Assembly: GCF_025232395.1 (NCBI RefSeq) | Contig: NZ_CP065938.1 | Location: 744,001-808,000, forward strand | Reading direction: 5' to 3' | DNA from: Taurinivorans muris | Lineage (GTDB): Bacteria; Desulfobacterota; Desulfovibrionia; Desulfovibrionales; Desulfovibrionaceae | DNA length: 64,000 nucleotides | In this document: positions 1-64,000 of the stretch, piece after piece | Layout of the letters: every line of letters begins with the position of its first letter | Position numbering within the stretch: position 1 is the first letter of the stretch | Position numbers and translations under genes: made by a program | Notes under the pieces: generated by a model | Databases searched by the model: none | What the model saw: the letters and a program-made list of their open reading frames with translations, nothing else | Told to the model about the DNA's origin: nothing

Positions 1-504
1 GCAGAACTCCCGCCGCTTCCCAAAGCAGTTGAACGAATTACAGGATTACTGAAATTGCTCACACTAACTAAACAGTTTTTACCTGCCGCCGGTTCGGCAC
101 TGATAAATGCCCAGCCATTTGCAGGAGCGTCATAAAATGCTCCATTCCAAGTAGATCCGTCGCTTAGAACAGGAAGATTGATAGTTATATATTTCTTTGT
201 AGCTGGCATACCAATTCCTGCAAGATAACTGTCCGTCAATTTCCTTTTGGTTTGAGGCATGGCGGGGATTTTAGAACTATCGAATTGAACATTGAACGGA
301 AATTCCGCATTGTCAGGGTTTTCCGTAATTACGCAGGTTGTGTTATCCGCATACTTGACATTCTCCCCGAAAATTTCAGTTGCCATGTTTTCGGGCATCC
401 TGATTGCCCCGAGCTTTTCCCAAGCTTCGCCGTCCGTTTCGTTATCCACATTCAAAATCGCCGGCGCGCCGTTCGCTATATATATATATATAGGATTTGC
501 CCAT
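1..504 (-). CDS. Putative tail fibre protein, partial (C-terminus off the left edge)
   Basis: An open frame of 168 codons starts at ATG 504 behind a clear AAAGGAG ribosome site and runs off the window. Its first ~85 residues match those of the next gene (536-1132), including MPENMA, EIFG, YADNTTC and NAEFPFNVQFD; after a shared YLAG-GMP segment the two diverge. It is the last visible gene of the tail operon, after gpH-like and a paralogous fibre gene, which suggests a receptor-binding or fibre role. Residues 5-10 (YIYIYI) are encoded by eight TA units, so the frame is exposed to slippage. No family is recognised with certainty. Confidence 0.75.
477..492. repeat. (TA)8 dinucleotide repeat near the start of the fibre gene
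   Basis: Eight uninterrupted TA units lie in codons 5-10 of the minus-strand fibre gene that starts at 504. Gain or loss of one unit would shift the frame a few residues after the start. Such tracts in 5' coding ends of surface genes are classic phase-variation sites; that this one varies is inference. Confidence 0.85.
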
Positions 505-535
505 TTCTCACTCCTTTGTTTATTGTTGTTTCAAA

Positions 536-1132
536 TCAAATTTCGCCTTCAGCGTAAATAAATCTTCCAATAGGACTATTCAGGTTTTGAATATAAAATT
601 CACAGCCATATCCTTTTTTGATCGGCAGAAAACAGTCGTGCCAAGCTTGAATTTCCGTATGGTCATGCCCCTCGGCTGAATAAATAGCATTTTTATTTTC
701 ATCCAAAATATGTAATCCTAAAATTCCTGTTGTTTTATAATTCACTTTAGTAGCACAAACATGGATGTAACCATTGGCAGGAGCCGTATAAACAAAACCA
801 CTATACGGAGTAAACCGAATAAATTTATTGCTTGGCATACCAAGCCCTGCAAGATAATTTTCCGTCAATTTCCTTGTTGTTTGCGGTTTTGCCATAATTT
901 TCGAGGCGTCAAATTGCACATTGAACGGAAATTCCGCATTACCTGAATTTTCCGTGATTATGCAGGTCGTGTTATCCGCGTATCTGGTGTTATTTCCGAA
1001 AATCTCATTTGCCATGTTCTCAGGCATTTTAATCGCCTGCAACGCTTCAAAATTTGCCATATCACGAGCATTATCAATATTGAACAGCACAGGAGTATTG
1101 TTCACTTCTTTTATATACGTTGCCGTATTCAT
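536..1132 (-). CDS. Putative tail fibre / tail-associated protein, paralogue of the leftmost gene
   Basis: 198 residues, start ATG 1132 behind GAGG. The N-terminal ~85 residues are shared with the gene at 1-504 and the C-terminal half is unrelated, with a shape common in exchangeable fibre tips (YSGFVYTAPANGYIHV, ending GRFIYAEGEI). The arrangement suggests duplication of a conserved attachment part followed by divergence or exchange of the tip. It lies downstream of gpH-like and is co-oriented. The function is inferred from position and mosaicism only. Confidence 0.75.
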   Translation of the reverse strand: MNTATYIKEVNNTPVLFNIDNARDMANFEALQAIKMPENMANEIFGNNTRYADNTTCIITENSGNAEFPFNVQFDASKIMAKPQTTRKLTENYLAGLGMPSNKFIRFTPYSGFVYTAPANGYIHVCATKVNYKTTGILGLHILDENKNAIYSAEGHDHTEIQAWHDCFLPIKKGYGCEFYIQNLNSPIGRFIYAEGEI

Positions 1133-1148
1133 AAAAACCTCATTTTTT

Positions 1149-1187
1149 CAAGCGAGAGCGAGTGACAGGAAGCCACTCCGAGCGTCA
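1149..1187 (-). repeat. Partial palindromic element E1
   Basis: On the minus strand this reads CGCTCG, then a 7-bp stem-loop GAGTGGC-TTCCT-GTCACTC (one G.T pair), then ACTCGCTCTCGCTTG. The same order occurs in elements E2, E3 and E4 on the plus strand. It sits between the gpH-like stop and the next fibre gene. Only the first hairpin and the flanking block are present. Confidence 0.6.
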
Positions 1188-1189
1188 TC

Positions 1190-2038
1190 TCACTGGTAAG
1201 CATAAATCGTTGTTGCGGTTGAAATTTCAAAAACTTCCAAAATCAGCACGTCATTTTTGGGAATAATTGTCACAACGCCGGAACTTTTTACGCCGGTCAG
1301 CTCGTCAACCCCGAGCAAAACCGGCGTGCGCTCTTCCTGCACCGCCCCGTCTTTGGGCATGAAATACGCCCTTGCGTTGATGTTGCTTGGACTGTGCAGA
1401 TAAAGAAAAAGCGGATTATCGGGTGTCACAAGCAAAGTCCAGCCGCCCGCCGTGCTGCGGCTGCCGATGAGCGTCAGCTGAGCGGATAACGCAATATCGG
1501 CTTTCAGTTTTTCAACAATCTCTTCGTGGGCGTTCGGGTCGCTGTCGTGTTCGCCAAGCATGCGCTCCACAAATTCGCGCGTTGCGAGAACTTGGGCGGG
1601 GTCTATAAAAATTTCAATGGTTCCTGCGTCCAAAACACGAATAATCATACGCACCAGCAAATCAGTCGCCGCGCCTGACTGAAGATCGGTTTTTTCGGTC
1701 AGCGGCGTATTGCCGACAGCGAACATGGTTCCGTCTTCAAAAAACAGTCCCACTTCCCGAATAAAAAATCCACCGACGACTTGAGGAATAAGAAGCTCCG
1801 CCGTAAATTCGCCTTCAACGTCTTTATTGATGACAATGTCGTTGATTTGCCCTCTGTACGTTTCATGCACAAGGCTTGTCATGGTTGAATCAGGTTCAAT
1901 GGGCTGCCCGCTGCCGTCACCCACCGCCATATGCGTAAGCTTTATGCTTGTGCCCGTGGCATGCGCCATTGCCACCGCATTCCGCCCGAGATTTGTAGTG
2001 ACTGTTTTAAATTTCTGAGAATTGGATAATTGCGTCAT
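1190..2038 (-). CDS. Phage tail fibre protein, gpH-like N-terminal domain
   Basis: 282 residues from ATG 2038, chosen because AGGAAAGGAG precedes it; a longer frame upstream has no such site. The N-terminus (MTQLSNSQKFKTVTT, then MAVGDGSG and GGFFIREVGLFFEDGTM) is typical of the P2/Mu-type tail fibre N-terminal domain that binds the baseplate. The C-terminal part after about residue 190 is short for a fibre and may be only the proximal segment. It follows gpI, the standard P2 order J-I-H. Confidence 0.85.
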   Translation of the reverse strand: MTQLSNSQKFKTVTTNLGRNAVAMAHATGTSIKLTHMAVGDGSGQPIEPDSTMTSLVHETYRGQINDIVINKDVEGEFTAELLIPQVVGGFFIREVGLFFEDGTMFAVGNTPLTEKTDLQSGAATDLLVRMIIRVLDAGTIEIFIDPAQVLATREFVERMLGEHDSDPNAHEEIVEKLKADIALSAQLTLIGSRSTAGGWTLLVTPDNPLFLYLHSPSNINARAYFMPKDGAVQEERTPVLLGVDELTGVKSSGVVTIIPKNDVLILEVFEISTATTIYAYQ

Positions 2039-2067
2039 ATATAACTTTGCTCCTTTCCTGCTTTTTT

Positions 2068-2982
2068 CTATTTTGCATACACTATGCGAATAATCGCTCC
2101 GCGCTGCTGTTCTTCCGCACTTGGCAGGATGGACAAAATGCTTTCCGTATGCATGGCTTGTACCTGCCAACTTTGATTTTCTTTCGCACCAAGTTCTGTA
2201 ACAAGTTCAGGCTCAATAATCATGATATTTGCGATTGCCGTACAAAACCCGTATTTCGTTTCACCCTGCGAACCTATGGCAACGGTTATTCCGTCGCAAT
2301 GGGAACGCAGGCTTTTTGTTGTTTCAACAATCCTTTTCGCCCGCAAGACATGGTCGAACAAAAGCTCTTCGCCAAGCACCGTGAGTTCCGCCTTGAAATG
2401 GTAAGGACTGCCGTTATAATCAGCCTCAAACCATTCCTCTCCATGACGCTCGGTCAAGCATCCTGCCTGACACTCGCTCTCGCTTGCGAAAAGCGTGGTT
2501 TTCGCTTCGCTCGCACAGCGTGGCTCCGCACTTCCTGTGCTATTATAATCCGTTTCAAACCATTCTTTTATCCGAAGTTCCGTGTCTTGCAGGGCTGCCT
2601 CGACAGCTCGTTTTACCGCCCATTTCGTGCCTTTTTTACGGTGAATTTGGATACTTGCTTTCACCATTTCAAGCTTTTCCCGATAATTTTTCGCTATATC
2701 GTAATCGTCAACATGGAATTGCCACGCAAGCAGGTCGAGCAGGTTTTCCTCCAAAGGACGATAGCCCCCGAGCGAGGCTATTCTTTGCAAAACTTCACTT
2801 GCATTTTCTGAAATCCCATCCGTATCGAAAAGCCTTGAAAGCAAGAGCAAGCCTGCGATGCGGGCTGTGCTGTCCGAAAGCTGCTGCTCAATGCCGGCAA
2901 GGCTTGCCTGCATGCTTTCATCATTTCGTATACTTGGCGGGAGTACATCGGATAACGGCGTATCGGAAAGAAATTTGCTCAT
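2068..2982 (-). CDS. I: Baseplate/tail protein I (gpI family) with an in-frame insertion
   Basis: 304 residues. The gpI family closes the baseplate between gpJ and the fibre. Typical family sequence is visible (FLSDTPLSDVLPPSIRND, LGGYRPLEENLLDLLAWQFHVDDYD, KKGTKWAVKRAVEAAL). The phrase EWFE-DYN occurs twice, 43 codons apart, flanking a Cys- and Ser-rich stretch encoded by palindromic element E2. Without the insert the length would be near 260. It starts 3 bases after the gpJ stop. Whether the insert is tolerated in the folded protein is unknown; the frame is kept. Confidence 0.9.
   Translation of the reverse strand: MSKFLSDTPLSDVLPPSIRNDESMQASLAGIEQQLSDSTARIAGLLLLSRLFDTDGISENASEVLQRIASLGGYRPLEENLLDLLAWQFHVDDYDIAKNYREKLEMVKASIQIHRKKGTKWAVKRAVEAALQDTELRIKEWFETDYNSTGSAEPRCASEAKTTLFASESECQAGCLTERHGEEWFEADYNGSPYHFKAELTVLGEELLFDHVLRAKRIVETTKSLRSHCDGITVAIGSQGETKYGFCTAIANIMIIEPELVTELGAKENQSWQVQAMHTESILSILPSAEEQQRGAIIRIVYAK
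2414..2565 (+). repeat. Palindromic element E2 inserted in frame in gpI, with flanking duplication
   Basis: A 23-bp near-identical direct repeat (2414-2436 and 2543-2565, starting TTATAATC and ending CAAACCATTC) brackets about 106 bp. Offset between copies is 129 bp, exactly 43 codons. The body holds three hairpins: 2453-2471 (loop ATCCT, one mismatch), GCGAAAA-GCGTGG-TTTTCGC, and GCAC-TTCCT-GTGC at 2528-2540. On the mRNA strand the first and third loops read CAGGATG and CAGGAAG. Confidence 0.8.
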
Positions 2983-2984
2983 TT

Positions 2985-4109
2985 TTACTCAACCTCGACC
3001 CCTCCGAAAGTCACCTGCACATTGGTTTCTTTGGCTATTTGAGTTTGCTCAATTTTTTCAAAAGCAGGGCTTGTTATTTCCACGCGCTTCGCCCCTGCCT
3101 GCATGATAAGCCGCGTCAGTTCGCTTGGATTGATGTCCCGTCCTGGCTTTTCTTTCTGCCACAAGACATAGTTTTCAACGGCTTTGTTCACAGCCGATTG
3201 AATAAGGGCGTACTGCGCACTGTTTTTTTGTTCCAAAAACCACGTGCAGGCAATTTCATACTCCACAATATCGGGGGCTGAAACCTGCACAAAATCCGTC
3301 AGAGGCCGCACATCTTCCGCTGACAGATAATTCTGCACAAGCTCAATCATGGCGCTGTTCGGAAGTTCTCCGCCTTTCAGCACAAAACGGATGTCCACAA
3401 TTCCGGGCGTGGGGCTTGTGGCGGTGACGGCTGAAATTTCGCTGCTTGCGTTTTTGGTTTGCGCAACGTAGCTTTCCATGCTTCCCGCGACTGTGAACGT
3501 TTCCGGAGCAAGGCGTATCCGCTCCCGAAGGTGTTCGTCGTCTTCCGTTTCATCACCGTTTGTCACGTCTTCGGAATTTTCAACAACCGTCACATAGGGC
3601 AGGGGGTCGACAATTTCGCTTATTTGCCCTTGGCGCAGTCCGTTGGCTTTTTCATTGCCAAGACTGCATTCCGCCAAAATATCCGTATTTGTTTCCCCTG
3701 CCGCAAGAACGCCGTTTTCAAGGGTTTGGAAAATAACCTCGCCGTCCTTGGTTGCGGCGCGCGTGCCTTTGGGAATGCTGACGTCAAAGCCGAGCGCCTC
3801 GGACAGACCGAATTTAAGCAGCGTCTTTGCAGGCTTCGCTTCCTGTCGTTTCACGCCCATCAGCTCGCCCAAATGATCCAAATGCAAACCCGAAGCATAT
3901 GCCAATAAATTTTGCTTGGCTGCGTAATCAATCACCGCATTTTGCACGGAGAGCGTATAGGCAAGGGATTTCAGAAACAGACGCACGGGGTCGGCAGGGT
4001 ACAGGGTTGTTCCTGCCAGTTCCTCATAGCGTTTGATGATATTGTTTTCCGTTTCCTGCGGGGTTCTTCCGCTTTCCGCGGTTAAAAATGAAAAATCATC
4101 GGAAATCAT
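2985..4109 (-). CDS. J: Baseplate assembly protein J
   Basis: 374 residues. Start ATG 4109 is preferred over the upstream GTG because GTGAGGAA lies 8-10 bases before it. The family builds the baseplate periphery of contractile tails. Recognisable parts are the N-terminal YPADPVRLFLKSLAYTLSVQ, the central LRERIRLAPETFTVAGS, and a C-terminal end with AGAKRVEI. Its start overlaps the original 3' end of gpW (frame ending EYAHDFR), which shows the ancestral W-J overlap that element E3 later disrupted. Confidence 0.92.
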   Translation of the reverse strand: MISDDFSFLTAESGRTPQETENNIIKRYEELAGTTLYPADPVRLFLKSLAYTLSVQNAVIDYAAKQNLLAYASGLHLDHLGELMGVKRQEAKPAKTLLKFGLSEALGFDVSIPKGTRAATKDGEVIFQTLENGVLAAGETNTDILAECSLGNEKANGLRQGQISEIVDPLPYVTVVENSEDVTNGDETEDDEHLRERIRLAPETFTVAGSMESYVAQTKNASSEISAVTATSPTPGIVDIRFVLKGGELPNSAMIELVQNYLSAEDVRPLTDFVQVSAPDIVEYEIACTWFLEQKNSAQYALIQSAVNKAVENYVLWQKEKPGRDINPSELTRLIMQAGAKRVEITSPAFEKIEQTQIAKETNVQVTFGGVEVE

Positions 4110-4114
4110 GGGCG

Positions 4115-4342
4115 TATTCCTCACGGATGACCTTTACGATAACGTTTCGGAGCTTACGTCCTGTAAGCTCACTGACTGTCGCTTGCAATTTATGCGAAAA
4201 TTGCTTCGCTCCCTCTATCTCTGCTGTCCATTTGCGTAAAGTTCGCAAGCTCACTAACGCAAACAGCTTTGCTGCCTTCGGTGGCGCGAGGCACGCACAT
4301 CCTGTGCTTTCATGAAATAAATTCATTTTTATATTCCTCACG
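4115..4342 (+). repeat. Palindromic element E3 inserted at the gpW 3' end
   Basis: Copies of TATTCCTCACG at 4115-4125 and 4332-4342 mark a duplicated gpW C-terminus: one copy encodes IREEYKNEFIS, the other IREEYAHDFR. Between them lie an 8-bp perfect stem GAGCTTAC-GTCCT-GTAAGCTC (4150-4170), GCAATTT-ATGCGA-AAATTGC, and GCAC-ATCCT-GTGC (4295-4307). The stretch is longer than E2 and E4 and is open in a minus-strand frame (4096-4350) that I read as a by-product of the insertion, not a gene. Confidence 0.75.
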
Positions 4343-4639
4343 AATTTCAAAGGTTATTTTCGGAAACAGCTTGCCGTTCAGATTGAATTGATTTTCAAAA
4401 TCAATGCCCGTCACCTTTATACGCGGGATATATTTTTCAAGCTGTGTAACCAGTTCCGCCACAATAAGCGGTCTCGCCTCGTTTATGGGGCTGTCGATAA
4501 AATCCCACGAAACGCCGAAATCACGATCAAGGGGAACCGTGCCTTTGCGCGTTGATAAAAGCGTATTGATTTCCTGATACAGCCCTTGCAAACCTTTCGC
4601 CCCGATTTGTATGGCTTTTTTATTATGCAGATATTCCAT
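4310..4639 (-). CDS. W: Baseplate wedge protein W (gp25-like)
   Basis: 109 residues with the gp25/gpW pattern: TVPLDRDFGVSWDFIDSPI, then EARPLIVAELVTQLEKYIPRI. The protein joins tube and baseplate wedges. It lies between U and J as expected for a P2-like tail module. The last residues come from a duplicated 3' end created by element E3; the older 3' end, overlapping gpJ, remains at about 4096-4130. Confidence 0.9.
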   Translation of the reverse strand: MEYLHNKKAIQIGAKGLQGLYQEINTLLSTRKGTVPLDRDFGVSWDFIDSPINEARPLIVAELVTQLEKYIPRIKVTGIDFENQFNLNGKLFPKITFEIREEYKNEFIS

Positions 4640-4651
4640 GCTAACGCCGCC

Positions 4652-5044
4652 TTAATGGTATTCTTTCAAAGACACAGACAAATCCATTCTTGTTATAAGA
4701 TTGCCAAGTATTTCCCTGTCTTTTTCGGAAATATCTCTTATGACAAAATTACCCAGGTACTTCGTGCCGATGACAAGGGCGAAGGCATTACCTGTTTTCG
4801 CCATTGCGGCAAGCTCGTCCCTTTGTTTGGAGCAGTCTTTCGGCAGCGGGTTCAGCCCACGGTCAAGGACCATGTCAAAGGTGATTTCTTCCAAAGCCTC
4901 ACCGGCAAATTGCAGATACGGTTTGCCTTTTACCACTTCATGCTCTAAAAAATTATAGTTTCTCTTGCGTGCAAGATTTTTAAATGTCGTAACATCAAAA
5001 GAACTGGTGCGAAAAAGAAAAGTGCCAAGACTTCCAACCAACAT
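4652..5044 (-). CDS. U: Tail protein U (P2 gpU family)
   Basis: 130 residues. The sequence follows the gpU family: LGTFLFRTSSFD at the start, then YLQFAGEALEEITFDMVLDRG, FALVIGTKYLGNFVIRDI. gpU is a tail terminator or completion protein in P2-like phages. It starts just left of cassette island A; the boundary repeat lies at once upstream, so gpU is the first core gene after the cargo. In P2 it sits between T and D, so its place after V/PAAR here may be a rearrangement. Confidence 0.85.
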   Translation of the reverse strand: MLVGSLGTFLFRTSSFDVTTFKNLARKRNYNFLEHEVVKGKPYLQFAGEALEEITFDMVLDRGLNPLPKDCSKQRDELAAMAKTGNAFALVIGTKYLGNFVIRDISEKDREILGNLITRMDLSVSLKEYH

Positions 5045-5082
5045 AAAAAACTCCTTGCATAGATATGGAGCATGATAGCAGA

Positions 5083-5190
5083 GTTTTATCTTCCTGTCGT
5101 GGACACTATGGACGCTATGGACACTATGGACAAAAATTTTTGAGCTTTATTCAATAAAAAAAGTGCGTTACGCACCTTTTGAAAGAATTG
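5083..5190. repeat. Cassette boundary R1 (9-bp tandem repeat plus terminator)
   Basis: TTTTATCTTCCTGTC is followed by GGACACTAT-type 9-bp units (5099-5131, three and a half copies), then an AT-rich spacer and hairpin AGTGCG-TTA-CGCACC with T-run (5155-5180; one mismatch). On the minus strand the terminator follows immunity gene I1, and the tandem repeat precedes gpU. The same module recurs nine more times in the prophage, in full or decayed form. Confidence 0.9.
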
Positions 5191-5217
5191 GATTTTTTAT
5201 TTTTATACAATATAAAA

Positions 5218-5631
5218 CTATTTCATAAGAGTGATCAAATAATAACTTATTGCTAAAATCATATAAGTAATTATTACGCCTAATGGACTCAATAAGATAC
5301 TGTTTACAAAATATAAACAACATTTATTGTGCTTAGTTTGATTTTTCCAAAAATTATATGTAACTTTAATTGATAGATATAAATATATTATTCCTATTAA
5401 AGTAGGTATAAAATATTTTATATCTACCTGATAAAAATCATAATATTCTTTTGCGTTAATTAATCCATTGATGAAAAAGGAATAAATACCTTCATAACAA
5501 GCCATGATACACTGTATATAACTTTCAGACCTATGAAGTATATTCTTTAACAAACCAAACAATAAAATATAAGGCAAAAAAATTAAAGAAAAAGACAAAA
5601 AAATATGAAATTTTTTATTTTGTGTAGTCAT
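5218..5631 (-). CDS. Putative class A immunity membrane protein I1
   Basis: 137 residues with about four hydrophobic segments (FLSFSLIFLPYILLFGLL; FFINGLI; FIPTLIGIIYLYLSI; LSPLGVIITYMILAIS). It starts 13 bases after the T1 stop with no strong ribosome site, which suggests translational coupling. The N-terminus KKFHIFLSFSLIFLPYI is shared with I4; I6 and I8 have the related IFHI pattern. Every class A toxin is followed by such a gene, so I infer immunity acting in the membrane. No family name is assigned. Confidence 0.75.
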   Translation of the reverse strand: MTTQNKKFHIFLSFSLIFLPYILLFGLLKNILHRSESYIQCIMACYEGIYSFFINGLINAKEYYDFYQVDIKYFIPTLIGIIYLYLSIKVTYNFWKNQTKHNKCCLYFVNSILLSPLGVIITYMILAISYYLITLMK

Positions 5632-5644
5632 TTAATGAAAAATA

Positions 5645-6751
5645 CTAAATAATTGCAAATACGTCAATTATTTTTTGATTAGATAATACTGTAAAATCAT
5701 TCCCAATTTTATTATATTCTCTCAACTCTCTAAATCTGCCATTCGTCATTAATTCACCATCAATAACTTCATAAATATTCATTTGCTTATCTGCACAATT
5801 CCAATATCCTAAAATATCTTTAAATGGATTTTCAGAACTCTCAAAATTAAATGTATCATGTACAAAACCAGCTATCTGTTCTACCTTAACAGAAAAATTA
5901 TTCTCAAAATATTCAATTTTTCCTTTAGCTAAAAATTTAAACGTAAAACTTCCAAGTGCAACAAATAATCCTGTAAACTGGGTAAAGGCTTCCACAATTA
6001 AATTCCAATCATAAAAATTAATAGAAATATGCTGATAATGATGTTTATCCCATTCTGAAAAAGGAATATTAATAAAATCAAATTCCGTTCTTTTTTCTGC
6101 AATATAGCCCAATTCGTGCAAATATTTTTTTATCTGCTTAATTGCATTTTCATTTAAAATTAGTGTTTCTATTGCATCATTCCATTGTTCTTCAGCTTTT
6201 TCATACGACAACACCCAATCAATATCCACCCAAAAGGGATTGGGATTGTTTTGCGGAACATCATTTGCTTCACCTGCAAGCCATTTATAAAACATATCCC
6301 GCAGATAGTGCCAGCCTATTCTGTCTTTTTCATTGGCTTTATTTCCCATTGCGTCGGCAATCAGCGGCAGGCAGAAGAAAATATCATCTTCTTTTCTTCT
6401 TGTATGCCGTGTAACTGTTTTTTTTAATTCATACCCTGCTTTATTCAAAGCTTTCTCATTCCCGTTGCCAATAATGAAAAAACTATCTCCCTCCGCCACG
6501 GTTCCTCCGCAGCTTATGGGATCGCCTACCCGCCCCACTGCTCGCCCATTGACAAAAAACGAAGGACTGCCGCCTGCGAGTTGTCCTTGATGCGGACTAT
6601 GCACCAAACAACCGTGCGAAGCGTATTTATCGCCAACCAAAACAACGGGCTTGCCGTTGACTAAAAAATTATTTGCACCTTCGATCGCTTCAACCGGGGC
6701 GCAATTATCATGCCCCGTACTTTTATCGCCTTTTCTTGTGATTGCCGGCAT
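5645..6751 (-). CDS. PAAR-domain toxin T1, class A (DUF6402-like C-terminus)
   Basis: 368 residues. Residues 1-95 are a PAAR domain (GDKSTGH, ASHGCLVHSPHQG, VGRVGDPISCGG), the cone that caps VgrG/gpV spikes. Residues ~108-178 are a linker shared by all copies and ending NPNPFWVDIDW. The rest is class A: EKRTEFDFINIPFSEWD, FTGLFVALGSFTFKFLAKG, VHDTFNF, LGYWNC, GNDFTVLS. The VHD-FNF, YW and NDF-VLS pattern resembles DUF6402 as I remember it, which I cannot verify here. GGGAGTAAACT precedes the ATG. I1 follows. A spike-delivered toxin is inference. Confidence 0.85.
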   Translation of the reverse strand: MPAITRKGDKSTGHDNCAPVEAIEGANNFLVNGKPVVLVGDKYASHGCLVHSPHQGQLAGGSPSFFVNGRAVGRVGDPISCGGTVAEGDSFFIIGNGNEKALNKAGYELKKTVTRHTRRKEDDIFFCLPLIADAMGNKANEKDRIGWHYLRDMFYKWLAGEANDVPQNNPNPFWVDIDWVLSYEKAEEQWNDAIETLILNENAIKQIKKYLHELGYIAEKRTEFDFINIPFSEWDKHHYQHISINFYDWNLIVEAFTQFTGLFVALGSFTFKFLAKGKIEYFENNFSVKVEQIAGFVHDTFNFESSENPFKDILGYWNCADKQMNIYEVIDGELMTNGRFRELREYNKIGNDFTVLSNQKIIDVFAII

Positions 6752-6783
6752 AGTTTACTCCCATAAGTGGTTTACTACTGCAT

Positions 6784-6893
6784 TAGCAAAGTTTTATTTT
6801 CCTGTCGTGGACAATATGGACGTAGTGGAGAATATGGACAAAAATTTTTGAGCTTTATTCAATCAAAAAGGTGCGTTACGCACCTTTTTGAGA
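6784..6893. repeat. Cassette boundary R2
   Basis: TTAGCAAAGTTTTATTTTCC, then three 9-bp GGAC/GGAG units (6807-6839), spacer, and an 11-bp perfect terminator hairpin with TTA loop at 6865-6889. On the minus strand it ends the I2 transcript and begins the T1 leader. A promoter may lie in the tandem repeat, but none is clear. Confidence 0.9.
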
Positions 6894-6921
6894 GAGAAAG
6901 ATTTAATACAAAGTTATTTTA

Positions 6922-7269
6922 TTATCTTCCACTACCAATAAAACCCAAAACCTCCCAAAAAAAGAAACCTGGTATTCCCCACACAATAATATAGAAAAAA
7001 TAAAAGAAAAAAACCGTTATGTTATTTTGTTTTTTGAAAAATGCTATTGTTACAATGAAAGTTATTATTAATAATTCCCAAAGGACACTATTTATTTTAT
7101 ATCCTAATAAATCAATATATTCACAAAAGAAACTACCTATACCACCCAAAAAATATAAAAAGAAATTATAGTGTTCATTTCTTGCAATATATAAATAAAT
7201 AAAAAAAGATAAAAAAATAAAAAATTGTATTAATAAAACGTTACGGATATGAAATATTATGTTGTTCAT
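6922..7269 (-). CDS. Putative class B immunity membrane protein I2
   Basis: 115 residues from the internal ATG at 7269 (MNNIIFHIRN), preferred because the class B homologue I5 starts at the same place with an 8-base overlap of its toxin stop. Here the overlap with T2 is 29 bases. Three to four hydrophobic segments are visible (FFIFLSFFIYLYI, LWELLIITFIVTIAFF, VFFFYFFYIIVWGIPGFFFW). Identical in sequence to I3 (10021-10368), showing a very recent duplication. The immunity role is inferred from pairing with class B toxins. Confidence 0.7.
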   Translation of the reverse strand: MNNIIFHIRNVLLIQFFIFLSFFIYLYIARNEHYNFFLYFLGGIGSFFCEYIDLLGYKINSVLWELLIITFIVTIAFFKKQNNITVFFFYFFYIIVWGIPGFFFWEVLGFIGSGR

Positions 7270-7947
7270 AGTTATAATTATACATATATTCAACAAAATT
7301 GTCAATTAATTTAGGCTTTGACAACACTAAAAAGTCATTGCCAATTTTATTGTATTCTCTAAAATCCCTAAACTTTGCATTACATATTTTTATATAACTT
7401 TTATTTGTAAAGCCGGGAATAGGACTCACATCTTTTTCCTCACAGCTCCAATAACCTAATGTATCAAACCCAAAAACTGCATCTCCTTCAAAGTTAAATA
7501 AGTCATGAACAAAAATAGCCACTTGTTCAAGAGTAACTTTATATTGATTTTCACCTAAATATTCAATTTTTCCTTTTGGCAAAAAGCGAAACGTAAATGT
7601 TGCTAAGGCTGCAATTATTCCTATTTCAACCAAGTGACGCTCTTCCACATCAAAACGCTGATAATAAAGCTTTTCCCATTCCTGCCACGGGCTATTGATA
7701 AAATCAAATTTTTTATTCTTTTCTTCAAAATACCCCTCACGGGCAAGAATAATATTTAATGATCTAATAGCCTTGTCTGTTTTTGCTTTGAGAGGAAAGG
7801 TAATAGTTAAAAATTCTTTTGGAAAATATCTTAACACCCAATCAATATCCACCCAAAAGGGATTGGGATTATTTTGCGGAACATCATTGGCTTTGCCTGC
7901 AAGCCATTTATAAAACATATCCCGCAGATAATGCCAGCCTATTCTGT
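7241..7947 (-). pseudogene. Class B toxin T2, PAAR domain lost
   Basis: Only the linker end (IGWHYLRDMFYKWLAG) and the class B C-terminus remain (FDFINSPWQEWEK, RFLPKGKIEYL, VHDLFNFEG, LGYWSCEEKD, GNDFLVLS). Upstream of residue ~130 the frame meets a stop. At 7944-7947 the sequence jumps within CTGT from toxin to the leader of another cassette, as expected for a microhomology or short-homology deletion. The longest frame starts at ATG 7918. It could still make a PAAR-less protein or act as a recombination donor. Confidence 0.8.
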
Positions 7948-8020
7948 ATTAGCAAAGTTTTATTTTCCTGTCGTGGACACTATGGACGCTATGGACAAAA
8001 ATTTTTTGAACTTTATTCAA
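7948..8020. repeat. Cassette boundary R3, left part
   Basis: Cassette leader TTAGCAAAGTTTTATTTTCC and 9-bp units at 7973-7996, then ACTTTATTCAA up to 8020, where an IS200-like element interrupts. The continuation TAAAAAAGGTGCG resumes at 8691. Confidence 0.85.
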
Positions 8021-8690
8021 ATAAAGACCACCCGCTGATCGGGTAGTTTTCTCAAGCCCTAGAAGGGCATGTTACTGGCTTACGCCTAAAGGCGTTTTGA
8101 AGTGTTCGCCAATCGCATTACATTCACAAGCTACTACTAAATAGCTTATCATTGCCTTAATTATTCTTACTGCCCGTAAACGGGTCAAAATATTCTTTGA
8201 ACGTCATTTGGTCATTGATTATGTCTTCATTCAATTGATTTCGAATGTATAATGTCTGTTGCCATACTTATATTTTAAATTGGCATGTCTATCAAATATC
8301 ATCAAAGAACTCTTCCCTTTCAAGTACTCCATAAATGACGATACACTAAGATTGGGAGGAATAGACACTAACATGTGAATATGATCTTTACATGCATTGG
8401 CTTCATGTATTTCTACTTTCTTTTGTTCACAAAGCTGACGCAAAATTTTGCCAATATCTTCTTTTAATTTATTATAAATTATTTGACGGCGATATTTTGG
8501 GGCAAACACTATATGATATTTGCAATTCCATTTGGTATGAGATAAACTTTGATTTCCAGTCATGGAAATGTCCTCCTTTGGTTTTGATTGACGAACACAT
8601 CAAATGTATACCAAAGGAGGACATTCTTGTATCTAAAAATTTTTAATTCCACCTGCATAGCAGGTGGTTTATTGTCGCTAAAGGTTACAA
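8021..8690 (-). mobile_element. IS200/IS605-type element (tnpA only), decayed
   Basis: About 670 bp inserted in boundary R3 with no evident target duplication, as expected for single-strand Y1 transposition. Subterminal hairpins are visible: ACCCG-CTGAT-CGGGT and GCCC-TAGAA-GGGC on the left, CCACCTGCATAGCAGGTGG on the right. It contains a broken tnpA and no tnpB. Exact ends are estimated by rejoining the boundary (TTCAA + TAAAAAAGG). Confidence 0.75.
8157..8563 (-). pseudogene. tnpA: IS200-like transposase TnpA, internal deletion and frameshift
   Basis: The N-terminal 110 residues match Y1 transposases, including the HUH motif (DHIHMLV) and YLKGKSSLMIF. After KYGNRH the family normally continues through a block with the catalytic tyrosine (YYVDTVGRN-like). 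This is missing, and the C-terminal YIRNQL..DQMTFKEYF is in another frame down to a stop at 8157. The nucleophile is therefore lost and the copy should be immobile without help in trans. Confidence 0.8.
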
Positions 8691-8725
8691 TAAAAAAGGT
8701 GCGTTACGCACCTTTTTGAGAGGAT
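8691..8725. terminator. Cassette boundary R3, terminator part (downstream of the ParA gene)
   Basis: Perfect hairpin AAAAAGGTGCG-TTA-CGCACCTTTTT at 8693-8717. It follows the ParA stop at 8744 on the minus strand and is the other half of the boundary split by the IS element. Confidence 0.9.
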
Positions 8726-8743
8726 TGGAATAAATTAATTATA

Positions 8744-9823
8744 TTATAACTTGATCAAACATTTTGCTATATAAGAATATGTCTCTTTTATCAGCTTATG
8801 TGATTCTTTATATTGGTCCACCTTTATAGGATTACCATGTTCATCTTCTCGTTTACTTGGAACAGTTTTAGGAAGTTCTTTTGGTATTAAATCAAATTCA
8901 GACTTTCCTAAATCTTCTGCGTTTGTCCGTATTGGAAGTGTAAAATCATAGGATATACCTAAAATAAACGGTTCATATTGAGGAAATATTTTTCTGAATT
9001 TTTCTTCAGAAATTGCTCTGTCTACATTATAAGCATAGGAATAAAAATCTTTTATTCTTGTATTCACAAGCTCAATCCATTTATCCGTTGTTCCTGTTGG
9101 AGCGGTTATTCCTTTTGTTGTTCTTCTTTTTACTGCTGAAATAATCAGTCCTAAAAATTTGGGTTTGAAACTCAAACCATGCTCTGTAGCTGTCTGTTTT
9201 TGATTTTCTAATACAGAAGACCAGTTTTTTATGACATTTTCAAGGTTTTCAACTGCTTGTAAACTAAATAAAGTAGGAAAAGTCGGAACAATAAAATAAT
9301 CTGACATCATCATCAGAATACCATTGATTATACTACTTGCACTTGGGGAAAAATCAATAAGAATAAAATCATAATCTATTAATTGTTCACGGAAAAATTT
9401 TTCAATATTATAAATTCTTCCTTTATCAAATGTATTATTCCGTTTAATAATATCAACTAAATCGGTCTCCAACTCCGCCAAGCGAAAAGAACTTGCTATA
9501 AGATTGATTGATCCGTTTTTTTTACTTTCAAATTCTTGTAAATAAAAATTTATTGGAGTTTTTTCACCTCTAATTACAGAATAAATTACTTCATCAAGTG
9601 AGGTATATTGGGCATTAAATTCCCGCCATTCTGTGCCATCTTCATCTTTATATTCGCTTTCCATTGAAAAACCAGCAATACGGGCTGTTAAATTCATTTG
9701 TGGGTCAGCGTCAACAACAAGAATTTTTTTACCTAACTCACGCAGTGCACAAGCAATGTTGTGTACATTCGTTGTTTTGCCTACTCCACCTTTATGATTG
9801 AAAAAAGAAATAATTTTTGCCAT
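8744..9823 (-). CDS. Orphan ParA-family ATPase as phage cargo
   Basis: 359 residues. The deviant Walker A (FNHKGGVGKTTNVHNIA), switch I DADPQMN and Walker B region DFILIDFSPSASS are all present, so it should be an active ParA/Soj-type ATPase. No ParB, centromere repeats or plasmid genes are nearby. The C-terminal ~80 residues are unlike standard ParA. It has its own promoter (9854-9881), a strong AGGAGG site, and boundary repeats on both sides, so it sits as an independent cassette among the toxins. It could act in phage segregation, defence or superinfection control; the sequence does not decide. Confidence 0.85.
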   Translation of the reverse strand: MAKIISFFNHKGGVGKTTNVHNIACALRELGKKILVVDADPQMNLTARIAGFSMESEYKDEDGTEWREFNAQYTSLDEVIYSVIRGEKTPINFYLQEFESKKNGSINLIASSFRLAELETDLVDIIKRNNTFDKGRIYNIEKFFREQLIDYDFILIDFSPSASSIINGILMMMSDYFIVPTFPTLFSLQAVENLENVIKNWSSVLENQKQTATEHGLSFKPKFLGLIISAVKRRTTKGITAPTGTTDKWIELVNTRIKDFYSYAYNVDRAISEEKFRKIFPQYEPFILGISYDFTLPIRTNAEDLGKSEFDLIPKELPKTVPSKREDEHGNPIKVDQYKESHKLIKETYSYIAKCLIKL

Positions 9824-9853
9824 ATACCAACCTCCTCAAGACCTTTATTTCTT

Positions 9854-9881
9854 TTTATATCTGCATATCACATTTTGTCAA
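9854..9881 (-). promoter_or_regulatory. Sigma-70-like promoter for the ParA gene
   Basis: Minus strand TTGACA (9876-9881), 16-bp spacer, TATAAA (9854-9859), about 30 bases before the ATG at 9823. It is the clearest promoter in the cargo islands and suggests constitutive expression in the lysogen. Confidence 0.65.
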
Positions 9882-9926
9882 GAATAGGCTCCATAAGCCT
9901 TGCATTTTCAAATCTGAAGATTTTGC

Positions 9927-9990
9927 GACACTATGGACAAAAATTTTTTGAACTTTATTCAACAAAAAAGGTGTGTTACGCACCTCTTGA
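9927..9990. repeat. Cassette boundary R4 (short form)
   Basis: Only one full 9-bp step remains (GACACTATGGAC, 9927-9938), followed by the AT spacer and terminator hairpin GGTGTG-TTA-CGCACC with one wobble pair (9963-9986). It separates I3 from the ParA cassette. Confidence 0.85.
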
Positions 9991-10020
9991 GAGAGAAAGA
10001 TTTAATACAAAGTTATTTTA

Positions 10021-10368
10021 TTATCTTCCACTACCAATAAAACCCAAAACCTCCCAAAAAAAGAAACCTGGTATTCCCCACACAATAATATAGAAAAAAT
10101 AAAAGAAAAAAACCGTTATGTTATTTTGTTTTTTGAAAAATGCTATTGTTACAATGAAAGTTATTATTAATAATTCCCAAAGGACACTATTTATTTTATA
10201 TCCTAATAAATCAATATATTCACAAAAGAAACTACCTATACCACCCAAAAAATATAAAAAGAAATTATAGTGTTCATTTCTTGCAATATATAAATAAATA
10301 AAAAAAGATAAAAAAATAAAAAATTGTATTAATAAAACGTTACGGATATGAAATATTATGTTGTTCAT
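10021..10368 (-). CDS. Putative class B immunity membrane protein I3 (identical to I2)
   Basis: Same 115-residue protein as I2; the surrounding DNA from about 9989 to 10848 matches 6890-7749 base for base as far as I can see. Start placed at 10368 as for I2. It overlaps the T3 stop. The duplication is recent, or the two copies are kept the same by gene conversion. Confidence 0.7.
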   Translation of the reverse strand: MNNIIFHIRNVLLIQFFIFLSFFIYLYIARNEHYNFFLYFLGGIGSFFCEYIDLLGYKINSVLWELLIITFIVTIAFFKKQNNITVFFFYFFYIIVWGIPGFFFWEVLGFIGSGR

Positions 10369-11172
10369 AGTTATAATTATACATATATTCAACAAAATTG
10401 TCAATTAATTTAGGCTTTGACAACACTAAAAAGTCATTGCCAATTTTATTGTATTCTCTAAAATCCCTAAACTTTGCATTACATATTTTTATATAACTTT
10501 TATTTGTAAAGCCGGGAATAGGACTCACATCTTTTTCCTCACAGCTCCAATAACCTAATGTATCAAACCCAAAAACTGCATCTCCTTCAAAGTTAAATAA
10601 GTCATGAACAAAAATAGCCACTTGTTCAAGAGTAACTTTATATTGATTTTCACCTAAATATTCAATTTTTCCTTTTGGCAAAAAGCGAAACGTAAATGTT
10701 GCTAAGGCTGCAATTATTCCTATTTCAACCAAGTGACGCTCTTCCACATCAAAACGCTGATAATAAAGCTTTTCCCATTCCTGCCACGGGCTATTGATAA
10801 AATCAAATTTTTTATTCTTTTCTTCAAAATACCCCTCACGGGCAAGAATAGTATTTAATGAATCAATTGCTCTTGCGGTTGTTGCATTGAGAGGAAAAGT
10901 AATAGTTAAAAATTCTTTTGGAAAATATCTTAGCACCCAATCAATATCCACCCAAAAGGGATTGGGATTGTTTTGCGGCACATCATTTGCTTCACCTGCA
11001 AGCCATTTATAAAACATATCCCGCAGATAATGCCAGCCTATTCTGTCTTTTTCATTGGCTTTATTGCCCATTGCGTCGGCAATCAGCGGCAGGCAGAAGA
11101 AAATATCATCTTCTTTTCTTCTTGTATGCCGTGTTATTATTTCGTTATGCTCACAAAGAAGTTTATTTCTTA
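10340..11172 (-). pseudogene. Class B toxin T3, PAAR domain lost, mosaic
   Basis: The class B C-terminus is the same as T2, but between about 10849 and 10960 the DNA instead follows T5 (28840-28960), so this copy is a mosaic. The upstream part stops in the post-PAAR linker (RNKLLCEHNEI), where a decayed boundary repeat begins. The open frame to 11338 passes through the boundary and an immunity-gene remnant, which is not credible coding sequence. No ribosome site was found for a PAAR-less product. Confidence 0.8.
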
Positions 11173-11175
11173 CTG

Positions 11176-11245
11176 TAAACACTATTGATAAAAAAATTTT
11201 GACTTTAATCAATAAAAAAGGTGTGTTACGCACCTTTTGAAAGAA
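11176..11245. repeat. Cassette boundary R5 (decayed)
   Basis: AAACACTATTGATAAAAAAA resembles the end of the tandem repeat with two changed GGAC units; the terminator GGTGTG-TTA-CGCACC with T-run is at 11216-11238. Confidence 0.75.
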
Positions 11246-11255
11246 TTGGATTTTT

Positions 11256-11340
11256 AATATATTCCTGAGCCGTTTCCGGGCATGGAGGACACAGAAAATA
11301 AAATCCCCCTGTAATGTCCAAATAACAGTATAAAACACAT
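11256..11340 (-). pseudogene. 3' remnant of a class B (I7-type) immunity gene
   Basis: One minus-strand frame ends with SVSSMPGNGSGIY and a stop, the same end as I7 (33987-34520). The rest of that gene and its toxin are gone. The following ~50 bases to 11394 show nothing recognisable. Confidence 0.65.
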
Positions 11341-11394
11341 AAAATGATTACCAACTAAAAAATAAATTATATCTCAATGATAAAATGTATCTTA

Positions 11395-11841
11395 TTAAGA
11401 ACCATAATAAAAATGATTAATATGTTTCAAAATTATCTGAAAAACTATCCATGTCAATATTACCCCTATTGGACTTATCAAAAAACTATTTACCAAATAC
11501 AAACGGCGTTTATTTTGCTTCGTCTGATTTTTCCAAAAATTATACGTCACCTTACTTGATAAATATAAATATATCATTCCCATAAGAGTAGGAAAAAAAC
11601 ACTCTATAATTAATGTATAATATGCACTAAAAAGATAACAATACCCCCAAGCTTCTTCAAATTTAAATAATCCTTCAATAAAAAAATAATATAACATAGC
11701 ATAACAATCTACAATAAGAAACTCATTATAACCATGATAAAAATAAAGAAAAATATTGAAAATTCCTACAAGGATTATATAAGGTAAAAAAATTAAAGAA
11801 AAAGACAAAAAAATATGAAATTTTTTATTTTGTATATTCAT
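11395..11841 (-). CDS. Putative class A immunity membrane protein I4
   Basis: 148 residues, four hydrophobic segments. The first 20 residues are nearly those of I1 (MN-Q-KKFHIFLSFSLIFLPYI), as is the WKNQTK motif near residue 110. The middle differs, a pattern that fits immunity proteins tracking variable toxins. It starts 12 bases after the T4 stop. Confidence 0.75.
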   Translation of the reverse strand: MNIQNKKFHIFLSFSLIFLPYIILVGIFNIFLYFYHGYNEFLIVDCYAMLYYFFIEGLFKFEEAWGYCYLFSAYYTLIIECFFPTLMGMIYLYLSSKVTYNFWKNQTKQNKRRLYLVNSFLISPIGVILTWIVFQIILKHINHFYYGS

Positions 11842-11853
11842 TTGATGAAAATA

Positions 11854-12960
11854 CTAAATAATTGCAGATAGGTCAATTAATTTTTGATTGGATAATACTA
11901 TAAAATCATTTCCAATCTTATTATGCTTTCTAAATATTCTAAATCTTCCATTAGTCATTAATTTGCCATCAATAAATTCATAAATATTCATCTGCCTGTC
12001 TGCGCAGTTCCAATATCCTAAAATATCTTTCGGACGAAATTCTGAAGGTTCAAAATTAAATAAATCATGTACAAAACCTGCTAGCTGTTCTATCTGAACA
12101 GAAAAGTCGTTTTCATGATATTCTATTTTTCCTTTAGCTAAGAACTTGAAAGTAAAACTTCCTAAAGCTACAAACAACCCTGTAAATTGGGTAAAGGCTT
12201 CAACAATTAAATTCCAGTCGTAAAAATCAATAGATATATGCTGATAATGATGTTTGTCCCATTCTGAAAAAGGGATATTGATAAAATCAAATTCCGTTCT
12301 TTTTTCTGCAATATAACCCAATTCTATCAGATGAGATTTTATTTCTTTTATTGCGTTTTCATTTAAAATTAATTCTTCTATAGCCTTATTCCATTGTTCT
12401 TCGGCTTTTTCATAACTTAACACCCAATCAATATCCACCCAAAAGGGATTGGGATTATTTTGCGGCACATCATTTGCTTCACCTGCAAGCCATTTATAAA
12501 ACATATCCCGCAGATAATGCCAGCCTATTCTGTCTTTTTCATTGGCTTTATTGCCCATTGCGTCGGCAATCAGCGGCAGGCAGAAGAAAATATCGTCTTC
12601 TTTTCTTCTTGTATGTCGTGTAACTGTTTTTTTTAATTCATACCCTGCTTTATTCAAAGCTTTCTCATTCCCGTTGCCAATAATGAAAAAACTATCTCCC
12701 TCCGCCACGGTTCCTCCGCAGCTTATGGGATCGCCTACCCGCCCCACGGCACGCCCATTGACAAAAAACGAGGAACTGCCCCCTGCAAGTTGTCCTTGAT
12801 GCGAACTATGCACCAAACAACCGTGCGAAGCGTATTTATCGCCAACCAAAACAACGGGCTTGCCATTGACTAAAAAATTATTTGCGCCTTCGATCGCTTC
12901 AACCGGGGCGCAATTATCATGCCCCGTACTTTTATCGCCTTTTCTTGTGATTGCCGGCAT
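11854..12960 (-). CDS. PAAR-domain toxin T4, class A, directly behind gpV
   Basis: 368 residues, intact PAAR domain, linker and class A C-terminus. It is close to T1 throughout, with differences concentrated in 185-215 and the last 100 residues (EIKSHLIELG, FEPSEFRPKDILGYW). The ATG follows the gpV stop by two bases, and its ribosome site (GAGGGA) is inside the gpV 3' end. This is the arrangement expected for a spike gene and its PAAR tip and is probably the ancestral position of the cargo. Confidence 0.87.
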   Translation of the reverse strand: MPAITRKGDKSTGHDNCAPVEAIEGANNFLVNGKPVVLVGDKYASHGCLVHSSHQGQLAGGSSSFFVNGRAVGRVGDPISCGGTVAEGDSFFIIGNGNEKALNKAGYELKKTVTRHTRRKEDDIFFCLPLIADAMGNKANEKDRIGWHYLRDMFYKWLAGEANDVPQNNPNPFWVDIDWVLSYEKAEEQWNKAIEELILNENAIKEIKSHLIELGYIAEKRTEFDFINIPFSEWDKHHYQHISIDFYDWNLIVEAFTQFTGLFVALGSFTFKFLAKGKIEYHENDFSVQIEQLAGFVHDLFNFEPSEFRPKDILGYWNCADRQMNIYEFIDGKLMTNGRFRIFRKHNKIGNDFIVLSNQKLIDLSAII

Positions 12961-12962
12961 AG

Positions 12963-13430
12963 TTATCCCTCTTGAGCAATGATTTGTGAAGCCAGTAAGT
13001 TGATAATACCCTGTGCCTTGATAGAAACATTGTCTGCATTTATTTTCATATTATTTTGCGCCGTAATTTCCACATCGCCAACGCAGGAAGCAAACAGTCT
13101 ATGCTCTTTCCTATTGTATTCTATATACGTCCCGTCCTTGAACGCATGGCAATAAATATCACCGTCGGTTTCGGGTGCTTTTCCCTTCGGGTAATACGAG
13201 CCTAAAATAAAGCCTTCTTCGTGCCCGTTCGGCAAAAAAGCGCAAAGCACCTTTGAGCCGATGTCAGGCAAATCGTAATACGTGTCGCCATGGGCACGGG
13301 TAACCAAAACAGGAAGCCAGTAAGAGGTTACGGCGTTCGTTGGCGTATCTGAAAAAGTCACCCTGCAGCACATATTTTCGGGGTCTTTTACGGTAACCGT
13401 TCCGACCCTCAATAATTCCCGTATATCCAT
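12963..13430 (-). CDS. V: Baseplate spike protein V (gpV family), copy 1
   Basis: 155 residues. The N-terminal OB-fold part (LLRVGTVTVKDPENMCCRVTF, VLVTRAHGDTYYDLPDIGSKVLCAFLPNG, GFILGSYYPKG) and a C-terminal repetitive beta stretch (ITAQNNMKINADNVSIKAQ) fit gpV, the trimeric membrane-piercing spike. It lies two bases after gpD. The PAAR toxin T4 follows at once, so the mature spike likely carries T4 at its tip. Compare copy 2 at 37308-37787, near-identical in the OB part only. Confidence 0.92.
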   Translation of the reverse strand: MDIRELLRVGTVTVKDPENMCCRVTFSDTPTNAVTSYWLPVLVTRAHGDTYYDLPDIGSKVLCAFLPNGHEEGFILGSYYPKGKAPETDGDIYCHAFKDGTYIEYNRKEHRLFASCVGDVEITAQNNMKINADNVSIKAQGIINLLASQIIAQEG

Positions 13431-13431
13431 T

Positions 13432-14448
13432 TCAATACTCCAAACAGAGGTTGAGTTTTAAATTTTGCAAAAGCGTTTTCCCGTCAAGGCTGTAATTCAT
13501 CTCCGAAACGATAAAGGTTTCTCCCAAATACGCCACGGGGCTGAATTCAAGCCTTGTCCCGCAACGGATAAACGGATTGGGATAAATTTTCATGGTAAGC
13601 TCCACAGCCTTTTTGTTTTTTTCCCTAAGCCGCGCCTTAGCCACCTGCTCCGCTTCCGCAAAGTTCTTCACCCTGTCATTGAGTTCCAAAACCTTGCCAA
13701 CTTTCGGGGCGTTTTGTGGCGTAAATTGATATTCAAAATCTTTCTCTTCCAAGGCATCGTAATATTTTATATGCACGCCGTTATACACGTCCTGACTTTG
13801 CACGCGCACATTGAACGAGCAATAATCGCTTTGGGTTATGATTCGTCTTTTTTCCTGCTCTTTGCTTTCTTCGATAATGATTTTGTTGTCAGCAACTTTC
13901 AGGCGCAAGCCGTTCTGCCTGCAAACGCCCGCCAAAAAGACAAGGTCGGACTGGTTTTTCTGGTCCACACGCCGTAAGAGAATTTCCTTCGCTTGGTACA
14001 GCAGTTCCACGCCCTGCGTGTTCGCTATGTCGCCTGCGACAGCAGAGAGTTTCACATTTTCCCAAGCCCTGTTTTTTTTCTGTCCCGCCAATGAAGAATT
14101 TACCAAAGCCGGCACAGCCTTTATACTGATAATCTGCGAGCCCAAGCTGTTCTCGATTTCAAACTCGTCCACTTCAAACTCACCCAAAGAAACTTCATGG
14201 ATTTCGTCTTCTTTATACCAGTGTTCAAAATACAGTGTCGGAATGAGCGTGTCCCCACGGTCAGGCAGGAAATGCTCATAAATGAATGTTCCGTACTTAT
14301 CCAAAAAAGAAAGGGAAATATCGTCAGCCTCGCCGTCAAGCCGTTCCGTATACTCAAATTTTGCGATGAACTGCGTGATGTCCCTGGTCAGCTCTTTGTT
14401 TTTATACAAAATTCTCACATAAGCGCGACGCGTTTTTTGTGTAAGCAT
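13432..14448 (-). CDS. D: Late-control/tail protein D (gpD family)
   Basis: 338 residues from ATG 14448 (MLTQKTRRAYV), behind AAAGAGGG; the frame to 14487 lacks a ribosome site. gpD is the gp27-like baseplate hub on which gpV sits. Family features include WENVKLSAVAGDIA, DLVFLAGVCRQNGLRLKV and NPFIRCGTRL. A second, truncated copy of its first ~19 codons lies in the scar at 15982-16090, which supports the chosen start. The cargo boundary R6 is just upstream. Confidence 0.9.
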   Translation of the reverse strand: MLTQKTRRAYVRILYKNKELTRDITQFIAKFEYTERLDGEADDISLSFLDKYGTFIYEHFLPDRGDTLIPTLYFEHWYKEDEIHEVSLGEFEVDEFEIENSLGSQIISIKAVPALVNSSLAGQKKNRAWENVKLSAVAGDIANTQGVELLYQAKEILLRRVDQKNQSDLVFLAGVCRQNGLRLKVADNKIIIEESKEQEKRRIITQSDYCSFNVRVQSQDVYNGVHIKYYDALEEKDFEYQFTPQNAPKVGKVLELNDRVKNFAEAEQVAKARLREKNKKAVELTMKIYPNPFIRCGTRLEFSPVAYLGETFIVSEMNYSLDGKTLLQNLKLNLCLEY

Positions 14449-14504
14449 AAGCAAACCCTCTTTTATTGTTTTCATCATATCTACCAAAGAAAAAAAGCTT
14501 TGTC

Positions 14505-14556
14505 GTGGACGTAGTGGAGAATATGGAGAATATGGACAAAAAATTTATTTACAAAA
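14505..14556. repeat. Cassette boundary R6 (tandem repeat without terminator)
   Basis: 9-bp units GGACGTAGT, GGAGAATAT, GGAGAATAT, GGAC at 14505-14537, then AAAAAATTTATTTACAAA. It lies between gpD and the HicAB systems. The last block recurs at 16103-16128. Confidence 0.85.
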
Positions 14557-14578
14557 ATATTTATTGTTTCAAAAAATA

Positions 14579-14607
14579 TTGACAATACGTAAAAATTTAC
14601 GTATTTA
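14579..14607 (+). promoter_or_regulatory. hicAB promoter with palindromic operator
   Basis: TTGACA (14579-14584), 17-bp spacer, TATTTA (14602-14607). The spacer is an inverted repeat, ATACGTAAA-AA-TTTACGTAT (14585-14604), perfectly placed for repression by the HicB antitoxin's ribbon-helix-helix domain. Confidence 0.7.
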
Positions 14608-14627
14608 ATATAAAACTAGGAGAACGT

Positions 14628-14810
14628 ATGAAACGCAAGGATATACTCCAAAAATTAGCCGAAGCAGGGCTTATTTTCAAAGAAGGAGGAAACCATACTA
14701 AGGTTTATTCAAAAGAAGGTAAATTTTTAAGCGTAATAAGCAGACAAAATGAAATAAATGAATTGCGTGTCCGTGATATCGAAAAGCAAACAGGCGTAAA
14801 ACTTAAATAA
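14628..14810 (+). CDS. hicA: HicA toxin (mRNA interferase), copy 1
   Basis: 60 residues behind AGGAG. HicA folds as a small dsRNA-binding-like domain with a catalytic histidine; here GGNHTKVYSKEG holds it, and the N-terminus KRKDILQKLAEAGL and C-terminus ELRVRDIEKQTG are typical. It is transcribed against the tail operon and 14 bases ahead of its antitoxin. Confidence 0.9.
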   Translation: MKRKDILQKLAEAGLIFKEGGNHTKVYSKEGKFLSVISRQNEINELRVRDIEKQTGVKLK

Positions 14811-14824
14811 TAAGGACAAACACT

Positions 14825-15247
14825 ATGAAATATTATTATGCATATATTTTAAAAGATAAAAAAACTGGATATACCGTATTTTTTCCAGATTTTCCAGAAG
14901 CTACAACTCAAGGCGATACTATCGAAGAATGTCTTGATTTAGGAGATGAAGCTTTAAATATTACACTTGAAGAATATATTAGAGAACGAAGAAATGTGCC
15001 CGAACCTTCCAAACTGAACGAAGTAAAGAAAAAAGCTAAAGCAAAAATGAAAGAGTATGCAGAATTGCTTGATTTATCTTTTGAACCTCTTATCCAATTT
15101 TTTAAGGCTTCTGATACCAGTCAAAAACCAGTAAAAATAACCGTGAGTTTCCCAAAATCAGCTTTAGAAAACATCGACAAAAAAGCCGAACAATTAGGGC
15201 TTACCCGATCAGGATTTTTAGTAAAAGCAGCTCTTGCTTATGAGTAA
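14825..15247 (+). CDS. hicB: HicB antitoxin, copy 1
   Basis: 140 residues. The N-terminal partial RNase H-like domain (YTVFFPDFPEATTQGDTIEECLDLGDEAL) binds HicA. The C-terminal ~45 residues (VKITVSFPKSALENIDKKA, LTRSGFLVKAAL) are a ribbon-helix-helix DNA-binding domain, matching the palindrome upstream. The stop lies inside the following terminator stem. Confidence 0.92.
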   Translation: MKYYYAYILKDKKTGYTVFFPDFPEATTQGDTIEECLDLGDEALNITLEEYIRERRNVPEPSKLNEVKKKAKAKMKEYAELLDLSFEPLIQFFKASDTSQKPVKITVSFPKSALENIDKKAEQLGLTRSGFLVKAALAYE

Positions 15248-15284
15248 AAAATAAGCCCAAGAAATTGGGCTTATTTTTTACTCA
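15241..15284. terminator. 20-bp perfect hairpin terminator after hicB copy 1
   Basis: TGAGTAAAAAATAAGCCCAA, loop GAAA, then its exact complement ending TTTTTTACTCA. A bidirectional terminator that begins within the last hicB codons. Confidence 0.9.
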
Positions 15285-15315
15285 TCATATTGATATTTTT
15301 TATTATTTTATATGG

Positions 15316-15510
15316 GGAGGCTATTCTTCAAAAGAAATTATAAAAATCCTGGAGCAAGACGGCTGGTATGAAGTGAACTGCACCGGCGGTCATCATCAAT
15401 TCAGACATCCGACCAAAAAAGGACGCGTAACCGTCAGCCACCCTTATGAAGATATTCCCCCAAGCACGCTGAAATCCATTTTTAAACAAGCAAACATCGA
15501 ATTGAAATAA
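15316..15510 (+). pseudogene. hicA: HicA toxin, copy 2, apparent loss of start codon
   Basis: The frame SSKEIIKILEQDGW, NCTGGHHQFRHP, RVTVSHP, PPSTLKSIFKQA is a standard HicA with its histidine. A good GGGGAGG lies at 15313-15319, but the expected ATG is absent: the sequence reads CTAT-TCTTCA, and one extra G (ATG TCT TCA) would restore M-S-S-K-E. The only upstream start in frame (TTG 15265) lies in the terminator. Either a one-base loss has silenced the toxin or the base was missed in sequencing. Confidence 0.75.
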
Positions 15511-15519
15511 GGTAATACC

Positions 15520-15930
15520 ATGAAAACAAAACAAAAAGACATATATGTTTATCCCGTTATTTTCAGAAACGAAGGTGAAAAAGGAATTGCAATACTTGTT
15601 CCCGATTTGGACGTTGCAACCTGTGCGGAAACAGAAGAAAAAGCCTTTTTGGCATCAAGGGAGCTTATCAGCATCACTATCATGGGATTGGAGGAAGACG
15701 GCGAAAGGATACCGCCTGCAAGTTCTGTTTCTGAAATAGCTCTTGAAAAAAACGATACGGTCAGTCTTATAGATGTTTTTATGCCTGCCGTCCGCTTGGC
15801 AAACAGAAATAAAGCCGTAAATAGAACAGTTACCTTGCCCGCATGGCTCAATGCGAAGGCTTTGGAATATAACATTAATTTTTCACAATTATTGCAAGAA
15901 GCTATAAAAAAAGAATTGCATTTATCATAA
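15520..15930 (+). CDS. hicB: HicB antitoxin, copy 2
   Basis: 136 residues. The N-terminal HicB domain (YPVIFRNEG, IAILVPDLDVATCAETEEKAFLASRE) and C-terminal DNA-binding end (NRTVTLPAWLNAKALEYNINFSQLLQEAI) are complete. It follows hicA copy 2 by 9 bases. Low similarity to copy 1, so it is a separate system and not a duplicate. Confidence 0.9.
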   Translation: MKTKQKDIYVYPVIFRNEGEKGIAILVPDLDVATCAETEEKAFLASRELISITIMGLEEDGERIPPASSVSEIALEKNDTVSLIDVFMPAVRLANRNKAVNRTVTLPAWLNAKALEYNINFSQLLQEAIKKELHLS

Positions 15931-15981
15931 CGCCATACCATCAAATAACACACCCTTTAAGATTTATTGTTCGTTATTCCC

Positions 15982-16090
15982 CATCATTCCCATGTGGCGG
16001 GGATTTTTACCGTCGTTTTTTCTTTCTCCGGCTCTTTGTTTTTATACAAAATTCTCACATAAGCACGGCGCATTTTCTGTTTAAGCATAA
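15982..16090 (-). pseudogene. Scar: gpD start fused in frame to gpX end
   Basis: Bases 15982-16031 are identical to 16721-16770 (gpX 3' end); 16031-16064 are identical to 14391-14424 (gpD 5' end), with weaker match to about 16090. On the minus strand this reads as a 34-codon fusion, MLKQKMRRAYV...VKIPATWE. It is what would remain after tandem duplication of gpX-gpD and collapse of the inner gpD-gpX. The scar separates the HicAB block from DinJ-YafQ. Confidence 0.85.
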
Positions 16091-16102
16091 TCAGTGTTTC
16101 CC

Positions 16103-16151
16103 CATGGACAAAAAATTTATTTACAAATGTATTTATATGTATTACATATAA
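16103..16151 (+). promoter_or_regulatory. Boundary remnant R7 and dinJ operator
   Basis: CATGGACAAAAAATTTATTT at 16103 onward matches the tail of boundary R6. At 16133-16151 TTATATG-TATTA-CATATAA is an inverted repeat about 30 bases before dinJ, a likely operator for DinJ. AT-rich -10-like sequences overlap it, but the -35 is unclear. Confidence 0.55.
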
Positions 16152-16181
16152 TATACAAACATATACATAGGAGAAAAAGCC

Positions 16182-16445
16182 ATGTCACAAAGCCAAATCG
16201 TCCAAGCCCGCATAAATAAAGAAATAAAAGAAGAAGCAAGCACGGTTTTAGCCAATTTCGGCTTATCCATTTCCGACATAATCAGAATTGTTTTAACCCG
16301 TGTCGCCCATGAAAAGGCTATTCCGTCAGCACTGTTCACTTCCAACCCCGAAACGCTGCAAGCCATACACGACGTTGAAACAAAAAACATTCATACCGCC
16401 TCCTCATTGGAAAATATGTTCAAGGAATTGAATAAAGATGGCTGA
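16182..16445 (+). CDS. dinJ: DinJ/RelB-family antitoxin
   Basis: 87 residues behind AGGAG. The N-terminal ribbon-helix-helix motif (VQARINKEIKEEASTVLANFGLSISDIIRIVLTRVA) is typical of DinJ/RelB. It overlaps the toxin gene by 8 bases, the usual coupling in this family. Confidence 0.9.
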   Translation: MSQSQIVQARINKEIKEEASTVLANFGLSISDIIRIVLTRVAHEKAIPSALFTSNPETLQAIHDVETKNIHTASSLENMFKELNKDG

Positions 16446-16716
16446 TACCCCCATTCAATGGACAAACGCTTTTAAAAAAGATTATAAAAGGGAAAAAAAA
16501 AAAAATGCAAATCTTGATGCTCTTCTTATGCCCTTGCTTGCAAAGCTTGTTAATAACGAACCGTTGGAAGAACGTCATCACGACCATTTGCTGACAGGGG
16601 ATAAAAAAGGGTATAGAGATTGCCATATTAAACCCGATTTACTCCTCATTTATCAAAAGCCCGATTTGGATACCCTCATTTTAATCAGACTCGGCTCGCA
16701 TGCCGAAATATTTTAA
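16438..16716 (+). CDS. yafQ: YafQ-family ribosome-dependent mRNA interferase
   Basis: 92 residues. The catalytic pattern of YafQ is complete: ERHHDHLLTGDKKGYRDCHIKPDLLLIY and the C-terminal RLGSHAEIF with its catalytic histidine. Paired with DinJ. It ends 6 bases before the convergent gpX stop, so the module is packed tightly into the tail operon. Confidence 0.93.
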   Translation: MADTPIQWTNAFKKDYKREKKKNANLDALLMPLLAKLVNNEPLEERHHDHLLTGDKKGYRDCHIKPDLLLIYQKPDLDTLILIRLGSHAEIF

Positions 16717-16722
16717 CAATCA

Positions 16723-16920
16723 TCATTCCCATGTGGCGGGGATTTTTACCGTCGTTTTTTCTTTCTCCGGAACATTGACGGGAATGTTGCCGGAAAAAAG
16801 CAGCGTATCCAGGCACGCGGGATTTTCCGCTAAAAGCGTGTGCATTTCATACTCGGAGCCATATTTGCTTTTAGCGATGATATCCCATGCTTCGCCCTGG
16901 ATTGTTCGTTTTGTCTGCAT
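16723..16920 (-). CDS. X: Tail protein X (gpX family)
   Basis: 65 residues from ATG 16920 (MQTKRTIQGEAWD), behind AAGGAAA, starting just after the tape-measure stop region; a start at 16941 has no ribosome site. gpX is a small LysM-like baseplate/tail protein; WDIIAKSKYGSEYEMHTLLAENP fits. Normally gpD follows directly; here TA modules intervene. Confidence 0.85.
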   Translation of the reverse strand: MQTKRTIQGEAWDIIAKSKYGSEYEMHTLLAENPACLDTLLFSGNIPVNVPEKEKTTVKIPATWE

Positions 16921-16930
16921 AAAATTTTCC

Positions 16931-19399
16931 TTAGTTTGCAAAACTTATCCTTTCTTTCTGGTGTGCTATTTTTTCCATGACTTTTCTGATTATCTCCTCA
17001 ATGTCGGGACGGGCGTGTTCCATTTGTCTGCGAAATTCGTTTTGATCCAAGCCTTGGACGTTGAACGTCATAGGCACGGAAATCTGCATATCCTGCGCAT
17101 TGGAAAAGTTTTGTCGATATTCCGATTGACTGATGAAATCCTCGGCGGCGGCGGAAGCGGAAAATACCGAAAACGGATTGGCGACCGCATCGGCGGCGGG
17201 ACTTAATTTTTCCGACAGATTTTTATTCACCGTCAAATCAATGTCTTTATCTTCGTCAATAAGCCCGACAGCCTGCCCCAGACTTTTCAAACCGTTCCAT
17301 AACATGACTATCCCGTCCCATATTTCCTTGACAAAACTCGCTATTCCGCTGAAAACCCAGTCGAAAGCCTTACGCACGGGCTCGCAGGTTTGATACAGGG
17401 CGTACATGGCGGCAGCCGCCGCTCCCAAACCGACAATAATTATGCCTATGGGGTTTGCCGTCAAAGCGGCATTTAAAAGCCATTGCGCCGCCGTGCCCGC
17501 CTTTGTCGCCGTGCTGGCCGCCAGCATGGCGACTTTTTGCGCGGCTAAAGAATACGTCTGCCGCTGTGTCATAAAAGAAAAAGCGTAAGCGGCATTTCTT
17601 CCCGCCCAGTGGGCGGCTGTGCTTATTTTTGTTGCCGCCGCGCTTGCCAGCATGAAGGCTTTCTGCCTCGCAAGTGAATATGTTTGTGTTTTCACCGCAA
17701 AAGAAAAGGCTGTACCAGCTATTTTCCCCACAGTCCAGACGGTTCGCAAACCGTTTATGGCATACCTTGCGGCAAGGGTTGTCATTTTCAGACCGAGCAA
17801 AGCCCCTGCCGTACCGACGATATTTTTTACAACTTCGGGATTTTCTTTTGCAAACTCGGCAAAATTGGTAATAAGCGGGCTAACGCCGGCTATGGTATCA
17901 TTTATCGCCGGAAGCAAGGCAGAGCCTAAATTGATAGCGACTTCATTTGTTTTATTTTTTAATGTTTGCAGCTGCCCGGCAGTTGACTGCCACCTAACGC
18001 CTGCTTCTTTTGCCATTGCTCCGGCATATTGTGTTTCATCAGCACAAATTTCTAAATTTCTTGTTACTAAATCAAGCTGTGAAAGCAAGGGAGAAATAAC
18101 GTTTAAGCTTTCTTTGCCAAAAAGCGTCTGCATTGTTGAAAGTTGCTCATGCTTAGGCAATTTTTTCAAAGAATTTAATAAGGATAAGACAGCATTAGGG
18201 GCGTCCTCCTGCATAGCTTTGGCTAGTTTTACAGTATCAAAGCCAAGTTTTCTAAAGGCAATACTTTGTTGTTTTGTGGCAGCATTACCTGAGGTCATGG
18301 TTAAAAGAAAGTTTTTTATACCTGTTGCTGCCTGTTCAGGGGGAACTTTCATACTGACAAGTGTTGCGGATAACGCTGTCATTGGTTTTACTGCCATACC
18401 TGCCTGACCGCCAAGGGAACCAATACGTCTGACAACTTCCGCAATATCCTGTTCCGTTGCCGAAGACATGTTCGCAAACTGGTTCATCAAATCAAGCATA
18501 GAGCGAGTTTCCTCGAAGCTGAGCCCCAAACTCGCCCGATAGCCGCCGATGGCGTCCGCCGCCTGTTCCTGGCTTATGCCGAACGCCGTTGCCATTTGCG
18601 CAGACATGGTCACAAATTCCTGAATATCGGACAATTCCGTCAAACCCTGCTGTCCGGCGGCAGCGAAAAGGCTTGCAATTTCTTCATGGGACAGAGGAAT
18701 TTGTCTTGCCATGTTTTTAACAGCCTGTTCCATTTCATAATATTTGACTGTCAGATTGCCGTCATCGTCACGCATGCCGTCCATGGTTTTAGCCACATCC
18801 GCCATGGAAGCTTCAAATTCAACAGCCTGTTTTATGGGCAAAGAAAGAGCAAAAGCAGGAACAGCGGTTTGCATCATTTCCGCCTGAATGGACGAACGGT
18901 TCGCCCTGAAACGCTCCTGCTTTTCCTGCAGGGCTTTAAACCTGTTTTGAAAGCTGTTCGCCTTTTCCATTTCAAGAGAGAGATTGGCATATTTTGCCGC
19001 CAAACCGGACACGGAACCTTGCGTATTTCTGATTTGGGCTATATTTCTTTGATAGCTTGCAACATTCCTGTCAAGAGCCTGTGAAAGCCTGCTGACATCT
19101 TTTTCCGCTTCCTGAACCTGCAATTCAAAAATCTTGGTATGTTTGCCCGCTTCTTTGCTTTGGTTTTGCAGAAGTTTCAGTTTTCCCTCCGCTGTTGTCA
19201 GCTCCTTTCCGAGATTTTTAATATGCTCTTTCTGCCGTATGAACTGCGAACCGATTTTATTGGTATCCGTTTCTTCCAGTTCTTGGATTCTTTTGGCAAT
19301 TCCCGTAAATTCCCTTTTCGCACCTGTCACGGCAGACCTGAAACTTGAAGATAAGGCTGCGCCTATCGCGAAACTGTATTCAACTTCTTTTCTGCTCAT
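16931..19399 (-). CDS. T: Tail tape measure protein (P2 gpT-like)
   Basis: 822 residues. Starts ATGA-coupled to the E' stop. Residues ~30-170 are coiled-coil, ~190-480 a phage tail tape-measure domain (EFEASMADVAKTMDGM, MARQIPLSHEEIASLFAAAGQQG, RRIGSLGGQAGMAVKP, LSTMQTLFGKESLNVISPLL), and 550-690 carries Ala-rich hydrophobic stretches (AALTANPIGIIIVGLGAAAAAMYAL) usual for tape measures. Length suggests a tail near 120 nm if one residue spans about 0.15 nm. Confidence 0.93.
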   Translation of the reverse strand: MSRKEVEYSFAIGAALSSSFRSAVTGAKREFTGIAKRIQELEETDTNKIGSQFIRQKEHIKNLGKELTTAEGKLKLLQNQSKEAGKHTKIFELQVQEAEKDVSRLSQALDRNVASYQRNIAQIRNTQGSVSGLAAKYANLSLEMEKANSFQNRFKALQEKQERFRANRSSIQAEMMQTAVPAFALSLPIKQAVEFEASMADVAKTMDGMRDDDGNLTVKYYEMEQAVKNMARQIPLSHEEIASLFAAAGQQGLTELSDIQEFVTMSAQMATAFGISQEQAADAIGGYRASLGLSFEETRSMLDLMNQFANMSSATEQDIAEVVRRIGSLGGQAGMAVKPMTALSATLVSMKVPPEQAATGIKNFLLTMTSGNAATKQQSIAFRKLGFDTVKLAKAMQEDAPNAVLSLLNSLKKLPKHEQLSTMQTLFGKESLNVISPLLSQLDLVTRNLEICADETQYAGAMAKEAGVRWQSTAGQLQTLKNKTNEVAINLGSALLPAINDTIAGVSPLITNFAEFAKENPEVVKNIVGTAGALLGLKMTTLAARYAINGLRTVWTVGKIAGTAFSFAVKTQTYSLARQKAFMLASAAATKISTAAHWAGRNAAYAFSFMTQRQTYSLAAQKVAMLAASTATKAGTAAQWLLNAALTANPIGIIIVGLGAAAAAMYALYQTCEPVRKAFDWVFSGIASFVKEIWDGIVMLWNGLKSLGQAVGLIDEDKDIDLTVNKNLSEKLSPAADAVANPFSVFSASAAAEDFISQSEYRQNFSNAQDMQISVPMTFNVQGLDQNEFRRQMEHARPDIEEIIRKVMEKIAHQKERISFAN

Positions 19400-19862
19400 T
19401 TTTTATTCCTGGCGATTAACATATCGATATACCCGGCAAATTCCCGGATTGTCATTTCATTTATCACGTTGATTGGCGTATACAGAGCAATGGCAAATTC
19501 AACTTTCGCCCTGTACAGGCTTTTTAATTGTTTTACTGCATCAAATTCTCTTGTTTTTCCGTTTCGCCCGTTGCCTGCCGTTCCGTCAGTCCCGCTGTCG
19601 GAGTTTTTGAAAAAAAACGGTTGTATGCGCCTTTTATGAGGTTATAGTCGTAAGGGTGCAGATTTCTGACATCATCATAGGTAAGACCTGCGGCAACCGC
19701 CAAAGAACAGATTTCCGCAGTTAAAATATTGGTCGCCTTGCCAAGCATGATACACATATCAAGGGCTTCCTCTTCCATGCCTATGGTGATTTTTTCTTTC
19801 AGTTCTATATCTTTGATTGTTTCGCCGTTTTTCATATAGCCCTGAGCTAAAGTGATTTTCAT
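19396..19862 (-). CDS. Tail assembly chaperone E-E' produced by -1 frameshift
   Basis: From the gpE start, a -1 shift at the T8 run (19610-19617) continues without stop through NSDSGTDG, REFDAVKQLKSLYRAKVEFAIALY and EMTIREFAGYIDMLI to the stop at 19396, overlapping the tape-measure ATG. The downstream frame has no start of its own near the junction. P2-like phages make the E+E' fusion by -1 slippage at a T-rich heptamer in the same place, so I call this by family knowledge plus the open frame. Confidence 0.8.
19533..19862 (-). CDS. E: Tail assembly chaperone E (unshifted product)
   Basis: 110 residues from ATG 19862 (MKITLAQGYM) behind AAAGGAAT. Contains KEKITIGMEEEALDM and LHPYDYNLIKGAYNRFF of the P2 gpE/tail assembly family. 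The slippery run falls at the codons for NRFFS. It lies between tube and tape measure, the conserved position of the chaperone. Confidence 0.88.
   Translation of the reverse strand: MKITLAQGYMKNGETIKDIELKEKITIGMEEEALDMCIMLGKATNILTAEICSLAVAAGLTYDDVRNLHPYDYNLIKGAYNRFFSKTPTAGLTERQATGETEKQENLMQ
19610..19617 (-). other. Probable -1 ribosomal frameshift site (T TTT TTT)
   Basis: Zero-frame codons are CGT TTT TTT TCA; the heptamer T TTT TTT allows tandem slippage by one base. GC-rich sequence follows (GACAGCGGGACTGACGG), which may fold as a stimulator. Confidence 0.75.
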
Positions 19863-19931
19863 ATCATATTCCTTTGTTTGTTCTTGATTGAGGCGAAACC
19901 GCCCCAATCAAGATACTGTTAATATTTTATA

Positions 19932-20127
19932 TTAAAAAGCCAAACCAAGATTTGCCCGGACGGGAAGCATAATTGACTTTAGAGCTGCGCTCGAAGTGGC
20001 GTCCTGCCACTTACTCGCTGTCGTTTGTGTTTTATGCGAAAAACACTGCACTCCCGCTGCGCGGCTTCGCACTTCCTGTGCTGGCTTAAAAAGCCAAACC
20101 AAGATTTGCCCGGACGGGAAGCATAAT
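19932..20127 (+). repeat. Palindromic element E4 at the tail tube 3' end, with 42-bp duplication
   Basis: A perfect 42-bp direct repeat (19932-19973 and 20086-20127) encodes the same C-terminus, IMLPVRANLGLAF plus stop. Between lie AAGTGGC-GTCCT-GCCACTT (19994-20012), GTGTTTT-ATGCGA-AAAACAC and GCAC-TTCCT-GTGC (20069-20081). On the mRNA strand the two pentaloops read CAGGACG and CAGGAAG. The true gene ends at the right copy; the left copy is a leftover. The perfect repeat suggests a recent event. Confidence 0.88.
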
Positions 20128-20613
20128 ATCAATACCGTCAACAGCATAAATCATGTTGGTTTTGTCAAGGAGCAGTTTCTGTTTGCCGTTGACGGTATTG
20201 ATAATGCGTATCGCCTCGATTTCCGTTTCATTTTCCATTTTCTTGTTTGTTTCAAAAGAACCGGTGCTTGCTTTCTTGGCTGTGCCGAATACGGTTATCT
20301 CAACGGGAACGGTGTATTTTGCACCCGTATTTTTGTCAGCCCGCTGCTGCGAGCCTTTGCACTCGAGCATGAGCGGCACAAAAGGATTGAGCATGGTAAA
20401 AGCCTTTTCCGTTTGACTGATCCATTTGAGCGTTACGCTCATGGAAGAGAATGCCCCCATGGCGGGACTTTCGTATTCGCCGAGCACACCCGTACCTGAA
20501 ACGGTTTCGGTAAGATTGGAAAGCTCCGGCAGCTCCACGCTTGCAACGCCGAGTAAATCCGAGCCGTTGGCATAGATACGGAATGCGATTGTCTGTTCTG
20601 GAATGTAATTCAT
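20086..20613 (-). CDS. Major tail tube protein (P2 FII-like)
   Basis: 175 residues. YIPEQTIAFRIYANGSDLLGVASVELPEL at the start and the central AMGAFSSMSVTLKW fit the contractile-tail tube family. It follows the sheath by 16 bases. The C-terminal 13 residues are duplicated beyond the stop by element E4, but the protein appears complete. Confidence 0.9.
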   Translation of the reverse strand: MNYIPEQTIAFRIYANGSDLLGVASVELPELSNLTETVSGTGVLGEYESPAMGAFSSMSVTLKWISQTEKAFTMLNPFVPLMLECKGSQQRADKNTGAKYTVPVEITVFGTAKKASTGSFETNKKMENETEIEAIRIINTVNGKQKLLLDKTNMIYAVDGIDIMLPVRANLGLAF

Positions 20614-20629
20614 ATTTTACTCCATTATA

Positions 20630-21883
20630 TTAAGCGGAAAAAAGTTCTTTTAAATATTCGGGGTCAAGTTCAAATGTGCCTTCAATCGATTCCGCGGGAA
20701 TGGGCGGCATGATGTAAATATGGAATCGAAGCAGACCGTTCAGCAAATCCGTCACGGGGTTTTCATCTTCCAGGAATGAAATCCTGCCGCCCAAGATGAC
20801 TTCGCGGGAGGTGAAGCCGTCAAGGTCAAGCTGGGCTGAACCCACGATTGTCTTGATAAGCCGCTTCGTCATGGGAGCGTCGACTTTCTGGAAATAGGTC
20901 AGAATGAAGCGCGCCATGTACCAGTTGAAAAACCTGCGGCAGCATAAGTAGCTGTCTTTCGGGTCGGTAATGCCGGGGTATACCGCAGTCCTGTTGCCCC
21001 AAATGCGCCATCCGCCGTCAAAATTAAGCGTCGTCACAACCCCCTGGGAGTTCAGGTAGTTCGCATTTTCCAAAGTAAGCCAAACTTCCTTTTCCACGCC
21101 GTCGATAACGGTAATCGAACGGTCGAAATACCCCGTCTTATTGCTCGGGCTGACTTGCGGCGTACCGCCTGCGGCATCATCCTCCGCGCTGATCCTGCCG
21201 ACAAGCTGCGTTGACAGGTGATAAACCTTGTCCCCAAGCGCAACCTTAGGCCAGCAAAGCGTTAGACCTGCCAGATTCAAACCGTTATTTTGCTTGTATT
21301 CGCTGATGTCGGCGTATTTCCTGCATTTTTTCGTATCGATGTCCGCATATGCCATGGCAGTGAACAGCCCGAGGATTTTTTGGCTTTTCGCCGCCATGGT
21401 CTGCGCGACTGCGATGTCCGTGGAAAACTTGGGCGCGACAATGGCGAACGGCACAAGACCGAATTTCGTAAAAACAAGGTCTATGCATTCCAAACCGGTC
21501 GGCTCGAGGGTGTTTTCGTCAATGCCGCCGATAATGTCGGCAGTCGTTACTTTTGATGCGTCGGGCTCGTCGTTGGTCTTATGTTTTTCAGGGTCGAAAA
21601 CATTGACACAGACAATGGGAGCCGCGCCGAATTTTGAAAAATGGCATTCAGCAAGTTCGCATAAGGTGTAATTTATCCAATCGTCCGAATAACCCATTTC
21701 TTCGACAAATTCATCATAGGAATTGTACATGCGGGGCTCGTTGACGTAGCGTTTCTTGCCTTCGTCCAGCTCATGCACGGGGGCCGTGCCTACCGCAAAA
21801 ACAGTGTTCGTCGCCACTATGCGGGGCGGAACTATGCTTGTGGGCATTTCTTTCGTATACACGCCGTGTTTGTATTGGCTCAT
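20630..21883 (-). CDS. Tail sheath protein (P2 FI-like)
   Basis: 417 residues. The N-terminus (YKHGVYTKEMPTSIVPPRIVATNTVFAVGTAPV) and the C-terminal domain (LDLDGFTSREVILGGRISFLEDENPVTDLLNGLLRFHIYI) are typical of contractile sheaths. The start overlaps the preceding stop (ATGA). Its presence shows a myovirus-type tail. Confidence 0.95.
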   Translation of the reverse strand: MSQYKHGVYTKEMPTSIVPPRIVATNTVFAVGTAPVHELDEGKKRYVNEPRMYNSYDEFVEEMGYSDDWINYTLCELAECHFSKFGAAPIVCVNVFDPEKHKTNDEPDASKVTTADIIGGIDENTLEPTGLECIDLVFTKFGLVPFAIVAPKFSTDIAVAQTMAAKSQKILGLFTAMAYADIDTKKCRKYADISEYKQNNGLNLAGLTLCWPKVALGDKVYHLSTQLVGRISAEDDAAGGTPQVSPSNKTGYFDRSITVIDGVEKEVWLTLENANYLNSQGVVTTLNFDGGWRIWGNRTAVYPGITDPKDSYLCCRRFFNWYMARFILTYFQKVDAPMTKRLIKTIVGSAQLDLDGFTSREVILGGRISFLEDENPVTDLLNGLLRFHIYIMPPIPAESIEGTFELDPEYLKELFSA

Positions 21884-22350
21884 AAGATATTACCTTCATT
21901 TTCGTACTCCCCGCCAAGCGGACGGGGAGGCAAAGTGTTATGGGAAAAAGTCAGTTCCATGCTTGAAAAATGGTATTCGTTCCATTTCTTTTCAGGTTCG
22001 GCTTGTTTTATTTTTATGGGAAGCTTTGTTTCAAAAAAAGTTCCCGTTATCCTGTTGTTGTAAAAAACCGCCGTCAGCGCATCGCAAATTTCAGCCAACA
22101 ATAAGCCCGCATTTTCCTGCGAGGAGTCATCATTGACGCCCAAAGCGAAAACAAGCGTGCTTTCCGTGTATTCCCCGTTCAGTTCCTGCTCATCGAAACG
22201 GAGAATGACAAACGGAAAAAGACTTTCACTGTCCGAAACTTCCTGCACGGGCAGGTTATGGATGAACACGTTCAGATTTATTTCCGAATATGTTTTCAGA
22301 TGTTCCGAAATATGGGCTTTAACAGCCAATAAAAGTTCTTTGCTTCTCAT
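21880..22350 (-). CDS. Putative tail completion/terminator protein
   Basis: 156 residues, about where tail completion proteins sit, between the gpZ-like protein and the sheath. It begins with an amphipathic helix (LLLAVKAHISEHLKTYSEI) and has an alpha/beta middle (LFPFVILRFDEQEL). I do not recognise a named family with confidence. Confidence 0.75.
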   Translation of the reverse strand: MRSKELLLAVKAHISEHLKTYSEINLNVFIHNLPVQEVSDSESLFPFVILRFDEQELNGEYTESTLVFALGVNDDSSQENAGLLLAEICDALTAVFYNNRITGTFFETKLPIKIKQAEPEKKWNEYHFSSMELTFSHNTLPPRPLGGEYENEGNIL

Positions 22351-22372
22351 GATGAAACCTTATTGCAGAACC

Positions 22373-22963
22373 TTACAGCAAAATTTTGTCCAACTCTTCT
22401 TTGAATAAACGGGAAAACGCTTCGTCCGCATGGCTTTCAAGCTCCTTGCCCGCTCCGAACAAAGCATAGATAAGGCTCGGACCGTAAAGTCTTTTCAGTT
22501 TGTCCCGCCCGTCACGGTAAAAGATATGCTTTTTGTTATCGGCTTTGGCGACAAAAGGCGAACCGTGATCGTTGAAAACCCTTCTTTTTCCGTCACGCCG
22601 AACCTTGTTTGTCACAAACTTCTTTCTTTTTTTCGGGGCGACGCCTTTCCAGGAAAGGACGTTTCCGGGACGAGAAGCGAAATTGATAAGCCCTATGCCG
22701 TTTCTGTCCTTGATTTCAAGACATGCATATTGGCGTTTCGAGGTCGCCTTGGTTATTTTCGCCCGCTTTTTCAGGCTACGAGGATTTGCCGTATAGGTTC
22801 GCCTGGCTATTTTGACCGCTTCATTCTTAATAAGCCGAAGTGTCCTGTTCATGGCTTTTGCCGAAGCCTTGTTTATGGTTTCAGGGGCGGCGTCAAGCAA
22901 ACGCCGCATTTCCCGCACCACTTCTTCCGCATTGGGAACTTCCACGCGCAAATAGGAGGACAT
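22373..22963 (-). CDS. Minor tail protein Z-like
   Basis: 196 residues, basic. NKASAKAMNRTLRLIKNEAVKIARRTYTANPRSLKKRA resembles the prophage minor tail Z family (lambda gpZ-related). Start overlaps the previous stop by one base (TGATG). It probably helps join head and tail. Confidence 0.8.
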   Translation of the reverse strand: MSSYLRVEVPNAEEVVREMRRLLDAAPETINKASAKAMNRTLRLIKNEAVKIARRTYTANPRSLKKRAKITKATSKRQYACLEIKDRNGIGLINFASRPGNVLSWKGVAPKKRKKFVTNKVRRDGKRRVFNDHGSPFVAKADNKKHIFYRDGRDKLKRLYGPSLIYALFGAGKELESHADEAFSRLFKEELDKILL

Positions 22964-23268
22964 CAGGCTTTTTCCCGATACAATTTGACAATCGCAAGCC
23001 CAAGCTCAACGGAACTTTCAAGCACATACCAGACTTCGCCGTTCAAAAGACAGCTCTTATGGGGGACATATTCATACTGCAAACAGACCGCATGCAGATA
23101 AAGCGTCCGCCCCTCGAAAGACACGCCCTCACGGGAGTTGTCGGGAGACAATTCCAAATCCTCGACAACCGCGGGAACTTCTTGCCCGTCCAGGTCAATT
23201 TGCTCCGCAAATTCCCGAAGATTGAGAAAAATTGAAGAAATGTCTTTTTCAAGCTGTGTGTTGAACAT
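22963..23268 (-). CDS. Putative head-tail attachment protein (lambda FII-like)
   Basis: 101 residues. Position after the capsid cluster and the pattern of a small beta protein (GVSFEGRTLYLHAVCLQYEY, LNGEVWYVLESSVELGL) suggest an FII-type attachment protein. The similarity is weak and read by eye. Start overlaps the previous stop (TAATG). Confidence 0.6.
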   Translation of the reverse strand: MFNTQLEKDISSIFLNLREFAEQIDLDGQEVPAVVEDLELSPDNSREGVSFEGRTLYLHAVCLQYEYVPHKSCLLNGEVWYVLESSVELGLAIVKLYREKA

Positions 23269-23579
23269 TATTTCGCCTTTTGCCTTTTCGCCGCTTCTGC
23301 CACATTTGACACATTCGGCGCACTTGGCTCATTTGCTCCGTTATCCTGCTGTCCGTCGGTTTTATCCGCTTCACCGGAATTTTGCCCGTTTTCGGCTTGA
23401 GATCCGCTTTCATCGGGATTTTTCGGAGCGTTTTCCTTTTTCGGGCTTTCTTCTTTTACAGGAATGGCAAGACCTTGTTTCACAAGGAGGTGAAAAAGCT
23501 TTTTATCGCAGTCGAGAATTTCGCCTGCATGATAAAAGCGATCGCCGTTATGGTGACCGTATTTCAATATTACTTTCAT
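23268..23579 (-). CDS. Small phage protein with disordered C-terminus
   Basis: 103 residues. Residues 1-42 form a compact basic domain (MKVILKYGHHNGDRFYHAGEILDCDKKLFHLLVKQGLA), similar to short phage proteins often found after the capsid gene. Residues 43-103 are low-complexity (PKKEN, SGSQAENGQ, QQDNGANEP). It could aid assembly as lambda FI does; function unknown. Confidence 0.7.
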   Translation of the reverse strand: MKVILKYGHHNGDRFYHAGEILDCDKKLFHLLVKQGLAIPVKEESPKKENAPKNPDESGSQAENGQNSGEADKTDGQQDNGANEPSAPNVSNVAEAAKRQKAK

Positions 23580-23582
23580 CTT

Positions 23583-24599
23583 CTAACCCTCCGTGACCTT
23601 TACGGAAACAGTCGCTCCCGCATGCTTCACCTGCGGAAGCGGGCGGCTTTCCGCAAGCGTGAAATAGGCTGACGGATCGTTTTCCTTGTATTGCTTGGCA
23701 AAAATTTTCGTGGGACCTGTACAGTCAAGATCGGACGGCAGACCGTAATCGATTTCAAGCTTTGCGTCCCTTGCCACGAACAAAGCGACGTCGGCGGGGA
23801 TAAACATCTGCTGCTTGCCTGCCAAATCCACATAGCCCGCATTGATTGTCCAGATGTTCAGCCCGTTCCAGTTGCCGCGGTAAAGGCTGTTGGTGTGCAG
23901 GTTCAATTCGCCGATATGGATATTCCGCATATCGAGCAAATCTCTGACGTCGGCATGCTTCAGAAAAAGCGAAAACGCCTTTGTCCCCATGATGACGTCC
24001 GTTGCGCCGAAACCGCCCGTCGCTTCCATGATCATAGCTGAATACTGTTCAGCCTGCTCCCGGAGTTCGGAAGAGGGGTCGCTCCATACGGCAGTGCCGG
24101 ACAGCGTCACCGTATGGCTTGCGGGGCGGTTGTAGTCAATTTCACCGATTTGTCCGACTTTGCCGTTCACGCTGTTCCAAAGCGGAATTTTCCCGTTCAC
24201 AAGGGCGTTCGCGCACATGATTTCTTTCATGTATTCGATGTCGGAAATGTGGGCGTCCATGTCTTCCGCAATGGCTCGTTCGAGCGGGTCTTGATGGTCA
24301 TAGGGCGTCATGCCTTTGGAACGGACAAATTTATCCGCCGCGGTGAAGGTTCTTTTGGGTTTGAAAATAGGCGCCTTTACGGCTGAAAGCGTTCTGACTT
24401 CGCCGTCGCGCATGGTGCCTGCGTTGTTATAAGACAGGGCGGGAAGCATTTTCCGTCCCTGATAGCTTGTTTCAAGCTCGAACACGTCCGTTTCGCTCGG
24501 GGCGTTGTCCTGAAAAAAGGAAGTGAACAGACGTCTGTTTACGGGACGGATATTGATGACCCCCGTTAAAACGCGCGGGGTGAATTGTGATAACGGCAT
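23583..24599 (-). CDS. Major capsid protein (lambda gpE-like)
   Basis: 338 residues. LSQFTPRVLTGVINIRPVNRRLFTSFF at the start, DHQDPLERAIAEDMDAHISDIEY and GATDVIMGTKAFSLFLKHADVRDL are typical of the lambda E family (HK97 fold). It follows the decoration protein as in lambda. Confidence 0.93.
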   Translation of the reverse strand: MPLSQFTPRVLTGVINIRPVNRRLFTSFFQDNAPSETDVFELETSYQGRKMLPALSYNNAGTMRDGEVRTLSAVKAPIFKPKRTFTAADKFVRSKGMTPYDHQDPLERAIAEDMDAHISDIEYMKEIMCANALVNGKIPLWNSVNGKVGQIGEIDYNRPASHTVTLSGTAVWSDPSSELREQAEQYSAMIMEATGGFGATDVIMGTKAFSLFLKHADVRDLLDMRNIHIGELNLHTNSLYRGNWNGLNIWTINAGYVDLAGKQQMFIPADVALFVARDAKLEIDYGLPSDLDCTGPTKIFAKQYKENDPSAYFTLAESRPLPQVKHAGATVSVKVTEG

Positions 24600-24608
24600 A
24601 TTTTGCTC

Positions 24609-24956
24609 CTAATAAATATATACGCCTTGCCCGCGAAGCGCTGCAATGGCTGTTTTTTGTTTGTCTGCGGAAACGCTGTCATCAAAAATGATGTTTTCCA
24701 AAACCATGTCCGCATGGACATACATTGAAGACACGGCATTTCCGCTTGCAGGAACGGTCACGTCTTCCACCAAAACGCCGATAGGTTCCTCGCCGTCAGC
24801 CGCCTTGTAAACCCCGATTCCGGTAGCGCTTTTTCCAAGCACGGCGCCTGCCAAAAGCGTCTGTTCCTCAGCCTGCGAAGCAAGCTCGACCTTTACCATG
24901 ACCGGCGGGTGGTCGCGCAAAAAAGCTTTTCTTTGATAGGTTTCAATATGCTGCAT
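24609..24956 (-). CDS. Head decoration protein (lambda gpD-like)
   Basis: 115 residues. VKVELASQAEEQTLLAGAVLGKSATGIGVYKAADGEEPIGVL is the typical beta-tulip decoration sequence. It trimerises on the expanded capsid. Located between protease/scaffold and capsid genes. Confidence 0.9.
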   Translation of the reverse strand: MQHIETYQRKAFLRDHPPVMVKVELASQAEEQTLLAGAVLGKSATGIGVYKAADGEEPIGVLVEDVTVPASGNAVSSMYVHADMVLENIIFDDSVSADKQKTAIAALRGQGVYIY

Positions 24957-24960
24957 ATTC

Positions 24961-26121
24961 TTATCCTTTCATGTTTCCTATTCTTTCAATGAGTGTTTGC
25001 TCTTCGTCCGTTGCTTTGTTCATGTTTGAAGCACTGTTTACGGCATCGGGACTTGCCGCGATAAGCGCCGCCAAGATTTGCTGATTGGTTTCCCGCACCG
25101 CTTCCGCATTTTTTTGTTCCGTTTTTACGGAAATCACGGAGCCGAGCGCCTCAACCTGCGCTTTTGTCAGCCCTGACTCCGCAAGCGTTTTGACTTTTTC
25201 CGCATTGTCCGCTCCGCAAACGGTTTCAATAATAGCAAACAAATTTTCGCTGATTGTTGAAACCGTTTGCTGTGAGGAGGTCTGTTCATGGGAAATTTTC
25301 TGTTCCATGTTAGGTATCGCCATTGTTTTCTCCTGTATGTTTTCAAGAAGACAGCTCATCGCCTCTTCTTTTGTTTTTACGATTTTTGAAACCAAGCCAA
25401 GAGCGACGGCTTCTCTTCCCAAAAAGACCCTGCCGTCTGCCCATTCCAGTTTCTTATCCAGATCAAGCCCCATATTTTGCGCTGTTTCCTGCAAAAACAC
25501 GTCATAAATGCCGTTCACCTGATTTTGCAGGTACATTTTGTCATCTTCGGATAAAGGCGTTTCGCTCGCTCCGACGCTTTTTTTGCTTCCCGCAGTGATG
25601 TGGGTGTATTTCACTCCTGCGCTTTCAAGAAACTTGCTGGCGTCCGCATGTTTCAGCACCACGCCGATTGAGCCGAGTTCCGCGCTTTGTGTGGCGAAAA
25701 TTCTGCCGGTTGCGGACGCAAGCCAATACGCCGCGGAACAGCACATGCCGTCGACAAAAGCACAGCTTGGTTTTATGGCGGCGGCTTCCTTTATGAAGGA
25801 AGCAAGCTCCTGCGTTCCCGCGACCGTCCCGCCCGGAGAGTAAATATTGTAAAAAATGGCTTTGACTTCATCGTGTTGCAGGGCTTTTTCAATTTCATTC
25901 TTGATTTGCTTATGGGTCATTCCCGGCATAAACCAAGATTTTTTACGGTAAACAGCTCCTTCGATGCTGATGACGGCAACGCCGTTCCGCACAGTTGTTT
26001 CAGTATGCCTTACCTGAGGAAGCAACGCATTCAAAAACGCCGCATTTTGCAGAACCGCTTTTTTCTCCGTGTCAATATCTTCCAAAACAGACGGCAAAAT
26101 CGCCCATACTTTACTTGTCAT
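24961..26121 (-). CDS. S49-family head maturation protease (lambda gpC-like) with scaffold tail
   Basis: 386 residues. Residues ~45-260 are a SppA/S49 protease: NIYSPGGTVAGT, the serine in DGMCCSAAYWLAS, LGSIGVVL, and a lysine in GSKKSVGASETPLS as general base. Residues 275-386 are Glu/Gln-rich and likely act as scaffold, as the Nu3 part does in lambda gpC. It overlaps the portal stop by 11 bases. Confidence 0.92.
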   Translation of the reverse strand: MTSKVWAILPSVLEDIDTEKKAVLQNAAFLNALLPQVRHTETTVRNGVAVISIEGAVYRKKSWFMPGMTHKQIKNEIEKALQHDEVKAIFYNIYSPGGTVAGTQELASFIKEAAAIKPSCAFVDGMCCSAAYWLASATGRIFATQSAELGSIGVVLKHADASKFLESAGVKYTHITAGSKKSVGASETPLSEDDKMYLQNQVNGIYDVFLQETAQNMGLDLDKKLEWADGRVFLGREAVALGLVSKIVKTKEEAMSCLLENIQEKTMAIPNMEQKISHEQTSSQQTVSTISENLFAIIETVCGADNAEKVKTLAESGLTKAQVEALGSVISVKTEQKNAEAVRETNQQILAALIAASPDAVNSASNMNKATDEEQTLIERIGNMKG

Positions 26122-27637
26122 GTTCTTCCTCTGAGTTTTCAGATTTTATTGTATCTTGCAGATTTGTTTGTTTTTTATCCTGTACGGGATTTCGTAGGCT
26201 CCGCAATTTTTGCATACGCCGCTCTTCATATTCACGCTGATTTATGGTTTCATCAAAATCGCTGCCGCGCTCGGCAATGCTGTCCGACATAGTCATGATG
26301 TCATGGTCTATCGCCAGTATGTTCGCCTGAACCTCTTTCAGCGGGTCGATGTAACCGCGGGCGGGTCCTATCCAGCGGCAGTTGCATAAAAACGGAAGCG
26401 CTTTATAAAAATCCATTCCGGCAGGCAAGTTCAGATATCCCCGCAAATACGCCTCTTCCATGACCATGTTCCAAAGCGGCTGGCAGTAATGCCGACGGAA
26501 AAACTCACGGTAAATGCCGTAAATCCGCCACGCACCAATCATAGCCGCACGGGCGGACGAATACATCGTCTTTGAAAAATCCTTGCTGACTTCCTCGTAT
26601 GGCAAACCGAGAGATGCGGAAGCGGAGCGCAGAACAAGCTCGCAGAAACTCAAAAAGTTCTGGCTCGGACGTTTGCTTTCCAAAATTTCCGGCTTTTCAC
26701 CCTCGTTGCCGTACATGATTGAGCCGGGATTGATTTCCTGAAAATAACGGGGATTTTCTTCCTTTTTTTCGAACCCGACGCCATAGGGCAGTTCCTGCTT
26801 GTTTTTTTCCAGGCTGATGAACACGGGAAAACTTGCGGCTATTATCTGAGCAACAAGTTCGTAGTCGATAGCGTCATTGAAATGCTTGAAGAATTTTATG
26901 CCGGCGGAAAGGTCTGAAATTCCCCGATACTTCTCTTCCTCATCCGGAATAAAAATATGAAAAATCCCTCTTCTGTGCCCAATTTTTGCGGGTATTTTCC
27001 TAAATTCGCTTGAAGAGTAATTTTGTTCAGTCAAAATAATATTGCTCGGACGGGGGCTGCAAATCCAATAATGCGTGGGAATGCCTGTTTCCGTGATTTC
27101 CACTCCGTCGTGAATGAGCGGATTTGTCTTCTTATCGCACGGCGTACAGAGCCTGTGAGGTTTTATGTCTTGGAGCTTCAGAGCGAATTTGTTTCCGGGA
27201 CGAAACTCCATGACAGGCAAGTGCAGAAACTCGCCGTTGCGAACCAAAGAACGCACTGCCAAAGCCTGCAGGCTGTCAAAGGAAAGACTGTTTCGGTAAT
27301 GGCATTCTTCCGTCCATTCGTACCACAGCCATTCCATTTTGCTTTGCAGCGCATTCGCTTCTTCAGGGGACATGTCAAGTTCCTGGTACGCAATGGCTGA
27401 CTGCGGCGTAAGCCCCGTGCCTACGCTGTTCGTCACTATGGCGTTTGTCGCGCTTTTCGCCGCCCAGTCGTTGGCGACCAAATCATCGGCACGGATACTG
27501 GACAATAAACGTTCGTTTTCCTCCCATTCCTTGGAATAGGTGCGGACGGGAAAATAGCCCGCTATGGAGCCTCGGTTCGAGCCAGCCTCATAACTCGTGC
27601 TTGGAAGTTTCCTGCCTTGTAAAATCGCATTCGCCAT
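26111..27637 (-). CDS. Portal protein (lambda gpB family)
   Basis: 508 residues. RIRADDLVANDWAAKSATNAIVTNSVGTGL, GISDLSAGIKFFKHFNDAIDYELVAQIIAASFPVFI and YSSARAAMIGAWRIYGIYREFFRRHYCQPLWNMVMEEA are hallmark stretches. It forms the dodecameric vertex for DNA passage. The C-terminal 40 residues are charged. It starts 3 bases after the gpW-like joiner. Confidence 0.95.
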   Translation of the reverse strand: MANAILQGRKLPSTSYEAGSNRGSIAGYFPVRTYSKEWEENERLLSSIRADDLVANDWAAKSATNAIVTNSVGTGLTPQSAIAYQELDMSPEEANALQSKMEWLWYEWTEECHYRNSLSFDSLQALAVRSLVRNGEFLHLPVMEFRPGNKFALKLQDIKPHRLCTPCDKKTNPLIHDGVEITETGIPTHYWICSPRPSNIILTEQNYSSSEFRKIPAKIGHRRGIFHIFIPDEEEKYRGISDLSAGIKFFKHFNDAIDYELVAQIIAASFPVFISLEKNKQELPYGVGFEKKEENPRYFQEINPGSIMYGNEGEKPEILESKRPSQNFLSFCELVLRSASASLGLPYEEVSKDFSKTMYSSARAAMIGAWRIYGIYREFFRRHYCQPLWNMVMEEAYLRGYLNLPAGMDFYKALPFLCNCRWIGPARGYIDPLKEVQANILAIDHDIMTMSDSIAERGSDFDETINQREYEERRMQKLRSLRNPVQDKKQTNLQDTIKSENSEEEHDK

Positions 27638-27639
27638 GA

Positions 27640-27873
27640 CTACCGCCTGAAAGAACCGTGGATTTTAGCTTGTACGATAAAAGAAGACTTCACCTTATCC
27701 AGCTTATTGAGTTCTTCTTCATAATAGCCGAGCATTTCCCGAATTTCGGGAATATCGGAACGGGTCAGTGAACGGGAGCCGACGGAATAAGACTTGCCTT
27801 GCGAACAGGAAAGCAAAGCCTCTTTATAGGCAGCTATGTGCGTCTTTAATTCTTCTTTCGTCCAAATACTCAT
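27640..27873 (-). CDS. Head-tail joining protein (lambda gpW-like)
   Basis: 77 residues. KTHIAAYKEALLSCSQGKSYSVGSRSLTRSDIPEIREMLGYYEEEL fits the short two-helix gpW fold. In lambda, W directly follows terminase A; here cargo island C lies between them, and boundary R8 sits 36 bases upstream of the start. Confidence 0.88.
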   Translation of the reverse strand: MSIWTKEELKTHIAAYKEALLSCSQGKSYSVGSRSLTRSDIPEIREMLGYYEEELNKLDKVKSSFIVQAKIHGSFRR

Positions 27874-27902
27874 AATATGACAAACTAAAACATTTTTTAA
27901 AA

Positions 27903-27992
27903 CTTGTCGTGGACACTATGGACGCTATGGACACTATGGACAAAAATTTTTGAGTTTTATTCAATAAAAAAGGTGCGTTACGCACCTTTTGA
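27903..27992. repeat. Cassette boundary R8
   Basis: TTGTC then three and a half 9-bp GGACACTAT/GGACGCTAT units (27909-27941), spacer, and AAAAGGTGCG-TTA-CGCACCTTTT (27968-27990). Nearly identical to R1. Confidence 0.9.
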
Positions 27993-28005
27993 GAGAGTTG
28001 GATTT

Positions 28006-28368
28006 TTAATATATTCTCGAACTGTCACTCTGTATGAAAAATACTAAAAAAAGAATTAGATAATATCCCGGACAAGCCCAAACAAAGGTATAAAAAAAAT
28101 AAAATAAAAAAGTTAATGTGTTATTTTGTTTTTTTATAAAGAATATTGTTATAAAAATTGTTAATAATAATAGTGGCCATAAAATAAACTTTAACTCTGA
28201 GTTAAACATATAATAAAAACCTAAGGGAATACCTCTAAAATAACCTAATAAAACTTTAAAAATATTATCGTCATTTGGTAAAATTTTAGATAAAAAAAAG
28301 TTAAAAACTATAATAGTTATAACCTGTATTACTAAACAATTTTTTATAGTGACTAATATTTTATTCAT
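28006..28368 (-). CDS. Putative class B immunity membrane protein I5
   Basis: 120 residues from ATG 28368 (MNKILVTIKN); the start overlaps the T5 stop by 8 bases (ATGAATAA), the neatest toxin-immunity coupling in the array. Hydrophobic segments: VIQVITIIVFNFFL, FILWPLLLLTIFITIFF, TFLFYFFYTFVWACPGYYLILFLVFF. Class B membership by the K-N-(L/V)VIQ N-terminus. Confidence 0.75.
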   Translation of the reverse strand: MNKILVTIKNCLVIQVITIIVFNFFLSKILPNDDNIFKVLLGYFRGIPLGFYYMFNSELKFILWPLLLLTIFITIFFIKKQNNTLTFLFYFFYTFVWACPGYYLILFLVFFIQSDSSRIY

Positions 28369-29440
28369 GGTTATAATCATAAATATATTCAATAAAATTG
28401 TCAATTATTTTAGGATGTGACAACACTAAAAAATCATTACCAATTTTATTATATTCTCTAAATTCTCTAAACTTTGCATTATTCATTGCTTCATAGCGAT
28501 TATTTTTAGGAACACCACTTACATCTTTTTCTTCACAACTCCAATAACCTAAATAATCAAAAAAAAGAGTTCCTTTACCCTCAAAATTAAAGACATCATG
28601 CACAAAAACTGCAACTTGTTCAACGATAATTTTATATTTATTTTCGTCTAAGTATTCAATTTTTCCTTTTGACAAAAAGCGAAAAGTAAAAGTTTCCAAG
28701 GCTGCAATTATTCCTATTTCAACCAAGTGACGCTCTTCCACATCAAAACGCTGATAATAGTATTTTTCCCATTCCTGCCATGGGCTATTGATAAAATCAA
28801 ATTCTTTATTCCGTTTTTCAAAATACCCCTCACGGGTAAGAATAGTATTTAATGAATCAATTGCTCTTGCGGTTGTTGCATTGAGAGGAAAGGTAATAGT
28901 TAAAAATTCTTTTGGAAAATATCTTAGCACCCAATCAATATCCACCCAAAAGGGATTGGGATTATTTTGCGGCACATCATTTGCTTCACCTGCAAGCCAT
29001 TTATAAAACATATCCCGCAGATAATGCCAGCCTATTCTGTCCTTTTCATTAGCTTTATTTCCCATTGCGTCGGCAATCAGCGGCAGACAGAAGAATATAT
29101 CGTCATCCCGTTTTCTGGTGTAACGGGTCAGTATCTCGTTATGCTCACACATAAGCTTATTTCTTAATTGTTCGTTTCCGTTGCCGACTATGAAGTTACT
29201 TGCTCCCTCCGCCACGGTTCCGCCGCAGCTTATGGGGTCGCCCACTCTGCCGACAGGTTTGCCGTTTACAAAAAAGCTAGGACTGCCTTCCGCAAGTTGT
29301 CCCTGATGCGGACTATGCACCAAACAACCGTGCGAAGCGTATTTATCGCCCACCAATACAACGGGCTTGACAGTGAAAGCGACAAAATTATTCCTGTTAG
29401 GAAAGAAATGAGCCTTACAGAAATGGAAAGCGAGGATACC
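28361..29440 (-). pseudogene. Class B toxin T5, N-terminal 35 codons of PAAR replaced
   Basis: The frame is intact from KPVVLVGDK (PAAR residue ~36) to the class B end, but the normal MPAITRKGDK start is missing. Upstream, the frame reads FLVNG, then a 23-codon insert (ILAFHFC...FVAFTV), then the I6 3' end in another frame. So the T5 head was lost in a join with I6, and the boundary repeat between them is gone. No credible start or ribosome site is visible. Confidence 0.8.
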
Positions 29441-29786
29441 ATTGACTAAAAAAGAGGTCCCTGAAAATCATTAATAAAATAATACCGATAATGCCTAACA
29501 GTACACTATTAACCAAATACAACCAAGATAAATTTTTTCTCGTTGGGTGCTTCCAAAATTTTATGGTTCTATGTACAGAAAAGAAGCAAAGAATAATATG
29601 AGTTATTAAAAAATAATACGGTTCAAAATAAGATGAAAAAATAAATTTATAAAGCCTAATTGAGTTTTTGATGCAAAAACCTATATCATAACCAGTAAAA
29701 AGATAACCCAAAAAATTAATAATTATTGGTAAAAAAATCAATATGTATGAAAAAATAATATGAAATATTCTTCTATAACTATTCAT
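29415..29786 (-). CDS. Putative class A immunity membrane protein I6, C-terminus altered
   Basis: 123 residues, about three hydrophobic segments (IIFSYILIFLPIIINFLGYLF, YFLITHIILCFFSV, YLVNSVLLGIIGIILLMIF). The last ~15 residues (SQWYPRFPFL) come from the join with T5, so the original end is lost; it may still function. Starts 20 bases after the T6 stop. Confidence 0.7.
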   Translation of the reverse strand: MNSYRRIFHIIFSYILIFLPIIINFLGYLFTGYDIGFCIKNSIRLYKFIFSSYFEPYYFLITHIILCFFSVHRTIKFWKHPTRKNLSWLYLVNSVLLGIIGIILLMIFRDLFFSQWYPRFPFL

Positions 29787-29805
29787 AATTATTATTTATT
29801 ATTTG

Positions 29806-30903
29806 TTATTTGTTATTTGTTATGTCAATCAATTTTTGCTTTGATAATACAACAAAATCGTTGCCCAGTTTATTATGTTCTCTAAAATTTCTAAATCTTG
29901 CATTACTCATCATTTGACCATCAATAAATTCATAAATATTCATTTGTTTATCTGCACAATTCCAAAAGCCTAAAAAATCTCCATAATAATCTTCATCAAA
30001 ATTGAAGACATCATGCACAAAGCCTGCAACTTGTTCTATTTGTATGTCAAAACCATTTTCAGTATACAGAATTTTACCTTTGGCTAAAAATTTAAATGTA
30101 AAACTACCAAGAACAACAAATAAGCCAGTAAAGTCATTCCAAAGTTCTTCGATACCAAAATCAGTTATTTTAAAAGAAAGATGCTGATAATGTTCGTTAT
30201 CCCATTCTGAAAAAGGAATATTAATAAAGTCAAATTCTGTTCTTTTTTCTGCAATATAGCCTATTCTTTCAAGTTTGGCTTTTAATCCATTTTGGGCAAC
30301 ATCATTTAAAATTTTCTCGTCTATTGCTTTGTCCCATATTTTTTTTGCATTTTCATAACTCAGCACCCAATCAATATCTACCCAAAAGGGATTGGGATTA
30401 TTTTGCGGAACATCATTGGCTTTGCCTGCAAGCCATTTATAAAACATATCCCGCAGATAATGCCAGCCTATTCTGTCTTTTTCATTGGCTTTATTTCCCA
30501 TTGCATCGGCAATCAGCGGCAGACAGAAGAATATATCGTCATCCCGTTTTCTGGTGTAACGGGTCAGTATCTCGTTATGCTCACACATAAGCTTATTTCT
30601 TAATTGTTCGTTTCCGTTGCCGACTATGAAGTTACTTGCTCCCTCCGCCACGGTTCCGCCGCAGCTTATGGGGTCGCCCACTCTGCCGACAGGTTTGCCG
30701 TTTACGAAAAAGCTAGGACTGCCTTCCGCAAGTTGTCCCTGATGCGGACTATGCACCAAACAACCGTGCGAAGCGTATTTATCGCCCACCAATACAACGG
30801 GCTTGCCGTTGACTAAAAAATTATTTGCACCTTCGACCGCTTCAACCGGGGCGCAGCCGTCATGCCCTGTGCTTTTATCGCCTTTTCTTGTGATTGCCGG
30901 CAT
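29806..30903 (-). CDS. PAAR-domain toxin T6, class A
   Basis: 365 residues from ATG 30903 (MPAITRKGDK); the frame upstream (to 31017) is inside the HTH gene region and is not used. PAAR domain and linker are intact; between them the segment NFIVGNGNEQLRNKLMCEHNEILTRYTRKRDDD differs from T1 and is shared with T5. Class A C-terminus: EKRTEFDFINIPFSEWD, LWNDFTGLFVVLGSFTFKFLAKG, VHDVFNFDED, LGFWNC. I6 follows. Confidence 0.87.
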   Translation of the reverse strand: MPAITRKGDKSTGHDGCAPVEAVEGANNFLVNGKPVVLVGDKYASHGCLVHSPHQGQLAEGSPSFFVNGKPVGRVGDPISCGGTVAEGASNFIVGNGNEQLRNKLMCEHNEILTRYTRKRDDDIFFCLPLIADAMGNKANEKDRIGWHYLRDMFYKWLAGKANDVPQNNPNPFWVDIDWVLSYENAKKIWDKAIDEKILNDVAQNGLKAKLERIGYIAEKRTEFDFINIPFSEWDNEHYQHLSFKITDFGIEELWNDFTGLFVVLGSFTFKFLAKGKILYTENGFDIQIEQVAGFVHDVFNFDEDYYGDFLGFWNCADKQMNIYEFIDGQMMSNARFRNFREHNKLGNDFVVLSKQKLIDITNNK

Positions 30904-30913
30904 AATTTTCTCC

Positions 30914-31099
30914 TTATATTTTTTTCTTTTTGAGATAAGAAAGACAATCTTTTTTATAGACCCTGACACCCTGTTTTTTCCCAAGACGTAACCCCTGCAA
31001 AACGCCCGTATTGACAAGATTATAAAAATAGGAGCGAGAACAGGAAAGTATTGTACAAGCCTGCTTCCAGTTCAACAATTCATTTTCAACGTTACTCAT
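30914..31099 (-). CDS. Small HTH DNA-binding protein (excisionase/HTH_17-like)
   Basis: 61 residues behind AAGGGAGA. NWKQACTILSCSRSYFYNLVNTGVLQG-RLGKKQGVRVYK has the winged HTH pattern of excisionase-like proteins. Close paralogue of the protein at 37806-37994. It sits between TerL and the T6 cassette; both copies adjoin cargo, so they may control it or be relics of a duplicated border. Confidence 0.85.
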   Translation of the reverse strand: MSNVENELLNWKQACTILSCSRSYFYNLVNTGVLQGLRLGKKQGVRVYKKDCLSYLKKKKI

Positions 31100-31111
31100 A
31101 ACAATTCTCCC

Positions 31112-33187
31112 TTATCTTCTCAATTTTGCTAAAAGGTTGGTGCCGTTTCTGCTTGGTGTAGGCACAGGCGGCGCGACGTGATGAGCACCGTTTGCTTTTT
31201 GTTCGGGGCGGGGAATGTTTTTTATGTTCAATATCCACACCAAAGCGAATTGCATATATTCGCAGTCAAAAGCATGATTGGGGCGTTTCCGCGGGTTTTC
31301 CCAAATGTGTTTTTCATCGTTCCAAACCTCGGCACACATTTCTTTTGCGTAACCGTCTAAAATCCCCGTCGGCGAATTGGGCTGCAATTTCATGTTTTCG
31401 TGCAGATGAAAGGCTCCGGGGTCGGCAGGATTGACTTTCAGAGCATGGGCGAGCATGCCTTTAAAAAGAGTGGTGTCTATTCTGTGCAGCATGATACCGC
31501 CGGGGATTTTTATTTTTGAACCTGTGCTGTTCGGAAAATACTCCCAAGGCGTATAGCTTACGGGATTGGCGGGGCTATGTACCCCTTGCGACAAAAGAAC
31601 CCGTTGTCTGTTTTTCAAAGCCCAATTGATAACCTCGCTGCTCCGTTCCGGATGTCCCATTGCGTCAACCAGTGCGGCACGCACTTTGTACACACGGTTT
31701 TCATTATCCATATAATCGCTTTGCCATAAAATTTGGTCGAGCTGTTCTATGTTTTTGGCTATCCCCTCTTGAACAAGCCATGTTTCGGCATTCTCCCCGT
31801 ATCCCCAAGCTCGGATGACATATCTGAAATAATGCAGCTGGGTATCAACCGTAGCAAGAAGAGTTGCCACACGGGAAGTTTTTTGCTCCAAATCAAAACC
31901 AGGAACCATCCCCCGAGGTCTGTCGTCGCAAAGGGCAAGAATTGCGTCTTCATTCCGTTCTTCAAAAATCTCTTCCCAAACTTCGGCGCAATACTGGTTT
32001 TTAAAATCCTTATAATCTTCCGTCGCATTACTGATTTTATATTTGAACCAGACATTCACAATCTCGGACAAACTCACAAAACGGCTTATCCATGAAGGTA
32101 TCTGAAAACCGATTTTTATGGGCTTATATAAATTTATGTGCGCAAACAATTCCAGCCCCGATGTTCTTTCCTTCCATTCACCATGCCGAACAGCCATATC
32201 CCTTTTTTCATCGCTCCAAAGCGTACCGCAAAATTCACACGCATAATAAGCAAGCTTATGACTCAAAATTTTTTCAGCAATAGATCGCTCATAAATATTT
32301 TCGTCCTTTTCATCAATAACGGGCTTTTTGCCCTCCCATGTGATATTTTCAAAACGCATGAGCTGCACAAAACCGCAATCGGGACATTTTACATAATAAT
32401 CAAAACGAGCCTCCGCCTCTTCAGTCAGTGCTTTCCAAATTTTGCTTGAGCCTGCTTTTGTCGGCGTGGAAATTTTTATGATTTTTTTCCTGCTCCCCCA
32501 TGTTGTGGTTCGCTTTTCCGCCAATGCTTCGGAAGTCGCTTCGTTTTTCGGGTCTTTGTATTTGTCGAGCTCATCCAAAATCAGCGTGCGAATAGGCTTG
32601 TTTCCCAAACGGGACACAGAGCCCGACCAGCCAAGATAAATGGGCATATGCAGGAAATTAATACGCAGACTTGACATGTCGTTTTCATAATTTGTCAGAT
32701 ATTCCCTAAGCCTCGGACTTGCCTTTATCATAGGTATGATTCTGTCCTTGGCGTTTTCCCGTGCCGTAATTTCATCAGGAAACACATACATGACAGGACC
32801 GGGAGAACGGTCAACACAGTATCCGACTATATTATGACTTGCCTCGCTCCCTCCGCATTGGGGCGTTTTGCAGATAATCACCGTTTCTATACCGTTTGTT
32901 CCCGCCGCATCCATAATGCCTTTCAAATATGGCGAAAAAATATTTTTCCACTTTCCTGGAATGGAAGACATCTCAAGCACCCTATGCCGTTCCGCCCACT
33001 CGCTGATTAAAACAGGCTTGCGCTTCAAAAAAACCTTTCTTTCGGAACTTGAAAAATTAAACGCATAAGAGCTGATGCCGGCTAAAGAACCGGCAACAGC
33101 TTCGGGAAGCCATGCGGGAAGCCCCGCATGTACCGTTTTTTTATTCTTCCGCACCTCTTGTTTCGGTATCAATAATAATTGGCTCAT
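31112..33187 (-). CDS. Terminase large subunit (GpA family)
   Basis: 691 residues. ATPase motifs: CKTPQCGGSEASHN (Walker A-like), TLILDELDKY (Walker B), KIIKISTPTKAGSSKIW (motif C region). A Cys4 zinc-binding part CPDCG...CEFCG follows at ~275-335, and the nuclease part begins near TLLATVDTQ (residue ~435). GpA family enzymes cut cos or pac sites; with lambda-like heads a cos mechanism is likely but not shown. Confidence 0.94.
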   Translation of the reverse strand: MSQLLLIPKQEVRKNKKTVHAGLPAWLPEAVAGSLAGISSYAFNFSSSERKVFLKRKPVLISEWAERHRVLEMSSIPGKWKNIFSPYLKGIMDAAGTNGIETVIICKTPQCGGSEASHNIVGYCVDRSPGPVMYVFPDEITARENAKDRIIPMIKASPRLREYLTNYENDMSSLRINFLHMPIYLGWSGSVSRLGNKPIRTLILDELDKYKDPKNEATSEALAEKRTTTWGSRKKIIKISTPTKAGSSKIWKALTEEAEARFDYYVKCPDCGFVQLMRFENITWEGKKPVIDEKDENIYERSIAEKILSHKLAYYACEFCGTLWSDEKRDMAVRHGEWKERTSGLELFAHINLYKPIKIGFQIPSWISRFVSLSEIVNVWFKYKISNATEDYKDFKNQYCAEVWEEIFEERNEDAILALCDDRPRGMVPGFDLEQKTSRVATLLATVDTQLHYFRYVIRAWGYGENAETWLVQEGIAKNIEQLDQILWQSDYMDNENRVYKVRAALVDAMGHPERSSEVINWALKNRQRVLLSQGVHSPANPVSYTPWEYFPNSTGSKIKIPGGIMLHRIDTTLFKGMLAHALKVNPADPGAFHLHENMKLQPNSPTGILDGYAKEMCAEVWNDEKHIWENPRKRPNHAFDCEYMQFALVWILNIKNIPRPEQKANGAHHVAPPVPTPSRNGTNLLAKLRR

Positions 33188-33202
33188 TTATTTCCTCATT
33201 TT

Positions 33203-33721
33203 CTATGATGACTTCAATGTCCATTTCTTTTGCGATAAGGCGTTTTCAAAAATTTCCGTCAATTTCTGCTTCAGGCTGTTGGTCTTTTTGGGATTTCCCT
33301 CAACCAGTTCCACAAGCTCCACGGCAGAAACCTCAAACGCAGTTTTTATTTGCATACCAAGCGTCACCGCCCGTGCCGCCAATTCCTGATAAACTTTTTC
33401 CTTGGCTATGAATTTACCTTGCTTCACTGCCAAATCAAATTCTTCCTTATTGGCTATTGCCGTGATCCGCCGTATTTCCTGCTCCTCTTTTCGTCTTTGC
33501 CTTTCGCTCGCTTTTTCCGCCACGCTGTCGGTTGTTCCGAGAACAGGCAGGCTGACCAAATAACGGTCGACATCACGAAGCTTGAACGTTCCGTCCGCCT
33601 GTTTTTTGAGCAAACCTTTGTTTATGTCTTCATATAATTTGGTCTTTTTTACTTTTCTGTTTTGTTCCTCAATATATTTCAATACGTCCGCAGTATTTTT
33701 CAAATTTTTCATTTCAAGCAT
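33203..33721 (-). CDS. Terminase small subunit (Nu1-like)
   Basis: 172 residues from ATG 33721 (MLEMKNLKNTADVLKYIEEQ), behind AGGAGGAT. The N-terminal HTH-like part and the coiled KEEQEIRRITAIANKEEFDLAVKQGKFI resemble Nu1/terminase small proteins. It ends 15 bases before TerL. Its ribosome site overlaps the stop of a truncated PAAR frame, a new upstream context created by cargo insertion. Confidence 0.85.
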   Translation of the reverse strand: MLEMKNLKNTADVLKYIEEQNRKVKKTKLYEDINKGLLKKQADGTFKLRDVDRYLVSLPVLGTTDSVAEKASERQRRKEEQEIRRITAIANKEEFDLAVKQGKFIAKEKVYQELAARAVTLGMQIKTAFEVSAVELVELVEGNPKKTNSLKQKLTEIFENALSQKKWTLKSS

Positions 33722-33722
33722 T

Positions 33723-33830
33723 TTATCCTCCAATTGTTCTTAGGCGGTATGCTCTCACCTCAACGACTTTAACCGGAGCACAACTATCATGCCCTGTGCT
33801 TTTATCGCCTTTTCTTGTGATTGCCGGCAT
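33723..33830 (-). pseudogene. PAAR gene 5' remnant (35 codons)
   Basis: MPAITRKGDKSTGHDSCAPV, then 15 unrelated codons and a stop overlapping the terminase small subunit's ribosome site. Leader GGAGTAAATT and start match intact toxins. The toxin body is gone. Translation of this leader peptide may now couple to terS. Confidence 0.85.
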
Positions 33831-33887
33831 AATTTACTCCTTGCAACAAATTTATCTTATACCGATAACCCAAAAAAAACAGCTCTG

Positions 33888-33975
33888 TCATGGAGAATAT
33901 GGACAATAAAGACAATATGGATAAAAATTTTTGAACTTTATTCAATAAAAAAGGTGCGTTACGCACCTTTTGAAA
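33888..33975. repeat. Cassette boundary R9
   Basis: Decayed 9-bp units (GGAGAATAT, GGACAATAAA, GACAATATGGA; 33890-33922), spacer and AAAAGGTGCG-TTA-CGCACCTTTT (33949-33971). It separates I7 from the PAAR remnant. Confidence 0.85.
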
Positions 33976-33986
33976 GAATTGGATTT

Positions 33987-34520
33987 TTAATATATTCCTG
34001 AGCCGTTTCCGGGCATGGAGGACACAGAAAATAAAAAAACAAAATATCCATGATAAGACCATATACCAGCATACAAAAAATAAAATAAAAATATTATCAT
34101 TTTATTTCGCCGGTTAAAAAATAAAAATGTCACTAAAATTGTTAAAAAAACAAAAAAATATAAAAAATATTTTAATTGTGGAAAATTAAATAAATCAATA
34201 TATCCTATTGGTACATATATTAATACTGATAAGAAATGAAATAAAAAATCCTGATTTGATTTAAAAGGAAAATAATATGTTATAATACTGCACAATAGTA
34301 TACTTATCAATTGAACTATTACACACTTTTTTATAATATAAAATTTATTATTCATTAAAGTGTGTTGTTTGGATTCAAACTCAATATGCTGACAAGTATT
34401 ATTTATTAAAACAGTTCGATTTAATTTAAAATTAAACGGAGCAGCTATAATACCATACAATAATAAAGTTATTAACTCTATTATCATACATAATATTGTA
34501 AAAACAAAAATTCTATTCAT
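33987..34520 (-). CDS. Putative class B immunity membrane protein I7, extended
   Basis: 177 residues from ATG 34520, three bases after T7. Residues 1-55 (VFTILCMIIELITLLLYGIIAAPF...) have no counterpart in I2/I5. From MNNKFYIIKK (residue 56, ATG 34355) onward it aligns with class B immunity proteins. It may be a fusion of two immunity genes or a genuine longer variant. Ends SMPGNGSGIY, shared with the remnant at 11256 and related to the I8 end. Confidence 0.7.
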   Translation of the reverse strand: MNRIFVFTILCMIIELITLLLYGIIAAPFNFKLNRTVLINNTCQHIEFESKQHTLMNNKFYIIKKCVIVQLISILLCSIITYYFPFKSNQDFLFHFLSVLIYVPIGYIDLFNFPQLKYFLYFFVFLTILVTFLFFNRRNKMIIFLFYFLYAGIWSYHGYFVFLFSVSSMPGNGSGIY

Positions 34521-34522
34521 AA

Positions 34523-35616
34523 TTACACCGTATGAAAATATTCAAAAGTAATATTTAATTCTTTCAGCTTTGATAATACTAAAAAATCATTGCCTATTTT
34601 ATTGTGTTCTCTAAAATCTCTAAATTTTGCATTACTCATTTTTTTGTAAGTATCATTCTTAGGAACAATACTTACATCTTTTTCTTCACAACTCCAACAG
34701 CCTAAAGTATCAAACAAAAGATTTGCATCACCCTCAAAATTAAAAACATCATGCACAAAAACTGCCACTTGTTCAACAATAATTTTATATTTATTTTCAT
34801 CTAAATATTCAATTTTTCCTTTTGGTAAAAAACGAAATGTAAAAGTTTCTAAAGCTGCAATTATTCCTATTCCTACGAGTTGATATTCTTCGATATCAAC
34901 TCGTTGATAATAATAACGTTCCCACTCTTGCCACAAATTATTAACAAAATCAAATTCATTATTCTGTTTTTCAAAATAGCCTTCACGAGCAAGAATATTA
35001 TTCAGTGAAATAATCGCTTTTTCATTTTTTGCAGCATTAGGAAAATTAACAGATAAAAATTCTTCAGGGAAATAACTTAACACCCAATCAATATCCACCC
35101 AAAAGGGATTGGGATTATTTTGCGGAACATCATTGGCTTTGCCTGCAAGCCATTTATAAAACATATCCCGCAGATAATGCCAGCCTATTCTGTCTTTTTC
35201 ATTGGCTTTATTGCCCATTGCGTCGGCAATCAGCGGCAGGCAAAAGAAAATATCGTCTTCTTTTCTTCTTGTATGCCGTGTAACTGTTTTTTTTAATTCA
35301 TAGCCTGCTTTATTCAACGCCTTTTCATTCCCGTTGCCGATAATGAAAAAACTATCTCCCTCCGCCACGGTTCCGCCGCAGCTTATGGGATCGCCTTACC
35401 CGCCCAACTCCCATTGACAAAAAACGAAGGACTGCCGCCTGAGAGTTGTCCTTGATGCGAACTATGCACCAAACAACCGTGCGAAGCGTATTTATCGCCA
35501 ACCAAAACAACGGGCTTGCCATTGACTAAAAAATTATTTGCACCTTCGATCGCTTCAACCGGGGCGCAGCCGTCATGCCCTGTGCTTTTATCGCCTTTTC
35601 TTGTAATTGCCGGCAT
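34523..35616 (-). pseudogene. PAAR toxin T7, class B, frameshifted after the PAAR core
   Basis: PAAR start ATG 35616 and residues 1-72 are normal. At 35390-35415 an extra T and a 5-base loss (GCTCG missing from the usual CTGCTCGCCC) shift the frame, so it splits into 35383-35616 and 34523-35368. The remainder is a full class B toxin (FDFVNNLWQEWER, RFLPKGKIEYLDE, VHDVFNFEG, GNDFLVLSKL). It is the only class B copy that still has the PAAR start. Confidence 0.85.
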
Positions 35617-35640
35617 AGTTTACTCCCATAAGTGGTTTAC

Positions 35641-35750
35641 TACTGTATTAGCAAAGTTTTATTTTCCTGTCGTGAACGTGGTGGAAGATACGGAGAATAT
35701 GGACAAAAATTTTTAGAATTAAATCAAAAAAAGGGCATTATGCACCTTTT
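35641..35750. repeat. Cassette boundary R10 (degenerate)
   Basis: TTAGCAAAGTTTTATTTTCC, degenerate 9-bp units (GAACGTGGT, GGAAGATAC, GGAGAATAT, GGAC; 35671-35704) and an imperfect terminator (GGGCA-TTA-TGCACC with T-run, 35726-35750). The most diverged full boundary. Confidence 0.8.
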
Positions 35751-35786
35751 GAGAGAGTTGTTTTAACTTTAATCCAAAAAAGATTT

Positions 35787-36185
35787 TTATCCACCTTTTA
35801 AATTCATTAAAGATATTCCTGCTCCATCACCAGGCATACTAAAATGTATACAATGTAAAAATATTATAGCAAGAGTTCCTAATAATATTCCATTTACAAA
35901 ATAGAGCAAAATCAGCTGTCTTATTGTATAATATTTATACCAAAAATAAGTTACAATAATTGAAACAAGTAAATATAATATAAAAAAAAGTAAAGAAAAC
36001 CAACTAAAAAAAACAAAAAGTAAAGTAAAAAAAAATGCTCCTATTGGAATTAAGATTTTAGTAAAAAATGGCATAGATGCATATCGTTCATCAAATGCTA
36101 ACATAAGAAAATTAATAATAAAAAAAAGAAGAAATGATGACAAATAAGAAAATAAAATATGAAAGATTTTTTTTTGTATATTCAT
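35787..36185 (-). CDS. Putative class A immunity membrane protein I8
   Basis: 132 residues, very hydrophobic (ILFSYLSSFLLFFIINFLMLAF, FFFTLLFVFFSWFSLLFFILYLLVSIIVTYFW, LLYFVNGILLGTLAIIFLHCI). The N-terminus MNIQKKIFHI aligns it with I1, I4, I6; the C-terminal SMPGDGAGI recalls I7. Starts 9 bases after the T8 stop. Confidence 0.75.
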   Translation of the reverse strand: MNIQKKIFHILFSYLSSFLLFFIINFLMLAFDERYASMPFFTKILIPIGAFFFTLLFVFFSWFSLLFFILYLLVSIIVTYFWYKYYTIRQLILLYFVNGILLGTLAIIFLHCIHFSMPGDGAGISLMNLKGG

Positions 36186-36194
36186 ATTTATAAT

Positions 36195-37304
36195 CTATTG
36201 TGTATTATTTATTATGTCAATTATTTTTTGTTTTGACAATACAATAAAATCATTACCTATTCTATTATATTCCCTAAAATCTCTAAACTTACCATTCCCT
36301 ATTCGTTTGTAGCTTTCATTGCTTATAGGATTAATAGTCATATTCTTTTCTTCACAACTCCAAAAACCTAAAAAACCTCCATAATAATCATCTTCAAAAT
36401 TGAATACATCATGCACAAAACCAGCTACCTGCTCTATTTGAATAAAAAAATCATTTTCTTGATATTCAATTTTTCCTTTAGCTAAAAATTTGAACGTAAA
36501 ACTTCCAAGAGCAACAAATAAGCCTGTAAAATTTATAAAAGCTTCTTCCATCATTTCATAGTTACTAAAATTAATAGATACATGCTGATAATAATGCTTA
36601 TCCCATTCTGAAGAGGGAATATTGATAAAATCAAATTCCGTTCTTTTTTCTGCAATATAGCCTAACTCTATTAAATGTGCTTTTATTTCTTTATGGGCAT
36701 TTTCATTTAAAATTCTATTTTGCAGTGCGTATTCCCATTGTTCTTCTGCTTTCTCATAAGATAGCACCCAATCAATATCCACCCAAAAGGGATTGGGATT
36801 GTTTTGCGGAACATCATTGGCTTTGCCTGCAAGCCATTTATAAAACATATCCCGCAGATAATGCCAGCCAATTCTGTCTTTTTCATTGGCTTTATTTCCC
36901 ATTGCGTCGGCAATCAGCGGCAGGCAAAAGAAAATATCATCTTCTTTTCTTCTTGTATGCCGTGTAACTGTTTTTTTTAATTCATAGCCTGCTTTATTCA
37001 ACGCCTTTTCATTCCCGTTGCCGATAATGAAAAAACTATCTCCCTTTGCAACGGTTCCGCCGCAGCTTATGGGATCGCCTACCCGCCCAACTGCTCGCCC
37101 ATTGACAAAAAACGAAGGACTGCCGCCTGCGAGTTGTCCTTGATGCGGACTATGCACCAAACAACCGTGCGAAGCGTATTTATCGCCCACCAATACAACG
37201 GGCTTGCCGTTGACTAAAAAATTATTTGCACCTTCGACCGCTTCAACCGGCGCGCAGCCGTCATGCCCTGTGCTTTTATCGCCTTTTCTTGTGATTGCCG
37301 GCAT
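36195..37304 (-). CDS. PAAR-domain toxin T8, class A, behind the second gpV
   Basis: 369 residues, intact PAAR domain, linker and class A C-terminus (EKRTEFDFINIPSSEWD, FTGLFVALGSFTFKFLAKG, VHDVFNFEDDYYGGFLGFWSCEEKN). The region after LGFW switches to a class B-like end (SCEEKN, NESYKRIGNGKFRDFREYN), so it may be a recombinant. Its ribosome site AGGAG is the last two codons of gpV copy 2; the leader GGAGTAAAYTATG seen before T1, T7 and the remnant looks derived from this junction. Confidence 0.87.
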   Translation of the reverse strand: MPAITRKGDKSTGHDGCAPVEAVEGANNFLVNGKPVVLVGDKYASHGCLVHSPHQGQLAGGSPSFFVNGRAVGRVGDPISCGGTVAKGDSFFIIGNGNEKALNKAGYELKKTVTRHTRRKEDDIFFCLPLIADAMGNKANEKDRIGWHYLRDMFYKWLAGKANDVPQNNPNPFWVDIDWVLSYEKAEEQWEYALQNRILNENAHKEIKAHLIELGYIAEKRTEFDFINIPSSEWDKHYYQHVSINFSNYEMMEEAFINFTGLFVALGSFTFKFLAKGKIEYQENDFFIQIEQVAGFVHDVFNFEDDYYGGFLGFWSCEEKNMTINPISNESYKRIGNGKFRDFREYNRIGNDFIVLSKQKIIDIINNTQ

Positions 37305-37307
37305 AAT

Positions 37308-37787
37308 TTACTCCTGTACCTTTACTTGCGGTGCTTGAATATTGATTACTGACCCAGCCGCCATATTTATATTTTCCGCCCGTAAATTCAGCGTGCCTTG
37401 TGCAGAAAGGTTGACATCACAAACGCAGGAAGCAATCAGTCTATGCTCTTTCCTATTGTATTCTATATACGTCCCGTCCTTGAACGCATGGCAATAAATA
37501 TCACCGTCGGTTTCGGGTGCTTTTCCCTTCGGGTAATACGAGCCTAAAATAAAGCCTTCTTCGTGCCCGTTCGGCAAAAAAGCGCAAAGCACCTTTGAGC
37601 CGATGTCGGGCAAATCGTAATACGTGTCGCCATGGGCACGGGTAACCAAAACAGGAAGCCAGTAAGAGGTTACGGCGTTCGTTGGCGTATCTGAAAAAGT
37701 CACCCTGCAGCACATATTTTCGGGGTCTTTTACGGTAACCGTCCCGACCCGTAAAAGTTCTTTTACTATTTGTGAACTATCTTTCAT
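37308..37787 (-). CDS. Baseplate spike protein V, copy 2 (cargo-associated)
   Basis: 159 residues. From LLRVGTVTVKDPENM to EYNRKEHRL the DNA is almost identical to copy 1 (12963-13430). The first 8 residues and the C-terminal ~40 (VNLSAQGTLNLRAENINMAAGSVINIQAPQVKVQE) differ. It lies far from the tail operon, between an HTH gene and T8. The different tip-proximal beta region suggests it was kept with its own PAAR partner, giving an alternative spike. Confidence 0.9.
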   Translation of the reverse strand: MKDSSQIVKELLRVGTVTVKDPENMCCRVTFSDTPTNAVTSYWLPVLVTRAHGDTYYDLPDIGSKVLCAFLPNGHEEGFILGSYYPKGKAPETDGDIYCHAFKDGTYIEYNRKEHRLIASCVCDVNLSAQGTLNLRAENINMAAGSVINIQAPQVKVQE

Positions 37788-37805
37788 ATTTTTTCTCCTC
37801 TTATT

Positions 37806-37994
37806 TTATAATTTTTTAATTTTCAAAAATTCAATACAAGAACTTTTATAAACCCGTATTCCTTTTCTTTTGCCAAGACAAAATGCTTTTAATTTTCCGG
37901 TAGTTACTAAATGATAAAAATATGACTTACTGCAATTCAAAAATTCACAAGCCTGCTGCCAATTAAAAAACTTATCTTGCTCTCTTTTTCTCAT
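37806..37994 (-). CDS. Small HTH DNA-binding protein, paralogue of 30914-31099
   Basis: 62 residues behind AAAGGAAGG. NWQQACEFLNCSKSYFYHLVTTGKLKAFCLGKRKGIRVYK has the excisionase-like winged HTH. It overlaps the primase stop by 4 bases. May be a regulator of cargo or packaging genes. Confidence 0.85.
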   Translation of the reverse strand: MRKREQDKFFNWQQACEFLNCSKSYFYHLVTTGKLKAFCLGKRKGIRVYKSSCIEFLKIKKL

Positions 37995-39508
37995 AACAAT
38001 CCTTCCTTTTTTAGTGCATTTTCAATATTTTCAAAGCTGATCCATATGTTTTTATGTTTTTTCCACCATGCCATAACTTCGTTATTTTCTAAAAAACGCT
38101 CAATAGTATAAGTTTGAATTGTCTGCATTTCTTCCTTATTTTCATCAACGCAAAAAGCCGTATTTTTTCCAACAAAACCTGTACCGTCAAATTTATATTT
38201 ATATTTTGCAATCCCCCAAAATTTATATAAATATAAAAGAATTTTCCCCTCACCCCCAATACTATTAAAACCAGTTTGCGATGCGTCCAAATGCCCGATT
38301 TCGGCATTTTGCTTGTTAAGCGTTTGTTTTTCTGATATGATACCCTCGTGCGAAGTGCATGCTTTTGATTTTCCGTTTTCTTGTTTTTGCTTGAATGTTT
38401 TGGGAAGCCCTGCATTTATCCAACAAGCGATATCAATGCCAAGCCCGAACGCTTCGCCCGGGTCTTTTCCCTCCGGAACAGGCCAGCGCTTCAGCTGCGG
38501 ATATGTTTCTTCCCAAAAATCCATGGCAGCTATGCCTGCATTGCTTTCTTCAAAATCCATGGCGAACAGGATTCTGGGACAATCCTTGATAAGCTCGTGT
38601 GTGACAGGGCAGGGCTTATTCTGATTGGAACGAAGAGCGATAACGCCAATCTTCTTATTCATGCAGGCATGGATGAGTATCGCGTCAAGCTCCGCCTCGA
38701 CAACCGCATAGCAGCTCAAATCATCGCACGGCTCGGGAAGCAGAATGAAAGGCATTTTTGCGGAGCCCTCAAGTTCCATGTATTTGGGCGGGGTGTAACC
38801 GTTCGGAGTTGGTAAAATATCCGCTTTGGGACGGCGTATGCGCAGGCTGACAAGTTCATTTTCCCAATAAGTGGGAATAGTAATGCCTCTGGGGATAAAA
38901 ATCCTGTTGGAAGTTTTGCCGTCCTTTTCCTTAGGCTCCAAGCCCAAAGAGCTTCTCATTCTGAAAATGCCTTGCTTGCGGTTTTCACCAGGCAAATAGC
39001 CGAGCTTGTACTCAAATATCATTTCATCGGAGATACCGCGGGCATTGAGATATTTCTTGGCTTCCTTTGAAAGCTGAATATCCTGTATGGCTTTTTCTTG
39101 AAGCTTTTTGGCAAAATCCTGCCATGTTTCTTTTGGCAATTCCCGTTCTCTTGGCGTATATTCCGCTTTGTCCCGAAACTTCGGCGCTTTTCTCGTTTTC
39201 CTGTATTTGGAAAAATGCGGGGTTATACCAAGCTCCGCAAGTGCTTCCTTGAATGTCAATCCGTCAATGTTGATAAGATAGCTCAAAGTATCGCCGGTAG
39301 CGCCGCACTGGCGGCAGTTATACACGCCCCAAATGCTGTTTTCCGTGCAAACCTTGCTCAGATTGTCTTTCTTGTAATCCCACACCATGAAGCGGTCACT
39401 TTTGCCGGGTTCTCCCCCGCAAAGCGGGCAAGGACCGTTATAGCCGTCACCTTGTCTTTTTACGGCATTACCAAAGCGAATATGATAAAGTTCAAGTAAT
39501 TTGTTCAT
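37991..39508 (-). CDS. Phage DNA primase (CHC2 zinc finger plus TOPRIM)
   Basis: 505 residues. Zinc finger CPLCGGEPG...NCRQCGATGDTLSYL near residues 21-75, a primase core-like DKAEYTPRE...LNARGISDEMIFEYKLGY, and a TOPRIM domain (CYAVVEAELDAILIHA, RILFAMDFEESNAG). It likely primes phage DNA synthesis with the helicase upstream. The last ~100 residues are unrelated to DnaG. Confidence 0.9.
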   Translation of the reverse strand: MNKLLELYHIRFGNAVKRQGDGYNGPCPLCGGEPGKSDRFMVWDYKKDNLSKVCTENSIWGVYNCRQCGATGDTLSYLINIDGLTFKEALAELGITPHFSKYRKTRKAPKFRDKAEYTPRERELPKETWQDFAKKLQEKAIQDIQLSKEAKKYLNARGISDEMIFEYKLGYLPGENRKQGIFRMRSSLGLEPKEKDGKTSNRIFIPRGITIPTYWENELVSLRIRRPKADILPTPNGYTPPKYMELEGSAKMPFILLPEPCDDLSCYAVVEAELDAILIHACMNKKIGVIALRSNQNKPCPVTHELIKDCPRILFAMDFEESNAGIAAMDFWEETYPQLKRWPVPEGKDPGEAFGLGIDIACWINAGLPKTFKQKQENGKSKACTSHEGIISEKQTLNKQNAEIGHLDASQTGFNSIGGEGKILLYLYKFWGIAKYKYKFDGTGFVGKNTAFCVDENKEEMQTIQTYTIERFLENNEVMAWWKKHKNIWISFENIENALKKEGLL

Positions 39509-39760
39509 AGCCTGCCTTTTTAAATCTGTCCGTATCTGTCCTTAATATATTTTTTATAATATATTGATTTTATATATATTTTATATTAAATGGACACATG
39601 GACAGATACTATATATATTTTCACACGGAAACATATTTTTAAGTTCCGTGTGAAAATTAAGAGTTTTGCCGTCCATCTGTCCAAACACAAAAAAGTCTTG
39701 TCTTTCCACTTGGTTATTGTCACCAAATGGCGGACAGATACGGACAGATTATAAAAGATA
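39509..39760. other. Origin-like intergenic region with GGACA repeats and a large hairpin
   Basis: A 252-bp AT-rich gap between helicase and primase genes. It holds repeated GGACA/TGTCC boxes: TGTCCGTATCTGTCC near 39526, GGACACATGGACAGAT near 39590, CTGTCC near 39675, and GGACAGATACGGACAGAT near 39732. It also has a 13-bp perfect inverted repeat TTTTCACACGGAA / TTCCGTGTGAAAA (39618-39656). Iterons plus hairpin between replication genes suggest a replication origin or operator; that is inference. Confidence 0.5.
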
Positions 39761-41449
39761 TCAATACACATTTTTGCTGTCCCTGTGATTTTCCAGTTCT
39801 TTCTGACAATCGAATTTTAAGCTTATCCCAAGCCTTTTCGTCCCGTTGGAACGGATTGACGGTATATTTTTCTTATCCAAAAGCTGAGAAAACAGCTTGC
39901 TCGATATTTTCGCTTTTTCCCTGTTGTCTTTATTTTTGGCATACCAAATAACAAAATACTCGTGCAAATCGGATGCGGGCGTTTTCATTTTATAGTCATT
40001 AGGGTTTTCTTGATATGCTTCAACATTGCAGCATTCCTCGATAAATTGGGCTATGTCGTCCCACTGCATGCGCTGACCGCTGGTCCATTCCTGCACCTTA
40101 TCAGGAATGTTCAATCCGTTTTGCAGATAATCCATTGCGCCCTGAATAAGCCGCACTAAAACACCCTCAGCCTCTTTTTCAAGTTTTTGATCGAGTTTTT
40201 TATCCGCCTGCCTCTGGTAAGGTTCCGTGGGATTATCCACAAACGACAGCAGCCATTTAACTATGATTGTCCGCTGCCAAAACGCCGCGTCATCCGCTTT
40301 TGCCTTTGGCAGTTCATTGGTCGTCATAATAGGCAAATGCGTTTGCAGCCATGTTGTTTGCTCTTTATCCTGCAAACCCCGTGCGGTTATATAGCCCCCG
40401 CCCGTCAGCTTTTTCAGCTTGGCAAGCGCAAAACGCTGTCCCTCTTCCGCTTCGTTGACCCAGCCTATGCACATGCCGCGCAAAGCGAGAATATCCGGAC
40501 TGGGCGCCGACGAGTTCCGAACCTGCGTTGTTTGTAAAAACATTTCAACAGGTATGTCGCCTGACAAATCCAAGCCCAAAACTTTTGTGATGAGTTTTAT
40601 CAGCGTGTCTTTTCCGTTTCTGCCGTGCTCACCCCAAAATATGGTAAAAATATGGTCTTTGCGGTCGCGGATGATTCCATAGCCTAGAATACGCCATATG
40701 AAATTCACAAGTTCCTGATTGCCGTCCATGGAACGGAGTAAAAAAGCGGACGTTTCCGGGCACGGGTCCTCCAGTTCCAATAAATCTTTATTGTACGGCG
40801 TAATGCACGACTTCAAAAGTAAATCTTTCGGATTTCCCGGTGTGATGTCGCCTGTGCGGATGTCTATCACGCCGTTAGGGCAAGCCAATTTATAGTAATG
40901 CTTGTCTATCTGCTTCGGCAGACACATCATAGGACTTTCAATCCGCTGAACCATTGTCAAAACGCTCTCACCGCCTCTGGGAGTACGAAGCAGTTTTATC
41001 CTGCGCTCGACGCTGTCAAGTATCTTCAAAAGAATTGATTGCGCTTCTTTGCTTTTTTCTTTATCGAGCAGCTCTTTTTTATTGTCCGCAACTCTCTGAT
41101 AACACTTACAAACATTTTCTATATACGAATATTGCAAATTTGTATCGTCTTCAGCCCAATGGTTGCCCGCCCAAATTAAAAACCTGTTCCAAAATTTGAC
41201 GTAAATAACAAAGTCATTATGCAGATATTGATATAGTTTTGCGTCACCCTGCGTGTTCTCATCCAAAAAAGCAAGAATATCCTCATCGGAAACAGCCTGT
41301 ATCCGGTTTTCTATTTCTTTTTGAATATCCGCCTTATTGAATATTTTAAGCTTCGGTATTGCCTTTTTATTTTTTAGATTTTTTCTAGACTTTTCCAACG
41401 CAATACGCTGCTCAATCTTTTCTTGATAACTTTTTTCTTTATCTTCCAT
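39761..41449 (-). CDS. P4/D5-family superfamily 3 helicase-primase protein
   Basis: 562 residues. Walker A in FWGEHGRNGKDTLIKLI, Walker B in CIGWVNEAEEGQRF, motif C in LPIMTTNELPKAK, and the D5_N region before it (LACPNGVIDIRTGDITPGNP). It should unwind the phage origin. It is the first phage gene from the tRNA side, behind GGGGGTAGG. Confidence 0.92.
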   Translation of the reverse strand: MEDKEKSYQEKIEQRIALEKSRKNLKNKKAIPKLKIFNKADIQKEIENRIQAVSDEDILAFLDENTQGDAKLYQYLHNDFVIYVKFWNRFLIWAGNHWAEDDTNLQYSYIENVCKCYQRVADNKKELLDKEKSKEAQSILLKILDSVERRIKLLRTPRGGESVLTMVQRIESPMMCLPKQIDKHYYKLACPNGVIDIRTGDITPGNPKDLLLKSCITPYNKDLLELEDPCPETSAFLLRSMDGNQELVNFIWRILGYGIIRDRKDHIFTIFWGEHGRNGKDTLIKLITKVLGLDLSGDIPVEMFLQTTQVRNSSAPSPDILALRGMCIGWVNEAEEGQRFALAKLKKLTGGGYITARGLQDKEQTTWLQTHLPIMTTNELPKAKADDAAFWQRTIIVKWLLSFVDNPTEPYQRQADKKLDQKLEKEAEGVLVRLIQGAMDYLQNGLNIPDKVQEWTSGQRMQWDDIAQFIEECCNVEAYQENPNDYKMKTPASDLHEYFVIWYAKNKDNREKAKISSKLFSQLLDKKNIPSIRSNGTKRLGISLKFDCQKELENHRDSKNVY

Positions 41450-41726
41450 GACCTACCCCCGTACTACAAAGAAACAGAAAAAACCAAAAATGATTTCCGT
41501 TTTTCCGCGATTTTCGTTCCGCAGTTCGCGTCCGAAAGCCGGGATTGAACCGCCCGTGCAAGCACATAGGCTTGGGTAGTACCTTGAGCGAAGAAAAAAG
41601 AAAAAGAACGCAAAGTACGTGTTTGCTTATTTTGGCAGATTTTAAGATATGAAAAGGGGTAAAGGGGAAATATGAAAAAAGACGGGTAAAAATATTTTTG
41701 TCGCAATAATGTCGCAAAACAAAAAT
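41450..41726. other. Prophage right end, no gene seen
   Basis: About 280 bp between the helicase start and the tRNA terminator. Short frames here are shadows of the tRNA strand. A sigma-70 promoter for the helicase was not evident. The right attachment site should lie at or near the tRNA 3' end, but its partner is outside the window, so the core cannot be defined. No integrase is present on this side. Confidence 0.4.
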
Positions 41727-41756
41727 AGGACTTATGGATAATATTCCATAAGTCCT
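41727..41756 (-). terminator. Terminator downstream of the tRNA
   Basis: Perfect 12-bp stem AGGACTTATGGA / TCCATAAGTCCT with a 6-base loop; on the minus strand it is followed by TATTTTTGTTTT. It ends the tRNA transcript about 10 bases past the CCA end. Confidence 0.8.
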
Positions 41757-41765
41757 TTGAAAATA

Positions 41766-41841
41766 TGGTGGAACCTGCAAGGGTTGAACTTGCGACCAAC
41801 CGGTTATGAGCCGGTAGCTCTACCAACTGAGCTAAGGTTCC
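41766..41841 (-). tRNA. tRNA with anticodon CAU (Met or lysidine-type Ile)
   Basis: 76 nt with encoded CCA (41766-41768 on the minus strand). Acceptor stem GGAACCT/AGGTTCC, D arm GCTC-AGTTGGTA-GAGC, anticodon loop CTCATAA with CAT at 41806-41808, T arm with GTTCAAC. A CAU anticodon is shared by initiator Met, elongator Met and tRNA-Ile2; the A1-like pairs are normal, so it is not initiator. Prophages often integrate at tRNA 3' ends, and the phage genes begin on that side. Confidence 0.95.
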
Positions 41842-41853
41842 ACGCAAGCAGAT

Positions 41854-41881
41854 ACAATATATAATTCAGACGAAAAGTCAA
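41854..41881 (-). promoter_or_regulatory. tRNA promoter
   Basis: Minus strand TTGACT (41876-41881), 16-bp spacer, TATTGT (41854-41859), about 13 bases before the mature tRNA 5' end. Confidence 0.6.
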
Positions 41882-42087
41882 GGTTTTTATTGAAAAGATT
41901 TTCAAATTGCCCGTCTATTCTACACCATTCATGCACAGCATCATGCAGCGCTGCAAGCATTTCAGCAATATTTTTTCCAGACATCTTTGCCGAACGAGAC
42001 ACTCGCTCCCAGATTAAAACCGTACTTCTCTCAGGCTCGAAATTCAATCTCTCTATAATATGCCGTTAACAAATCTTACCATGCAAG

Positions 42088-42732
42088 TCATTTTTCTGCA
42101 ACTATTGCAAAATAATGCGTATTATCCCATTTACTGCATTCAGGCGGATAAATATCCACAACTTCAAAATTTTTAAAACCTGCTTCCGCCATCAGCTTTT
42201 TCTCATGCTCCAGCGTTCTGTATTCAGAATAATAGACAGATTGCAGCGCTTCGGAAAAAGTATCGACAACAACATCACCTTGGACGCCGAATTGATTTTT
42301 AACGATAAATTTTCCGTTCTCTTTTAAAAGCGGATAAAACTTCTTATAAAAATCAAGCGCTTCTTGAGTGTTTAAATATTGAATAAACCCGAAACAAGTG
42401 ATAAGTTCAAAGGGCATATCCGCATATTTTTCTATGTACCCACTGTGGGTTTCATTAATAACGCTCACATTTTCAGCTTTGACAATAAAATTTGAAAATT
42501 CTTCAACAGGCTCTATGGCAACGATGTTTCTAACCTTTTGATGTAACCCGTTGATAAGCAAACCAGTACCCGCCCCGACATCCAACCAGTCGACAGAACA
42601 ACCGAGATATGGCTTAACAAAATCCATATCGAATGCAGAAAAATCATTGCTCTTTGAAAATTTTACAACATCAGGTTCAATTCCGTCTTTTTTAGCCAAA
42701 GTATGAAAAAAATCCAATGCATTCCCATTCAT
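42088..42732 (-). CDS. SAM-dependent methyltransferase
   Basis: 214 residues from ATG 42732 (MNGNALDFFHTLAKKDG), behind GGAGAT. Class I fold: motif I LDVGAGTGLL, then VAIEPVEEF and FELITCFGFIQYLN, and the late AGFKNFEVVDIYPPECSKWDNTHYFAIV. It ends a four-gene operon for surface decoration, so a sugar or phospho-substituent methylation is plausible but unproven. Confidence 0.85.
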   Translation of the reverse strand: MNGNALDFFHTLAKKDGIEPDVVKFSKSNDFSAFDMDFVKPYLGCSVDWLDVGAGTGLLINGLHQKVRNIVAIEPVEEFSNFIVKAENVSVINETHSGYIEKYADMPFELITCFGFIQYLNTQEALDFYKKFYPLLKENGKFIVKNQFGVQGDVVVDTFSEALQSVYYSEYRTLEHEKKLMAEAGFKNFEVVDIYPPECSKWDNTHYFAIVAEK

Positions 42733-42752
42733 ATTGATCTCCAAAATCGAAA

Positions 42753-43388
42753 CTATAAATTTTTTTGTACCCAAACCACGGCTCTTTGGTAATCTTCAAA
42801 GGTATCAATATCACAAGCCCTGATTTTAACGCCTTTCATGGGCAAATACGGTTCCAACTGATTAAAAACATTTCCGGAATGATACCGCAATTTTTGTTTT
42901 TTGATGCAACAGGGCCCGGTCCATTCAAAATCCCCCTGTTCTCTTGAGAAAGAAACAACCTCGCCTTGCGGATTAACTTTAACATAAACAGCGTCATCTG
43001 ACATTTTATCTGAATACGCTACCCATTCCCCGTCAAGATTGAGCAACATTTTTAAGTCATCGGGATGAACAAGCAAATCGCCATCGTATTCAAAAGCGTA
43101 TTCCGCGCCATGCCTCGCTCCCAAATAATAGCTGGCTCCTGTTTTTGTTTCGAAATACGAATGATTATATACAAAAACAACATCTTTTCTATAAGCAAGA
43201 ACTTCATCAATCACATCTTGGGCTTGAAAACCGACAACGACACGTACGTCTTCCACATCATTAAACTGTTCCAGCTGCCAACGGATAAGGCTTTTCCCGT
43301 TGATATTGATAAGGGCTTTGGTCGTTGCAAGACCAAGCCTGGACCCTATTCCCGCACAGCTTATAATAACTGATTGAGCAAACGGCAT
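42753..43388 (-). CDS. LicC-like sugar/choline-phosphate nucleotidyltransferase
   Basis: 211 residues. N-terminal nucleotide-binding loop SCAGIGSRLG, TKALININGKSLIRWQLEQ, and VHPDDLKMLL in place of the usual metal-binding D-D block; ends KIRACDIDTFEDYQ. This is the MobA/GlmU-like family used to make CDP-choline, CDP-glycerol or similar donors. It overlaps the phosphatase gene by 28 bases. Confidence 0.85.
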   Translation of the reverse strand: MPFAQSVIISCAGIGSRLGLATTKALININGKSLIRWQLEQFNDVEDVRVVVGFQAQDVIDEVLAYRKDVVFVYNHSYFETKTGASYYLGARHGAEYAFEYDGDLLVHPDDLKMLLNLDGEWVAYSDKMSDDAVYVKVNPQGEVVSFSREQGDFEWTGPCCIKKQKLRYHSGNVFNQLEPYLPMKGVKIRACDIDTFEDYQRAVVWVQKNL

Positions 43389-43960
43389 AAAGCCTCCTCG
43401 TTGTATACCGCATAATCCGCAACAGCGAGCACGCTGTTTGCAGGAGCATGAATCAGTCCCGTCGCAATGGAAACATCCGCCAAACGCATAGCTTCCATAT
43501 CATTGTTGCCATCACCGATGAATACAACAAAATCACCTTGCTTTTTATAATAATCGACAACAGCTTCTTTTCTTAAAATAAAGATGATTTTCGTCACAGT
43601 ATCATTTTCAACCGATGCTTCCGAGCAATAAGCCTTGCAGCCGATTTTCCGAATTGTCTTATCAACCCAACACAGCAGGTTTCCTGTTGCAATAACGCAA
43701 TGTTCCGGATTGGCTGAAATGAAAGAATGCACGTTTTCATGCAATTCCACCTTTGCAAGCAATTCAGAAACTTCCGAAACAGGACATTTTCCAAGTATTG
43801 AAACACGTCGAATAAAAGATTCCACAAAAGGAATGTTGCCTTGCACCGTCTGCGTGGTCAATTCCGCAATTTTTTCCTGTAAAGAAAAGTAATCGGAAAT
43901 AATCGGCAATGTTTCTTTTTTAGTTAATGTTCCGTCTAAATCAAAAATAAATTTAACCAT
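43361..43960 (-). CDS. HAD-superfamily phosphatase (SerB-like, IB type)
   Basis: 199 residues. DLDGTLT (nucleophile and acid/base Asp), VIATGNLL (motif II position), K in LRKEAVVDYYKKQGD (motif III) and GDGNNDMEAMRLADVSIA (motif IV). Likely removes phosphate from a donor precursor used by the neighbouring enzymes. Co-transcribed and coupled on both sides. Confidence 0.88.
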   Translation of the reverse strand: MVKFIFDLDGTLTKKETLPIISDYFSLQEKIAELTTQTVQGNIPFVESFIRRVSILGKCPVSEVSELLAKVELHENVHSFISANPEHCVIATGNLLCWVDKTIRKIGCKAYCSEASVENDTVTKIIFILRKEAVVDYYKKQGDFVVFIGDGNNDMEAMRLADVSIATGLIHAPANSVLAVADYAVYNEEALCRLLNQLL

Positions 43961-43963
43961 GCG

Positions 43964-45184
43964 CTATCCTAAAACCGACGCTTTTAAATCCTCAAGAACA
44001 TATTGCGACGAATGCGGCCAATTCCCTTTTATTTCCCTATTCCAAAACGCCATACGGTCATTTTTCATAAAATCATTTTCTTTTAAAACAATTTCTTCGA
44101 TAAAAGCAATAATATCAAGTTCGGAATAGGCCTTATAATGATGTTTTATGCATTGCAACGCAAAATATTCATTATAATTTTCCTTATCCTTCACATCCCC
44201 TTTGGAAAGCATGCAAAGAGGCTTGCCCGTGAACATATATTCCGCATTATAGGATCCGCAATCGTTTATCATGGCATGAGAAGCTTGGAACAAATCAAAA
44301 TAATTTGAATCGGTATGCAAAAACATATTAGGCAATTCTTCGATTTTTCGGTAATATTCATCAATCATACCCTGCGGCCAAAATTCATGCAAAACAGTTT
44401 CCCAAAGCGGATGAGGACGAAAAACAAACTCGACACCGGGATACATTTTGGCAAGACGCAAATAAAAATCATAATAACGCAAAAAACAGGAATACTGTAT
44501 TCCGATAGACTCTGCAGAAATCTGCATGCTGTGATGGGCTGTGATGATAATACGTTTTTTTCCTTTCGGCGCAACAGGCAAAGGAATAAAACTATCCATC
44601 TTGGCATAGCCTAAAAACTTGGCGTTTCTTCCTTTCAAAGGAGAATGGGCGGCATATTCCGCATAACCGGCATTACTATCGAGATAATATTTCCACAAGC
44701 AGCTCATTTCATGCCCTCTTCTAAAAAAATCAAGCTTGTGATTGGAAGTTAAATATCCGTATCCGATATAAACGGTTAAAACGCCCAATTTTGCAAAATG
44801 CTCGATTGAATGAATAGGAAGGACAATCTTATCATAAGGATTGGAAAAAAAAATAATATCAAAATTGCCGTCAAAACTTCTAAAGCTGTTTTCATCAACA
44901 TAGCTTGTCATCACCTGTTCTTTGCCGAACACATTCTCCGCTTCCAAATGGATGTCGGAAGCATTTCTGATATTGTACACACTGGGAATCATCACTATTT
45001 TGGTTTCAAAAAGCTCCTCTTTCTGCATTGCCCGATACATTGGCAAAGCCGCAAAAGAAGGAAGGGCGCATACCAAAAACCCCACCCTGATTTTCTGACC
45101 GTTTGCAACACGCTGCTTTATTTCTCTTATCTTTTTATGATAATTTTTTTGATACTCATAATACAATTCCTTATTGCCCTCCAT
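43964..45184 (-). CDS. CDP-glycerol glycerophosphotransferase-like protein
   Basis: 406 residues behind GGGGAGGTG. C-terminal part fits the CDP-glycerol/TagF-TagB family (RPHPLWETVLHEFWPQ, DLFQASHAMINDCGSYNAEYMFTGKPL). The family transfers polyol phosphate to glycans. In a Gram-negative this suggests phospho-decoration of capsule or LPS. First gene of the decoration operon, 24 bases after cca. Confidence 0.85.
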   Translation of the reverse strand: MEGNKELYYEYQKNYHKKIREIKQRVANGQKIRVGFLVCALPSFAALPMYRAMQKEELFETKIVMIPSVYNIRNASDIHLEAENVFGKEQVMTSYVDENSFRSFDGNFDIIFFSNPYDKIVLPIHSIEHFAKLGVLTVYIGYGYLTSNHKLDFFRRGHEMSCLWKYYLDSNAGYAEYAAHSPLKGRNAKFLGYAKMDSFIPLPVAPKGKKRIIITAHHSMQISAESIGIQYSCFLRYYDFYLRLAKMYPGVEFVFRPHPLWETVLHEFWPQGMIDEYYRKIEELPNMFLHTDSNYFDLFQASHAMINDCGSYNAEYMFTGKPLCMLSKGDVKDKENYNEYFALQCIKHHYKAYSELDIIAFIEEIVLKENDFMKNDRMAFWNREIKGNWPHSSQYVLEDLKASVLG

Positions 45185-45208
45185 GATAACACCTCCCCGT
45201 TTCCTGCA

Positions 45209-48019
45209 TCATATGATAATCTTATTGATAAGCCCTTCGGCGTAAACAATTTCCTCGTCATACCCCGCAATAATGCCGTCAATTTTAGCCAAGAGAACTT
45301 TTTGCAAAATTTCGCCGACCTTTGCCCCTTGTTCAACGCCAAGCCGCAAAATATCATTGCCGGTAATATCTATTTTTTCATGACGGACCTGATAAATATA
45401 ATAAGAAAGCTGCCGCTTCAATTCTTCCCCGTGTTCTTTTTCCAAACGGACAACCATATATAAAATAGCTTCCATTGCGACATTTTTTAACAGAAGATGT
45501 AAAGAACTCATGGGGCGTTTCTTTTCAAACCATGCTTCAACTTTCGGCTGAACACCGATAAGCTGGGAGCGGATAAACAAATATTTCTCAACCTGCACCG
45601 AAGAAAGGCACAACCGTTCAAGAAGCCCTTTAAACTCGCCGGTGGAAACCCCTTTGCTCATCACGAGCAAAAAGAATAAAAGATTATCTATTTTTTCAGC
45701 AAGATAGAGCATATCATACCAATCAAGTACCCTGTACGCTTCTGTCACAAAATCAACATCATTAGCGTGGGATAAGCTTAAACTGGAATGGATTTCTTCC
45801 AACAAATTAAAATCCTGCATGCGCAAAATGCATTCAAGCACACTTTCTTCTTGCAAAATGATTTCAAGTTCTGCCAAAATACGCTTGCCGTCTAATTTTT
45901 GAATTAATTGCAGGGCAACAGCATTTCTGATAAGCCGTTCACATTGCATGGAAATTTTAAAATCATACCGCTGCTCGAAACGAATTGCCCGCAAAGCCCT
46001 TGTGGGGTCATCAACAAAACTGAGAGCATGCAGGATACGAATGGTTTTTTGTTTGATATCGCCTTGTCCGTCAAAATAATCTTCAAGTTCCCCGAAGCTT
46101 GAGGTATTCAGCTTTATAGCCATGGCGTTGATAGTAAAATCGCGCCGTGTCAAATCCATTCGGATAGAAGAAAGTTCAACCGTGGGAAGCACGGCAGGAC
46201 TTTGATAATATTCCAAACGTGCTGTCGCAACGTCGATACGCAGCTCCTGCTCCTCATGGTCAAACTGAAAATCGTTTTTATCCAGCAGCCTGCTGGACGG
46301 AAAAAGTACGATAGCCGTCATAAATTCCTTATGTTCACGAACGCGCCCGCCCAAAAGTTCCGCCAAATAATAGGCGAATACAATGCCATCCCCTTCAACC
46401 ACAAGATCAATATCCATATTGGGCCAGCGCCATTTTTCCCTGTCCATGATGAGGTCACGCACAAAGCCCCCGACCACATAAACGGAAACTCCCATCTCAT
46501 CAGCCAATTGCCCGACTATTTCAAGGGCTTTCACGCATTCTTTCGGCGTACGCAATCTTAAAATTCTCTGCACGTTCCGCTTTGCAAGGCGATGCGCTTT
46601 TTTCTTGGTCGCGGAAGTATTTTGTTCATCTAAAAACAAAGTAACAAGGTCCGTTCTGGTTACAACCCCGATAACAGACAAATCCCTGAGCGTTTCTTCC
46701 GCGATTTCCTCTTCCTCGTTCAAAGGCGTACAATCCACGATAGGCACAAGGCGTTGCTTGTCTTCAATGATAATGTCGAGAAGTGTCTGCAAATCCGTTT
46801 CAAGCGTAGCACAACGGATATTCCTGTTCATGAATTGGGTTACGGAATATTTTCCGAGCCCATGCTTCACAGCTTTCGCAGATGTTTGATAATCCAAAAT
46901 ACCCGCACAGCGTTTCGTCTGCTCATTCCAAATAGGCACAGCCTTAAAGCCGTAGCGCGTCATCAAATCCGCGGCATGCTCGATACAGTCGTTTTCATCG
47001 ACCCCCATTACGGGAGCGGACATAAGGCGCCGGACAGTCTTGTCTTTATGGGAAAATAACGTGATCTGGCTTTCAATGAACGTCAAAACTTCATGCATGC
47101 TCTTGTCTTTCACGGTAGCCGCCGCCGCGTAAGCATGCCCGCCGCCGCCAAGCAGAGCCATGATTTGCCCCACATCAACGGAATAATCTTTGCTGCGTGC
47201 AACAACCTGCACTTTGCCGTCCATGGCGGCGACCATGAAAAGAACGTCACAAGGATATATTTCTAAAAACAAAGGGGTCAGCGAAGCGATATCATACAAG
47301 CATTCTTCAAATTTCGAGCTTGCAAGAATGAATTTAATGCCTGCGACATCATAAAACTGCGCAGATTCCACCAAATCGTTCAAAGCGAAAAGCTGTTCCT
47401 TATTGATTTGCTTATTGACATAGGCAGTGACAAAATCAGGCTCGAACCCCTGTGTCAAAAGCCATGACAAAGCCTGTGCCTCCCTCGTGGTGACAGAATT
47501 ATATGTGAAAGCGCCGGTATCGGAATAAAGACCAAGTCCGAGCAAGCACAAAGCCTCACCGGGAATATTCCTGTTATTTCGCTGCAGCTCTTCGCAAATA
47601 AGCGTACACGTCGAGCCGACGATTTCAATTCTTCCCCCGCTTGCCTTGATATTGGTCTGAGGGTGATGGTCGTAAATAATGACTTCTAACTCTTGATTTT
47701 CCTGTTCTTCTTCAACATCATGCTTAAAACCCGCCCTATCCAAAAGAGGCTGAATATGCGTCAAACGGCTCGTATGGGAAGTATCCACAACAACAAGCCG
47801 TTCTATGCCTTCAAAATCGATATCCTTGGGGTTGACATAATTAAAAAGGGGGTCGATGACTTCATGCACAAAAGCTTGTACGATTTTTTCCTGTGAGCCT
47901 GGATAGACGATTTGAGCATCCGGATAAAAAAAAGACATGCTGAATAAGGAACACAATGCGTCAAAATCGGCATTTCTATGGCAGGTAACAAGAGTTTTTT
48001 TGGGTCGGTACGTATCCAT
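45209..48019 (-). CDS. cca: Multidomain CCA tRNA nucleotidyltransferase (DHH, CBS, polyA-polymerase head)
   Basis: 936 residues. DHH phosphoesterase at 1-310 (CHRNADFDALCSL, VVVDTSH, YDHHPQTN, GGGGHAYAAAATVKD), two CBS domains at ~315-480, and a class II nucleotidyltransferase head (VYVVGGFVRDL, NMDIDLVVEGDG, RRDFTINAMAIKL, FVDDPTRALRAIRFEQRYDF) with an all-helical tail. Such fusions are known in deltaproteobacteria and some other phyla and add CCA or A to tRNA; the DHH part may trim it. Confidence 0.92.
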   Translation of the reverse strand: MDTYRPKKTLVTCHRNADFDALCSLFSMSFFYPDAQIVYPGSQEKIVQAFVHEVIDPLFNYVNPKDIDFEGIERLVVVDTSHTSRLTHIQPLLDRAGFKHDVEEEQENQELEVIIYDHHPQTNIKASGGRIEIVGSTCTLICEELQRNNRNIPGEALCLLGLGLYSDTGAFTYNSVTTREAQALSWLLTQGFEPDFVTAYVNKQINKEQLFALNDLVESAQFYDVAGIKFILASSKFEECLYDIASLTPLFLEIYPCDVLFMVAAMDGKVQVVARSKDYSVDVGQIMALLGGGGHAYAAAATVKDKSMHEVLTFIESQITLFSHKDKTVRRLMSAPVMGVDENDCIEHAADLMTRYGFKAVPIWNEQTKRCAGILDYQTSAKAVKHGLGKYSVTQFMNRNIRCATLETDLQTLLDIIIEDKQRLVPIVDCTPLNEEEEIAEETLRDLSVIGVVTRTDLVTLFLDEQNTSATKKKAHRLAKRNVQRILRLRTPKECVKALEIVGQLADEMGVSVYVVGGFVRDLIMDREKWRWPNMDIDLVVEGDGIVFAYYLAELLGGRVREHKEFMTAIVLFPSSRLLDKNDFQFDHEEQELRIDVATARLEYYQSPAVLPTVELSSIRMDLTRRDFTINAMAIKLNTSSFGELEDYFDGQGDIKQKTIRILHALSFVDDPTRALRAIRFEQRYDFKISMQCERLIRNAVALQLIQKLDGKRILAELEIILQEESVLECILRMQDFNLLEEIHSSLSLSHANDVDFVTEAYRVLDWYDMLYLAEKIDNLLFFLLVMSKGVSTGEFKGLLERLCLSSVQVEKYLFIRSQLIGVQPKVEAWFEKKRPMSSLHLLLKNVAMEAILYMVVRLEKEHGEELKRQLSYYIYQVRHEKIDITGNDILRLGVEQGAKVGEILQKVLLAKIDGIIAGYDEEIVYAEGLINKIII

Positions 48020-48082
48020 TCATAAGCCTTTGCACTTTTTTTTAAAATACAAAAAGCTTTGCTATGTGTCAATATTCAAGAA

Positions 48083-48499
48083 TTAAAGTAAATTTTCTTT
48101 TTTCAAAATCAATTCAATCTCATCTTTAGCAAGCCCTGTTTTATGGGCGATCATATCGGTATTCATGCCTTTTTTCCGTGAATTCATGATCACTTCACGG
48201 AGCAGATACGGTGAATGGCTTATTTCTTCCGCTTGTTTAAGCAATTTTTTAAGCATGAAAATACGCTCTTCCATAGCGACATTAAGACGTTCAAGTTCCG
48301 CCTGACGCTGCATGAAAGTAGCCACAAGCTCCTGCTCCAAATTAGCATTGCGCACCATCCGCTCCATAAGTTCATCCTGATTGTTCTGCATAGCGAGCAT
48401 CACTTGTTCGGACTTGCGCAGCCTTCTGAAAAAAAACAATACAAGAACGATAAGGAATAACTCGGCAATGGTGATTGCGGCTAAAATAAGCAAATTCAT
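48083..48499 (-). CDS. Membrane-anchored coiled-coil protein near flagellar genes (DUF2802-like)
   Basis: 138 residues. One N-terminal membrane segment (LLILAAITIAELFLIVLVLFFF), a coiled coil at ~30-95, and a C-terminal helical part (YLLREVIMNSRKKGMNTDMIAHKTGLAKDEIELILKKE) that looks like a small HTH. The family assignment is tentative. Sits after the flagellar genes. Confidence 0.75.
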   Translation of the reverse strand: MNLLILAAITIAELFLIVLVLFFFRRLRKSEQVMLAMQNNQDELMERMVRNANLEQELVATFMQRQAELERLNVAMEERIFMLKKLLKQAEEISHSPYLLREVIMNSRKKGMNTDMIAHKTGLAKDEIELILKKENLL

Positions 48500-48507
48500 T
48501 TGTTTCT

Positions 48508-48822
48508 CTATACCTTTGCGTTAAAGAGCTTGCCTGCTAAAGGATTATGATAGGAAGGGCTTGTTTCGACATCTTCTTCCTTTTCATGGCGCTGCTGAAA
48601 ATTTTCCTGAGGTTCGTTTTGCCCTCCGCCGTCACGGTTAACCAGGGACGCTTCCGGGTCGTCAGCAGCCTTATCCAATTTTTTATTCTCTTCCGCAACA
48701 ACTTCGGCAGCGACATATTGCGCAACTTGGGCAAAAACCTCTTGCCGCGTGGCAATATTGGTTATTGTCGTGGACATTCCTTGCTGCTGCGCATTAAGGA
48801 GCGGGATTATCGTATTACTCAT
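48508..48822 (-). CDS. Conserved hypothetical protein of the flagellar operon
   Basis: 104 residues. Residues 1-50 are helical (LNAQQQGMSTTITNIATRQEVFAQVAQYVAAEV); the rest is acidic and disordered. No known motif. Nine bases before the next gene and 19 after fliL-like, so it is operonic. Confidence 0.7.
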   Translation of the reverse strand: MSNTIIPLLNAQQQGMSTTITNIATRQEVFAQVAQYVAAEVVAEENKKLDKAADDPEASLVNRDGGGQNEPQENFQQRHEKEEDVETSPSYHNPLAGKLFNAKV

Positions 48823-48840
48823 ATACCCTCCTTAAAAATA

Positions 48841-49557
48841 TTAAAAAACCAAAAGACTATCTATGAACAAATCATCAACACTGCCATTCATGATATACTT
48901 ATTGACAGTATCCAACAATCCTTTTTTAATTTGCTGATGGTTAATGGAATTCAATAAAATCTCCGGATCCTGAATTTCCAGATAATAATAAATAGCGTCA
49001 CGCAACACTTTTTGATTATTGGAAATTTCATGAAACACTTCAAAATTTCTCGTGCTTAAAATGAAACTTCCCTTTAGAAAATGAATTTTTCCCGAACTGT
49101 CGACGCATTGCACAACAAAAGGGTCGAGTTTAAATTCATGGACTTTCGGAGGCGTGCGGACCTCCGGACTTGAAATGACAATTACGTTTTGCAGAATAGG
49201 CTCTTCCGTAAAAAGCGTATCATACACGAAAAAACCGATAACCGCAAGCAAAAGAACGGCAACTCCGCCTCCGATGAGAAAAAGCTTTTTCTTGCTTTTG
49301 GGTTTTACTTCCTCTTGCTTTTTATCGCTTTTGCTCTCAGCGGCTTGTTCTGCTTTTTCCTCGGCAACTTGTTCCTGCTCTTCCGGTTCTTCGTTTAAAA
49401 AAGGAGCATCTTCAAGATCCAACTCAACTTTATTCTTTGCTAAGTCAAGAAATTCCTTTCCTTTTTCTGCCGGAGCATTCGGTTCGGCAGAAACTGGCAA
49501 ATTCTCGTCACTGGCGCTTTCAATTTTTTGCGTGACTTTTTCTTGAGTTTGGCTCAC
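48841..49557 (-). CDS. fliL: FliL-like flagellar basal body protein
   Basis: 238 residues. A ~90-residue acidic cytoplasmic tail, one membrane segment (KLFLIGGGVAVLLLAVIGFFVYD), then a periplasmic FliL domain (FKLDPFVVQCVDSSGKIHFLKGSFILST, LRDAIYYYLEIQDPEILLN). FliL surrounds stator units and stabilises the motor. The long N-terminus is unusual compared with enteric FliL. Confidence 0.85.
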   Translation of the reverse strand: MSQTQEKVTQKIESASDENLPVSAEPNAPAEKGKEFLDLAKNKVELDLEDAPFLNEEPEEQEQVAEEKAEQAAESKSDKKQEEVKPKSKKKLFLIGGGVAVLLLAVIGFFVYDTLFTEEPILQNVIVISSPEVRTPPKVHEFKLDPFVVQCVDSSGKIHFLKGSFILSTRNFEVFHEISNNQKVLRDAIYYYLEIQDPEILLNSINHQQIKKGLLDTVNKYIMNGSVDDLFIDSLLVF

Positions 49558-49572
49558 GATTATCCTCTTTTA

Positions 49573-49953
49573 TTACGGGAAGATTTTATCGATTTTCTTT
49601 TTAAGCGTATCCGCAGTAAAAGGCTTTACAATATAATTGGAAACTTTCGCTTGGGCGGCTTCCAAAATGTTTTCCTGCTGAGCTTCCGCCGTGACCATTA
49701 AAAATGGTAAATGCCCGATTCTTTCGTCAGCACGAACTTTTCTAAGAAGTTCAATTCCTGTCATTTGAGGCATATTCCAGTCAGAAACAATAAAGTCGAT
49801 TTTTTGTTTTTGCAGAATTTCCCAAGCTGTTGTGCCGTCGTCAGCCTCAACAATATTATTAAAACCTAATTGACGAAGAATGTTTTTCACAATACGGCGC
49901 ATTGTGGAAAAATCATCAACAACAAGCACTTGCATATTCGGATCAAATGGCAT
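49573..49953 (-). CDS. cheY: CheY chemotaxis response regulator
   Basis: 126 residues from ATG 49953 (MPFDPNMQV), behind GAGGGAAA. Receiver residues: DD at the N-terminus (VVDDFSTMRR), phospho-acceptor Asp in FIVSDWNMPQMTG, Thr/Lys in MVTAEAQ and YIVKPF. Binds FliM. Lies between fliA and fliL. Confidence 0.94.
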   Translation of the reverse strand: MPFDPNMQVLVVDDFSTMRRIVKNILRQLGFNNIVEADDGTTAWEILQKQKIDFIVSDWNMPQMTGIELLRKVRADERIGHLPFLMVTAEAQQENILEAAQAKVSNYIVKPFTADTLKKKIDKIFP

Positions 49954-50019
49954 AATTTCCCTCATTTATTAGACTATAAAAAAACACATCGGCAATAATT
50001 TTTAATTCATAAGATTTAA

Positions 50020-50769
50020 TCAAAATAAATCCTCTTCACCAAAATTATGGGTAAACTCCTTTCGCAGCCGTAATATCGCTTGCGAATGAAGCTGTGACAC
50101 CCTGCCTTCTGTCACACCTAACACTTCGGCAACTTCCCTCATATTCAGTTCCTCAGTGTAATAAAGAGATAGTACCAATTTTTCTTTATCTGTCAATCGG
50201 TCGATAAGCGATGCAATTTTTTCGGATAATTCATTGAATACAGTATCGTGGAAAGGTTCACCGTTTCTGTCGGCTTCATTGGCAAGCGTGTCTTCAATAC
50301 TGTCCAGCGGAATGGCAAGCTGGCTTTGCAAAGCTTCCAAACCTTGGTGAATTTCTCTTTCAGAAAGTCCCGTTTTTTCATGCACTTCCTGAATAGTCGG
50401 CTGTCTGCCAAGATCTTGCTCCAGCTGCCACATGGCTTCATCTATTTGCCGGACCCTTTGTCTGAGCCCGCGCGAAAACCAATCCAAACGTCTGAGTTCA
50501 TCAAGCATCGCCCCTCTGATTCTGCTTTCGGCATACGTTTCAAAGCGAATACCCAAATCTGCCTGATATTTTTTCAAAGACTCCATGAGCCCGAGAGTAC
50601 CTGCACTGATAAGTTCGGATATGTCAATATGTTTAGGCAATTTCACCTTCATCCTGTATGCAAGATACCGGATTTGCGGCGCATAATGCTTTATGAGCAT
50701 TTCTTTTTCAATAGAGGAAAAGTCGTCCCAAACCCTCTCTCCATTTTCCATATCTAACCAAGGAGTCAT
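50020..50769 (-). CDS. fliA: Flagellar sigma factor FliA (sigma-28)
   Basis: 249 residues. Region 2 (IRYLAYRMKVKLPKHIDISELISAGTLGLMESLKKYQ, FETYAESRIRGAMLDELRRLDW), region 3, and region 4 (REVAEVLGVTEGRVSQLHSQAILRLRKEF). Drives late flagellar genes. Two bases after flhG. Confidence 0.95.
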   Translation of the reverse strand: MTPWLDMENGERVWDDFSSIEKEMLIKHYAPQIRYLAYRMKVKLPKHIDISELISAGTLGLMESLKKYQADLGIRFETYAESRIRGAMLDELRRLDWFSRGLRQRVRQIDEAMWQLEQDLGRQPTIQEVHEKTGLSEREIHQGLEALQSQLAIPLDSIEDTLANEADRNGEPFHDTVFNELSEKIASLIDRLTDKEKLVLSLYYTEELNMREVAEVLGVTEGRVSQLHSQAILRLRKEFTHNFGEEDLF

Positions 50770-50771
50770 AC

Positions 50772-51593
50772 CTATCCCCTAAAGAGAAGTTTTTTCCAAA
50801 AAAACTTGATATTGCCGTCAACAGTTTCCGGACTATCCCATTTTTGCACCAAATTTGCAACCCTTTCCAAAGCTTTTGCCGCCTGTGAATTCGGCTCGCC
50901 TATACAAAAAGGAACCTGCGCCATAATGGATTTACGCACGACGGCGTCTTTTGGAACAAATCCTAAGTAATCCAAGCTGACACCTTCAAGAAAATGGTCG
51001 CATGCGGCATAAAGGCGCGAATAAATCTCTTTTGCCACCGACTCGCTTGACGCAGCATTGATCAAAACTTTAAACGTCGATACTCCATGTCTTTGCTTCA
51101 ATACTTTAATCAATGCATACGCATCAGTCAAGGAAGTCGGTTCAGTAGTGAGGACGACCAACCGCTCCTGCGCCGCCACGTTGAAGTAAAGAACATTGTC
51201 ATGAATGCCGGCGCCGGTATCGACAAGCAAATAATCTATGGTTTCGTCAAATTCGTCAAACGCTTCCAAAAGTTCCAATTTTTGCCCTGTTTCAAGGGTC
51301 ATCATGTCGCTCACCCCGGAAGAGGCGGGCAAAATCTGAAAACCGTAAGGCGTATCGTATAAAATTTCAGAAAGGTTTTTCCCTTTGAACAAATCATAAA
51401 TATTGTATTGAGGGGTCAGACCCAAAATGACATCGACATTCGCAAGCCCCAAATCCGCATCAACAAGAATAACGCGTTTGCCCTGCTTCGCCAAACAGCA
51501 GGCAAGATTAACGGAAATATTTGTTTTGCCGACTCCGCCCTTGCCAGACGTAACGGTGATGACTTTCGGCATTGCTTGATTATCTATATCCAT
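50772..51593 (-). CDS. flhG: FlhG/FleN MinD-like ATPase, flagellar number regulator
   Basis: 273 residues. Deviant Walker A SGKGGVGKTNISVNLA, DADLGLANVDVILGL, YLLVDTGAGIHDNVL. With FlhF it sets flagellar number and place. The C-terminal ~25 residues include a weak amphipathic end (IKFFWKKLLF). Confidence 0.94.
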   Translation of the reverse strand: MDIDNQAMPKVITVTSGKGGVGKTNISVNLACCLAKQGKRVILVDADLGLANVDVILGLTPQYNIYDLFKGKNLSEILYDTPYGFQILPASSGVSDMMTLETGQKLELLEAFDEFDETIDYLLVDTGAGIHDNVLYFNVAAQERLVVLTTEPTSLTDAYALIKVLKQRHGVSTFKVLINAASSESVAKEIYSRLYAACDHFLEGVSLDYLGFVPKDAVVRKSIMAQVPFCIGEPNSQAAKALERVANLVQKWDSPETVDGNIKFFWKKLLFRG

Positions 51594-51594
51594 A

Positions 51595-52644
51595 CTATCC
51601 CTTCGGCAGCTGATGCTTTAAAATCAGCCGCCAGATTTGTGCTTCGTCAGCGGGTATTAATGTTCCCTGCAATTCCGCGCCAAAAGATAAGGCGGAAATA
51701 GGCATTCCTGTCCAAACGGCAATATTGACAAGCTCTGCAAAATGTTCCGCTTCATCAAGCTTGGTCCAAATGACGCTTGTCGGAAAAGCGCTTTTATACC
51801 GTTTTAAAATATCCTTTAAATACTGATAATGAGGTGAAAGCGCAATATGCACATGGGCTTGCATGGATTCAATCCCGAGCATGCGCAATTTACCCTCAAA
51901 TTTTTCATTTTTGGCAAGCCCTTGCATGTCAATGAAAATGCAATTCGCATCACCGCAGGCTTTTAAAGCCGCAAACATGGACTCCTTATCAGGGGCTTCA
52001 AAGTAAGGAAAACCAGACAAATCAGCCCAATGCCGCAATACGAGCCTGCCATTGCCCCGCAAACTGTCCGTATTGATAAAGGCGATGCGGTGATGGGGAT
52101 TTTGCTGTTTTCTGAGCAGCGCAAGACGCAGAACCGTGCTTGTTTTCCCCACGCCGTAAGGACCTGTGACAATATGCAGCCGCTGCGGATAATTTTCAAA
52201 CATAAAACTTTTTACCGGCACAAAAGAAGCCAAAACTTTGAGCATGGAAGCTTCCTCTGATTTTTTTGCCAATAAAACATTGTAAAATTCAACGATAACA
52301 TCATCTTCAACGCCTTCACGCTGCAGATATTCCAAAGCGATCCGTTGGTGGGGCGTCAGCTTGTCAAATTGCAGGGCGGGCTGCATGAGCGTATAAATAT
52401 GCTCCTTAAGCTTGCTCCATTCCTTATGCCAGTCGTCCCAGCCGCTCGGTACCGCGGAAGAACCCGTCTTTTCTTTAAGCTCGTTCTGTTCCGTCCTTTC
52501 CGTTCCCGCAGTTATCTCATAAACACGCCTGCCGTCTTTTTGACGTTCCCTGCTGGAAAGAATGACGGCATCGCCGCCAAGTTCGTTTTTTATGGCGTCG
52601 AGAACTTCTTTCGTACTATTTCCGGTATAGGTCTTAACTTGCAT
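51595..52644 (-). CDS. flhF: FlhF SRP-type GTPase
   Basis: 349 residues. N-terminal B domain (MQVKTYTGNSTKEVLDAIKNELGGDAVILSSRE), then a GTPase with G1 GPYGVGKTSTVLRLA, NTDSLRGNGRLVL, and TKLDEAEHFAELVNIAV. It marks the site of flagellar assembly. Overlaps flhA stop by one base. Confidence 0.94.
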   Translation of the reverse strand: MQVKTYTGNSTKEVLDAIKNELGGDAVILSSRERQKDGRRVYEITAGTERTEQNELKEKTGSSAVPSGWDDWHKEWSKLKEHIYTLMQPALQFDKLTPHQRIALEYLQREGVEDDVIVEFYNVLLAKKSEEASMLKVLASFVPVKSFMFENYPQRLHIVTGPYGVGKTSTVLRLALLRKQQNPHHRIAFINTDSLRGNGRLVLRHWADLSGFPYFEAPDKESMFAALKACGDANCIFIDMQGLAKNEKFEGKLRMLGIESMQAHVHIALSPHYQYLKDILKRYKSAFPTSVIWTKLDEAEHFAELVNIAVWTGMPISALSFGAELQGTLIPADEAQIWRLILKHQLPKG

Positions 52645-54779
52645 TATTCAATTCCTACTGTCCCTGCTGAATGCAAACGGATGTCAGCAGGAATTTCAAC
52701 TTGGGAGAGGACAGGCACATTGGGCAGAAAACGCATAATGAGCTGCGCCACGTGCGGGCGTATCATAGGCGAGGTTAAAAGCACAGGCTGGCTTGAAAAC
52801 ATCACGGCATTATCCACCACTTGATTGATATTTGCAATAAATTTTTGCGCAACAGCCGGATTCAATGCAAGAAACGCTCCACCCTCCGTCGTTCTAACGG
52901 ATTCTTGGATAGTTCTGTCCGCTTGAGGATCGAGTGTCATAATTACGAGTGCGTTTTCTTCGTCAAGATAAGGACGGATAATCGTTCTCGCCATGCGTTC
53001 CCGCACAAATTCCGTCAGCGTGTCAGGGTTCTTATTCGCTTGACCGTAATCCGCCAGCGTTTCCACAATAGTCAGCATATCACGGATACTTACATTTTCA
53101 CGCACCAAATTTTGCAGGACTTTTTGCACCTGTCCCAATTGCAGGACATTGGGCACCAGTTCATCCACGACACGGGGAGCGGTTTTCGCAAGCGTATCAA
53201 GCAAAGCCTGCACTTCCTGCCTGCCGAGAAATTCCGACAGGTTGCGGCGGAAAACTTCGGTGATATGGGTCGCTATGACCGTTGCCGGGTCGACAACGGT
53301 ATAGCCTGCCACCATTGCGTCTTCTTTTTGCATTTCTGTAATCCAAAGCGCCGGCAGGCTGAACGCGGGTTCCATGGTTTCAATGCCGTCGATTTTCTTT
53401 GTGGCGTTCCCGGGGTCCATAGCCAAATAATGGTCAATCAGTATTTCCGCGGTAGCGATTTGGTTTCCTTTGATCAAAAGCGAATATTGCCCCGGTCTGA
53501 GCTGTAAATTGTCCCGCAGGTGCAAAGCCGGAATAACAACCCCCATATCCAGTGCGAATTGTCTGCGGATGGAACGGATACGGGAAAGAAGGTTTCCGTT
53601 TTGCTCTTCATCGACAAGAGGAATGAGTCCGTAGCCAACTTCCAATTCCAACAGGTCAAGAGGCAATAATTTTTGCACTTCTTCAGGACTGTCAAGATTT
53701 TCAGGCGCCGCACCGGCACCTATCGCCTTGCTTGCGCCGGAACCACCCGCGCCAAGGGATTTTTTGCCGCCCGCACCGGCTTTCTTATCCGAAACCTCTT
53801 CCGAATCGCCTAAAATCCTAGTGACCAAAAAGAGCAAAGCGCTGAATGTCCAAAAGGGGACGAGGGGAAGTCCCGGAACAATTCCAAGCAGGAACAAAAC
53901 ACCAGAAACCATTTTCAAGACTTTGGAATTATATGTCAGCTGCGTTAAAAATTCTTCGCCCATTTTGCTTTCGGCTGCGGCGCGGGACACGATGATACCG
54001 GCTGAAACCGAAATAATGATGGAAGGAATTGTGGAAACCAAGCCGTCGCCTATGGTCAGCAGGGCATAGGTTTGCAAAGCGTCTTGAAAATTCATGCCGA
54101 ACTGCACAACACCGATGATTACCCCGCCAATGATATTGATGAAAGTAATGAACATGCCGGCAGTCACGTCGCCCTGCACGAATTTTCCCGCACCGTCCAT
54201 AGCGCCGTAGAAATCCGCTTCACGGCGGATATTTTTCCGTTGCTGAACGGCTTCTTCTTCCGTGATAAGTCCGGAATTCAAATCCGCTTCAATCGCCATT
54301 TGCTTGCCGGGCATGGCGTCCAAAGTGAAACGGGCGGCTACTTCCGCAATACGCGTCGTACCGGAAGTGATGACGACTTTATTTAAAATAAACAGGATTA
54401 AGAAAATAACAGCGCCGACAACATAAGAACCGCCGACAACAAATTCCGCAAAAGATTGGATAATTTCCCCTGCCGCAGACGCCCCTTTATCGCCGTTCAG
54501 CAAAATCAATCTGGTCGAGGCGACGTTCAATCCCAAACGAAGCAAAGTCGTAACAAGCAATAATGTAGGAAAAATGGAAAATTCCAAAGGGCTTATCATG
54601 AACATGGAAGTCAGAAGCACCAAGAATGACAGGGAAATGCTGAAAGAAAGCATAAGGTCCAGGATTATGGTCGGCAACGGTATGAGCATTAATCCTAAAA
54701 TCAATACGACACCGGCGGCAAGAGCTATATCGCCCTTACCCCGAAAGCGCTGCGCGTTTTGAGTCACTCTCTGTGTCAT
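52644..54779 (-). CDS. flhA: FlhA flagellar export apparatus protein
   Basis: 711 residues. About eight membrane segments in 1-320, FHIPEP motif region RIAEVAARFTLDAMPGKQMAIEADLNSG, and a cytoplasmic domain from ~390 (GYGLIPLVDEEQNG, IRSIRRQFALDMGVVIPALHLRDN). It carries a Gly/Ala-rich linker (GGKKSLGAGGSGASKAIG) near 345-365 which is longer than usual. First gene of this operon segment. Confidence 0.95.
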   Translation of the reverse strand: MTQRVTQNAQRFRGKGDIALAAGVVLILGLMLIPLPTIILDLMLSFSISLSFLVLLTSMFMISPLEFSIFPTLLLVTTLLRLGLNVASTRLILLNGDKGASAAGEIIQSFAEFVVGGSYVVGAVIFLILFILNKVVITSGTTRIAEVAARFTLDAMPGKQMAIEADLNSGLITEEEAVQQRKNIRREADFYGAMDGAGKFVQGDVTAGMFITFINIIGGVIIGVVQFGMNFQDALQTYALLTIGDGLVSTIPSIIISVSAGIIVSRAAAESKMGEEFLTQLTYNSKVLKMVSGVLFLLGIVPGLPLVPFWTFSALLFLVTRILGDSEEVSDKKAGAGGKKSLGAGGSGASKAIGAGAAPENLDSPEEVQKLLPLDLLELEVGYGLIPLVDEEQNGNLLSRIRSIRRQFALDMGVVIPALHLRDNLQLRPGQYSLLIKGNQIATAEILIDHYLAMDPGNATKKIDGIETMEPAFSLPALWITEMQKEDAMVAGYTVVDPATVIATHITEVFRRNLSEFLGRQEVQALLDTLAKTAPRVVDELVPNVLQLGQVQKVLQNLVRENVSIRDMLTIVETLADYGQANKNPDTLTEFVRERMARTIIRPYLDEENALVIMTLDPQADRTIQESVRTTEGGAFLALNPAVAQKFIANINQVVDNAVMFSSQPVLLTSPMIRPHVAQLIMRFLPNVPVLSQVEIPADIRLHSAGTVGIE

Positions 54780-54961
54780 AACCCATCCAAAATAAAAAAA
54801 TCAAAAACAGACCGACACCTGATTTAGTGTCTAACCCATTTTAATTTATATATAATAAATCTTATTATCAATTGAGCAAGAACCTTATAGCAAATTTTTT
54901 AAAAAATTTCTAGACTTGCAAGATAAAAATTTTCATATTATAGACTGCAAAGGAGTTAATC
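54780..54961. promoter_or_regulatory. Divergent intergenic region flhA / small plus-strand gene
   Basis: 182 bp, AT-rich. On the plus strand TTGCAA (54916-54921) and TTATAG (54938-54943) with a 16-bp spacer could serve the gene at 54962. For flhA no sigma-54 GG-N10-GC match was clear to me. Confidence 0.3.
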
Positions 54962-55264
54962 ATGTTTTCAATTTTTTCTTTTACGGACAGCACGAACCTT
55001 CCCGCTCAAAGCATAGACTTGCAATTATTGTCGGACGATGAATTACTGAGCATTTGGGAACAAACCCAATTTGCGGAAATCATGCTTGCGGAAAAAGGCA
55101 TTCCGCCCCGCAATGTCAACAATTACACGAAACTTGTTGAAACGGAAATCCAATCAAGAGCGATGCTGGACAGAGAAGCCCTTATGCTCAACGCCATACA
55201 GAACAAAGAACCGTATAAAAACTTTGCCGAAACAAATTCCGATATGGATTTCTTCGAGTTATGA
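54962..55264 (+). CDS. Hypothetical protein
   Basis: 100 residues behind AAAGGAG. Mainly helical (SIDLQLLSDDELLSIWEQTQFAEIMLAEKGIP), acidic C-terminus ending DMDFFEL. No family recognised. Convergent with tamB, 8 bases apart. Confidence 0.75.
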   Translation: MFSIFSFTDSTNLPAQSIDLQLLSDDELLSIWEQTQFAEIMLAEKGIPPRNVNNYTKLVETEIQSRAMLDREALMLNAIQNKEPYKNFAETNSDMDFFEL

Positions 55265-55272
55265 AATCATAA

Positions 55273-58200
55273 TCAATAATCATATTTCCATTGAAATCCG
55301 ACTTCGCTGTCTTCTGTTCCAAGCTTTGTGCCAACGGAAAAGTTCTCGTTCATTTCATATTTTAAAACCCCTGAAGTGTCAGGCGAATTGACTTCCTGCT
55401 CCAAGCCGAGATACAGATTGTTCTTCAAATATTTTCCAAGCTGTATGCTTATTTCCTCTTCCCCTGACGAGCTTTGCCTATTGTCGACGGAAATAACGTC
55501 CAGACCGAACAAATTCTTTGTCGTTCCTGTTATTCCCGCGCTCACATCAAACCCTACCAAGCTCGCCAGAACTGTTGCCAGACGGATTTTTTCAAAATCG
55601 CTCAATTCCGACATGGAACGTGAAAATAAAATATGGGCGAGCACTTCATCGGAGGGCAAATGCGGACTGCTGCTTATCTCTATTTTAGGGCGCAATGCCA
55701 TTCCTTTCAAGGAAATAAACGATTTCACCCCGCCTCCGTTATGTTCCAGTTTCAAATCCACAGTGGGAATAACCGGCGTTGAACCGTCAAAAAGAATTTC
55801 TCCCTTATTCAATTTGAGTTCGCTGTTTAAAATAATCATCCGCCCTTTCCATGCCCGCAAATATCCTTTGACCGCGGGGTCCTGCAATTTTCCGAATACG
55901 GACAGATCACCGCGCCATAAGGTTTCAATGCCCGGGGCATAAACCCCGAGCTGCTTCGGAATATGCACGGCTATGTCGAGATTGCCTTGGGAACCTGCTT
56001 TTTTCCTGCGTATTCTTACGGAAGAATCTTCCACGATATTCAATTTCGGAATGGAACTGGTACGGATATTTTCCAAATGCACTTCCGCGTCTTCAACAGT
56101 GATATCACCATGGATTTTCGGATTTTCAATCATCTCTCCGGCTGTCACAATCCCTGACAGCCGCACGTTGAAATCATTGCGGTAAAAAGGACTGAAATTG
56201 GCTAAAACGGTTTTTAAATCCACTATCAACGCAGAATGTTCTGCCTGTCTTATTTTTCTTTCCCGAACCCTTTCATTTTCTTTTTCACCTTTTTTTTCAT
56301 CCGTGGCAAAATACGGCTTATACTTTCCGTGATACAAAAACGGAATATCGAAACTTCCTGTTGTGATAACAGTTCCTTTACGTCCGTCCTTAGCGGAAAA
56401 CCGGACGGTCCCATGCCCTTTTTGCAGCTTGCTTTCAAAATTCAAGTCCGTAAGCAAGATGCCAAGTATCAAATCCTGATATTTTGCCCGCTTCGTTTCC
56501 GCCTCAAAATTCACATCAGGCCGTGAAAGCGTTCCGGAAATATTTCCCTTTAAATCAAGTTCCCCTTCCAAACTCCGTCCTTCAAGAGGCACATAGCTCC
56601 AAAGCGTTTTCAAACTTCCCGTATACGCGAACTTCCCAAGAACGGGACGATTTTTGGAAACCGTTAATAAAGGTGAATATTGCAAAGGTATCTGCAAAGA
56701 AAAACCGGCTTCTTTCACACCATATTTATCCTTGTCCAACATATCCAGCTTAAGGTTCGCCCTGTGCTCCTGCCCTGCCTGCACAATATTCCCTTTCAGG
56801 GAAAAAGACATTTTAGGGCTGGACAACGTTTGAAAATCTTTCAAAAGCATTTCCAATTTTCCTTGCGGAGAGCGGGAAGAGCCTGACATGCCGAAATTTG
56901 CGGTCATAACGCCTTTGAAATCCTGCGGGAGCATGGACAAATCAATATCGTTCGCCAAGCCTTTGAAATTCAAACTGTTTTCTGTTATTTGCCCGCCAAA
57001 TTGCAATTTTCCCTTAGGGACGACATTAAAAACCATTTGCCCTATGTCGATTTTGCTTGGCGAAAGATAAAAGCCCGCCTTTTTCTGCAGCCGTATTTCC
57101 GTTTTTTTGTAAGGATATGCAAAAGAGAAACTGTCCAAGCTCCCTGAAAGATATTCAAAATTTGTTGAAAGCGCGGCTTTTGCGTCAAAATTCGCGTCGC
57201 CGCCGAACTTGCAGCGTAAAGCCATTTTATTGAGCAAGCCTTGCAGGGAAAGCGAAAAATCCGTTATTTTTCCAATGTCAGCAAGTTCCATTGAAGCCAT
57301 GCTCACCGCGCTGTCCACAAAGGCGTTCTTCCACAAATCATCGATACCGAGCTTTGCCTGAAAATTCTCCCATTCGTAAAAAGAATACAAGCCCTTATCC
57401 GCAATCAAAGAAAAACGGACCTGCTGCCCTTTCGCCCCGGTGTTGTTAAATTCGGCAAGATACGATAAGCCCTCTGCCTGCAAGGGCAGGAAAAAAGCGT
57501 TTTCAAGAGCGGAAGTATCCGCCATTTTTCCTTGAATTTTACCGGCAAAAGCGTAATCCTCCTCGATTGTTTCAGGCAAATCGATGTGCAGTGCTCCGTC
57601 CACGCTTATCCCGAACAAACTGCCCCGAATTTTGGTAAAATCGACAAACTTGTTTTTATTTTCGCCAAGACCGAGAACTTTCGGACTCATACGGATTTCA
57701 GAATTTAAGAAACTATGTTCGTCCATATAATCGGCTTTAAAAGACAAAAACAGTTTTACAGGATAATTTACGGCACTATGGAACAATTCCCGCATTCTTT
57801 CTATGGAAGCCGCATACTGATGTTTTTGGTACAAAGCCCGCATTTTTTCAATATCAAGCGGAATAATGTCAGCGTCTTTTTCAAATCCTTCGCTCTTCAG
57901 CGTGAATTGCAAATTTTCAAGTTTGTATTCACGGGCATTGGCACCTTCCTTTTTACCCAATTCACCGGGATATGCAGCGGCGAGCAGCTGCGGTATTTCT
58001 GTCTGAATGATAACGTGCGGATTTTCAAGCTTTCCGCTGATATTGAGTTTGCCTGCCAAATTGCCCTGCACGGTCAAATTGTTAGAATCCAAAAAAGAAA
58101 AACTTTTAATATTGAATACGGAATTGGCAAAAATTTCCCTTGAAACGGCAATATTTGTTTCGGATCGGATATTTTTTGCCGTAAAATTTACGTTCCTTGC

Positions 58201-59541
58201 AAAAAAGCGGGGCAGCTGCCTGGTAAAAAACTGCACATCGAACTGTCCGTCCAAGCTTTGTTCGCTTCCGAGCAGTTCCCTGAGCATAGGATGAACAAAT
58301 TCCATAGTTTTAAAATAAACACCGCACGCAATGCGGACATTTTTATTAGGAATTTCCCCGCCGTCAGCAGCTGCGTCAGCAAAAGGGATATTGGGATCGA
58401 CGGTAACGGTTTCCCCGGTTTCTGGTTGGACAATCTGCATTTTTTCCAATTTTTCCCCTGTGTCCGAAACGGAAAACGTATCCAAATCAATAGTTGCGGA
58501 AATATCGGAATTATCCAAAACGCCTGCGATAACAGGTTTTGCATTCAACGCAATTTGCCCTTTAAACGGTTTTGTCTGGCAGCGGGCTGAAATTGTGGCT
58601 GTATCTTTCAGATATTTCTCATCAAAAGCGGACATATCGGTTTCCAATGCGAAATCCTCAAATGTTCCCACAAGCTTGGCTGATATTTTTGATGACGCCC
58701 GCGTTGATTGCCCAAGCCCTGCAAATTCTTTTGCCAAAGCGATGAAAAGCCCGTGTTCATCGGCATAATCGAAAGAAAACCGTATCGCTTCGTTTGGCAG
58801 CATATTGAACAAACTTTCCATATAAGCCTGCTGTTCCTTATATCTGCCTGCAATATCAGCCTCAAATTGAAAAAGTTCTTTTTCAAGGCTTGCCGATACG
58901 TTTCCCTCAAAAACAAGGGGACTGTCAAAAAATGTTTCCTCAACACCGCGCACGGTTTTAAGACTGTTGAAAACAGCAGGACTTACGGCGATATGTTCAA
59001 AAGAAATATTGCTTATCAGCACGGAAGGCATATGTTTATTAAATAACAGCGCATGGATTTGCTTAAACTTTTCTTGCAAACCGACTGTCTCTTCCTGACT
59101 TTTTTCTTGCGAAACAGGCAAAACAAGTTCCGGAACACGTGAAAAATCGCCGTGTTTGAACTCTATGCAGGGAACTGCTATCCGATACCGCAGCAAAGCC
59201 GATAACCGGCTGTGCGCATTCAACGCTTCCAAATGAAAAAAAACACCGTTCCCGTCTTTTACGCCTATATCCCGTATCCGCACGGAAAAAGGCAGATTCA
59301 AATCCAAATCTCCGATTTCTATCTGCAAAGAATAAGGAGAAAGCACGGCATTGACTTTTTCAACGGCATAGTTCCGTATGGCGTTTTCCGCAAACTGAAA
59401 ACGCAGACACACAAAAAAGACCGTAAGGACAGTTATGAGTCCGACAAAAAATAAACCTATATATTTCAAACCGCTGCGTATATATTTCTTCATCCGAACA
59501 TGTTCCGTTTGAGAGTTTTCCGTTTTGGGGTTTTTCATCAA
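55273..59541 (-). CDS. tamB: TamB-like inner membrane translocation protein
   Basis: 1422 residues. One N-terminal membrane segment (YIGLFFVGLITVLTVFFVCL), a long beta-rich AsmA/TamB body and the conserved C-terminal DUF490 end (LPSDEVLAHILFSRSMSELSDFEKIRLATVLASL, GLDVISVDNRQ, GKYLKNNLYLGLEQEVN). Spans the periplasm and works with TamA; also linked to lipid transport. Overlaps the tamA stop by 4 bases. Confidence 0.92.
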   Translation of the reverse strand: MMKNPKTENSQTEHVRMKKYIRSGLKYIGLFFVGLITVLTVFFVCLRFQFAENAIRNYAVEKVNAVLSPYSLQIEIGDLDLNLPFSVRIRDIGVKDGNGVFFHLEALNAHSRLSALLRYRIAVPCIEFKHGDFSRVPELVLPVSQEKSQEETVGLQEKFKQIHALLFNKHMPSVLISNISFEHIAVSPAVFNSLKTVRGVEETFFDSPLVFEGNVSASLEKELFQFEADIAGRYKEQQAYMESLFNMLPNEAIRFSFDYADEHGLFIALAKEFAGLGQSTRASSKISAKLVGTFEDFALETDMSAFDEKYLKDTATISARCQTKPFKGQIALNAKPVIAGVLDNSDISATIDLDTFSVSDTGEKLEKMQIVQPETGETVTVDPNIPFADAAADGGEIPNKNVRIACGVYFKTMEFVHPMLRELLGSEQSLDGQFDVQFFTRQLPRFFARNVNFTAKNIRSETNIAVSREIFANSVFNIKSFSFLDSNNLTVQGNLAGKLNISGKLENPHVIIQTEIPQLLAAAYPGELGKKEGANAREYKLENLQFTLKSEGFEKDADIIPLDIEKMRALYQKHQYAASIERMRELFHSAVNYPVKLFLSFKADYMDEHSFLNSEIRMSPKVLGLGENKNKFVDFTKIRGSLFGISVDGALHIDLPETIEEDYAFAGKIQGKMADTSALENAFFLPLQAEGLSYLAEFNNTGAKGQQVRFSLIADKGLYSFYEWENFQAKLGIDDLWKNAFVDSAVSMASMELADIGKITDFSLSLQGLLNKMALRCKFGGDANFDAKAALSTNFEYLSGSLDSFSFAYPYKKTEIRLQKKAGFYLSPSKIDIGQMVFNVVPKGKLQFGGQITENSLNFKGLANDIDLSMLPQDFKGVMTANFGMSGSSRSPQGKLEMLLKDFQTLSSPKMSFSLKGNIVQAGQEHRANLKLDMLDKDKYGVKEAGFSLQIPLQYSPLLTVSKNRPVLGKFAYTGSLKTLWSYVPLEGRSLEGELDLKGNISGTLSRPDVNFEAETKRAKYQDLILGILLTDLNFESKLQKGHGTVRFSAKDGRKGTVITTGSFDIPFLYHGKYKPYFATDEKKGEKENERVRERKIRQAEHSALIVDLKTVLANFSPFYRNDFNVRLSGIVTAGEMIENPKIHGDITVEDAEVHLENIRTSSIPKLNIVEDSSVRIRRKKAGSQGNLDIAVHIPKQLGVYAPGIETLWRGDLSVFGKLQDPAVKGYLRAWKGRMIILNSELKLNKGEILFDGSTPVIPTVDLKLEHNGGGVKSFISLKGMALRPKIEISSSPHLPSDEVLAHILFSRSMSELSDFEKIRLATVLASLVGFDVSAGITGTTKNLFGLDVISVDNRQSSSGEEEISIQLGKYLKNNLYLGLEQEVNSPDTSGVLKYEMNENFSVGTKLGTEDSEVGFQWKYDY

Positions 59542-61559
59542 AACGCCTGCCCTATGCTGATATATAATTGAAAATCGCCTAAATTTTTATTCTCGCCAAA
59601 TTCATAGGCGTCAGTCAAAGGAACGGCAATATCAAGACGGACAGGACCTATGGGGGTATGATAACGAAATCCTATGCCGGCTCCGAGAGCGAGTTTTTCC
59701 GAAAAATCCGGCTTAACCTCTTCATAAACCATGCCGCCGTCAAGAAACGGAACAATCGCCAAATTTTTTGTTATATTTTGCCGTATTTCACTGTTGAATA
59801 AAAAATAGGAAATACCGCCGTAAGGGTCGCCGTTTCCGTCATGCCTGCCGATTTCCTGATGTTCAAACCCGCGCACGGAACCTCCGCCGCCTAAAAAGAA
59901 ACGCTTGCCGCGGGGAATTGAGCTGTCCCCGCCAAACATGGTCCCGATAGCTCCTCGCACGGCAAATACGGTGGAGCTGCTTAGAGGAATATACACTGCT
60001 GCGTCAAACTCCGTGACAAATGCTGAAAATTCCACATTGCCGAAACCTTGCATGGGCATAAGCTTGAGTGAGGCGGCATATCCTTTCGTCGGATTTATAC
60101 GGGAATTGCGGTTATCATATTTCAAAGTGTTTTCAAACGATACGGAAGCATATTCTTCGCCCTGCCATTTTTTAGGAATGATATAATCAGCGTTGATCAT
60201 GCTCTCCAGCCACCATTTCTCGTGGATTTCCCTTTCAATACCAAATCCAAATTCCGCAAACTTTTGATTATACGCGTCCGTCTTTTCATACCCCGCACGG
60301 GAACGGACGATAAAATTCTGTTCTCTGTATCCGAAAGCGGGTTTTTTAAAATTCGCTCCAAGATACAGTTCTTCATCTTTTAACGGCACGGACAGCTTCA
60401 ATATTTCGCCGTTTCCAAAAAGATTTCGATGTTCCCAAGAGGCTTCAGCGCCTAACCCCTGATCCGTGGAATAAAAGAAGGTCCCGCCGACACTGCGCTT
60501 TTTCCCCTCTTTCACATTGAGCAAAACAGGCAGTTTAACAGGCGCCAAAACAATATCCTTATTCTTTTCCTCTTTTTTATCTTCTCTGTATTTACGGTTA
60601 TGTTCACGGTACACTTTTTTATCATATCCGATCTGAACACTTTCAAACAAACCGGTTTTTTGCAGAATATTACGATATTCAATTAAATACCTGTCATCCC
60701 AAACCGCCCCCTCGCGCCACGGGCAAAGCTTTAAAATATATCCGGAAGAAACTTCAGAATTTCCCTGCAAATCAACACTGCCAAGTATAGCCGGCAAGCC
60801 TTGGTTGATAAAAACCGTGCCTTTCAATTCTTTTTTTTCCGTATCGATACTGTAAGCGGAAGATACGACCCGCGCATCGGGATATCCGTTGTTTCTCAAA
60901 GGAGCGGGAAGCTTTCCGACAGCTTTATTGATGTCTTCCGCAATAGCAAACTCCGTGCCCGCATGCAATTTTTTTTCAAATTCCGGAACAACATAAGGCA
61001 CATATTTTTTAAATATGCTTTCCCTTTGATTTTCATACGTTAAAAAATATTCCGGCAAAACAGTGCTGTGGGTATATTTCACAGCGATCTTGCTGATACG
61101 GTATTGCTCGTTCGGATAAAGCCTTATCCGCACATGTTTTTTATCCTCTAAATTTTCAATATGATATTTTGCGGTTCCGGAATAATATCCGTAAGCTTCC
61201 AACACTTCTTTCGCAATCCCTATGTCATTGTTGACACGGCGTATCAACGCAAACTCATTTTCAATAGCTTGCTTTTTCAAAAACTCCAGCTGGCTGTTTT
61301 TCTGAATTAAAGACAAAATCGCCTGTTTGGTTTCCGGCAAAACATAATCGGTATTTTCCGAAAATTCGAATTGATATGTATACGCTATCCGCCTTTGCTT
61401 TTTCTCCTGCAACACATCTTTCGTATCCTCCTGCAAAGCGGGCTTTTCTTGGTTCTGCCGTTCTGCTGGCAATTCATCTTTTACCGCGGAAAAAGCCTCC
61501 CGCCCTTCAAAAAGCAGGCAAAAACATAAAACGATACAAAACAAAATTCCCTTTTTCAT
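59538..61559 (-). CDS. tamA: TamA-like Omp85 outer membrane protein
   Basis: 673 residues from ATG 61559, giving a signal peptide (MKKGILFCIVLCFCLLFEGREAFSA). POTRA domains to ~330 (YRISKIAVKYTHS, GTVFINQGLPAILGSVDLQG), then the 16-strand barrel with the family's GGGGSVRGFEHQEIG loop and C-terminal PIGPVRLDIAVPL...FQLYISIGQAF. No clear ribosome site. Makes the Tam complex with the next gene. Confidence 0.93.
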   Translation of the reverse strand: MKKGILFCIVLCFCLLFEGREAFSAVKDELPAERQNQEKPALQEDTKDVLQEKKQRRIAYTYQFEFSENTDYVLPETKQAILSLIQKNSQLEFLKKQAIENEFALIRRVNNDIGIAKEVLEAYGYYSGTAKYHIENLEDKKHVRIRLYPNEQYRISKIAVKYTHSTVLPEYFLTYENQRESIFKKYVPYVVPEFEKKLHAGTEFAIAEDINKAVGKLPAPLRNNGYPDARVVSSAYSIDTEKKELKGTVFINQGLPAILGSVDLQGNSEVSSGYILKLCPWREGAVWDDRYLIEYRNILQKTGLFESVQIGYDKKVYREHNRKYREDKKEEKNKDIVLAPVKLPVLLNVKEGKKRSVGGTFFYSTDQGLGAEASWEHRNLFGNGEILKLSVPLKDEELYLGANFKKPAFGYREQNFIVRSRAGYEKTDAYNQKFAEFGFGIEREIHEKWWLESMINADYIIPKKWQGEEYASVSFENTLKYDNRNSRINPTKGYAASLKLMPMQGFGNVEFSAFVTEFDAAVYIPLSSSTVFAVRGAIGTMFGGDSSIPRGKRFFLGGGGSVRGFEHQEIGRHDGNGDPYGGISYFLFNSEIRQNITKNLAIVPFLDGGMVYEEVKPDFSEKLALGAGIGFRYHTPIGPVRLDIAVPLTDAYEFGENKNLGDFQLYISIGQAF

Positions 61560-61677
61560 CGTATTCACTATTAAAAACAATTTCTTATTTTTTATCGAAA
61601 AATTCCCTGATTAACAAGCTAGATTATTCTTTAATTTTATGCTATGCTCATTGTCAATGAAAATTTGCGAGGACACT
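61560..61677. promoter_or_regulatory. Divergent intergenic region tamA / fhs
   Basis: 118 bp, AT-rich, must hold both promoters. On the minus strand TTGACA (61651-61656) is a candidate -35 for tamA, but no good -10 follows. A GAGG ribosome site precedes fhs. Confidence 0.3.
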
Positions 61678-63444
61678 ATGAATATTAATCCTACTCAAAT
61701 GGCTGACTGGGAAATTGCCGATCATTTTGAAAAAAACATGCTCAAAATTTCTGAAATCGGCAAAAAACTCCGGCTTACGGAAGACGAACTCTTACCTTTC
61801 GGGCATTATATGGGTAAAATCGATTATCAAAGCGTTCTTGAAAGACATAAAAATACAAAAAACGGCAAATATATCACCGTAACGTCCATAACCCCCACCC
61901 CGTTAGGCGAGGGAAAATCCACGACGACCATAGGACTTTTGCAAGGGCTCGGCAAACGGGGCAAAAAAGTCGCGGCAGCCATCAGACAGCCCTCCGGCGG
62001 TCCGACTATGGGCACAAAAGGTTCCGCCGCAGGCGGCGGGCTTTCCCAATGCATTCCTTTAACGCAATATTCCCTCGGATTTACGGGCGACATCAATGCC
62101 GTCACCAATGCACACAACCTCGCCATGACCGCGCTTACCGCCCGCATGCAGCATGAAAGAAATTATGATGATGAAACGCTGCTCCGACTGAGCAAAAAAA
62201 GCCGCCTCAACATCGACCCGAAACGTATCAATATCGGCTTTGTCATTGATTTTTGCTGCCAATCCCTGCGCAATATCATTATCGGTCTTGGCGGCGCCAA
62301 AGACGGCTTCACCATGGAATCCCATTTCGATATCTCTGTCGCTTCCGAAATTATGGGGATTTTAGCGATATGCAACGATTTAAAAGACATGCGCGAACGT
62401 ATGGGAAAAATCATTGTCGCTTATGATAAATACGGCAAACCGGTCACAACACGCGATTTACAGGTTGACGGCGCAATGACGGCTTGGCTTGTTGACGCCA
62501 TTAAACCAAATATCATACAAAGCCTTGAAGGACAGCCCGTTTTCGTGCATGCAGGACCTTTCGCCAATATTTCCGTCGGGCAAAATTCCATTATCGCCGA
62601 TAAGGTTTCCCTCAAACTCAACGATTATCATATTACGGAGTCCGGCTTCGGCGCCGACATCGGCTATGAAAAAATGTGGAACTTAAAATGCCATTACAGC
62701 AAGCTCGCCCCTGACGCCGTTGTCATTGTCGCGACAGTGAGAGCATTGAAAAGCCATGGCGGAGCGCCTGAATTTGTCGCAGGACGTCCGATGCCCGAAG
62801 AATATAAACATGAAAATATCGAATATGTCGAAAAAGGAACGCAAAACCTGCTTCACCATATCAACATCGTCAAACAATCCGGCATAAAACCCGTTGTTTG
62901 TATCAATGCGTTCGTAGCCGACACACAAGCGGAAATAGCGAAGATTAAAGAGTTATGCGAAAAAGACGGCGTGAGAGTAGCCGTTTCCAACCACTGGGCA
63001 GAAGGCGGAAACGGAGCTTTGGAACTTGCCGATGCCGTTATCGACGCCTGTGAAGATAAAAATTCCTTTACCCCGCTTTATCAATGGGATATGCCCATAA
63101 CAGACAGAATTCATACCATTGCGAAAAATGTTTACGGCGCAGGCGCTGTTGAAATCGCCCCCGCTGCGAAAGAAAAAATCGCAGAATTTGAAAAACAGTA
63201 TGATACGAAAGAACTTGGACTTTGCATGGTCAAAACAAGTCTTTCCCTTTCCGACAATCCGAAACTTAAAGGGGTTCCGAAAGACTGGACTCTGAAAATC
63301 CGAGATGTCCGCTATTATGGCGGAGCAGGTTTTGTCGTCCCTGTTTCCGGTGATATCAGCCTTATGCCCGGCACCGGCTCAAATCCCGCGTTCACAAAAA
63401 TCGATGTCAACACGGAAACAGGCAAAGTCTACGGAATTTTCTAA
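61678..63444 (+). CDS. fhs: Formate-tetrahydrofolate ligase
   Basis: 588 residues from ATG 61678 (MNINPTQMADWEIADHF), behind GAGG. ATP loop TPTPLGEGKSTTTIGLLQGLG, then RQPSGGPTMGTKGSAAGGG, QYSLGFTGDINAVTNAHNL, and C-terminal VSGDISLMPGTGSNPAFTKID. It makes 10-formyl-THF from formate, ATP and THF. Length slightly above the usual ~557. Confidence 0.96.
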   Translation: MNINPTQMADWEIADHFEKNMLKISEIGKKLRLTEDELLPFGHYMGKIDYQSVLERHKNTKNGKYITVTSITPTPLGEGKSTTTIGLLQGLGKRGKKVAAAIRQPSGGPTMGTKGSAAGGGLSQCIPLTQYSLGFTGDINAVTNAHNLAMTALTARMQHERNYDDETLLRLSKKSRLNIDPKRINIGFVIDFCCQSLRNIIIGLGGAKDGFTMESHFDISVASEIMGILAICNDLKDMRERMGKIIVAYDKYGKPVTTRDLQVDGAMTAWLVDAIKPNIIQSLEGQPVFVHAGPFANISVGQNSIIADKVSLKLNDYHITESGFGADIGYEKMWNLKCHYSKLAPDAVVIVATVRALKSHGGAPEFVAGRPMPEEYKHENIEYVEKGTQNLLHHINIVKQSGIKPVVCINAFVADTQAEIAKIKELCEKDGVRVAVSNHWAEGGNGALELADAVIDACEDKNSFTPLYQWDMPITDRIHTIAKNVYGAGAVEIAPAAKEKIAEFEKQYDTKELGLCMVKTSLSLSDNPKLKGVPKDWTLKIRDVRYYGGAGFVVPVSGDISLMPGTGSNPAFTKIDVNTETGKVYGIF

Positions 63445-63456
63445 CATGGGCCCGAC

Positions 63457-64000
63457 ATGTCCGAATTTCAATTTTTAAACATATATTCAGGAACTCCTCC
63501 TCAAGGAAAAGCAGGCTCGAATTCAGAGCCTGCCCTTTGGAATGTCTATCTCAATAAAGAAGAAAATGCCTACCTTATCCAAAAACTTGACGGGAATAAT
63601 AAACCGACAGCGGAAAAATACAAAATATCCCCGACCTATTTCGGAATAAATTTCAGACAAGTCAACAATTCCGAACTGAAACATGCTGTCGATAAAAATC
63701 TCGGTCAACTTGGCGTTGACAAAGAAAAAAACGAATCTTTTTTGGATTCCCTTTTCAGCAGCCGTTCCGCTTTCAGCGCCACAGTGCAAAAATCAAAAAA
63801 CGGGAAGAAAAAAACAGGGGAATTTGCCTTTCAAACAGGAAAAGAAAATCAGCAAAGCCAACGCAAAAAAACAGACAGCGCCCCTGCCGGCAATGTGCCT
63901 GACAAAAAAGTAACCAACGAATTTCAATTCAATCTCGGTGCGCAGTCAGCCGAAAAGGCAAGCCGGAATGATAAATCGGCTATAAGGGATTTTGGTCTTG
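63457..64000 (+). CDS. Hypothetical protein, partial (3' end off the window)
   Basis: Starts ATG 63457, 13 bases after fhs, with no stop before the edge. The N-terminus SEFQFLNIYSGTPP, ALWNVYLNKEENAYLIQKLDGN, SPTYFGINFRQVNN shows an ordered part of ~85 residues, then Lys/Ser/Gln-rich disorder. No family recognised. Confidence 0.75.
   Translation, partial: MSEFQFLNIYSGTPPQGKAGSNSEPALWNVYLNKEENAYLIQKLDGNNKPTAEKYKISPTYFGINFRQVNNSELKHAVDKNLGQLGVDKEKNESFLDSLFSSRSAFSATVQKSKNGKKKTGEFAFQTGKENQQSQRKKTDSAPAGNVPDKKVTNEFQFNLGAQSAEKASRNDKSAIRDFGL

Follow-up and report, generated by a model that had tools for sequence, protein, structure and literature searches.

A P2-like prophage in the genome of Taurinivorans muris carries, in the tail operon and adjoining the collar fibre gene, four tandem cassettes for related putative tail-tip proteins, three of which start with a TA dinucleotide tract whose unit number decides, on translation, whether the ATG frame runs on into the tip. 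The best explanation of this arrangement, and in our judgement a probable one, is an array of receptor-binding tips that are phase-variable through TA slippage and that recombine with one another. The window analysed comprises bases 744,001-808,000, that is 64,000 nucleotides, of a genome assembled as a single contig of 2,172,708 bases (G000), and its first five kilobases hold one switchable cassette (A), one constant cassette (slot 1) and the tail genes ahead of them:

1 to 504, minus strand, cut by the window edge: cassette A, putative tail-tip or adhesin gene, OFF as assembled
477 to 492, minus strand: (TA)8 switch tract of cassette A, in the OFF register for the ATG frame
511 to 515, minus strand: AGGAG, Shine-Dalgarno-like, of presumed role
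536 to 1132, minus strand: constant cassette (slot 1), 198 aa, ordinary start, no TA tract, same N-module, different tip
1190 to 2038, minus strand: tail-collar fibre gene, 282 aa, with PF12571 at the N-terminus (E 7e-45)
2068 to 2982, minus strand: P2 gpI-like tail protein (PF09684)
2985 to 4124, minus strand: baseplate J-like protein (PF04865)
4310 to 4639, minus strand: baseplate wedge gp25/W-like protein (phrog_43, E 9e-21; PF04965 just under its cut-off)
4652 to 5044, minus strand: P2 GpU-like tail protein (PF06995)

The eight perfect TA units stand exactly where the first-pass annotation had placed them, and the tract does begin at codon 5 from the minus-strand ATG at 504-502. Six bases ahead of this ATG lies the AGGAG motif, which recurs unchanged in cassettes B and C as well as in the TA slot on a contig from the same species, DONZ01000063.1 (L027). 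On translation, the ATG frame at (TA)8 reads MGKSYIYIYSERRAGDFECG and stops after 20 codons, and the fibre frame (IYIYIANGAPAILNVDN), which continues past the window to G000:C1:743,898 (window position -102), passes through the tract in the other register, with no ATG, GTG or TTG ahead of the tract in that frame at 8 units. The annotation had taken the gene to be intact and had proposed that a change by one unit would truncate the fibre; we reject this direction, as the assembled (TA)8 copy is the one that already ends early and one more unit opens it. Translation with 9 units joins the ATG and fibre frames and, by arithmetic, a loss of two units (to 6) would likewise join them. At 7 or 10 units, as read from the sequence, the ATG frame hits a stop at the tract end and the only in-frame start left to the fibre is a GTG that overlaps the Shine-Dalgarno-like sequence and has no such sequence of its own; weak expression from it may occur, and given this GTG a 10-unit copy would on paper not be strictly silent. 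By translation, then, unit number sets the ON or OFF state of the ATG frame.

A DNA search of the same genome and the reading of an 18-kb stretch placed two further copies of the tract just outside the window, both with the leader of cassette A (ATGGGCAAATCC(TA)n as far as the tract): copy B is (TA)8 and OFF, and copy C is (TA)9 and ON. The order of transcription is collar fibre, slot 1, A (TA8), B (TA8), C (TA9), a 191-aa protein, a 171-aa ORF without assignment and an amidase (phrog_822). One of the three switchable copies, C, is in frame with its ATG, as an intact ORF of 201 aa, beside the one constant copy, and the fibre frames of A and B are open across 198 and 205 codons; one ON among the four switches observed also equals the random-frame expectation. 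Alignment of the four cassette proteins of G000 with the two of DONZ01000063.1 revealed a conserved N-module of about 85 residues and divergent C-termini, which confirms the paralogue at 536-1132 with its different end. The annotation had suggested that this paralogue could take over when the fibre is truncated; the paralogue is tract-free and constant, and the switched copies B and C lie beyond the window edge.

Unit numbers that differ among copies are left unexplained by the idea that A and B are made at a fixed low level, with no switching of the DNA, through ribosomal or transcriptional slippage or through an in-frame TTG at 455 that rescues (TA)8. Long repeats are generally known to provoke slippage and this TTG does lie in frame directly after the tract, yet no Shine-Dalgarno-like sequence is visible ahead of it and a start there would drop the first residues of the N-module, and we give this rescue only the slightest chance of being right.

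The 191-aa protein belongs to phrog_2618, to which PHROG assigns no function, and appears from gene order to occupy the place where a protein for tail-fibre assembly would lie; a DUF4376-like label for it was rejected, as Pfam yielded no such family even at E 10. Scanned for promoters, the array has no candidate site on the minus strand and three on the plus strand, compared with an average of 6.9 in shuffled sequence, and one terminator-like site, on the minus strand, falls inside copy B; a single transcript of the array is therefore our inference.

Elsewhere in the prophage region, capsid-, portal-, terminase- and integrase-like ORFs were recognized by eye, as were PAAR-like ORFs (MPAITRKGDKSTGHD...) at window positions 5218-7918, 10340-12960, 28006-31017 and 33987-37304. 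The latter recur in the prophage, in full or in part, even in the interval that separates portal- from terminase-like genes, and several are followed by a small hydrophobic ORF, possibly forming effector-immunity modules with it. Arrays of TGGACACTA lie at window positions 5100, 7974 and 27910, and a tRNA-Met gene at 41766-41841, just past replication-like prophage ORFs, is a possible attachment site.

A chance origin of the tract was rejected. No other (TA)6 occurs in the 64-kb window, (TA)6 arose in none of 100 dinucleotide shuffles of it, and some 0.0002-0.0003 occurrences of (TA)8 in 2.17 Mb are predicted by a first-order Markov model. By the same type of estimate about 0.005 arrays of (TA) with at least 7 units are expected in the genome, and 27 are present: 15 of 7 units, 11 of 8 and one of 9. 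A control search with alternating strong/weak 14-mers, its scope being GA- and CA-type repeats, with CG-type repeats and homopolymers outside it, brought up only one genuine dinucleotide array as long as these, of the GA type. Among 59 related genomes (TA)7 is present in five, this genome included.

The frames that bear or adjoin these tracts include an amidohydrolase, a protein of the mannose-1-phosphate guanylyltransferase type, a radical SAM protein, two methyltransferases, a family 2 glycosyltransferase and a GGDEF protein; ten proteins, nine of them from such frames, were submitted to Pfam, and three had no match, one of these being the 408-aa fibre discussed below. Several TA tracts lie in or next to likely surface-glycan genes. 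Eight of the 27 tracts fall within some 36 kb (G000:C1:652,801-688,808; L009, L010, L011), where the frames include two methyltransferases and the radical SAM protein, and we infer that this may possibly be a phase-variable surface-glycan region. At G000:C1:494,916 (L018) a (TA)7 splits the gene of the mannose-1-phosphate guanylyltransferase type, the 80 codons ahead of it and the 382 that follow it being in different frames. The GGDEF/GAF gene at G000:C1:1,524,019 (L022) has (TA)8 and its counterpart in a metagenome-assembled genome (MAG) of the same species (L042) has (TA)9, which would put an upstream ATG in frame, the effect being uncertain given a second ATG at the tract end. Within the genus, genome G004 (L047-L064) likewise holds many tracts of at least 7 units, several of them in frames that look by eye glycosyltransferase-like or acyltransferase-like; among the frames listed for it none is fibre-like. 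Both mutS and mutL are present in the T. muris genome, and hypermutability through loss of mismatch repair is therefore not indicated; their presence counts against switching, as it should slow dinucleotide slippage.

A scan of genome contigs for relatives of the array identified one, DONZ01000063.1, a contig of 4,767 bases from MAG UBA8003 of the same species (contig C239 of G059). It carries two cassettes, corresponding to slot 1 and one TA slot with the same leader, and the unit number, whose constancy across isolates would speak against a switch, is 10 in this one other genome versus 8, 8 and 9 in G000. Slot 1 of the contig starts like slot 1 of G000 and ends in the tip of cassette A, from which it differs by 4 nucleotides in 108 codons; the cassette A tip thus occupies a different slot in the MAG, as a chimera. 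After the downstream protein (L027 2100-4767) the contig differs from G000 and has other genes, among them frames that by eye are sheath- or tube-like and, unlike those of G000, lie on the opposite strand; the array may therefore belong to a different phage setting in the MAG, unless the contig is a chimera.

Across the two genomes, with all unit numbers being assembly consensuses in which near-identical leaders could mislead short-read polishing, five of nine comparable tracts differ (8/9, 8/6, 8/9, 8/9 and the fibre tract, scored as different since 10 matches none of 8, 8 and 9), and the remaining four, one at 8 units and three at 7, are the same. The comparison drew on G059 tracts of at least 6 units (14 pieces) in a MAG that is 80% complete, such that shortened or lost tracts would escape it, and covered eight of the 24 non-fibre arrays of G000. 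C42 and C86, which had no counterpart among the loci at hand, the first tract of C116, which matched only paralogous sequence lacking the same tract, and the two pieces of a C238 tract that is broken up by N were left out of the nine. The occurrence of 10 units in an independent MAG, the four other tracts that differ between the genomes and the coexistence of 8- and 9-unit copies within one assembly make it very unlikely that the tract lengths are artefacts of assembly and that all three copies truly have the same in-frame length, even if leaders so alike are difficult to polish and nanopore reads are prone to errors in repeat runs. T. muris LT0009 was assembled from reads that its genome paper gives as Illumina and Nanopore (PMC10507020).

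Between A and B, both OFF, the 77 codons of the N-module gave a dS of 1.07 and a dN of 0.10 (dN/dS 0.10), and all 15 pairwise N-module comparisons gave ratios of 0.09-0.35; comparisons of tips, mostly near synonymous saturation, were left out of the argument. Judging from these ratios, the OFF frames are maintained by purifying selection, of whose apparent strength recombination between slots could be a part-cause. The presence of the A tip in different slots in the two genomes, together with a 300-nt direct repeat in four copies that offers a substrate for recombination, is also in keeping with a scheme in which expression is confined to slot 1 and C, A and B act as silent donors of tips that homologous recombination moves and TA length is of minor importance, and selection acting on recombining tips could explain part of the low dN/dS. 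Silent donors are usually devoid of starts, whereas each OFF copy here retains its ATG, its Shine-Dalgarno-like sequence, its tract and a frame under purifying selection, and unit numbers vary; on balance we find the donor scheme unlikely, if less so than either an assembly artefact or a rescue of (TA)8.

Scans of the cassette proteins against Pfam and PHROG profiles returned no match above chance, the single Pfam row of copy B (E 0.13) being under its cut-off, and their assignment as fibre proteins therefore rests on position and on a shared tip domain. The genome encodes, in another prophage region (L033 1495-2721), a 408-aa main tail fibre that ends in this domain (41% identity across 113 residues of the query) and whose N-terminus matches PHROG tail protein families; no tract of at least 7 TA units lies near its gene in L033. 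An AlphaFold model of copy C had a pLDDT of 67.7 overall and of 73-91 per ten-residue block in residues 101-200. The ten best rows of a structure alignment with this model were C1q domains (Z 7.2-7.5, rmsd 3.1-3.7; the best at Z 7.5, rmsd 3.4 and 95 aligned residues), with which rows of the TNF family and of influenza haemagglutinin, at Z 6.9-7.0 and hence within 1, are tied. Z values under 8 may reflect only a common arrangement, which makes a jelly-roll fold of the C-terminal head no more than a guess. Foldseek placed a GH26 enzyme, influenza haemagglutinin and CBM35 at the top of its PDB matches and a C1q-like Myoviridae protein at row 14 of the viral library.

The ON protein was matched in two of 59 related genomes, one of them its own, and the other match, in G004 of the same genus, is a fusion of the N-module (42% over 77 residues) to a relative of the 191-aa downstream protein (42% over 136 residues), at which no TA tract is visible. 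Such a fusion hints at a role of the N-module in the assembly or docking of tail fibres. Viral contigs searched with the cassette, downstream and collar proteins gave no relatives, and by blastn the array matched none of 50,697 phage records.

Taken as an array of switched and recombining tips, the locus would work as follows. A P2-like prophage of Taurinivorans would hold a tandem bank of four cassettes, bounded on one side by the collar fibre gene and on the other by the gene of a small protein in the assembly position; the N-module would be a plausible docking domain, and the divergent C-terminal head would bind a structure of the host surface. Replication slippage, mostly during lysogeny and within the host chromosome, would change the number of TA units, presumably reversibly, with 9 (or 6) units giving ON through the ATG, 8 giving no start and 7 or 10 leaving the GTG only. 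Lineages of lysogens would in this manner come to release particles with differing sets of tips, and recombination through the conserved parts would shift tips among slots. Phase-variable receptor binding, which the first-pass annotation had offered as a candidate, accordingly stands as the best explanation of three copies in one ON and two OFF states, of the differences in length and of selection on OFF frames; what did not stand is the direction of the switch, cassette A being OFF already. A further step, which we propose tentatively and hold to be somewhat less likely to be right than wrong, is that host and prophage have matched switches built on the same TA repeat: the host would vary surface-related genes and the phage its three-tip bank through the same lysogenic replication machinery, with tips recombining between constant and switched slots and up to eight expression states per lineage, pre-diversified before induction.

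Phage receptor-binding proteins that are phase-variable through polyG tracts were reportedly described in the Campylobacter Fletchervirus by Sorensen et al. in 2021. Two papers put the number of receptor-binding proteins in these phages at up to four, of which two are phase-variable by polyG (PMC11868660, PMC8713573). The likeness lies in phage receptor-binding genes placed under a simple sequence repeat (SSR) and in a host that also phase-varies its surface glycans. The repeat is a TA dinucleotide here and polyG there; the phage is a P2-like prophage in Desulfovibrionaceae, its relative being in a Desulfovibrio-named MAG, as opposed to phages of Campylobacter; and three tandem switched copies share one leader and have interchangeable tips, a system known here from sequence. 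By analogy, the cassette array would work like the Fletchervirus polyG system without being a member of it.

In phages Mu (Gin) and P1, tail-fibre segments are invertible (PMC4987407), and alternative fibre tips within one phage lineage are common to these phages and to the array. Unlike the either/or choice of Mu and P1, the frame switches here would be independent, and several or no copies can be ON. An inversion of this type gained no support, since a search of 6.2 kb at the array for repeats of at least 25 nt, in which shorter or weaker sites would be missed, found one weak inverted pair of 29 nt with 72% complementarity, and the long repeats there are in direct orientation. Phages T2 and T6 are described as having separate proteins bound to their tail fibres (PMC7882524); the cassette proteins may similarly act as a separate fibre-bound protein that sets receptor choice, with docking through the N-module.

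With the SSR phase-variable surface genes of Neisseria, Campylobacter and Haemophilus, the array and the other TA tracts share a frame-shifting repeat in or near the coding sequence, a multiplicity of loci and the prominence of surface genes. They differ from these sets in that the dinucleotide, within a genome-wide search that addressed dinucleotides, is nearly always TA, and in that a prophage gene shares the repeat type with its host. Several traits of SSR contingency loci are found at the array, namely a 5' coding tract not due to chance, a translated frame that depends on unit number, length differences between assemblies and between copies, and an OFF gene that is otherwise intact. A literature search retrieved no paper joining Taurinivorans to phase variation, and the main text of the genome paper mentions neither phase variation nor simple sequence or tandem repeats (PMC10507020).

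If the proposed reading is correct, SSR switching of phage receptor binding would extend from Campylobacter phages to the prophage of a mouse-gut sulfidogen, and particles from a single phage lineage could differ in their attachment proteins. The host, if it is indeed strain LT0009 of T. muris, is in culture and would then provide a tractable system in which to follow whether the switching of the phage keeps step with that of its host in the gut. SSR-switched receptor-binding proteins of phages being already known, what is new here is that the repeat is a dinucleotide, that the phage is a prophage and its host belongs to another group, that the switched copies form a tandem bank under a shared leader, that tips move and that host genes carry the same repeat.
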